Assembly (NCBI GenBank): GCA_008080615.1 | Contig: VIKJ01000016.1 | Location: 1-37,478 of the forward strand | DNA: 37,478 nt | Direction: 5' to 3' | Origin: Chitinophagaceae bacterium | GTDB lineage: Bacteria; Bacteroidota; Bacteroidia; Chitinophagales; Chitinophagaceae | Part shown: piece by piece, positions 1 through 37,478 of the stretch | Layout: each line of letters starts with the position of its first letter | Numbering within the stretch: the stretch's first letter is position 1 | Position numbers and translations under genes: made by a program | Notes under the pieces: model-generated | What the model was told of the DNA's origin: nothing | Database searches by the model: none | What the model saw: the letters and a program-made list of their open reading frames with translations, nothing else

Positions 1-1
1 G

Positions 2-115
2 ATGGGTATTCGTATAGAGAATAATTTTTGGGTTACCAAAAATGGCAATATCGACTTGATGAAAAATATTCCCATCACAGTAGAAGAAATTGAAACATTG
101 ATGAAGAAGAAGTAG
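2..115 (+). CDS. C-terminal end of aminopeptidase P-like (Xaa-Pro) M24 peptidase, truncated by window start
   Basis: MGIRIENNFWVTKNGNIDLMKNIPITVEEIETLMKKK* matches the C-terminus of the full-length homologue at 35381-36673 (KMGIRIENNFWLTKNGNIDLMKNIPITVEEIEALMKKK). Confidence 0.85.
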   Translation: MGIRIENNFWVTKNGNIDLMKNIPITVEEIETLMKKK

Positions 116-125
116 TTAATATAAT

Positions 126-884
126 ATGAAAAAGCAAATTCCCAATATCATCACTTTATGCAATCTCTTTTTAGGGTGCATTGCCATCATATTTATATTA
201 GCTCCAGGCTTAACCCTTACCGTTAGCATGGAGGGAGAAAATTTAGTTTCTATACCAGAAAAAATGATGTGGGCAGGTTGGTTTATTTTTGCTGCAGCAT
301 TGGTAGATTTCTTTGATGGTTTTGTTGCAAGATGGCTTAAGGTTCCATCTGAAATGGGTAAGCAATTAGATTCTTTGGCTGATGTAGTGAGTTTTGGAGT
401 TGCACCTGCGATGATTGCTTTTCAGTTTTTACGTTATTGTTATGCTCAAGAAGCAGGTGGATTAGATGTATCAATAGCATGGTTATTACCTGCCTTGTTA
501 ATTCCTTGTGCTGGTGCATTTAGGTTGGCCCGATTTAATATTGATACCAATCAGCAATACGGTTTTAAAGGGGTGCCCATTCCTGCAGTAGGGCTGCTAT
601 TTGCTTCTTTCCCGTTATTGTATTGGTATGCTTCAGAAGATTGGGTTATTCAACTTTTGTTAAATAAATGGGTATGGTATGCGCTTATTATTAGCAGTTC
701 TTATTTAATGGTTTCAACCCTCCCGATGTTGGCGTTAAAATTCAATGGGTTTAATCTAAAAAAAGCACAACCGTTTATATTAATTGCCTTAATTAGTTTA
801 ATAACAGCCATTCTTTTTGGATGGTTGGCTGTTTCGATTGCTTTTTTAGCTTATGTAATTCTATCTTTGATCTTTAATAAATAG
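126..884 (+). CDS. pssA: CDP-diacylglycerol--serine O-phosphatidyltransferase
   Basis: CDP-alcohol phosphatidyltransferase signature DFFDGFVAR...GKQLDSLADVVSFGVAPA; multi-TM; second homologue at 34609-35373. Confidence 0.9.
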   Translation: MKKQIPNIITLCNLFLGCIAIIFILAPGLTLTVSMEGENLVSIPEKMMWAGWFIFAAALVDFFDGFVARWLKVPSEMGKQLDSLADVVSFGVAPAMIAFQFLRYCYAQEAGGLDVSIAWLLPALLIPCAGAFRLARFNIDTNQQYGFKGVPIPAVGLLFASFPLLYWYASEDWVIQLLLNKWVWYALIISSSYLMVSTLPMLALKFNGFNLKKAQPFILIALISLITAILFGWLAVSIAFLAYVILSLIFNK

Positions 885-892
885 TTATTCTA

Positions 893-1138
893 ATGAAATA
901 TAATGTACAAATCACCGTGATGCCATTGAAAGATTTATTAGATCCGCAGGGTAAAGCGGTTTTGGTTGGATTAAATAATTTAGGCATTCATTCTGTAGAA
1001 GATGTAAGAGTTGGTAAACATATTACACTTATTGTAGAAGCCGCATCTGCAGAAGAAGCAAAATCAGTAGCTGAAACTGCTGCAAAGCAATTGTTGGCAA
1101 ACCAAGTAATGGAATCTTTTGAGATTTCTGTAAATTAA
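893..1138 (+). CDS. purS: Phosphoribosylformylglycinamidine synthase subunit PurS
   Basis: 81 aa small protein, MKYNVQITVMPLKDLLDPQGKAV...GVEDVRVGKHITL-type PurS pattern. Confidence 0.85.
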   Translation: MKYNVQITVMPLKDLLDPQGKAVLVGLNNLGIHSVEDVRVGKHITLIVEAASAEEAKSVAETAAKQLLANQVMESFEISVN

Positions 1139-1142
1139 TACT

Positions 1143-1805
1143 TTGCTGTACTTAGTTCCTACACCACTGGGTAATTTAAAAGATATTACTTTGCGTGCTT
1201 TAGAAATATTGCAGCAAGTAGAGTTGATTTTATGCGAAGACACCAGAACTTCTTCCAAACTTTTACAGCATTATAAAATAGAAAAACCCCTCACGCCATA
1301 TCATCAGCATAATGAGCATAAAGTGGTAGCTCATTTAGCAGATCAATTATTGGCCGGTAAAACAATGGCATTGATTACAGATGCTGGAACGCCAGGTATT
1401 TCTGATCCGGCATTTTTATTGGTGAGGGAATGTATAAAGCAAAACATACGTGTTGAGTGTTTGCCAGGTGCAGCTGCATTTGTACCAGCTTTGGTAAACA
1501 GTGGTATACCAACCAATCGATTTGTATTTGAAGGATTTCTTCCTTTAAAAAAAGGAAGGCAAACCTTGTTGAAAAAATTGGCAAAAGAAGACAGAACCAT
1601 GGTATTTTATGAAAGTCCCATGCGATTGGTAAAAACCCTAGAAGAATTAGCAGTTTATTTTGGAGCGGAAAGAGCATGTTCTGTAAGCAGAGAATTAACC
1701 AAGCTATTTGAGGAAAATAAAAGAGGAACTTTACAAGAAGTAGCCAATTATTTTAAAGCCAAAACAGTGAAGGGGGAAATTGTGGTGGTAGTTGCTGGAT
1801 GCTAA
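1143..1805 (+). CDS. rsmI: 16S rRNA (cytidine1402-2'-O)-methyltransferase
   Basis: LYLVPTPLGNLKDITLRALE...CEDTRTSSKLL...ALITDAGTPGISDPAFLLV; TTG start codon, also seen in the second copy. Confidence 0.92.
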   Translation: MLYLVPTPLGNLKDITLRALEILQQVELILCEDTRTSSKLLQHYKIEKPLTPYHQHNEHKVVAHLADQLLAGKTMALITDAGTPGISDPAFLLVRECIKQNIRVECLPGAAAFVPALVNSGIPTNRFVFEGFLPLKKGRQTLLKKLAKEDRTMVFYESPMRLVKTLEELAVYFGAERACSVSRELTKLFEENKRGTLQEVANYFKAKTVKGEIVVVVAGC

Positions 1806-1829
1806 TTTTAAAAGATTAATATCATATTT

Positions 1830-3578
1830 ATGAAACGGAATATTATTGTTTTGTGTTTATTGCTATTGAATGGGTTTCTTATTGCTCAACCAGATCGTTG
1901 GCAACAAAAAATCAAATACAGTATTAATGTAAAAATGGATGTTGTATCCAATCGTTTTTCTGGAACTGAAAAAATTGAATACACCAATAATTCTAGTGAT
2001 ACACTTTCTAGGGTTTTTTTGCATTTATATTGGAATGCGTTTCAGCCCAATAGTAGTATGGATATGCGAAGTAGGGAGTTAGGGAAGACTGTTATCAGTG
2101 AACCAAATCCTAGAAGAGCTTCTGATGGATTAGATTGGGATTCTCGTGTAAAAGATAGGATTAGTAAACTAAGCTCTGACGAAATTGGCTACCAAAGAGT
2201 GAGCGCTGTTTTAATCAACGGTGCAGCACAAAAATTAAAAGAACACGAAACAATTTTAGAGGTAATCTTATCAAAACCCATTTTGCCGAAATCTAAAACG
2301 GTGTTGGATATTCAATTTGAAGCACAGGTTCCACTGCAAGTTAGAAGAAGCGGTAGAGATAGTAAAGAAGGTATACGAAATAGTATGAGCCAGTGGTATC
2401 CTAAAATGGTAGAATACGATTATCAAGGTTGGAATGCCAATCCTTATATCGCCAGAGAATTCTATGGTGTGTGGGGTGATTATGATGTACAAATTAGTAT
2501 TGATAAAAATTACTTTGTTGCAGCTGGCGGTGATTTAATCAATGCAAATGAAATAGGGTTGGGCTATGAGGCAAGTGGTTCAAAGCCTACACCAACTACA
2601 AGTGCTACAAGAACTTGGAAATGGCAAGCGAATAATGTACATGATTTTATGTGGGCGGCCGATCCAACCTATAAAATGATTACTAGAAAAGTAGCCAATG
2701 GTCCGTTAATTAGGGTAGTATATAAAGCAGTAGACTCTGTAGAAACTCGTTGGCAAAAATTGGCTGATACTTGTGCATTGGCATATCCTATTATGGCTAA
2801 AACTTTTGGAAATTATCCTTATAAAACTTACACGATTATTCAAGGAGGTGATGGTGGAATGGAATACCCAATGGCCACATTGATTAATACAGCAAGCGTT
2901 GAAACAGCCATTCACGAATGGATGCATAGTTGGTATCAAATGATCTTGGGTACCAATGAATCATTGTATCCATGGATGGATGAAGGCTTTACCGATTACT
3001 CTAGTACTCGTGTTATGGCTACACTTAGAAATAGGCAAGGATTTTGGCAGGATGCCACATATAGAGGCTATTTTGCATTGGCCAAAAGTGGATGGGAAGA
3101 ACCTGCAAGTACACATTCGGACCATTACAATACCAATTACGCATATAGTAATGCAGCATATAGAAAAGGTGCAGTTTTTATGGAGCAATTAGGCTATATC
3201 ATTGGTGATACAGCGAGAGACCTATTTTTATTAGACTATTTTAATACTTGGAAATTTAAACATCCAAACCCCAACGATTTAATAAGAGTGGCAGAGAAAA
3301 GAAGTGGAATGGAATTAGATTGGTACAAAGAGTATTGGATCAACAGTACAAAAACAATTGATTATTCAGTAGGTGATATTGCAGTTATTGATGGTAAAAC
3401 TTCCATTACAGTAAAGCGTGTTGGAAAAATGCCTATGCCTGTAGATGTATTAATCACGTTTAAAGATGGCACTCAGGAAATGCATTATATGCCTTTAGAT
3501 TTAATGTATGGTGAAAAGCCTAAAGAGAATGCTATTCCTAGAACCGTTCACCCCGAATGGATCCCGATTAATAATTAA
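1830..3578 (+). CDS. M1-family (gluzincin) metallopeptidase; C-terminus shorter than the homologue
   Basis: Signal peptide; GGMEYP then HEWMHSWYQ...WMDEGF (HEXXH-E zinc site). Ends PEWIPINN* where the right copy continues about 40 aa. Confidence 0.88.
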   Translation: MKRNIIVLCLLLLNGFLIAQPDRWQQKIKYSINVKMDVVSNRFSGTEKIEYTNNSSDTLSRVFLHLYWNAFQPNSSMDMRSRELGKTVISEPNPRRASDGLDWDSRVKDRISKLSSDEIGYQRVSAVLINGAAQKLKEHETILEVILSKPILPKSKTVLDIQFEAQVPLQVRRSGRDSKEGIRNSMSQWYPKMVEYDYQGWNANPYIAREFYGVWGDYDVQISIDKNYFVAAGGDLINANEIGLGYEASGSKPTPTTSATRTWKWQANNVHDFMWAADPTYKMITRKVANGPLIRVVYKAVDSVETRWQKLADTCALAYPIMAKTFGNYPYKTYTIIQGGDGGMEYPMATLINTASVETAIHEWMHSWYQMILGTNESLYPWMDEGFTDYSSTRVMATLRNRQGFWQDATYRGYFALAKSGWEEPASTHSDHYNTNYAYSNAAYRKGAVFMEQLGYIIGDTARDLFLLDYFNTWKFKHPNPNDLIRVAEKRSGMELDWYKEYWINSTKTIDYSVGDIAVIDGKTSITVKRVGKMPMPVDVLITFKDGTQEMHYMPLDLMYGEKPKENAIPRTVHPEWIPINN

Positions 3579-4234
3579 CGGGCAACATGTAAGATGAATT
3601 TTTCTTCAAAATAAGGCTCTGGAAATATTTTGAGAATGGGCATCATTTTGGGTCTTGCACCACTCTCAAATATTTCTTGGGCAAGGTCTCCACCTTTTAA
3701 GCAAATCAGTCCGTTTCTTAAAATATCTGGCCCAGTGGCTGCACCTGGTTGTTTTTTTAACAATGGCATACTCCATTGTAATAAATCTTTTAAAGGAGCA
3801 ACAGCCCTTGAAACAGCAAAGTCGAATTTTCTTGTTTTAATATCTTCTGCCCGAGTATGTTGAGTAGTGATATTTTTTATGCCTGCTCCTTCACAAACTG
3901 CTTCTACTACTTTTAGTTTTTTAGCGATACTATCCACTAAATGAAATTTTACTTCGGGAAAGAATATAGCCAATGGTACTCCTGGAAAACCGCCTCCACA
4001 ACCAATATCAATGATATTCATTCCTGGCTCGAAATCAGCAATGGCTGCAATGCTGAGCGAATGCAAAATATGGTGTAAGTATATTTGATCTATATCTTTC
4101 CTAGAAACTACATTGATTTTAGTATTCCATTCTTTATATAACTCATCAAGTGCAGTTAATTGTATTAACTGATTTTCGGAAAAATCATCAAAGTACTTGG
4201 TGATTAATTCCAGTTTTTGCGGGGTGCTTTCCAT
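3575..4234 (-). CDS. rsmG: 16S rRNA (guanine527-N7)-methyltransferase
   Basis: MNIIDIGCGGGFPGVPLAIFFPEVKFHLVDSIAKKLKVV motif. Start at MESTPQKLEL chosen by comparison with the copy at 29987. Confidence 0.92.
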   Translation of the reverse strand: MESTPQKLELITKYFDDFSENQLIQLTALDELYKEWNTKINVVSRKDIDQIYLHHILHSLSIAAIADFEPGMNIIDIGCGGGFPGVPLAIFFPEVKFHLVDSIAKKLKVVEAVCEGAGIKNITTQHTRAEDIKTRKFDFAVSRAVAPLKDLLQWSMPLLKKQPGAATGPDILRNGLICLKGGDLAQEIFESGARPKMMPILKIFPEPYFEEKFILHVAR

Positions 4235-5328
4235 ATGGCAGGTGCTGTAAAAATGAAATAAAAGAACATCCACAAATCGAGCAAAATAAACCAAGGAAAT
4301 AAATCTGATTCATTTAGTTTTTTCATGGCATTGAAATAAACAATGGCCTGTATAATTAATCTAACTCCATATACTGCTAGTGCAATCCACCAATTAAAAA
4401 AGAGTATGCTTATAACTAATAATGGATATATCATAAAAAGAGAGAAAGAATAAAGGCCTAATAAAAACTTATGAATAGGCTTATAATACTTGCTAGTTGT
4501 ATAGTGGCGGTATTTTTGCGACATCCATTCACCCCATGATTTTTTTGATTCGCTTAAAGTATGTGTATCATGGTCTACCACAATGGCTGTGTTGCTAGCA
4601 TTAGCTACTTGATTGATGAACAGATCATCATCCCCGCTTGGAATTTGATTGATAGAGGAGAAGCCCTTGTTTCTGAGGAATACATTTTTCTTGTAACTTA
4701 AATTACGTCCAACTCCCATGTACGGAGTACCTGCTAATGCATAAGAAAGATATTGTATGGCGGTATGAAATGTTTCAAATCGAATGAGTTTATTTAGCAA
4801 GCCCGATTTCTTATGATAAGCACCGTAACCTAAAACAATTTCAATATCATCTGTATAGGTATCCTGCATTTTCTGAATCCAAAATTCAGAAGCGGGAACG
4901 CAATCAGCATCGGTTAATAAAACAATTTCATATTTGGCACTTTTTATACCCATCGATAAGGGGAATTTCTTGCCACTGATCATTTTAGCTTCCTGAGTAA
5001 GATCAATCATATTCAAATTCTTGAATGATCGCTTAAACTCATCAATTACATATTTGCTTTCATCACTAGAATTGTCGTTTACTAATACCAATTCATGTGT
5101 TGTTTTATAATGCTGTACCAAAACCCCTAGTAAGTTTTTTGCCAGATTATGGGCTTCGTCCCTTGCGCAAATCACTACAGAAACGGGATGTTCAACGTTA
5201 GTTTCTTTTAACTGGGGCTTAAAAAACGCCAGTCTTCTAAAAAAGTATAAATAGTAGAAGATTTGAATGGCTATGACTGCGCAAAAAAGTCCAAAACAAA
5301 TAGTCCACACAATAGAAGGTACGATCAT
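4204..5328 (-). CDS. Glycosyltransferase family 2 membrane protein
   Basis: VSVVICARDEAHNL...LVNDNSSDES...LLTDADCVPAS...GDDDLFINQ; C-terminal TM segments. Start moved to the internal MIVPSIVW by comparison with the right copy. Confidence 0.85.
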   Translation of the reverse strand: MIVPSIVWTICFGLFCAVIAIQIFYYLYFFRRLAFFKPQLKETNVEHPVSVVICARDEAHNLAKNLLGVLVQHYKTTHELVLVNDNSSDESKYVIDEFKRSFKNLNMIDLTQEAKMISGKKFPLSMGIKSAKYEIVLLTDADCVPASEFWIQKMQDTYTDDIEIVLGYGAYHKKSGLLNKLIRFETFHTAIQYLSYALAGTPYMGVGRNLSYKKNVFLRNKGFSSINQIPSGDDDLFINQVANASNTAIVVDHDTHTLSESKKSWGEWMSQKYRHYTTSKYYKPIHKFLLGLYSFSLFMIYPLLVISILFFNWWIALAVYGVRLIIQAIVYFNAMKKLNESDLFPWFILLDLWMFFYFIFTAPAIWKAPRKNWN

Positions 5329-5365
5329 GCGGCAAAAATAAGGCAAAGAGCCCTACTTTTGCCAA

Positions 5366-6505
5366 ATGGCTGAGTTGAGTTTTAAATTGGAATCAAGTAC
5401 AAATCATTCTGCTGCAAGGGCGGGTACTATAACTACCGATCATGGGGTAATCCAAACCCCCATTTTCATGCCTGTAGGAACTGTTGGCAGCGTAAAAGCA
5501 GTAACACAACAACAACTAAAAATAGATGTACAGGCCCAGATTATTTTGGGTAATACCTACCATTTATACTTAAGGCCTGGAACTGAAGTACTAGAAGCTG
5601 CTGGTGGCTTGCATCAATTTAATGGATGGGATCGGCCTATTTTAACGGATAGTGGTGGCTATCAAGTTTTTTCTTTAGCTGCCAATAGAAAAATTAAAGA
5701 AGAAGGAGTAGTATTTCAGTCTCATATTGATGGGAGCAAACATTTATTTTCTCCAGAATCGGTAATGGACATTCAACGTAGTATTGGTGCAGATATAATT
5801 ATGGCTTTTGATGAATGCCCTCCTTATCCTAGTGATTATGGATATGCAAAAAAGAGCATGGAGTTAACACATCGTTGGTTAACCAGATGTTTCGATAGAT
5901 TGGCCGATACACCTGATAAGTATGGGTATACGCAAAACTTATTTCCGATAGTACAAGGAGGAACCTATCCAGATCTAAGAAAGGCTTCCTGTGAATTTGT
6001 GGCTTCTAAAAATGCAGTTGGAAATGCCATTGGTGGGCTTAGTGTAGGAGAGCCAGAAGAAATGATGTATGAATACACTGCACTGTGTGCATCTAATTTA
6101 CCCATCAATAAGCCAAGGTATTTAATGGGCGTTGGAACACCTTGGAATTTGCTCGAATGCATCGATTTAGGGATTGATATGTTTGATTGCGTAATGCCTA
6201 CCCGCAATGGTAGAAATGGAATGTTGTTTACTACTCAGGGTGTTATTAATATTCGCAATAAAAAATGGGCAAAAGATTTTAGTCCTATTGATCCTGGATT
6301 GCCTGCAGAACACAGTCAATACTATAGTAAAGCGTATATGCGACATTTATTTGTTGCTGGTGAAATACTAGGATTACAATTGGCAAGTATTCAAAATTTA
6401 TCTTTCTATTTATGGTTGATGAAGGAAGCAAGAAGCAATATTATTTCGGGTAATTTCGTTAGTTGGAAGAAGGAAACACTTGAAATTATCAAGCGACGAT
6501 TATAG
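5366..6505 (+). CDS. tgt: tRNA-guanine transglycosylase
   Basis: LTDSGGYQVFSLA, FDECPPYPSDY, PRYLMGVGTPWNLLECIDLGIDMFDCVMPTRNGRNG signatures. Confidence 0.95.
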   Translation: MAELSFKLESSTNHSAARAGTITTDHGVIQTPIFMPVGTVGSVKAVTQQQLKIDVQAQIILGNTYHLYLRPGTEVLEAAGGLHQFNGWDRPILTDSGGYQVFSLAANRKIKEEGVVFQSHIDGSKHLFSPESVMDIQRSIGADIIMAFDECPPYPSDYGYAKKSMELTHRWLTRCFDRLADTPDKYGYTQNLFPIVQGGTYPDLRKASCEFVASKNAVGNAIGGLSVGEPEEMMYEYTALCASNLPINKPRYLMGVGTPWNLLECIDLGIDMFDCVMPTRNGRNGMLFTTQGVINIRNKKWAKDFSPIDPGLPAEHSQYYSKAYMRHLFVAGEILGLQLASIQNLSFYLWLMKEARSNIISGNFVSWKKETLEIIKRRL

Positions 6506-6655
6506 CATATTTCCTTAAGCTCCTCGCCATTTTATGGGGATAAGTCTCCGTGCATTTTATATTTATACACTTTCATACTAAATGTTAAAATTATCATAGA
6601 CTTCGTGTTATTTTCACGGTGCTTATTAATCCGTTATCTATGAAGTCCTTAAATT

Positions 6656-6687
6656 ATACATCCATCTCCATGGATGTATTTTTTTTG
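6656..6687 (+). terminator. Rho-independent terminator-like hairpin between tgt and the permease gene
   Basis: Perfect 10-bp stem atacatccat-ctcc-atggatgtat followed by a run of T. Confidence 0.75.
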
Positions 6688-6705
6688 TGCATCTTTGCAT
6701 AGCAC

Positions 6706-7797
6706 ATGAAAAAACTGGATTGGTATATACTTAGAAAGTTTCTCACTACTTTTTTCTTCGCAATCTTTTTATTTGCGGTGATAGCAGTAGTGGTAGATGT
6801 GAGTGAAAAAACAGATGACTTTGTAAGAAGTCAATTAGGCTTAAGAAGAATCATCACTGATTACTATTTTGGTTTCATTCCCCATATCATTGCTTTACTC
6901 TTTCCGTTATTTGTATTTATTGCGGTAATCTTCTTTACCTCTAAAATGGCGGGCAACAGTGAAATTGTAGCCATCTTAGCAAGTGGTACCAGTTATTCTA
7001 GGTGGTTGCGACCATACTGGATTGGGGGCGCATTATTGGCTGTGATATTATGGTTTGCCAATCAATATGTTGTGCCTAAAGCCAATCAAATACGCGGTAG
7101 TTTTGAGGCTAAATATATTGATGCCAATTCTAGCTATACTTCCATACTCAATAAAGCCAATAATATTTATTTACGTATAGATTCTTTTACTTACGCAGGA
7201 ATTTACCAGTATGATACAGCTACTAAAAGAGGGGGACCTTTTTTTCTTTATAAGGTGAAGCAAAACAAGGTGATTGAAAACCTCAGGGCAGATTATATTA
7301 ATTGGGATACGGCTACAAAAAAGTGGAAAATAGAGCAAATTATAGAGCGTAAACTACTTCCAATGAAAGAGATATTGGTGCAGGTTGTAGTGAGGCAAAT
7401 GAATTATAGTTTTAAGCCACTCGATTTAAGTAGGGATAAGTATACAAAAGACAAACTTACTTCTCCTGAATTAGATCGTTTTATTCAATTAGAAGAATTA
7501 AGGGGTTCTGAGGGCTTGAATGGTTTAAAAGTAGAACGCTATAGAAGGGATGCTACTTGTATAACTGTATTATTATTAACCTTAATTGGGGCAATTGTGG
7601 CTGGTAGAAAGGTGAGGGGTGGAAGTGGCGTTCATTTAGCATTGGGTTTTGTTATAGCAGCCTTGTTTATTATTACCGACCGTTTTTCTACCATTTTTTC
7701 TACAAAAGGGAATTTGCCGCCCCTAATTGCCGCTTGGATTCCTAATTTGATTTTCCTTTTTGTGGTAATCTATCTTTATAAGAAAGCTCCCAAATAA
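6706..7797 (+). CDS. LptF/LptG family (YjgP/YjgQ) lipopolysaccharide-export permease
   Basis: LDWYILRKFLTTFFFAIFLFAVIAVVVDVSEK...RYRRDATCITVLLLTLIGAIVAGRKVRGGSGVHLALG. Confidence 0.88.
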   Translation: MKKLDWYILRKFLTTFFFAIFLFAVIAVVVDVSEKTDDFVRSQLGLRRIITDYYFGFIPHIIALLFPLFVFIAVIFFTSKMAGNSEIVAILASGTSYSRWLRPYWIGGALLAVILWFANQYVVPKANQIRGSFEAKYIDANSSYTSILNKANNIYLRIDSFTYAGIYQYDTATKRGGPFFLYKVKQNKVIENLRADYINWDTATKKWKIEQIIERKLLPMKEILVQVVVRQMNYSFKPLDLSRDKYTKDKLTSPELDRFIQLEELRGSEGLNGLKVERYRRDATCITVLLLTLIGAIVAGRKVRGGSGVHLALGFVIAALFIITDRFSTIFSTKGNLPPLIAAWIPNLIFLFVVIYLYKKAPK

Positions 7798-7832
7798 ATT
7801 TTAATAAAATCGGTGAGATCAATGGCATAAGT

Positions 7833-7863
7833 TTTGCTGTAGTACCAACTTCAATTAACTTTG
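7833..7863 (+). promoter_or_regulatory. Bacteroidota-type promoter for citrate synthase
   Basis: TTTG (7833-7836), 19-nt spacer, TAACTTTG (7856-7863) matches the TTTG-N19-TAnnTTTG consensus; ATG at 7905. Confidence 0.65.
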
Positions 7864-7904
7864 CATATTGCAGATTTTGAAGCAATCTAACAAATAACAT
7901 TGCC

Positions 7905-9227
7905 ATGGGTATAATTAAAGACAAATTCAAAACCAAAGCTGATTTAGCCAGCCTTGAGATTAAGGAAATCATTAAAGAACACGGTAATAAAAAAATTGGA
8001 GAAGTAACCCTTGCCCAGGTTTATCAGGGTATGCGCGGCATTACCGGGTTGGTTACTGAAACCAGTTTATTGGATGCCCAAGAAGGAATTCGCTTTCGCG
8101 GATATTCTATTCCTGAACTACAACAAAAGCTTCCCAAGGCTCCCAATGGCGGGGAACCATTGCCCGAGGGCTTATTTCATTTGATGTTGGTAGGAGAGCT
8201 ACCTACTGATGAAGATGTAAATCATATCACCAATGTTTGGCAAAGAAGAAGTCATGTACCTAATCATGTTTTTGCTACAATTGACGCATTGCCCATCAGT
8301 ACTCATCCAATGACCATGTTTGTTGTAGGAGTTATGGCCATGCAAACAGAAAGCCATTTTGCAAAAGAATATGCCAAAGGATTAAATAAAAAAGATTACT
8401 GGGATGCAGTGTACGACGACTCAATGGATTTAATTGCCAGACTTCCACGTATAGCTGCATACATTTATAGAAGAAAATACAGAAACAACGAACATATACA
8501 TCCAAATGGATTATTAGACTGGGCTGGAAATTTTGCTCATATGATGGGGTATACAGATGAAAGTTTCAAAGAACTCATGCGCTTATACATGACCATTCAT
8601 GCAGATCATGAGGGCGGAAACGTATCTGCGCATACAACGCACTTGGTTGGTTCTGCATTAAGTGATCCATATCTTAGCTATGCTGCAGGTATGAATGGCT
8701 TGGCTGGTCCATTACATGGTCTTGCAAATCAAGAAGTAATTAAGTGGATTTATGAAATGCAAGAGCAAATAGGAACAGATGAACCTACGAGCGAACAAAT
8801 TGCTGATTATGTTCAAAAAACATTGGCTTCGGGAAAAGTAGTTCCTGGATATGGGCATGCTGTACTCAGAAAAACCGACCCTCGTTTTGAAGCACAAATG
8901 GAATTTGGAAAAAAACATATGCCCGATGATAAAATGGTGAATACTGTTTGGAATATTTACAAAACAGTTCCTCCAATTTTGCAGTCACTCGGAAAAATCA
9001 AGAATCCATGGCCCAATGTAGACGCTCATAGTGGTGCACTTTTGGTACATTATGGTTTTGTTGAGTATGAATTTTATACAGTACTTTTTGCGGTTAGCCG
9101 TTCTTTAGGTGTATTAGCTAGTTTATGCTGGGATCGTGCTTTGGCATTCCCATTAGAACGCCCTAAATCTGTAACTACCGATTCAGTTAAAAACTGGATT
9201 GCTGGTAAGGATGAAATCTGGGAGTGA
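7905..9227 (+). CDS. gltA: Citrate synthase, eukaryotic/mitochondrial-like type
   Basis: GIRFRGYSIPELQQKLPKA...[50 protein letters not shown]...[16 protein letters not shown]...[13 protein letters not shown]. Confidence 0.93.
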   Translation: MGIIKDKFKTKADLASLEIKEIIKEHGNKKIGEVTLAQVYQGMRGITGLVTETSLLDAQEGIRFRGYSIPELQQKLPKAPNGGEPLPEGLFHLMLVGELPTDEDVNHITNVWQRRSHVPNHVFATIDALPISTHPMTMFVVGVMAMQTESHFAKEYAKGLNKKDYWDAVYDDSMDLIARLPRIAAYIYRRKYRNNEHIHPNGLLDWAGNFAHMMGYTDESFKELMRLYMTIHADHEGGNVSAHTTHLVGSALSDPYLSYAAGMNGLAGPLHGLANQEVIKWIYEMQEQIGTDEPTSEQIADYVQKTLASGKVVPGYGHAVLRKTDPRFEAQMEFGKKHMPDDKMVNTVWNIYKTVPPILQSLGKIKNPWPNVDAHSGALLVHYGFVEYEFYTVLFAVSRSLGVLASLCWDRALAFPLERPKSVTTDSVKNWIAGKDEIWE

Positions 9228-9251
9228 TGATGACCGAATTGATCTAATTCG

Positions 9252-9292
9252 AATGCCCAAACAAACGCCTACTGAAAGTTTGTTTGGGCATT
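9252..9292 (+). terminator. Hairpin terminator downstream of citrate synthase
   Basis: Perfect 15-bp stem aatgcccaaacaaac / gtttgtttgggcatt with 11-nt loop; short T-tract. Confidence 0.65.
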
Positions 9293-9421
9293 TTGCTGAT
9301 TATGATAAAGCAACTCGGTTTTACTACTTTATAAAGTACCACTGATTACTCTTAATATAGAATCGCCTACTGAAAGATTGTTTGGGCATTTTGCTGCTTA
9401 TAATAAAGCAACTTGGTTTTC
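9266..9421. repeat. Imperfect direct repeat, two units of about 58 bp at 9266-9323 and 9364-9421
   Basis: cgcctactgaaag[t/a]ttgtttgggcattttgctg[a/c]ttat[g/a]ataaagcaact[c/t]ggtttt appears twice at 98-bp spacing. Confidence 0.8.
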
Positions 9422-10600
9422 TTAAAGCTTAGGAATAGTAATCGTTTTGCTAGTAGTATCTGCACATCCATTGCCTGTTACAATTAATTGTACCTTATAT
9501 GTTTTGGCACTACTCTCTTTTGCATAATCGGTTTCAATAAAACTGTAAAAAGCATTATTGGTTTTTCCATTTCCAAAATCCCATTGATAACTATCTATAG
9601 TGCTAGTTGGAATGGTAGATTTGCTATTAAAAGACCAACGAACAGTTGTACTATTTTGCGATACCAATGTTTCTTCAAATTTTGCTGTAGGTTTAGGATT
9701 TTCTCCTTTAGCATTCACCAATTTATTGGTTGTATAAATAACCCTCCCATTTAATTTCACCATCATTATTACATCGTAATCGTTGGGGTATTTGTATTTA
9801 TAAGTAATGGTGTTACCTGTTTTAACAGGAAGACCATCCGAAAAATCCCATTCGTAAATTGCACCAGTGGGTACGTTTTCGCTCCCTTTGATATTATAAA
9901 TGCCGGGTATTAATACAGGTATGGTTGTATCTGCTTTACATCCAGAATTAGTAGTAACCATAAGCTTTACTGCGTATGTAGTATCATTTATTTTTTTGGG
10001 AAATTCATGTCGTGTTAAACCTACGGCAGAAATCAATTGAGTACCGTCTCCCCAATTATAAATGTATTGAACAAAATCACCTTGATTTACTGATGATGTG
10101 CTATTGAAAGTAATATAATTCAAGTTGGCTGGAAAATCACTTTTGAAGGTAAAACTGGCAACTGGCTTAGTTTGTTCACCCAATACTTTTATAGGAAAAA
10201 CAACTTTAGCCAAAGAGATATTAGCATTAGCCATTACATACAATACGACTACATAGGAACCTGCTGCAGGGTAAGAATAGGTAACTGTTTTTCCATTTGC
10301 AGTATTGCCATTTCCAAATTCCCAATTGTAATAGCCACCTGCAGGCAGATCAACTCCGCTTGCTGTAAAAGTTACAATTTCTTTACTTGGGAAACAGGTA
10401 GAAGTTTGGCTGAATTTGATTTGTATATTTCCGTATGATACTGTTGTAGTATCTTTTGAAACACTAATGATTGCACCCTTTGTTCCTAATGTTGAATCGG
10501 CTTTTATTAAATCCTCTAAAGGGGTAGTTGTATCTTTTTTGCAAGCTGCAAACCAAATACAACCCAATATTAATCCATATAGTAGAAATATTTTTCTCAT
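9422..10600 (-). CDS. PKD-domain lipoprotein
   Basis: Lipobox LGCIWFAACKKD; repeated WEFGNG / WGDGT / WDFSDG / WDFGNGKT PKD-like units. Confidence 0.75.
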   Translation of the reverse strand: MRKIFLLYGLILGCIWFAACKKDTTTPLEDLIKADSTLGTKGAIISVSKDTTTVSYGNIQIKFSQTSTCFPSKEIVTFTASGVDLPAGGYYNWEFGNGNTANGKTVTYSYPAAGSYVVVLYVMANANISLAKVVFPIKVLGEQTKPVASFTFKSDFPANLNYITFNSTSSVNQGDFVQYIYNWGDGTQLISAVGLTRHEFPKKINDTTYAVKLMVTTNSGCKADTTIPVLIPGIYNIKGSENVPTGAIYEWDFSDGLPVKTGNTITYKYKYPNDYDVIMMVKLNGRVIYTTNKLVNAKGENPKPTAKFEETLVSQNSTTVRWSFNSKSTIPTSTIDSYQWDFGNGKTNNAFYSFIETDYAKESSAKTYKVQLIVTGNGCADTTSKTITIPKL

Positions 10601-10613
10601 TAGATCATACGCA

Positions 10614-11845
10614 TTAGCGTGCAGGAATAGTAATATTTGCTACAGCAGTATCCTTACAACCAGTATTACCTGTAACAATAAATCTAATAGCGTAATTGGT
10701 TGGTGTTGCTGCTTTGGTATATTCTTGTTCAACAATGGTATTGAATCAATTACGCCAAATGGCATTTCCCAACGGTAGCCGGTTAAGAAACCGTGGGGAA
10801 CATTTGATTGACTGTAGAAAGCCCATTTTTCTGTTGTAGTGGTAGAACTCACTACATTTTTCAACATCAACGCTTTTGGTTTTATATTTTGGCCAAATGC
10901 GCGAACAGCTTTATGGGTTTGATAAATAACTTTTCCTTTAAGTGTTATAGTTAACTTAACATCATAATCATTTTGATAAGTAAATGATTTTTTTACAGGA
11001 TTACCCGAAACAAAACCTGTAGCATCTGCAAAGTCCCAGGTATAAACCGCTCCGGCTGGAACGCCTGTAGCAGTTGGTGTAAAAATAAAATACTCATTGG
11101 TACAGCCATCGTACTGAACTGCATCAAAACTTCCAGCAATATTATAGGTTGCTGGAACAAATACATTAATGCCAGCAGTGTCTTTGCAACCAGAATTAGC
11201 AGTAACAATTAATTTTACAGGGTAGGTTTTATCTTCAGGAACGAGGGGAAAGTTCTTGGGAATAAAACTATTGGAAGTGCTACTGGTAGTGCCATCTGCC
11301 CAATCCCATAATAAATTAGTGATGGTTCCTGTAGGTACAGTTGATCTACTGGTAAATGTCATGTTATTGAGGATATTGATATCTGCCAATGCGCTAGAAA
11401 AAACAGCAGTGGGTGTTACTTGTTGCCCCAATGATTTTATAGAAACCGATACTTTTTGAATCAGTTGATCGGTATTAGATTTAACCTGAAGTATAACTGT
11501 GTATGTTGCAGGATCTTTATAAATATTTCTTACAGTTTGCCCAACCAGTGATTTGCCGTCTCCAAATTCCCAAACATATTTAGTGGTGGTAGGCACATTT
11601 TTTGCAACAGCAGTAAATGAAAACACTTCATTACTAGGATAACAAGCTTCTGTTTTGCTATAAGTGATGGTTACGTCGCCTTCCGTTACAGAAGTAGTGT
11701 CTTTAAATGAAGAAAGGGTACCTGTAATATTGGTAATAGAGTTATTTAAAACAGGTTCAGCTGGGGCATCCACTTTTTTATTACAAGCCACTATAAAAAG
11801 GGCAAAAAGTAAACAAGAAGATAGCCAATATTGATTGCTTTTCAT
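10614..11845 (-). pseudogene. PKD-domain lipoprotein, paralogue of the 9422-10600 gene, with a frameshift near its 3' end
   Basis: Lipobox FALFIVACNKK; WEFGDGKS / WDWADGT / WDFADATG units. ORF ends at 10640 in a non-homologous tail, while another frame continues ...NTIVEQEYTKAATPTNYAIRFIVTGNTGCKDTAVANITIPAR* to 10614, matching the paralogue's C-terminus. Confidence 0.65.
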
Positions 11846-11937
11846 GTGGAGTACTTGATCTATGTACTCTGCTACAACGTAAAACCAGGCTAATTATTGC
11901 TGAAAACGGGCGTTTTTTAAGCTTTTGACCATCTTCC

Positions 11938-12582
11938 TTACTTCATTGGGGAGTCAAATGCGCTTAAGAGCTTTATCTCATTGCGATAAAGGATGATTTT
12001 CTTGGCGTTTTCCAGCTGTTTTAACAATCTTGAAATGACTACTCTAGAAGTAGCTAATTCATCGGCAATCGTATTGTGAGAGGCTTTTATAACACTGGAT
12101 CCGCTCAACCGTTGTTTTTCTTTTAAATAGGCAATTAATCGCTCGTCTAGCTTATGAAAAGCAATACTTTCAATCGATTTAAGTAGTTCAATGAAACGCT
12201 CATTGAAACTTCTCATTACATAATTTTTCCAGCTTGGATATTTGCAAAGCCATTCATCCAATTTTACATGGGGAATTCCTATTAGTTCTACATTATCTTC
12301 GGCAATGGCTTTTACTTCACTTTTTTTTGCTTCAACACAACAACTGTAAGCCATCGAGCAGCTTTCGCTACTTGATAAATAGTATAAGAGTATTTCGTTC
12401 TTGTCTTCGTCTAAACGATACACTTTTACTGTTCCTTTTAACACAATAGGCATCATACGAATGTATTTGCCATAGTCCATAATCAGATCTCCTTCATTAT
12501 AATGTTGCAATATTCCAAATTGCTGCATTTCTTGAATCAGGGCCGGCTCAAATACAGCCTGGAGGTTGTCTAAATTGGTCAT
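11938..12582 (-). CDS. Crp/Fnr family transcriptional regulator with CxxxxxCC motif
   Basis: cNMP-binding-like fold (LKGTVKVYRLDEDKNEILLYYLSSSESCSMAYSCCVE) plus C-terminal HTH (HNTIADELATSRVVISRLLKQLENAKKI). Confidence 0.88.
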   Translation of the reverse strand: MTNLDNLQAVFEPALIQEMQQFGILQHYNEGDLIMDYGKYIRMMPIVLKGTVKVYRLDEDKNEILLYYLSSSESCSMAYSCCVEAKKSEVKAIAEDNVELIGIPHVKLDEWLCKYPSWKNYVMRSFNERFIELLKSIESIAFHKLDERLIAYLKEKQRLSGSSVIKASHNTIADELATSRVVISRLLKQLENAKKIILYRNEIKLLSAFDSPMK

Positions 12583-12620
12583 ATACTAAATTCTGTATAA
12601 AGATAAGCAATGCTGCTTTA

Positions 12621-12640
12621 AGTGTTACATAAGTTACACT
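12621..12640. promoter_or_regulatory. Candidate Crp/Fnr-type operator in the divergent regulator/tolC intergenic region
   Basis: Near-palindrome AGTGTTACATAAGTTACACT; about 42 bp upstream of the TSS expected from TACTTTTG (12660-12667). Confidence 0.45.
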
Positions 12641-12659
12641 ATAGGCATATTTAGGAGTA

Positions 12660-12667
12660 TACTTTTG
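12660..12667 (+). promoter_or_regulatory. Bacteroidota -7 element upstream of tolC-like gene
   Basis: TACTTTTG (TAnnTTTG) 18 nt upstream of ATG 12686. Confidence 0.5.
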
Positions 12668-12685
12668 CCTTCTTAAAATAAGCAT

Positions 12686-13999
12686 ATGGTATATAAAAAG
12701 GCATTTATTTTCTCTCTTTTCTTTATTCAAACATTGGCAATACTTGCGCAAAAATCAGTTAAGCCTTTATTGTTAGAAGACGCTTTACGGGTGGCAATGG
12801 AGCAGAATAAGCAAATAAAATTAGCAATCAATGACCAAAAGATTGCCGAGGCACAGTATAAGCAAACTGATGCTATATTTTTACCTCAACTTAATCTTTC
12901 TTATGCTGGTTTAGTTACAAATCAGCCACTTAGTGCATTCGGATTTAAAATGCAACAAGCACATGTTCAACAATCCGATTTCAATCCTGCTATTTTAAAT
13001 AAACCTGGTGCTGTATCTAATACACTTACTCAATTAAGTGTTCAGCAACCCATTTATAATGCAGATTTAGGTTACATGCGTAAAGCAGCATTAAAACAAA
13101 CTGCTGTTTATGCATTTCAAGTTCAACGAAGTAAAGAAGCAATTGAAATGCAAGTTACCAATGCATATTTGCAGTTAAGTTTTAATTATGAGTTAGTAAA
13201 TGTTTTGCAAGAAGCATTAAATACGGTAAAAGAAATTTATCGATTTACCAATGACCGATATCAGCAGGGCTTACTTCAAAAGTCTGATTTATTAAATGTT
13301 GAAGTTCAAATTAAATCTGCTGAAACTAATTTAGCAGAGGCGCAAACGCAAATTAAAAATAATTCAGATGTACTAAGCCAATTGATGGGAACAACATTAG
13401 GTGAAGTGTACACTACTTCTCCTGTTTTATTTCAATTACCTAAAAAACTTGCAGAAACAGTTTCTATTAATCGGTCAGACATTAAAGCCATGAATATTGC
13501 AATTGATGCTTATGATCTTGCCATTAAAAGTACAAAGCATTCAATGTTTCCAAAGTTAAATGGATTTGCTAATTACCAATTAAATGATGCCAAGCTTTTT
13601 GGTTTTGGAGCAAATGGTTATATGGCAGGTGTTCAACTTTCATGGGATATTTTTAAAGGGAATCAAGCAAAAAATAAAATTGCTACTCAAGTGTTGGAAA
13701 AAAATAAACTACAAGAACAGTTGAATGAACAAACTGAAAAAAGTGATCTTGAAATAAGAAAAACGATAGCACAATTAGCCGATACAAAGTTTAAGATAGA
13801 GCAGCAATCAATTGCAGTTGAACAAGCAAGTGAAGCACTTAGGATTTTACAAAATAGGTATAGTCAAGGTTTGGCAAACACAACAGATGTATTGATGGCA
13901 CAAACCCAATTATCTCAGCAGAAAATGCTAAAAGCACAAGCCATATTCATTCAAAATACTACAATCAACTATTTGAAATTTTTAACAGCTAATCAATAA
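12686..13999 (+). CDS. TolC family outer-membrane efflux protein
   Basis: Signal peptide; LEDALRVAMEQNKQIKLA; RYSQGLANTTDVLMAQTQLSQ and RYQQGLLQKSDLLNVEVQIKSAE duplicated TolC pattern. Confidence 0.88.
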   Translation: MVYKKAFIFSLFFIQTLAILAQKSVKPLLLEDALRVAMEQNKQIKLAINDQKIAEAQYKQTDAIFLPQLNLSYAGLVTNQPLSAFGFKMQQAHVQQSDFNPAILNKPGAVSNTLTQLSVQQPIYNADLGYMRKAALKQTAVYAFQVQRSKEAIEMQVTNAYLQLSFNYELVNVLQEALNTVKEIYRFTNDRYQQGLLQKSDLLNVEVQIKSAETNLAEAQTQIKNNSDVLSQLMGTTLGEVYTTSPVLFQLPKKLAETVSINRSDIKAMNIAIDAYDLAIKSTKHSMFPKLNGFANYQLNDAKLFGFGANGYMAGVQLSWDIFKGNQAKNKIATQVLEKNKLQEQLNEQTEKSDLEIRKTIAQLADTKFKIEQQSIAVEQASEALRILQNRYSQGLANTTDVLMAQTQLSQQKMLKAQAIFIQNTTINYLKFLTANQ

Positions 14000-14022
14000 T
14001 TTATAAATAAATATACCTATTC

Positions 14023-15111
14023 ATGAAAAAAATAATCGATTCAACTTTGATCATTCTTGTCCTTTCATTTTTGGCAAGCTGTTCTAGTAAAGATCTAAAA
14101 GATAAAGCTTCTGCTGAAACGCCTATTTTAGTTAGTACTTCTAGTGTATCAGGAGCAAGCGGTATGGGAATAATAGAAGCAAGTGGTTTGGTAGAAGCAG
14201 CGCACAGTGTAAATATAAGTACCCGGGCAATGGGTTATATTACTCGGTTTGATTTAAAAGTTGGGGATCGTGTAAATGCTGGTCAAATGTTGTTTACTGT
14301 GAATAGTAATGACATTAATGCTAAGAAAGCCCAAACTGAAGCTATGATTGATCAAGCCGATGCTGCATTAAAGAGTGCGCAAAAAGATCTTGAAAGATTC
14401 ACCGTTTTATATAAACAGCAAAGCGCATCTGCTAAAGAGTTAGATCAAATTACCTTGCAGTATCAATCTGCTAAAGCAAATGCTATGGCTGTAAGAGCAA
14501 TGAAAAATGAAGTTGCTGCACATTTAGCATATACAACAGTAGTAGCTCCATTTTCTGGAACTATTACGCAAAAAATGGCAGAAGCTGGTAGTATGGCAAG
14601 CCCTGGCATGCCTGTACTAACAATAGAACAAGCAGGAAACTTACAAGTATCTGCATCTGTTTCAGAAAATCAAATTGGCGCTTTGAATATTGGGGATGCT
14701 GCAGAAATGAATATCGAGTCAATTAATAAAACAATAACAGGTAAGATTATACAAATTAACCCATCAGCACAATTTTCTGGAGGACAGTACATTGTAAAAA
14801 TTTCATTGCCTTTAAGTGATAATAAGCTGTATGCTGGGATGTTTGTTCATGTTCAGTTTCCACAAGCAAAAAAAGTAGCAACAAGTGAAACCGGTGTAAA
14901 TATGATACCAGTTAAAGCAATTGTATATAAAGATCAACTCACTGGGGTTTATACGATAAGTGCACAGCAAACAGCATTATTAAGATGGGTGAGATTAGGA
15001 GCAAAGAGGGGAGATTTTGTAGAAGTGCTTTCTGGTTTATCTAGTCAAGAGCAATTTATTTTAAGCGCAGAAGGAAGATTGTATAACGGAGCACCGGTAA
15101 AAACAAAATAA
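14023..15111 (+). CDS. RND efflux periplasmic adaptor (membrane fusion) lipoprotein
   Basis: Lipobox FLASCSSKD; GYITRFDLKVGDRVNAGQMLFTV; VVAPFSGTITQKMAEAGSMASPGMPVLTIE. Confidence 0.9.
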   Translation: MKKIIDSTLIILVLSFLASCSSKDLKDKASAETPILVSTSSVSGASGMGIIEASGLVEAAHSVNISTRAMGYITRFDLKVGDRVNAGQMLFTVNSNDINAKKAQTEAMIDQADAALKSAQKDLERFTVLYKQQSASAKELDQITLQYQSAKANAMAVRAMKNEVAAHLAYTTVVAPFSGTITQKMAEAGSMASPGMPVLTIEQAGNLQVSASVSENQIGALNIGDAAEMNIESINKTITGKIIQINPSAQFSGGQYIVKISLPLSDNKLYAGMFVHVQFPQAKKVATSETGVNMIPVKAIVYKDQLTGVYTISAQQTALLRWVRLGAKRGDFVEVLSGLSSQEQFILSAEGRLYNGAPVKTK

Positions 15112-17076
15112 TTGAAAATGGAAAAAGGTTTATCAGGTAATATAGCAAAGGCATTTTTACAATCAAAGCTAACCATCTTATTGATGATTGCTTTTCTATT
15201 GATTGGCGGGTATAGTACTTTATTGATACCACGTGAAGAAGAGCCCCAAATACAAGTACCCATGGCTGATATCTTTATAGGATATCCAGGCGCTTCCCCA
15301 AAGGAGGTTGAAACAAAAATTGCTGCACCAATGGAAAAATTCATTTCCAATATAAAAGGTGTAGAATATGTTTATTCAACTTCTATGAAAGGTCAACTAA
15401 TGCTTATCGTTCAATTTTATGTGGGCGAGGATGTAGAAAAGTCGTTGGTGAAGTTGTATAGTGAAATAATGAAGCATATGGATATAATGCCACAAGGTGT
15501 TACAATGCCTTTGGTAAAACCTCGTGCAATTGATGATGTACCCGTTTTAGGATTTACATTATGGGGGGAGCACTATGATGATTATCAATTAAAGTTAATT
15601 GGGCAAGCATTAGCTAACGAAATTAAGAAAGTTCCTAATGTAGCAGAAGTATCTATTACAGGAGGAAGAAATAAAGAAGTAAAAGTAATTTTAGATAAGT
15701 CCTTAATGGCCTTAAATGGAGTTGATTTAATTGGCATCAGTAAGTTAATTCAAGCTGGTAACGTTCAAAACGATGCTGGAATATTGGTTCGTAACGATAC
15801 AGCCATATCTATTCAAACAGGCAACTTTTTTAATGCAGCAGATGATGTAGCTAAATTAGTTGTAGGCATGAAAAATGGGCAACCTATTTATTTGCATCAG
15901 GTTGCAAAAGTGGAAGAAGCTCCATCAGAAGCAGCACAATATGTATTTTTTGGATATGGTAAAGCGGATACAGCTGGTTTTAAAAAATATGCAGGATCAT
16001 ATCCAGCTATTACGGTATCTGTTGCAAAAAAATCGGGATCTGATGCAATGAAGCTTGCAACAGAAATTCAAGAAAAAGTAAAGCATTTAAAAAAGGATTT
16101 AATTCCAACTGATTTACAAGTATCCGAAACCAGAAATTACGGAGATTCGGCATCACATAAAGTAAGTGAACTCTTGTTCCATTTATTTATATCTATTGTA
16201 GTTGTTACACTATTTGTAATGCTAGCAATGGGTTGGCGGGGTGGGTTGGTTGTGTTTTTATCGGTTCCGGTAACATTTGCACTTACTTTATTTAGTTATT
16301 ATGTGATGGGCTATACCTTAAATAGAATTACACTGTTTGCACTGGTATTCATTACCGGAATAGTTGTGGATGATTCTATTATTATTGCTGAAAATATGCA
16401 TCGTCATTTTAAGATGCGTAAGCTTCCTCCATTACAGGCAGCAATATATGCCATCAACGAAGTGGGGAATCCTACCATATTGGCAACATTTACAGTTGTG
16501 GCCGCAGTTTTACCCATGGCTTTTGTTTCGGGAATGATGGGGCCGTATATGAGTCCTATGCCAATAGGAGCTGCAATAGCCATGATGCTTTCATTGGTTG
16601 TAGCACTTACATTAACACCTTATCTGGGATATATATTTTTAAGAGAGAAAGAAAAGAAAGGAGTAGCTCATCAAGAACATAAGGCTCATGTTTTAGAAGA
16701 AACAGGTGTATACAAAATTTATTATCGTTTCATTCATCCAATGCTTGAAACAAGATGGAAACGTTGGGCCTTTATTTTTGGAACAGTATTGGTGTTGATA
16801 GGTTCAATGTTATTATTCTATACCAAATCTGTGGCTGTAAAAATGCTTCCATTCGATAATAAAAATGAATTTCAGGTTGTGATAGATATGCCAGAAGGTA
16901 CAACACTAGAAAAAACCATGGCAGTTGCGGCTGAAGTTGCTGCGTATGTTTCCGCTCAACCAATGGTAAAAGACTACCAGGGTTATATTGGAACTTCAGC
17001 GCCAATCAGTTTTAATGGATTGGTAAGGCATTATGATTTGCGAATGGCCAGAAGAGAGAGATATTCAAAGTCATGA
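15112..17076 (+). CDS. RND efflux permease, N-terminal fragment of an interrupted gene
   Basis: IPREEEPQIQVPMADIFIGYPGASPKEVETKIAAPMEKFI; VVDDSIIIAENMHRHF; reading frame breaks after NGLVRHYDLR. Confidence 0.85.
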   Translation: MKMEKGLSGNIAKAFLQSKLTILLMIAFLLIGGYSTLLIPREEEPQIQVPMADIFIGYPGASPKEVETKIAAPMEKFISNIKGVEYVYSTSMKGQLMLIVQFYVGEDVEKSLVKLYSEIMKHMDIMPQGVTMPLVKPRAIDDVPVLGFTLWGEHYDDYQLKLIGQALANEIKKVPNVAEVSITGGRNKEVKVILDKSLMALNGVDLIGISKLIQAGNVQNDAGILVRNDTAISIQTGNFFNAADDVAKLVVGMKNGQPIYLHQVAKVEEAPSEAAQYVFFGYGKADTAGFKKYAGSYPAITVSVAKKSGSDAMKLATEIQEKVKHLKKDLIPTDLQVSETRNYGDSASHKVSELLFHLFISIVVVTLFVMLAMGWRGGLVVFLSVPVTFALTLFSYYVMGYTLNRITLFALVFITGIVVDDSIIIAENMHRHFKMRKLPPLQAAIYAINEVGNPTILATFTVVAAVLPMAFVSGMMGPYMSPMPIGAAIAMMLSLVVALTLTPYLGYIFLREKEKKGVAHQEHKAHVLEETGVYKIYYRFIHPMLETRWKRWAFIFGTVLVLIGSMLLFYTKSVAVKMLPFDNKNEFQVVIDMPEGTTLEKTMAVAAEVAAYVSAQPMVKDYQGYIGTSAPISFNGLVRHYDLRMARRERYSKS

Positions 17077-17539
17077 TATTGCAAAGTCAATGCGCTTGCC
17101 ATTGCAAAAGATTGGATTAAAATATCAAGCCAATATAAAACTAGTTGAAGTGCCTCCAGGCCCGCCAGTATTGTCTACGATTGTTGCAGAAATTTATGGA
17201 CCTGATTATGCGCAGCAAATAATAATTGCAAAGCAAGTTGAGCAGCTGATGAAAAAAACAAGTGACGTTGTTGATATAGACTGGATGGTGGAAGATGATC
17301 AGAATGAGTTTCAAATTACAGTTGATAAAGAAAAAGCAATGTTAAGTGGAGTTGCTACTGGGCAAATTACTGCCACTGTTCAGGGTGCTTTATCTGGAAT
17401 GATTGTAGGAAAAATTAACCAACCATCAACTTATCACCAGGTGCCTATTAAACTTCAATTAAGAGACGCCGAAAAAAATAGTATTAGTCAATTGTTAGAT
17501 TTACAAGTTCAGAATAATCAAGAAATCAAAAAGAAGTAG
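17033..17539 (+). CDS. RND efflux permease, middle fragment in a different frame
   Basis: EERDIQSHDIAKSMRLPLQKIGLKYQANIKLVEVPPGPPVLSTIVAEIYGPDY resumes RND homology in frame 2. Confidence 0.8.
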   Translation: MICEWPEERDIQSHDIAKSMRLPLQKIGLKYQANIKLVEVPPGPPVLSTIVAEIYGPDYAQQIIIAKQVEQLMKKTSDVVDIDWMVEDDQNEFQITVDKEKAMLSGVATGQITATVQGALSGMIVGKINQPSTYHQVPIKLQLRDAEKNSISQLLDLQVQNNQEIKKK

Positions 17540-17556
17540 TTTATGTTTTAGCCGAT

Positions 17557-18216
17557 ATGGCTGGAAAATTAGAAAGCCCTTCTTATGCAATGTCTGCTAT
17601 GTCTGATAGTTTAAAGAATATTAAATTACCAATTGGTTATACAACACTTAAAGAGGAATATACGGCTCAACCAGTAAATCAAGACGAATATTCACTTAAG
17701 TGGGACGGCGAATGGCAAATAACGTATGAGGTATTCAGAGATCTTGGAATTGCATTTGCAGCGGTAATCTTAATTATTTATATGTTGATTGTAGGGTGGT
17801 TTCAAAACTTTACTGTTCCATTAGTGATGTTAGCCGCTATTCCATTATCACTTATAGGTATCTTATTAGGCCACTGGATGATGGGAGCATATTTTACTGC
17901 AACTTCTATGATTGGCTTCATTGCCTTAGCTGGTGTTATGGTACGAAATTCGGTTTTGCTAATTGATTTTATTAATATTCGGTTGAAAGAAGGGGTGCCA
18001 TTGAAACAATCCATTATAGAGGCAGGGGCTGTGAGAACTACACCTATATTATTAACTGCAGGAGCAGTTGTGTTAGGAGCGGTGATTATTTTATTCGATC
18101 CTGTATTTCAGGGCCTAGCTATTTCTTTAATGGGTGGAACAATTACTTCTACATTTTTAACCTTGCTGGTTGTTCCATTGCTTTATTATAAAATGATGCG
18201 CGGTAAAGTAAAATAA
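17557..18216 (+). CDS. RND efflux permease, C-terminal fragment back in frame 1
   Basis: NQKEVVYVLADMAGKLESPSYAMS...GVMVRNSVLLIDFINIRLKEG...TTPILLTAGAVVLGA; homology begins upstream of the ATG at about 17540. Confidence 0.82.
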   Translation: MAGKLESPSYAMSAMSDSLKNIKLPIGYTTLKEEYTAQPVNQDEYSLKWDGEWQITYEVFRDLGIAFAAVILIIYMLIVGWFQNFTVPLVMLAAIPLSLIGILLGHWMMGAYFTATSMIGFIALAGVMVRNSVLLIDFINIRLKEGVPLKQSIIEAGAVRTTPILLTAGAVVLGAVIILFDPVFQGLAISLMGGTITSTFLTLLVVPLLYYKMMRGKVK

Positions 18217-18226
18217 AAATTATATT

Positions 18227-18535
18227 ATGAAACTATTATTTGTTACAGCTCTTAAGGAGTACAGCGAAGACATTACTTTAATTTTTAAAAAAGCCAATAT
18301 CCATATTTATAGTGCTACGGATACTATTGGTTTTAAAGATGGCGATGAATCTAATTTATTAGATAATTGGTTTAGTAGTGGAGAAGCCAAGTTTGATTCT
18401 GTTTTTGTTTTCTCATTTACTTCCGAAGAACATGTTGATGTTGCAATGCAATTAATTAAAGAACACAATACAACCAGTCAATCTGAATTTCCTATTAGGG
18501 CATTTGTATTGCCAGTTGAAAAATCATCCCATTAA
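18227..18535 (+). CDS. Small conserved-looking protein of unknown function in the efflux operon
   Basis: 102 aa ORF 11 bp after the RND gene on the same strand; no family recognised by eye. Confidence 0.65.
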   Translation: MKLLFVTALKEYSEDITLIFKKANIHIYSATDTIGFKDGDESNLLDNWFSSGEAKFDSVFVFSFTSEEHVDVAMQLIKEHNTTSQSEFPIRAFVLPVEKSSH

Positions 18536-18543
18536 AAAAATAT

Positions 18544-18753
18544 ATGAAAGAAAGAATTGTACGCGCTGTAGCAGGCAGCATTATGTTAGCCTCTGTTTTA
18601 TTAACTTATTATGTAAGTATTAATTGGTTATGGTTAGGTGTATTTGTTGGTTTGAATTTACTTCAGTCATCATTCACTCGATTTTGCCCACTTGAACTCA
18701 TATTAGATCTTGCTGGGGTTAAAGAAACACCAGGGAAAAAGAATTGTTGTTAG
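18544..18753 (+). CDS. DUF2892 / YgaP-like small membrane protein ending in Cys-Cys
   Basis: RIVRAVAGSIMLASVLLTYY...WLWLGVFVGLNLLQSSFTRFCPLELILDLAGVKETPGKKNCC. Confidence 0.75.
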   Translation: MKERIVRAVAGSIMLASVLLTYYVSINWLWLGVFVGLNLLQSSFTRFCPLELILDLAGVKETPGKKNCC

Positions 18754-18774
18754 TGAAGTAAGTGAAATTATTGG

Positions 18775-19935
18775 TTATTTACTTGGTAAATTATTAAGTA
18801 GAAAATCACGCACGTTTCCACCCATTATTTTGTAAATATCTTCCTTATTGAAACCTTCTTTAAGTAAGGCATTTACAATAAGTGGAAGCCCAGTTACATC
18901 AAAGTGTGTACCAATAGCTCCATCAAAATCAGATCCTAAAGCTACTTTATCTACGCCTATTTTATCTGCTACATAACGGATACTCTTTGCAGTAGCTGCA
19001 GCATCTGTTCCACAAACAGCTGTTTCCCATAATCCAATTCCTACTAACCCGTTGCGCTTACCTATTTCCAATAAGTGTGCGTCTGATAAATTTCGGTTAT
19101 TGTCGCAAACACCTTTTACACCAGTATGCGAAATAATTAGTGGACTATTGGTAATGGCAAAAATATCGTCAATGGTTTTTGTAGAGCTATGGGCTAAGTC
19201 AATAATCATATGTAAACTATCCATCGATCGGATAAGTAATTTACCTTTTTCTGTAAGGCCTCCTTTTTCCATGCCGTGTTTAGAGCCAGCCCAAGCATTA
19301 TCAAAAAAATGAGTTAATCCAATATACCTAACTCCAGCATTGTAAAATTCTTTTAGGTTAGCTATTTCATTATTAAGACAATGAGCACCTTCAATTCCTA
19401 GCATTCCTGCTGTAAGGGTTTTTTTTGATTTTCTGTCTTCAATATATGCTTGAAGTGTTTCTTTATTAGTTATGATTCGGAATGCACCATCAGATTTCTT
19501 AGCAGTTTTAAACAGTGCTTCAGTTTGATGGATTGCTCTTTTCTTTACACTAAACCAATCTTCTGGATTACGCAATTGTGCAAAACTTAAGAGTGAAATT
19601 TGATCCGTTTTATCATCATTTTTTTCAATATTTATACCTCTTGGAGCTTTACTCACAATGGTGAAAACCTGAAAAGCCATATTGACTTCTTGCATTCTGG
19701 GAATGTCTACATGGCCATATTCATGCCTCTTTAAATTATCTCTATTCCAAAGCAGTGCATCGCAATGTAAATCTGCAATAAATGGAATGGAATCGTACCA
19801 TATTACTTTTTGCGGATTTGTATCTACTAAGGTTACTACATTGGTTGTTTTGTCTATGTAGCTAGGAGCAAAAATGAAAAAACAAATTGCTGCCAATATG
19901 AATAGAAGAGCAAGAACTTTGACTATTTTTTTCAT
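18775..19935 (-). CDS. Membrane dipeptidase (peptidase M19)
   Basis: FIADLHCDALLWNR; GIEGAHCLNN; GLTHFFDNAWAGSKHG; SHTGVKGVCDNNRNLSD; ALGSDFDGA. Confidence 0.9.
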   Translation of the reverse strand: MKKIVKVLALLFILAAICFFIFAPSYIDKTTNVVTLVDTNPQKVIWYDSIPFIADLHCDALLWNRDNLKRHEYGHVDIPRMQEVNMAFQVFTIVSKAPRGINIEKNDDKTDQISLLSFAQLRNPEDWFSVKKRAIHQTEALFKTAKKSDGAFRIITNKETLQAYIEDRKSKKTLTAGMLGIEGAHCLNNEIANLKEFYNAGVRYIGLTHFFDNAWAGSKHGMEKGGLTEKGKLLIRSMDSLHMIIDLAHSSTKTIDDIFAITNSPLIISHTGVKGVCDNNRNLSDAHLLEIGKRNGLVGIGLWETAVCGTDAAATAKSIRYVADKIGVDKVALGSDFDGAIGTHFDVTGLPLIVNALLKEGFNKEDIYKIMGGNVRDFLLNNLPSK

Positions 19936-19989
19936 TTTTATTTCAATTTACTGTTTTTCAATAATGTAACAGTAAATTTTATATTTGCA

Positions 19990-20691
19990 CTATTCGCGCC
20001 GGAAAATCTTTACATTAAAATTGTGTAAATCATATCTGGCCCCAACTATCTCTAATTCCTTATTCTCTAATTTTTCCGATATAATATTCGATTGCATTTT
20101 TAATTGTTTTATTCCATGCAATACATTAGCTATTACACAATCATCTAAACGATTAGGATCATTAGCTGCAATTGCTTTAATTTCAATTTCTGCTTTAAGG
20201 CTATCAATGATATCTTTTATATGACCTGGCGCAACACCTCCTTTTACGAATGCATCAACAGCCCCACAGCTTTCATGCCCCATGATCATGATTAATTTTA
20301 CATTTAAATGCTCAACAGCATACTCAATACTCCCTAGTTCTACATTTCCTATAATATTACCTGCAGTTCTAATTGTAAATATATCTCCAACACCTTGGTC
20401 AAATAAAAGTTCCGGCGAAACCCTGCTATCCGAACAGCAAACTATAATGGCAAATGGATGCTGTTCTTTTACTACAGACTTTAATCTTTCTAAACTTTCA
20501 TCTGGATGAATGGATTTTGCGTTAGCAAAACGAATATTTCCGTTCATTAATCTCTCCAGCGGTGTTTCATTTTTTATGCTAGTTTCCGTAGCTTGTTTAG
20601 GTTGTGAAGGTTGTTTGCAACTACTATAACAAAGGATAGAGAGAATGAAAATACTTATTTTAACTATGGACACTTGATTTAAAAATTCCAT
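19990..20691 (-). CDS. Beta-class carbonic anhydrase, predicted lipoprotein
   Basis: Lipobox LCYSSCKQ; zinc-site motifs CCSDSRVSPE and GHESCGAVDA. Confidence 0.88.
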   Translation of the reverse strand: MEFLNQVSIVKISIFILSILCYSSCKQPSQPKQATETSIKNETPLERLMNGNIRFANAKSIHPDESLERLKSVVKEQHPFAIIVCCSDSRVSPELLFDQGVGDIFTIRTAGNIIGNVELGSIEYAVEHLNVKLIMIMGHESCGAVDAFVKGGVAPGHIKDIIDSLKAEIEIKAIAANDPNRLDDCVIANVLHGIKQLKMQSNIISEKLENKELEIVGARYDLHNFNVKIFRRE

Positions 20692-20711
20692 ATGATTTAT
20701 TTTAGAATAAG

Positions 20712-20719
20712 CAAAGGTA
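20712..20719 (-). promoter_or_regulatory. -7 element for the carbonic anhydrase gene
   Basis: Reverse complement reads TACCTTTG about 20 nt upstream of the ATG at 20691. Confidence 0.4.
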
Positions 20720-20763
20720 CAAACTTGAGTATTCTATAAGGCATATAGAATCAGTTGAATAAA

Positions 20764-20775
20764 TGATTTTAATCA
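20764..20775. promoter_or_regulatory. FNR-like palindrome TGAT-N4-ATCA
   Basis: TGATTTTAATCA in the divergent intergenic region between the carbonic anhydrase and the Cys-rich small protein. Confidence 0.35.
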
Positions 20776-20817
20776 TCTTTGGCGGTTTAAATTTTAACTA
20801 TACTGTATACTTATTAT

Positions 20818-20831
20818 GTAACCTTTGTTAC
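20818..20831. promoter_or_regulatory. Perfect palindrome GTAAC-N4-GTTAC, candidate Crp/Fnr-type operator
   Basis: GTAACCTTTGTTAC, similar to the GTTAC-containing dyad at 12621-12640. Confidence 0.4.
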
Positions 20832-20878
20832 GTTCACATGATCTATTCGAGTTTAATTTTGTTGGAGAAATAAAACAT

Positions 20879-21115
20879 ATGAAAGAAACGCTGTTTCAAA
20901 ATTGGAATTGGATGAGGGCACTAAGACTGATAATTGGTTTAACTATCATCATTCAGGCTATAATGGGCAAGGATTGGGTTTTGGGATTTGCAGGAGTATT
21001 TTTTTCTGCTATGCCAATCCTTAATTTGGGGTGTTGTGGTTCGGGAGCATGTTATACACCTATAAGGAAAGAGAGTGACTCAACTAAAGCAATTATTTAT
21101 GAAGAAGTGGATTAA
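20879..21115 (+). CDS. Small membrane protein, DUF2892/YgaP-like, with Cys-rich C-terminus
   Basis: MKETLFQNWNWMRALRLIIGLTIIIQAIMGKDWVLGFAGVFFSAMPILNLGCCGSGACYTP; start chosen at internal Met. Confidence 0.7.
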   Translation: MKETLFQNWNWMRALRLIIGLTIIIQAIMGKDWVLGFAGVFFSAMPILNLGCCGSGACYTPIRKESDSTKAIIYEEVD

Positions 21116-21308
21116 TACCAATATACTCTATATCATAGGGGCAATACTAGGAGCTATAGCAGGATTTTTTTATTGGAAATTGATTGGTTGCTCTTCGGGC
21201 TCCTGTGCCATTACCTCAAAGCCACTAAATAGTACAATTTATGGTGCTGTAATGGGGGCACTCATATTGAGTTTGTTTAAAAGGGAGCAAAAAGTAGTTA
21301 ATAAATAA
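21099..21308 (+). CDS. DUF6132-like small membrane protein
   Basis: [50 protein letters not shown]; overlaps the preceding gene by 17 nt. Confidence 0.7.
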
Positions 21309-21318
21309 TTTTACTGTA

Positions 21319-21615
21319 ATGACATTTAATGAGATTATACAATCGGATAAACCTGTGCTAGTAGATTTTTTTGCAGAATGGTGTGGACCTTGCAAAGTAA
21401 TGGCACCTATTTTGAAAGATGTTAAAGCTGATTTAGGTGATACGACTAGTATTTTAAAAATAGATGTAGACAAGAATCCTGGTACCGCTGCTGCTTATCA
21501 AATTCAGGGAGTACCAACATTAATATTATTTAAAAATGGAAAGCCACTTTGGAGGCAAAGTGGGGTAGTATCTAAAAGTACACTTATAAATATAGTAAAG
21601 CAGTATAGTGAATAA
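21319..21615 (+). CDS. Thioredoxin
   Basis: [20 protein letters not shown]...[28 protein letters not shown] (WCGPC). Confidence 0.93.
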
Positions 21616-21626
21616 ATCCTGCTGAA

Positions 21627-22055
21627 TTATAATAGAAATGGGATGATACTTTTTGTTCTCTCCATATATGATTTATATGAGGGAAATTTGATTAATAACA
21701 TTTGTTCCTCCCATTTGCTTTTAATGAGCAAAACAAGTAGTAATAAAATTACCGCAATTAGCTGGTATATAGAATAATGGATCACTAATAATCCAATTAC
21801 AAATAACAGAATTGAGCTATACATTGGGTGCCTTATATATTGATAAGGACCTGAAACTATTAAAATGGCTTCATTGGCTGGAATTGGTGAAATCCTAAGT
21901 TTACTTTTTCTCATAGCAATGATTGCCCAAAGGGCTAATATAATTGCTGGAGAAAGTATGCCAATACTCTTTAAGTTTAAAATTTTTTGGCCAGTATTGA
22001 AAGTGATTCCAATCAGCAAAGAAAATTGTAAAATTATTAAAGTTGGTGATTTCAT
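21627..22055 (-). CDS. Isoprenylcysteine carboxyl methyltransferase / PEMT-like membrane methyltransferase
   Basis: VSGPYQYIRHPMYSSILLFVIGLLV motif followed by KWEEQMLLIKFPSYKSYMERT. Confidence 0.75.
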   Translation of the reverse strand: MKSPTLIILQFSLLIGITFNTGQKILNLKSIGILSPAIILALWAIIAMRKSKLRISPIPANEAILIVSGPYQYIRHPMYSSILLFVIGLLVIHYSIYQLIAVILLLLVLLIKSKWEEQMLLIKFPSYKSYMERTKSIIPFLL

Positions 22056-22094
22056 AAATACTATATTTGTTACTGATTAAATATACAGTAATTC

Positions 22095-22403
22095 ATGAAA
22101 AAGATATTATATGCAATTTTTGTTTTAGCCATTCTGCAATCTTGCAATAGTGTAGAACAAAAAAATCCTGATCCAGCAGTAAATGATACTTCAGTAATTG
22201 TTGCTGATAGTACAGCCATGCATAGAGAAGATTTGTTTAAAGATGTAGTATTTGATTCAAAGAAGGATTTTGTTTGTGGAATGCCTATTACTGCAGGAGT
22301 TTCGGATACAGCTCATTATAAAGAAAAAGTATATGGATTTTGTTCATCAGAATGTAAAGCTGAATTTGTTAAGAATCCATCTTCATTTATAGCTGCTAAA
22401 TAG
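22095..22403 (+). CDS. YHS-domain lipoprotein
   Basis: Lipobox LAILQSCNS; DFVCGMPITAGVSDTAHYKEKVYGFCSSECKAEFVKNPSSF. Confidence 0.8.
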   Translation: MKKILYAIFVLAILQSCNSVEQKNPDPAVNDTSVIVADSTAMHREDLFKDVVFDSKKDFVCGMPITAGVSDTAHYKEKVYGFCSSECKAEFVKNPSSFIAAK

Positions 22404-22442
22404 TATCCTTATTCCTATTCTTTGTTCAAGAATTAAGCAATT

Positions 22443-23129
22443 TTATATTGACATTACTTTGCTTTGGCAAATGAAATTGCTAACGGGTATTCCTGTATTG
22501 CGAATTGCATTGAAGCCTCCAGATATTTCGGTAAAATTTCTGTAACCTCTTGCCTGTAAAATAGAGGCGGCAATCATGCTTCTATAACCGCCTGCGCAAT
22601 GAATATAAAAGTGATCTTTAATCCATTCATTAATATATGCTAGGGGCTTGCTAAATGCATTTTCAATGTGTTCGGCTTTATACTCTGATTCTTTTCGAAT
22701 ATCAATAATGGTTTCTTTTTTAGTATCAACATTTTCTGCAAACGCGTCAGCATGTATACGATCAATGGTATCAGCTTCTTTGCCTGCATTCATCCAAGCA
22801 TTGAATCCGCCGGCTAAATATCCAAGAACATGATCAAATCCAACCCTACTAAGCCGAGTAATAATTTCTTCTTCTTTTCCGGGTTCAGCAACCAAAATAA
22901 TTGGATGATTTACATCTACTATCATGGCGCCAACCCAAGGCGCAAAATCACCTGAAATCCCAATATTGATAGACTGCGGAATAAACCCTAAATAAAAATC
23001 ACTATGTTCTCTTGTGTCTAGGATAAGTGCTTCAGTATTTTCAGCGAATGTTTCAAACTCATCAGGAGAAAGTGCTTTCATCCCTTTATTTAATACAAGA
23101 TCAAATGCTTCGTATCCTTGTTTATTCAT
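22443..23129 (-). CDS. Tandem rhodanese-domain protein (possibly the C-terminal part of an MBL-rhodanese fusion)
   Basis: LILDTREHSDFYLGFIPQSINIG and ETIIDIRKESEYKAEHIENA...FYIHCAGGYRSMIAASILQARGY. Confidence 0.82.
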   Translation of the reverse strand: MNKQGYEAFDLVLNKGMKALSPDEFETFAENTEALILDTREHSDFYLGFIPQSINIGISGDFAPWVGAMIVDVNHPIILVAEPGKEEEIITRLSRVGFDHVLGYLAGGFNAWMNAGKEADTIDRIHADAFAENVDTKKETIIDIRKESEYKAEHIENAFSKPLAYINEWIKDHFYIHCAGGYRSMIAASILQARGYRNFTEISGGFNAIRNTGIPVSNFICQSKVMSI

Positions 23130-23794
23130 GGCATAAATGAATCTCTATTCGGTTGATTTAATGCATAGTTCATCTTTTTTTGATTTCCTAAACTATCCAC
23201 CGTTTCTTTCATCATATTTTTTCCGCATTCACTTCCTGCACCATGCGCTGGATATACAATCACATCATCCGCTAAGGGCATTATTTTATTCATTAAGCTA
23301 TCGTATAATAAACCCGCTAATTCTTCCTTGGTTAAATTGGCAGCTTTTTGTGCAAGATCAGGACGGCCTACATCCCCCAAAAACAGGGTATCGCCACTAA
23401 AAATGCAATAGTCTTTTCCTTTTTCGTCAATCAATAAAAAAGTACTGCTCTCCATTGTATGACCAGGTGTGTGCAACACTTTAATTGCGATATCACCGAT
23501 GATAAAAATTTCATTGTCTTTTGCGGTAATACAATCATAACCTGCTACAGCCGTAGGGCCAAATACAATTGAAGCACCTGTTTTTTTACTAAGGTCTACA
23601 TGACCGCTAACAAAGTCGGCATGAAAATGTGTTTCAAAAATATATTTTAGTTGAACTTTATCTTTTTCTAAACGCGCTAAATAAGGTTGAACCTCTCTCA
23701 ATGGGTCTATAATTGCGGCTTCGCCATTGCTGGTAATATAATAAGCTCCTTGAGCAAGGCAACCAGTATAAATCTGTTCTATTTTCATGTACAC
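23126..23794 (-). CDS. MBL-fold metallohydrolase, persulfide dioxygenase-like
   Basis: FETHFHADFVSGHVDLSKKTGA...VLHTPGHTMESSTFLL...FSGDTLFLGDVGRPDL...VYPAHGAGSECGKN; ATGA overlap with the rhodanese ORF. Confidence 0.85.
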   Translation of the reverse strand: MYMKIEQIYTGCLAQGAYYITSNGEAAIIDPLREVQPYLARLEKDKVQLKYIFETHFHADFVSGHVDLSKKTGASIVFGPTAVAGYDCITAKDNEIFIIGDIAIKVLHTPGHTMESSTFLLIDEKGKDYCIFSGDTLFLGDVGRPDLAQKAANLTKEELAGLLYDSLMNKIMPLADDVIVYPAHGAGSECGKNMMKETVDSLGNQKKMNYALNQPNRDSFMP

Positions 23795-23831
23795 AATTTT
23801 TGGAGATACAAAGTTGTGTAATAAAACAGGC

Positions 23832-24656
23832 TTATTTAATGATAAAAATCATAAATAGCTCTGATTCTTCCCGCTTTTTAAAAGAGTTATAGCAGGTTTC
23901 CAATTTTTTAATTGAAAACGTAGGTGAAAATAAGTGAATATATTCTTCCTTATTTCCTCCAAATGGTGGGCCACCTTCGAAGCTTCTATTGAAAAGTAAT
24001 CCAACTAATTTTCCTCCCTTAGCAATTAGCTGGCTCATTTTTATTACATAATTTGTTCTTAGTGATGGGTCTATTGCACAAAAAAAAGTTTGTTCAATAA
24101 TTAGGTCATATTGGCCTTGATGATTAAAAAAGTCGCCTAAGATTATTTGAATCCGCGAATCGTTTTTATATTTTTTTTGGAGAGATTGAACCAATGGTTC
24201 AGCAATATCTATGAGTGTGATATTGGTAAAGCCTTGTTCTAATAAATAAGCTGCTTCATACGCATTACCACAACCTGGAATGAGTATTCTACAATCTTTG
24301 TTGGTTAGTTGATCAATATACTGTTTAATAGGAGGGGATACTAGCCCTAAATCCCATTGAGTTGAATTGTTTTGGTATTTATCCGACCAAAAATTGGCGT
24401 CTAATGAATTAGCTGAGTTTATAAGTGACTCTATATAAATTCTGCTTTTCATTTTTTTGATTGCTGCTTCTCTAGATCTAGCTTCAGTAAAGGTATTGTA
24501 ATATTCAATGTGTTTTATAATCCAAGGGATACCAGCTTTTGTTGATTTATTTCTACCTGCATTGTGTTGTGATAATCTAATGGTTAGATTTTCACAAGAG
24601 CCTGTGTAGTATTTGTTTAGTGATTTTGAATAAATAATATAGACAGTATACGACAT
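23832..24656 (-). CDS. Fused GIY-YIG endonuclease domain plus TPMT-like SAM-dependent methyltransferase
   Basis: MSYTVYIIYSKSLNKYYTGSCENLTIRLSQHN (GIY-YIG) continues without a stop into LDANFWSDKYQNNSTQWDLGLVSPPIKQYID...ILIPGCGNAYEAAYLL (TPMT-like). The N-terminal 33 aa of the ORF track translate the tRNA and were removed. Confidence 0.75.
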   Translation of the reverse strand: MSYTVYIIYSKSLNKYYTGSCENLTIRLSQHNAGRNKSTKAGIPWIIKHIEYYNTFTEARSREAAIKKMKSRIYIESLINSANSLDANFWSDKYQNNSTQWDLGLVSPPIKQYIDQLTNKDCRILIPGCGNAYEAAYLLEQGFTNITLIDIAEPLVQSLQKKYKNDSRIQIILGDFFNHQGQYDLIIEQTFFCAIDPSLRTNYVIKMSQLIAKGGKLVGLLFNRSFEGGPPFGGNKEEYIHLFSPTFSIKKLETCYNSFKKREESELFMIFIIK

Positions 24657-24682
24657 AAAAAAAGCCCACAGCAATGTGGGCT
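24656..24682 (-). terminator. tRNA-Ala terminator
   Basis: On the - strand: AGCCCACA-TTGC-TGTGGGCT followed by a T-tract; 8-bp perfect stem. Confidence 0.8.
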
Positions 24683-24696
24683 TGATTTTAAAACTG

Positions 24697-24770
<74 letters not shown>

Positions 24771-24780
24771 ATGTGGATTG

Positions 24781-24811
24781 CAAATGTATAGGCTCAGAGG
24801 GGTATGACAAA
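24781..24811 (-). promoter_or_regulatory. tRNA-Ala promoter
   Basis: - strand TTTG-N19-TACATTTG ending 10 nt upstream of the tRNA 5' end. Confidence 0.7.
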
Positions 24812-24938
24812 ATTTTAGTTATAAAGGAATCCTCCCCTTCTCAACCAACCGGATATACTCATCATTTTCACTGCGCCAGGGGCATTGGTAATTCTCAACC
24901 GCAAATCTAAAGGTTCCCTGCCGGGAGACTTCCCCGGG

Positions 24939-24974
24939 AAAAAAAAGTCCGCCAAAGCAAATACTCCGGCGAAC
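24939..24974 (-). terminator. Terminator downstream of the right citrate synthase copy
   Basis: - strand GTTCGCC...GGCGGAC stem (one G-T pair) followed by eight T. Confidence 0.6.
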
Positions 24975-25012
24975 AAATTTTATTATTGTTTGTGATTGGT
25001 GAACCGCACCAC

Positions 25013-26354
25013 TTATTCCCAAATCTCATCTTTCCCTTCCAGCCATAACTTAACCGATTCGGTAGTAACCGATTTAGGACGTTCGAGCGGAAAGCCGAGG
25101 ACCCTGTCCCAGCAAAGACTTGCCATTACACCCAATGCACGGCTAACGGCGAAGAGAACGGTATAAAATTCATATTCAACCATTCCATAATGAACCAATA
25201 AGGCGCCACTATGCGCGTCTACATTGGGCCAGGGATTTTTTATTTTACCGAGCGACTGTAAAATAGGTGGCACCGTATCATAAATATTCCAAACCGTATT
25301 CACCAGTTTATCATCCGGCATATGTTTTTTACCAAACTCCATTTGCGCGGTGAAACGTGGGTCTGTTTTGCGCAATACGGCATGGCCATAACCGGGTACT
25401 ACTTTACCATCGGACAATGTTTTTTGAACATAACCAGCTATCTGTTCCCTTGTTGGTTCATCGGTACCCAGTTGCTCCTGCATCTCATAGATCCACTTAA
25501 TCACTTCCTGGTTAGCCAATCCATGTAAAGGGCCGGCTAAACCATTCATTCCGGCTGCATAACTCAGGAATGGATCACTTAAAGCGGATCCTACCAGGTG
25601 TGTGGTATGTGCCGATACGTTACCCCCTTCATGATCGGCATGAATGGTCATGTATAAACGCATCAGCTCTTTAAAGCTTTCATCTTCAAAACCCATCATA
25701 TGCGCCAGGTTACCTGCCCAATCGAGCAAACCATTGGGTTGTATATGCTCACTGTTTTTATATTTTCTCCGGTAGATATACGCGGCAATACGCGGCAGAC
25801 GGGCTATCAGGTCCATCGTGTCATCAAAAGCCGGGTTCCAGTAATCCGACTTACTGATGCCTTTAGAATATTCTTTGGCAAAATTACTTTCTGTTTGCAG
25901 CGCCATCACACCGGTAACAAACATGGTCATGGGATGCGCGCTAATGGGCAATGCATGCGCTAATGGGCAATGCATCAATAGTGGCAAACACATAGTTGGG
26001 TACATGACTGCGGCGTTGCCAGATATTGGTAATATGGGCCACATCTTCTGCTGTTGGCAATTCGCCAATCAACATCAGGTAATATAAACCTTCGGGCAGT
26101 GGTTCCCCGCCATTAGGGGCCCTGGGCAATTTTTCCTGCAATTCCGGAATAGAGTATCCACGAAAACGAATACCATCCTGCGCATCCAACAAACTGGTTT
26201 CAGTTACCAAACCGGTAATTCCACGCATACCCTGGTAAACCTGCGCCAGGGTTACTTCTCCGATCTTTCTGCTACCATGCTGCTTCAGCAATTCCTTAAT
26301 TTCTACATTCGAGGCATCCGCTTTTACTTTAAACCGCTCTTTAATTAATTCCAT
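25013..26354 (-). pseudogene. gltA: Citrate synthase (second copy), frame-disrupted by a 19-bp tandem duplication
   Basis: MELIKERFKVKADASNVEIKELLKQHG...[10 protein letters not shown] | [21 protein letters not shown]...GKDEIWE. Near-exact 19-mer repeated at 25937-25955 and 25956-25974. Confidence 0.85.
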
Positions 26355-26499
26355 GACTGATTTTTTATTGATAAGCTTACATAATACCATAGATAGGCAG
26401 GCCATATCAGAAAAGCCTTTCCTAAATGCGATAAAGGTAAAACAAGTTGCCATCCGCGACAAAACAAATGGGATGAAGGTTGTTGAAATAATGATAAAA

Positions 26500-27591
26500 T
26501 TATTTCGGCGCTTTGCGATATAGGTAAACCACTACAAAAACGAAGATAATATTGGGTATCCAGGCAGCTAACAACGGGGGCAGATTACCCTTGGTAGAGA
26601 AAATGGTAGAAAACCTGTCAGTAATAATAAATAATGCCGCCACCACAAAACCCACTGCCAGGTGTACCCCGCTGCCACCCCTCACCTTACGCCCGGCCAC
26701 AATGGCCCCGATAAGTGTTAACAGGAGTACCGTTACACAGGTAGCATCACGGCGGTAGCGTTCCACTTTCAATTCATTCAACCCCTCAGAACCGCGCAAT
26801 TCTTCCAGCCGTATAAACCGGTCCAGCTCGGGAGAAGTGAGTTTGTCTTTGGTGTATTTGTCGCGGCTAAGGTCGTAAGGTTTAAAATTAAAGTTCATCA
26901 CCCTGCTTAACTCAATAGTAACCTGTTCATTCAAAGGATTCAATTTCCGCTCAACTAATGATTCGAGTTTCCATTTTTTGCCTGCCGTATCCCAAAGGAT
27001 CACATCGGCCCTTGAATTCAGCACCACTTTATTACCCTCCACCTTATATAAAAAAATGGGGCCACCCCTTTTCAGCGCCGTATCATAGGTATAAATACCG
27101 GCGAACGTAAATGAATCCACCCTTAAATAAATATTGCTGGGCGGCGCCACCAGGCTGTTATAAGAGTTATTACCATCAATATACCTGGCTTCAAAAGCCC
27201 CTCTTACCTGGTTGGCACGGGGTACTATATACTGGTTAGAGAACCAAAGCATAGCAGCCAGGATAATGCCACCGATCCAGTAAGGCCGTAACCATCGCGA
27301 ATAGGAAGTTCCGCTGGCCAGGATGGCTATAATCTCGCTTCTGCCGGCCATCTTAGAGGTAAAAAAAATCACAGCGATAAATACAAATAAAGGAAACAGC
27401 AACGCCACTATATGCGGTATAAAACCGGCATAATATTCCGTAAGCACCCGCTTAAGCCCCAGTTGCGACTTAACAAAATCATCCGTTTTTTCACTTACAT
27501 CCACTACCACGGCAATGATGGAAAACAGGAAAATGGCGAAGAAGAAGGTGGTCAGAAACTTCTTTAGTATGTACCAGTCGATTTTCTTCAT
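26500..27591 (-). CDS. LptF/LptG family permease (second copy)
   Basis: Same length (363 aa) and clearly homologous to 6706-7797. Confidence 0.88.
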   Translation of the reverse strand: MKKIDWYILKKFLTTFFFAIFLFSIIAVVVDVSEKTDDFVKSQLGLKRVLTEYYAGFIPHIVALLFPLFVFIAVIFFTSKMAGRSEIIAILASGTSYSRWLRPYWIGGIILAAMLWFSNQYIVPRANQVRGAFEARYIDGNNSYNSLVAPPSNIYLRVDSFTFAGIYTYDTALKRGGPIFLYKVEGNKVVLNSRADVILWDTAGKKWKLESLVERKLNPLNEQVTIELSRVMNFNFKPYDLSRDKYTKDKLTSPELDRFIRLEELRGSEGLNELKVERYRRDATCVTVLLLTLIGAIVAGRKVRGGSGVHLAVGFVVAALFIITDRFSTIFSTKGNLPPLLAAWIPNIIFVFVVVYLYRKAPK

Positions 27592-27670
27592 GATAGGTTA
27601 TCCTGGCAAAGATACAGGGGGGAGTTGTAAGTTATATTGTTGTAGGTTATAAGTTATATGGTCCTTTGAT

Positions 27671-28810
27671 TTATAGTCTTTGTTTAACTTTTATAACCAT
27701 CTCTTTTTTCCAACTGCTGAAATCTCCCTCCAGTATATGTTTCCTGGCTTCTCCCATGAGCCAGAGGTAGAAGGCAAGGTTTTGAATGCTGGCCAGTTGC
27801 AGGCCCAGGATTTCGTTGGCTACAAATAAATGACGCAGGTAGGCTTTGGAATAATATTGACTGGTTTCGCAAGGCAGGCCCGGATCAACAGGAGAAAAAT
27901 CGGTTGCCCATTTTTTATTTTTTATGTTGATAACACCCTGTGTAGTAAACAGCATCCCATTCCGGCCATTGCGGGTGGGCATTACACAATCAAACATATC
28001 AATACCCAGATCAATGCACTCCAGTATATTCCATGGGGTGCCCACTCCCATTAAATAACGGGGTTTATCAACAGGCAAATGACCGGTACAGTATTCCGTG
28101 AATTCATACATCATCTCTTCCGGTTCGCCCACACTCAATCCGCCAATCGCATTACCCGCCGCCCCTTTGGAGGCGATGTATTCGCAGGAAGCTTTTCGAA
28201 GATCCTTATAGGTACTTCCCTGAACTATCGGGAAAAGATGCTGGGAATAGCCATATTTGTCCGGCGTTTCACTCAATCGCTGAAAACACCTGTCCAGCCA
28301 GCGATGCGTGAGTTCCATACTTTTTTTAGCATAGGCATACTCACTGGGGTAAGGTGGACATTCATCAAATGCCATGATGATATCCGCACCAATACTGCGT
28401 TGAATATCCATGACCGATTCGGGTGTGAATAAATGCCGGCTGCCATCAATATGCGATTGAAACATTACCCCTTCTTCCTTAATTTTCCGATTGGCTGCCA
28501 GTGAAAAAACCTGGTAGCCCCCGCTATCGGTTAAAATGGGCCTGTTCCAACCAATGAATGTATGCAGGCCGCCGGCCCCTTCCAGCACTTCAGTACCGGG
28601 CCTCAGGTATAAATGATAGGTATTGCCCAGTATGATCTGCGCCCGCACCTCCTGTTTTAATTGTTGCTGTGTTACGGCTTTTACACTACCCACAGTACCT
28701 ACCGGCATAAAAATGGGCGTCAGTATCTCCCCATGACCGGTAATCATCTTACCCGCTCTCGCCTTTGAGCCCGTTGCATTTGCCGGTAACTGAAATTCCA
28801 ATGCTGCCAT
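27671..28810 (-). CDS. tgt: tRNA-guanine transglycosylase (second copy)
   Basis: Same length (379 aa) and Tgt signatures as 5366-6505. Confidence 0.95.
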   Translation of the reverse strand: MAALEFQLPANATGSKARAGKMITGHGEILTPIFMPVGTVGSVKAVTQQQLKQEVRAQIILGNTYHLYLRPGTEVLEGAGGLHTFIGWNRPILTDSGGYQVFSLAANRKIKEEGVMFQSHIDGSRHLFTPESVMDIQRSIGADIIMAFDECPPYPSEYAYAKKSMELTHRWLDRCFQRLSETPDKYGYSQHLFPIVQGSTYKDLRKASCEYIASKGAAGNAIGGLSVGEPEEMMYEFTEYCTGHLPVDKPRYLMGVGTPWNILECIDLGIDMFDCVMPTRNGRNGMLFTTQGVINIKNKKWATDFSPVDPGLPCETSQYYSKAYLRHLFVANEILGLQLASIQNLAFYLWLMGEARKHILEGDFSSWKKEMVIKVKQRL

Positions 28811-28822
28811 CCGGCAAAAGTA
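28811..28822 (-). promoter_or_regulatory. -7 element 4 nt upstream of the tgt start
   Basis: - strand TACTTTTGCCGG-ATG. Confidence 0.5.
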
Positions 28823-28880
28823 AGGAAAAGACGCCCGCTATTCTTTTCCACACCCCATCCACTCTAACCCTCCAAAACGC

Positions 28881-28892
28881 TACTTTTGCCGG
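28881..28892 (+). promoter_or_regulatory. -7 element 4 nt upstream of the GT2 start
   Basis: + strand TACTTTTGCCGG-ATG; perfect 15-bp inverted repeat with 28808-28822. Confidence 0.5.
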
Positions 28893-30017
28893 ATGATGAT
28901 ACCACCCGTTGTATGGAGCATTCTTTTCTATGCTTTTTGTACAGTGATCGCCATCCAGGTTTTTTATTACCTGTATTTTTTTAGCCGCCTGGCCTTTTAT
29001 AAAGCGCCTGCTAAAGAAGTCAGCCATGAGCACCCCGTATCTGTGGTGATCTGCGCACGTGATGAAGCGGATAATCTTGCCAGGAACCTGCCCGGTGTAT
29101 TGGTGCAGGATTATAAGACCACCCATGAAGTGGTGGTAGTGAACGACAACTCTACCGATGATGGCAGATATGTGATTGATGAATTCAATAAATCATTCAA
29201 GAACATCAATCATATACAGCTTACCCAGGAAGCGAAGATGATCAGCGGTAAAAAATTTCCTTTATCAATGGGTATCAGAAGCGCCAAATATGAGATATTA
29301 TTACTCACCGATGCGGACTGCACACCCGCTTCTGAATACTGGATGCAGAAAATGCAGGATGCCTATACCGACAATACAGAGATTGTACTCGGTTACGGGG
29401 CATACCACAAAAGGCCGGGCATTCTAAACAAGCTCATCCGGTTCGAAACATTTCATACCGCTTTACAATATTTATCTTATGCCCTCGCAGGCACACCTTA
29501 TATGGGCGTTGGCAGGAACCTGAGTTATAAAAAAGAAGTGTTCTTACGCAATAAAGGCTTCTCATCCATTAACCAGATACCCAGTGGTGATGATGATCTA
29601 TTTATTAACCAGGTAGCTACCGCAAACAATACCGCGATAGTAATTGATCCGGATGCTCATACCCTGAGTGAGCCTAAAAAAAGATGGAGTCACTGGATGA
29701 CGCAGAAATACCGTCATTATACCACCAGCCGGTATTATAAGCCAAAGCATAAGTTTTTATTGGGACTCTATTCCCTTTCACAGTTCCTGGTTTATCCATT
29801 ACTGGCAGTTGCCCTCATTTTTTTTAACTGGTGGATGGCATTATCGGTATATGGTGTACGGTTACTGGTACAGTCGGTTGTTTTTTTCAGGACCATGAAA
29901 AAACTGGATGAGCGGGACCTGGTGCCCTGGTTCCTGTTACTGGATATCTGGTTATTCTTTTATCATATTTTTACACTACCCGCTATATGGAAAGCGCCCC
30001 GCAAAAACTGGGATTGA
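28893..30017 (+). CDS. Glycosyltransferase family 2 membrane protein (second copy)
   Basis: Homologous along its length to 4204-5328. Confidence 0.87.
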   Translation: MMIPPVVWSILFYAFCTVIAIQVFYYLYFFSRLAFYKAPAKEVSHEHPVSVVICARDEADNLARNLPGVLVQDYKTTHEVVVVNDNSTDDGRYVIDEFNKSFKNINHIQLTQEAKMISGKKFPLSMGIRSAKYEILLLTDADCTPASEYWMQKMQDAYTDNTEIVLGYGAYHKRPGILNKLIRFETFHTALQYLSYALAGTPYMGVGRNLSYKKEVFLRNKGFSSINQIPSGDDDLFINQVATANNTAIVIDPDAHTLSEPKKRWSHWMTQKYRHYTTSRYYKPKHKFLLGLYSLSQFLVYPLLAVALIFFNWWMALSVYGVRLLVQSVVFFRTMKKLDERDLVPWFLLLDIWLFFYHIFTLPAIWKAPRKNWD

Positions 30018-30631
30018 TTCAGAAATATTTTGACGATTTTTCTGAAGAGCAGGTAGCGCAGTTTACCGCCCTGGAAGCATTATATACTGAATGGAACGCG
30101 AAGATCAATGTGATATCGAGAAAAGATATTGATTCGATTTATTTGCACCATGTATTGCATTCGCTAAGCATTGCCGCCATTGCTAATTTTGAACCCGGCA
30201 CACAGGTGATTGATATTGGTTGTGGCGGTGGTTTCCCCGGCGTACCGCTGGCCATCTTTTTTCCAAAAGTAAAATTTCACCTGGCAGACAGTATCGCCAA
30301 AAAATTAAAAGTAGTGGAAGCCGTTTGTGAAGGGGCCAATATCAAAAATATTACGATACAGCATACCCGTGCAGAGGAAATCAAGAACCGCAAATTCGAC
30401 TATGCCATTTCAAGAGCCGTGGCCCCGCTGAAGGATCTCTGGAAATGGAGCGCCCCTCTTTTAAGAAAAGATCATTCAAAAGCATTACCCAATGGACTGA
30501 TCTGCCTCAAAGGCGGAGACCTGGCCCAGGAAATTTTTGAAAGCGGCCTGCGCCCCAGGATGATGCCGATCTTTAAAATTTTCCCGGAAGAATACTTTGC
30601 AGAGAAGTATGTGATTCATGCGGCGAAGTGA
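29987..30631 (+). CDS. rsmG: 16S rRNA (guanine527-N7)-methyltransferase (second copy)
   Basis: VIDIGCGGGFPGVPLAIFFPKVKFHLADSIAKKLKVV. Confidence 0.92.
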   Translation: MESAPQKLGLIQKYFDDFSEEQVAQFTALEALYTEWNAKINVISRKDIDSIYLHHVLHSLSIAAIANFEPGTQVIDIGCGGGFPGVPLAIFFPKVKFHLADSIAKKLKVVEAVCEGANIKNITIQHTRAEEIKNRKFDYAISRAVAPLKDLWKWSAPLLRKDHSKALPNGLICLKGGDLAQEIFESGLRPRMMPIFKIFPEEYFAEKYVIHAAK

Positions 30632-30938
30632 ATGTCTGAAACGTGATTTTGGAGGATTATTGTTGAATGCCTAATTATTGTCCACATTATTTAACATTCA
30701 ACATAACAGATATTCAAGAACAGCATCTAAAAAAAACAGGCTGTCCCAAAGTTAGGAATACTGCTTGCTGAAATATTATACTTGATTGCCCAGTTTTGAA
30801 AAGAAGTATTTTGCAGATTAATTTCAGTATCAGTCATTCCACCTGGCGTACCATCAATGGACAAAACCGAGGCATCCGCATTTCTTAAACGGTCAGTGAT
30901 GGTTGTATTTACATTTACCAGCCACAAATTGAATATGA

Positions 30939-31500
30939 TTACCTGGTATAGCGTACATCAAACCTGCCTTCCCTTATTTGTACTTTTTGTCCATTGGCAT
31001 TCACTGCATCAAACCAGAAAGTACCGGAAGCGATTTGATTGATGGTGTCTAATCTTTTTATGAGGAGTTCACCTGTATAGATAGGTTTTTTTGTGCGATA
31101 TGACCAATCTTGAGAGCTACTACCTAACCCAAAATAATTTCCATATGAAGAACCTTTAAAAGCACTATCTAAGCTAAGTCTAAAATTTTCTTGTATTTTT
31201 AAGCTATCTGTAAATAAGCCAACGGCGGTTTGATTATTACCACTGCCTTTAACTCCAGAAAGTCTAAAATAATAACCTCCATTGGCTCCAGTCCCTAAAA
31301 ATTGATAATTACTACCAAGTGAACCTCCACTCAACTGTGCCCCCCGGCTTAAACACCCCTCCATCCACCAAACAGCCAAAAGTATTAGCACCTGTTTGTG
31401 TTTCAGGTGGTAATTGGTCAATAGGATTTACAGGTTTATTTTTTCGGCAACTGCTGCTGAGTAAAACAAAGCTTACAGCAATTATTAAAAAAGATTTCAT
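30939..31500 (-). pseudogene. DUF6252-like lipoprotein with a frameshift at a C homopolymer
   Basis: N-part MKSFLIIAVSFVLLSSSCRKN...NTFGCLVDGGVFKPGG in one frame, continuing AQLSGGSLGSNYQF...REGRFDVRYTR* in another; C6 run at 31340-31345. Confidence 0.55.
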
Positions 31501-31737
31501 GTCTGAGACTTTTAGTTGTATAAAGAGATGTAATAGTAATTTTTTCTTATAAAAAACCTTATTGCTACGGCAGTTGTATTAAATCTTTATTACTGTCGGT
31601 ATGTGTACAAAGGAAATAGGAAAAGATGTTCGGGTATCGCTTCCGGCTAACCGGTTTTGTTTAGCCAGGATAAGCCGGAAACCTATTTCGGGGAAAAACA
31701 AGTGATACACGCGGCCGGATAATCGGCAGCTAACGGA

Positions 31738-33606
31738 TTAATCAGGAATAACTAATTTGTTATTACTCCTGTTCACATCCGCCAACCGCAGACTGGGATC
31801 AATTTCAATAGACCTGATGAGGCCTATGTTTCTGCTTATTGCGAATGTATAGTCGGGATGCGTCCATCTCCATTCGGGATGTACTGTTCGGGGAACTTTA
31901 CTCTCGGCGGGTTTTTCTCCATACATCAGGTTCAAAGGAATATAATGCAGTTCCTGCGCGCCATCTTTATAAGTGATTAATATATCAACAGGCATGGGCA
32001 TTTTGCCTGCACGTTTCACCGTAATAAAACCTTTACCATCCTTCACATTGATATCACCAACAGCATAATCAATCGTTTTGGTAGTATTGATCCAGTATTC
32101 TTTATACCAGTCCAGTTCCATATTACTCAGCTTTTCCGCCACACGGATAAAATCATTTGGATTCGGATGTTTGAAACGCCACTGGTTATAATAAGCGAGC
32201 ATTATTTTATCGCGCATACTATCTCCCACAATATATCCTAACTGCGAAATAAATACGGACCCTTTACTATAGGCTGCATTGCCATAAGCGTAGTTGGTGT
32301 TATAATGATCTGAGTGTGTACCGGCGGGTTCTTCCAACCCGGATTTAACCAGGTTATAATACCCGCTGTAAGACCCGTCAAACCAAAAGCCCGGTGCATT
32401 GCGTAAAGTGGCTATCACGCGGGTACCGGCATAATCCGTAAACCCTTCATCCATCCATGGATACAAAGATTCATTGGTACCCAACATCATCTGGTACCAG
32501 CTATGCATCCATTCATGAATGGCCGTTCCGATACTCGCTGATTTTAATAGAGTGGCCATAGGATATTCCATACCACCATCGCCCCCCTGCACGAATGTGT
32601 AAGTCTTATAAGGATATGCTCCAAATGTTTTCGCGATAATGGGATAGGCCAAAGCCGCGGTATCAGCCATTGCCTGCCACCTGTTTTCCAAAGAATCTAC
32701 CGCTTTATATACTACACGAATTAACGGACCATCCTTCAGCGTGCGGGTGATCATTTTATAACCAGGATCAGCGGCCCACATAAAATCGTGTACGTTATTC
32801 GCCTGCCATTTCCATACATTCATAGTACCGGAAGAAGCTTTTATTTTTACACCGGGCGTTTCATATCCAAAACCCAGTTCATTAGCGTTCTGTAAATCGC
32901 CACCTGCCGTAACCATATAATTTTTATCAATCGTAATGTTTACATCATAATCACCCCAAACGCCGTAGAACTCCCTTGCTATATACGGATTGGCATTCCA
33001 TCCCTGGTAATCATATTCCACTAATTTGGGATACCATTGACTCATGCTGTAACGGATGCCTTCTTTATTATCTCTGCCGCTTCTTCTTACCTGTAAAGGA
33101 ACCTGTGCCTCAAACACCAGTTCCATCTGTACTTTAGACTTAGGCAGGATAGGCTTACTGAGCAATACTTCCAATATGGTTTCATGTTCCTTAACCATTT
33201 GTTCCGCGCCGTTGATACGAATACTTTTCACCTGCTGGTAACCAATTTCTCCGGGCGTTAATTTACCGATACGGTCTTTCACACGGCTATCCCAATCCAA
33301 TCCATCCCATTCTTTGCGAGGCTCAGCAATTCTTGTCTTACCCAATTCCAGGCTTCTCATATCCATACTACTACCGGGCTGAAACGCATTCCAGTATAAA
33401 TGAAAATATACTTTGGATAAAGTATCGGGAGAGTTATTCGTGTATTCCAGTTTCTCTGTTCCGGTAAAACGATTGGTAAGCACATCCATCGTTACATTGA
33501 TATTGTATTTAACACGTTGTTGCCAGCGGTCGGGCTGGGAGAAAGCAAGTGTTAGTTGACAGATGACGGATGACAGAATAAGAAATACTGATAAATATTT
33601 TTTCAT
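31738..33606 (-). CDS. M1-family metallopeptidase (second, full-length copy)
   Basis: GGMEYPMATL; HEWMHSWYQMMLGTNESLYPWMDEGF; homologous to 1830-3578 with a longer C-terminus. Confidence 0.9.
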   Translation of the reverse strand: MKKYLSVFLILSSVICQLTLAFSQPDRWQQRVKYNINVTMDVLTNRFTGTEKLEYTNNSPDTLSKVYFHLYWNAFQPGSSMDMRSLELGKTRIAEPRKEWDGLDWDSRVKDRIGKLTPGEIGYQQVKSIRINGAEQMVKEHETILEVLLSKPILPKSKVQMELVFEAQVPLQVRRSGRDNKEGIRYSMSQWYPKLVEYDYQGWNANPYIAREFYGVWGDYDVNITIDKNYMVTAGGDLQNANELGFGYETPGVKIKASSGTMNVWKWQANNVHDFMWAADPGYKMITRTLKDGPLIRVVYKAVDSLENRWQAMADTAALAYPIIAKTFGAYPYKTYTFVQGGDGGMEYPMATLLKSASIGTAIHEWMHSWYQMMLGTNESLYPWMDEGFTDYAGTRVIATLRNAPGFWFDGSYSGYYNLVKSGLEEPAGTHSDHYNTNYAYGNAAYSKGSVFISQLGYIVGDSMRDKIMLAYYNQWRFKHPNPNDFIRVAEKLSNMELDWYKEYWINTTKTIDYAVGDINVKDGKGFITVKRAGKMPMPVDILITYKDGAQELHYIPLNLMYGEKPAESKVPRTVHPEWRWTHPDYTFAISRNIGLIRSIEIDPSLRLADVNRSNNKLVIPD

Positions 33607-33694
33607 AATTATAGAATTATTATCACCTACATTTTCTAAAAATCACCTTTACACTTGCTTCAACATTAAAACTCCCGTATTCAATATTCGATAT

Positions 33695-34363
33695 TCACTC
33701 GGCTTTCCCCGCAACCACAATCACTATTTCTCCTTTTACGGTTTTGGCTTTAAAATGGTCGCATACTTCCCGCAGACTGCCGCGTTTATTTTCTTCGAAT
33801 AGTTTGGTTAATTCACGACTAACGGAACAGGCTCTGCCGGCCCCGAAATACACAACAAATTCTTCGAGGGTTTTTACCAAACGCATGGGACTTTCATAAA
33901 AGACCATGGTTCTTTCTTCGCCGGCCAGTTGTTTCATCATTGTCTGGCGGCCTTTTTTTAATGGCAGAAAACCTTCAAACACAAAACGGTTGGCGGGTAT
34001 GCCACTGTTTACCAGCGCGGGTACAAAAGCGGTAGCGCCGGGCAGGCATTCTACTTTTACATTATGCTTAATGCATTCCCTAACCAATAAAAAAGCGGGG
34101 TCTGAAATGCCCGGCGTACCCGCGTCTGTAATCAATGCCATTGTTTTTCCGGCCACTAACTGTTCCACAATATGCGGCACAATTTTGTGTTCATTATGCT
34201 GATGATAGGGAGAAACCGGTTTCTGAATATTATAATGATTGAGTAGTTTGGAAGAAGTACGGGTATCCTCACACAAGATCACATCCACCTGCTGCAACAG
34301 TTCAAGAGAACGTAGCGTGATATCCTTTAGGTTACCGAGGGGGGTGGGGATTAAGTAAAGCAA
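33695..34363 (-). CDS. rsmI: 16S rRNA (cytidine1402-2'-O)-methyltransferase (second copy)
   Basis: LYLIPTPLGNLKDITLRSLE...LITDAGTPGISDPAF; TTG start directly after the purS stop. Confidence 0.92.
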   Translation of the reverse strand: MLYLIPTPLGNLKDITLRSLELLQQVDVILCEDTRTSSKLLNHYNIQKPVSPYHQHNEHKIVPHIVEQLVAGKTMALITDAGTPGISDPAFLLVRECIKHNVKVECLPGATAFVPALVNSGIPANRFVFEGFLPLKKGRQTMMKQLAGEERTMVFYESPMRLVKTLEEFVVYFGAGRACSVSRELTKLFEENKRGSLREVCDHFKAKTVKGEIVIVVAGKAE

Positions 34364-34612
34364 TTAATTGATCATTTCAATTTCATAAAATTCCATTACC
34401 GGATTGGCTAATAGTTTCTTACTGGCTTCTTCCGCTATTTGTTTGGCCAGGCCTTCACTCCCGGCTTCTATTTGTAAGGTAATATGTTTACCTACCCGCA
34501 CATCTGATACTGTAGTTAATCCGAGGTTTTGTAAACCACCCAGCACGGCTTTCCCTTGTGGATCCAATAAATCTTTTAAGGGCATTACTTTGATCTGAAC
34601 ATTATAGGTCAT
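34364..34612 (-). CDS. purS: PurS (second copy)
   Basis: MTYNVQIKVMPLKDLLDPQGKAVLGGLQNLG; start set by ATGA overlap with pssA. Confidence 0.87.
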   Translation of the reverse strand: MTYNVQIKVMPLKDLLDPQGKAVLGGLQNLGLTTVSDVRVGKHITLQIEAGSEGLAKQIAEEASKKLLANPVMEFYEIEMIN

Positions 34613-35373
34613 GATTCTTGTTGTTTGAATGACAAAGATAGAATTACGTAAGCAATAAATGTGAGGGGAACTGCCAGCCATCCAAAACTCAGCGCGCCGG
34701 CCAGCGCGATAAGGGCCATGATTAAAAAAGGAAGCATTTTTTTAATGGTAACCCCGTCAAACTTCAAAGCCAGCATGGGCAGGCGGGATACCATCAGGTA
34801 ACTAACCAGCAGAATGGCTCCATACCAAAACCATTTATTCAATAAAATTCTAATGATGGTATCGTTATTGGAATACCAATACACCAGCGGAAAAGAGGCG
34901 AATAATAGCCCTACTGCCGGAATAGGCACCCCTTTAAAACCTTTGCTTTGAGAACTATCCAGATTAAATCTTGCCAGGCGATAGGCCCCGGCGCAGGGCA
35001 AAATAAAAGCGGGTAATAACCAGGCCATCGAAATATCGAGTCCATCTGGTTGCTGGGCAAAACTCAAACGCAGAAATTGATAAGCAATCAAACCAGGAGC
35101 CACCCCAAAGCTTACAGCATCAGCTAAGGAGTCTAATTGCTTACCCAATTCAGAAGACATTTTTAAAAGACGGGCCACAAATCCGTCCAGAAAATCAACC
35201 AATGCCGACAGGCCAATGAATACACTGGCCATATAAATACTTTCGGGTATTACTACCAGGTTCTCTACATTGGAATCAACAGAAAGGGTTAAGCCCGTCT
35301 GCATGATACTTACAATAGCCAGGCAGCCGAAGAAAAGATTGAGCAAAGTAAAAATATTAGGTATCTGTTTCAT
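34609..35373 (-). CDS. pssA: CDP-diacylglycerol--serine O-phosphatidyltransferase (second copy)
   Basis: LVDFLDGFVARLLKMSSELGKQLDSLADAVSFGVAPG. Confidence 0.9.
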   Translation of the reverse strand: MKQIPNIFTLLNLFFGCLAIVSIMQTGLTLSVDSNVENLVVIPESIYMASVFIGLSALVDFLDGFVARLLKMSSELGKQLDSLADAVSFGVAPGLIAYQFLRLSFAQQPDGLDISMAWLLPAFILPCAGAYRLARFNLDSSQSKGFKGVPIPAVGLLFASFPLVYWYSNNDTIIRILLNKWFWYGAILLVSYLMVSRLPMLALKFDGVTIKKMLPFLIMALIALAGALSFGWLAVPLTFIAYVILSLSFKQQES

Positions 35374-35380
35374 TCGTTTA

Positions 35381-36673
35381 CTATTTCTTTTTCATCAAAG
35401 CTTCAATCTCTTCTACTGTAATCGGGATATTCTTCATTAAATCAATATTACCATTTTTAGTGAGCCAGAAATTATTTTCAATTCTGATACCCATTTTTTC
35501 TTCCTCAATATAGATGCCAGGTTCAATCGTAAAGAGCATGCCGGCTTTTACAGGTTCTGTCCTGGTTCCCAGGTCATGAACATCAATCCCTAAATGATGC
35601 GAGATGCCATGGTAGAGATATCTGCGGTAAGCACGGTTGTCTTTGTCTTCATTCTTAACGGCTTCTTTGGTTAGTAACCCGATTTTCATAAATTGTTTGG
35701 TAGCCGCCTCTCCCACTTTATCGGTATAATCTAAGATGGTGATGCCTGGTTTTAAAATTGATTTTGCATAGTTATGCAGATGTAAGCAGGCATTGTAAAC
35801 GATTTTTTGCCGGGGCGAAAATTTACCATTTACCGGAATAGTACGGGTAAGATCGGCGCAATAATTTCCATACTCTGCCCCAAAATCCATCAGTATCAAA
35901 TCACCCTCCTTACAATCCGCATTATTAGAAACATAGTGCAGGGTTCTGGCATTATCGCCACCGGCAATGATGCTTCCGTAGGCAGGACCGGTGGCTCGCT
36001 GACTTAAAAAACTATGCCAGATTTCGGCTTCTATTTCGCATTCGTTTACACCGGGTTTTATAAATTGTAATAATCTTCGAAAAGTTTTTTCTGTAATATC
36101 AATGGCTTGCTGAACTACTACTATTTCTTCTTTCGTTTTAATGCCGCGCAATTGTTTCATAATTTTCGCGGCACGCTGAAAAGAGTGTAGCGGGTAAGCC
36201 GCTTTCATCTCATCAACAAAACGGTATTCCCTGCCACGTACAGCAGAAGCTTTGCGATCGTTTTCATTTGTATCCAGGTAGATATGATCGGCCAGGTGTA
36301 CCCATGTTTGTAAAAGGGCATCCAGGGTATCTAACCAAACAATCGTTGCAATACCGGAAATACCGGTAGCTTCTTTTGCCCGCAGCCTTTTACCATCCCA
36401 TTTTTCTTTCAACTCATTGGGCCTGACCAAAACCAATACTTCGCGCATTCGCGGATCAGGATTGTCTGGGAATAAAATCACCAGCGAGTCTTCCTGTGTA
36501 ATGCCACTTAGCCAGAACAGGTCTGTGTTTTGTTTAAATGCATGTAAAGCATCGCCGTTAGCCGGCCATTCATCGTTGCTTACAAAAACAGCGATGCTGT
36601 TGGGTAACATCTCTTTGATAAACCGTTTTCTGTTATTGATAAATATCTCAGGATTCAGGGGCAAATATTTCAT
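35381..36673 (-). CDS. Aminopeptidase P-like (Xaa-Pro) M24 peptidase
   Basis: DLILMDFGAEYGNYCADLTRTIPVNGKFS; HGISHHLGIDVHD; FTIEPGIYIEEEKMGIRIENNF. Start likely MKYLPLNPEIF. Confidence 0.9.
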   Translation of the reverse strand: MKYLPLNPEIFINNRKRFIKEMLPNSIAVFVSNDEWPANGDALHAFKQNTDLFWLSGITQEDSLVILFPDNPDPRMREVLVLVRPNELKEKWDGKRLRAKEATGISGIATIVWLDTLDALLQTWVHLADHIYLDTNENDRKASAVRGREYRFVDEMKAAYPLHSFQRAAKIMKQLRGIKTKEEIVVVQQAIDITEKTFRRLLQFIKPGVNECEIEAEIWHSFLSQRATGPAYGSIIAGGDNARTLHYVSNNADCKEGDLILMDFGAEYGNYCADLTRTIPVNGKFSPRQKIVYNACLHLHNYAKSILKPGITILDYTDKVGEAATKQFMKIGLLTKEAVKNEDKDNRAYRRYLYHGISHHLGIDVHDLGTRTEPVKAGMLFTIEPGIYIEEEKMGIRIENNFWLTKNGNIDLMKNIPITVEEIEALMKKK

Positions 36674-36797
36674 ACCAAATAATTGATGGTTTGCAAGATA
36701 AAAATTATGCGGCAGGAATAGACATAATAATATAGACACTAAGCCGGCGATGCCTTTTTTGTTAAAATTGATAAAAAATACCAGGTTTGGTAACTTA

Positions 36798-36837
36798 ATA
36801 CGAATTCAATCGTATATTTAGTACGAAATAATTCGTT
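36798..36837. promoter_or_regulatory. Two adjacent palindromic operator-like sites
   Basis: ATACGA-ATTCAA-TCGTAT (36798-36815) and ACGAA-ATAA-TTCGT (36823-36836); centres 23 bp apart; just upstream of ATG 36861. Confidence 0.5.
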
Positions 36838-36860
36838 TATTATTCATCAAACAACTTATT

Positions 36861-37352
36861 ATGAACAGCATTCAGCTCAAATGGCCCGTTTTAACCGGTC
36901 TTGCCATTTTACTAATTACACTCTCTTCCTGGCAAACAGTGCCCTCAACGCAACCGGTAAAACCAATTCATTACCAGGAAGATACCAGCAGGCCGGACAA
37001 AAAAGACAGAAAAGAGTACCGAACCGAAGAACTTGAACGCGCTATGAAAGAAGTAGACAGGGCCATGATTGAGATGGACAGGAACCTGAAAATTGATTTC
37101 AGTAAAATGGATAAGGAACTGAAAGCCGCCATGGAAGAGATCAAAAAAATTAATTTTGAAAAAATTAGCCAGGAAGTAGCTGCTGAACTAAAAAAAATAG
37201 ATTGGTCAAAAACAAAGGCAGAAGTAGCAAAAGCGATACGGGAAGCAGAGATCCAGCTACGGAAAATAGATTTTAAAAAGATCCAAAAAGAGATTGAAAA
37301 AGAAAATCAGAAAATCAGAAAATCAGAATCTGACGGTGGGACATTTCACTGA
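36861..37352 (+). CDS. Secreted or membrane-anchored coiled-coil-like protein of unknown function
   Basis: Hydrophobic N-terminus then repeating K-I-(D/N)-(F/W)-x-K-(x)3-E units in a highly charged helix. Confidence 0.65.
   Translation: MNSIQLKWPVLTGLAILLITLSSWQTVPSTQPVKPIHYQEDTSRPDKKDRKEYRTEELERAMKEVDRAMIEMDRNLKIDFSKMDKELKAAMEEIKKINFEKISQEVAAELKKIDWSKTKAEVAKAIREAEIQLRKIDFKKIQKEIEKENQKIRKSESDGGTFH
37302..37325 (+). repeat. Octanucleotide tandem repeat (gaaaatca x3) at the 3' end of the coiled-coil ORF
   Basis: Three exact consecutive gaaaatca units. Confidence 0.85.
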
Positions 37353-37478
37353 CCGTCCCGCGCTGGAAGGGAATATGCCGCTTTTTACGATTGAAATTTC
37401 ATAGGCGCCACGGGTGGCATTGAAGCTGCTGATGCTGGAAATAGTGGCATCATAATTCACAGTGAATTTCATATCGTT

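Follow-up and report, generated by a model that had tools for sequence, protein, structure and literature searches.

Background

Integrative elements encoding tyrosine recombinases use tRNA genes as insertion sites and re-create the 3′ end of the tRNA. Among GIY-YIG nucleases, SegB of T-even phages is a free-standing homing endonuclease associated with tRNA genes (PMC13096335). Fusions of this domain to methyltransferases have also been described: a GIY-YIG domain and a class-I methyltransferase of COG4123 are fused in five Lactobacillales, and a GIY-YIG domain and a SPOUT TrmH-like methyltransferase in Erythrobacter (Dunin-Horkawicz 2006, PMC1564403). The Erythrobacter fusion was considered by its authors to be possibly without functional meaning, given the mobility of the domain, and the same superfamily survey raised the question of whether GIY-YIG proteins beyond the known homing and restriction enzymes are molecular parasites (PMC1564403).

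The DNA analysed here (the window) is a stretch of 37,478 nt from a Chitinophagaceae MAG. It contains a reading frame in which a GIY-YIG nuclease is joined to a TPMT-like methyltransferase, and which lies directly behind a tRNA-Ala gene. A previous reading of the window, made from the sequence only, suggested that such a nuclease–methyltransferase fusion would be new, a view at odds with the fusions to other methyltransferase families reported in 2006 (PMC1564403). Like the window frame, the COG4123 and SPOUT fusions combine a small GIY-YIG domain and a methyltransferase in one chain, but they involve other methyltransferase families, and the COG4123 fusion has the opposite domain order. In addition, the COG4123 fusion recurs in five species, whereas the GIY-YIG–TPMT fusion was found in the window only.

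The nuclease half belongs to a group of short GIY-YIG genes that are linked to tRNA genes in Bacteroidota and are referred to here as cassettes. SegB is the nearest analogue of this tRNA link, sharing with the cassettes the location of a GIY-YIG gene beside tRNA genes and the occurrence of repeated tRNA-endonuclease segments. However, SegB is a phage gene, whereas the Bacteroidota genes encode a single domain and stand directly behind one tRNA, often with a broken copy of that tRNA carrying a hairpin. The cassettes resemble the tRNA-targeting integrative elements in having a tRNA gene as the target and a duplicated tRNA 3′ part, but differ from them in their size (~315–360 bp), in carrying a GIY-YIG nuclease and no recombinase, and in the position of the break, which is at the anticodon arm, a hairpin occupying this place in the displaced copy. 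The open-licence literature searched contained no account of Bacteroidota cassettes of this kind, and they are apparently undescribed.

Composite reading frame in the window

The composite frame is encoded on the minus strand (24656..23832) and comprises 274 aa in a single open frame with no internal stop; the plus strand over 23832–24656 is rich in stops. In a Pfam profile search, PF01541 (GIY-YIG) matched aa 3–70 (E = 3.5e-12; 46.9 bits vs a cut-off of 22.6) and PF05724 (TPMT) matched aa 86–261 (E = 1.1e-29; 104.1 bits vs a cut-off of 26), the latter match spanning nearly the whole profile (positions 2–196 of 218). The same search revealed no Pfam domain in the composite beyond these two. 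The residues that are invariant among GIY-YIG relatives (Y6, Y17, G19, R27, H31, and E63) are all present, and both domains are essentially complete. The sequence-only reading had described a GIY-YIG module (about aa 1–82) running without a stop into a TPMT-like methyltransferase, and the Pfam matches in one frame bear this description out.

The nuclease part (aa 1–82; 24411..24656, minus strand), complete as judged from the Pfam match and the conserved residues, is 71–75% identical to stand-alone genes located behind tRNA-Ala in three relatives (G110, G060, and G011). Its ATG abuts the T-run of a terminator-like hairpin (24657..24681, minus strand), which belongs to the tRNA gene and is the only feature between the frame and tRNA-Ala(GGC) (24696..24770, minus strand). 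The same 75 nt of this tRNA gene are found in many species of the genus.

The methyltransferase part (23832..24407, minus strand) resembles the TPMT-like PF05724 methyltransferases of Bacteroidota in sequence, in full length, and in its neighbours, and is complete as judged from the Pfam match and from relatives, but it differs from those genes in having no start codon of its own. Against TIGR03840, the equivalog for true thiopurine S-methyltransferase, it scored 59.9 bits, far short of the 223.2-bit cut-off, and is thus predicted to be a TPMT-like SAM methyltransferase distinct from the true thiopurine enzymes. Codon 69 (24450..24452, minus strand), located 3′ of an A-rich stretch, is an in-frame ATG and a possible internal start, from which the methyltransferase may be produced without the nuclease. 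The composite protein, if made, is expected to consist of two independently folding domains with no joint function. The next gene (22443..23794, minus strand) encodes an MBL-fold and rhodanese protein, is the syntenic partner of TPMT, and corresponds to one 471-aa frame in relatives G021 and G041.

No second example of the fusion was found. Across 147 same-genus genomes, the nuclease and the methyltransferase are separate genes: some matches corresponded to the nuclease (aa 1 to ~84) and others to the methyltransferase (from ~aa 79), the two kinds lying at separate places, and the few methyltransferase matches starting earlier cross stops or stop short of the nuclease. The fusion was also absent from 101 relatives, from a class-wide sample of 295 genomes, from the best 80 of 471 related contigs in GTDB genomes, and from the phages, plasmids, and viral contigs searched. 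Among 131 distinct TPMT loci, a GIY-YIG frame upstream of TPMT was present in the window alone. The premise that the two domains are normally encoded by separate genes therefore holds in all related genomes searched, while the suggested search for the same architecture in other genomes came up empty in the same-genus, class, GTDB, and phage/plasmid/viral sets. As for the fusion itself, the frame is present, but its status as a real architecture is unsupported, being a single occurrence on a chimeric contig with indels (see the next subsection). A conserved GIY-YIG–methyltransferase fusion, i.e. the same architecture in more than one genome, is not supported by these sequence comparisons.

Long frames upstream of TPMT at five other loci (L281, L105, L107, L012, and L287) were considered as candidate GIY-YIG fusions and rejected because they contain no GIY-YIG sequence. 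Those in L105 and L107 (both Pedobacter), L012, and L281 are directly upstream of TPMT-like genes and are possibly other in-frame neighbours or fusions.

Chimeric structure of the contig

The contig is a chimera of two species of the genus. A housekeeping block (PssA, RsmI, M1 peptidase, RsmG, glycosyltransferase, Tgt, LptG, and citrate synthase) is present twice in the window, in opposite orientation (126–9227 and 25013–35373 for these genes, with the second block delimited as far as 36739), and the two copies are 71–72% identical in DNA over the part compared. No third citrate synthase was found in the MAG. The GC content shifts from 0.352 to 0.429 across the window, with the best change point at 24663 (3-lnL interval, 24591–24734), which corresponds to the tRNA-Ala. 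Because the sampled contigs of the MAG have GC contents of 0.34–0.37, the left part (1..24695; 35% GC), in which the gene order is as in G129 and G179, was assigned to the MAG's own DNA, and the right part (24771..37478; 43% GC), containing the second housekeeping block, to another species of the genus. The nearest genomes are G023, G021, G041, and G129 for the left part and G122, G105, G010, and G101 for the right part. The chimeric join most likely sits at tRNA-Ala(GGC), since a 75-nt gene shared unchanged by many species of the genus is a natural site for a wrong join. An inversion between the window and G179 had also been considered, but was dropped after the duplicated housekeeping block revealed the chimera.

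Another contig of the MAG (C182; locus L196, G000:C182, positions 1–140) carries at its terminus two tandem tRNA-Ala 5′ halves with the hairpin TCCCGATGGAATCGGGA. The genes preceding these halves (RidA, threonine dehydratase, and GMC oxidoreductase) are those that precede tRNA-Ala in G129, and on this shared gene content C182 is likely to be the true upstream neighbour of the window tRNA-Ala, displaced by the foreign DNA.

The contig also contains small lesions in genes that are intact in relatives. The RND transporter gene is broken twice (by losses of ~38 nt at 17043–17054 and ~70 nt at 17521), the PKD protein gene once (~7 nt at 10745), and the MBL-rhodanese gene once, by a deletion of ~55 nt at 23132 relative to the 471-aa frame. 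An exact 19-bp tandem duplication (25938..25975, minus strand) breaks the second (foreign) citrate synthase gene. The short deletions suspected from the letters of the contig are thus real features of the assembly: at least four break reading frames, in addition to the 19-bp duplication, with the indel density referring to the window only. Elsewhere in the MAG, contigs are interrupted by N runs of 1, 5, 17, and 42 nt. Losses and an uncollapsed overlap of these sizes would fit faulty closing of scaffold gaps.

Origin of the joint

The joint was located by comparison with G179, which encodes the nuclease as well and is one of two genomes whose TPMT is most similar to that of the window. In G179, the nuclease gene ends with ATAAACTCAAATAATTGAGCGCCCCGATGC, its TGA stop running into a tRNA-like repeat, and the TPMT gene starts with ATGAACAATAACAATTCATTAGACGC, whereas the window reads ATAAACTCAGCTAATTCATTAGACGCC at the joint. 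Relative to G179, the nuclease stop (AATT-GA) and the TPMT ATG with the next three to four codons are missing. The joint coincides with the nuclease stop codon and overlaps the methyltransferase start by 4 nt, AATT, which are common to both sides (24407..24410, minus strand, as deduced from G179); this position lies within the 24390–24420 region proposed earlier for the joint. Loss of an intergenic stop and start had been offered there as an alternative to a true fusion, and the relatives agree with it, showing both a GIY-YIG stop and a separate methyltransferase start with the tRNA-like repeat between them.

In G129, tRNA-Ala and the TPMT-MBL-RHO genes lie on one strand, 4.8 kb apart, and the spacer holds LysR, YeiH-like, and other genes. 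None of these spacer genes was detected in the MAG (G000) by DNA search, a weak negative given that the MAG is 64% complete. The gene order in G129 and the upstream genes on C182 indicate that the order from tRNA-Ala to TPMT is ancestral and that only the spacer is missing. Given this parallel arrangement in a relative, the fusion would represent a loss of the DNA between the two genes.

We consider it probable that the composite is accidental, one half being the nuclease of a tRNA-linked cassette, for which a homing mechanism is proposed below, and the rest an ordinary chromosomal TPMT-like gene. The 82 residues of the nuclease part would derive from a cassette located behind tRNA-Ala(GGC), and the methyltransferase would belong with the downstream MBL/rhodanese/YHS/thioredoxin cluster. 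Their joining would have involved the loss of the nuclease stop, probably of a displaced tRNA fragment, and, as judged against G129, of ~4.7 kb containing other genes. Counting against an accident, both domains are complete and in frame. The balance between a one-off deletion in the cell and a gap-closing artefact is about even, and the fusion is accidental under deletion and gap-closing error alike.

An assembly artefact, in which the nuclease contig broke off at the repeated tRNA-like fragment and was glued to the TPMT contig during scaffolding or gap closing, has very nearly an even chance of being the explanation. It would be in keeping with a contig that joins two species and whose conserved genes have lost ~7, 38, 55, and 70 nt and gained a 19-bp duplication, with the N gaps of 1–42 nt in other contigs of the MAG, and with the tRNA-like repeat that begins exactly at the nuclease stop in relatives. 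However, the long exact sequence common to both species is the tRNA and not the joint, the 4-nt overlap at the joint is below any assembler k-mer, and the gene order across the joint is ancestral.

A real and functionally neutral deletion in one lineage, after which the methyltransferase may still start at the codon-69 ATG, is a tentative explanation to which we give somewhat less than an even chance. The AATT micro-overlap and the similar stretch present on both sides (ATAAACTCAGCTAATT / ATGAACAATAACAATT) fit an illegitimate deletion. Furthermore, in G048 (L119/L254) the next frame begins within the end of a tRNA-linked GIY-YIG gene, which indicates that DNA behind a cassette has been lost elsewhere too. 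On the other hand, the several losses on the same contig resemble assembly errors.

It is improbable that the chimeric join is at the GIY-YIG/TPMT boundary, with the tRNA and nuclease derived from the right-hand species and TPMT from the left. The order citrate synthase–tRNA-Ala–GIY-YIG is found exactly in G142, and because tRNA-linked GIY-YIG genes are AT-rich almost regardless of host, the GC step alone does not exclude such a join; for the same reason, GC content was discarded as uninformative for assigning the nuclease to a species. Nevertheless, no long word is common to both sides of this boundary, the nuclease is closest to those of G110, G060, and G011 and thereby sides with the left part, and C182 indicates that the left species has this tRNA-Ala locus, with broken copies of its own.

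The substrates of TPMT relatives are small molecules, e.g. thiopurines or Se/Te species, and not nucleic acids. For this reason, and because the fusion occurs once, on an unreliable contig, and the published fusions involve other methyltransferase families, a selected bifunctional enzyme of a restriction-modification-like kind, the methyltransferase protecting or the nuclease targeting a common substrate, is very improbable despite the two complete, in-frame domains and the GIY-YIG–class-I methyltransferase fusions known in Lactobacillales (PMC1564403).

tRNA-linked GIY-YIG cassettes in Bacteroidota

The short GIY-YIG genes of relatives start tens of bases 3′ of a tRNA on the same strand, usually right after the terminator T-run. 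The tRNA types heading them include Ala, Asp, Val, Gly, Lys, Leu, Arg, Met, and others. In a phylum-wide search, a same-strand tRNA was located within 250 nt upstream of a GIY-YIG copy in 26 of 30 loci and within 100 nt upstream of the first copy in 22, and an opposite-strand tRNA within 250 nt upstream in none of the 30. In a Pfam-wide genus sample, the fetched flank contained a tRNA in 11 of 13 short GIY-YIG loci versus 0 of 17 long UvrC-type loci. Matches to the short nuclease were present in 197 of the 297 genomes sampled from the phylum, which is taken to be Bacteroidota on the basis of named relatives. The nuclease of relatives consists of a single domain of ~80 aa, in which none of the DNA-binding C-terminal modules of typical GIY-YIG homing enzymes was found.

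In many relatives, the nuclease gene stands behind an intact tRNA and is accompanied by a displaced, broken copy of it. This copy, often found 3′ of the nuclease stop, is the 3′ part of the same tRNA, beginning in the D-arm. The displaced part matched its own tRNA at ≥24 of 31 bases in 15 of 36 tRNA–GIY pairs (tRNAs of other types matched at ~16 on average), and a clear displaced part was missing, having decayed or never been there, in the other 21. The broken copies contain a hairpin of the type TCCCGAT-N-ATCGGGA in place of the anticodon arm. A perfect stem of ≥6 bp was present in 21 of 23 broken copies, which were chosen by eye, so that this count is descriptive and not a blind test; 15 different 5′ arms were represented, with complementarity kept. 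In the window, the broken tRNA copy 3′ of the nuclease is missing. G129 provides an approximate empty site for the window locus, containing the same upstream genes and one intact tRNA-Ala but no nuclease.

A mirror form, composed of a broken 5′ half with a hairpin, the nuclease, and an intact tRNA, was found in L248, L249, and L252. In L248 (G000:C78) and L249, the broken part is the 5′ part of tRNA-Asp, the GIY-YIG gene is at ~1500–1740, and the intact tRNA-Asp is located 3 nt behind it. The single-contig genome G733 (L293, 1450–3033) contains five tandem 315-bp units, which are 99% identical, behind one intact tRNA-Asp. Each unit consists of the tRNA-Asp 3′ part, a terminator, the GIY-YIG nuclease gene, and the hairpin; no integrase or recombinase gene is present in the repeat unit, GIY-YIG being its sole gene.

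The position of the cassettes, the rebuilding of the tRNA, the displaced copies, the hairpins, the tandem arrays, and the kept catalytic residues are all observed features. From these we infer that the tRNA-linked GIY-YIG cassette may be a minimal tRNA-regenerating homing element. The nuclease would cut a cassette-free tRNA gene near the anticodon arm, and repair would copy in the cassette, whose own tRNA 3′ part would rebuild a functional tRNA. The original 3′ part would be left downstream with a hairpin replacing the anticodon arm, by which the target would be removed. Counting against this homing model, the window nuclease is no more than an 82-aa domain, lacking the DNA-binding tail of typical GIY-YIG homing enzymes, and 21 of the 36 tRNA–GIY pairs have no clear displaced 3′ part.

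In its broadest form, a proposal to which we give an even chance, the cassettes would constitute a phylum-wide and hitherto undescribed minimal mobile element of Bacteroidota. This element of ~315–360 bp (tRNA 3′ part, terminator, 80-aa GIY-YIG nuclease, and hairpin) would insert at the anticodon arm of many tRNA types, rebuild the tRNA, and leave a broken copy with a target-removing TCCCG-type hairpin, and the window fusion would have arisen by erosion of one of these elements into a host gene. That the tRNA-linked GIY-YIG genes are instead not mobile and serve the host, e.g. in processing tRNA-like transcripts, seems unlikely. Their very wide distribution (197/297 genomes), kept catalytic residues, and fixed position relative to the tRNA would be compatible with a host function, but the many tRNA types, the broken and truncated copies, the near-identical tandem arrays, and the patchy presence point to a selfish element.

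Implications

The fusion itself carries minor weight and mainly calls for caution regarding domain architectures deduced from chimeric MAG contigs. The tRNA-linked nuclease half is the weightier finding. Short GIY-YIG genes behind tRNAs, with their broken copies and tandem arrays, make the question of whether such nucleases are molecular parasites directly testable. The homing model, if true, would reveal a way for one 80-aa nuclease to spread via essential tRNA genes while the host survives.
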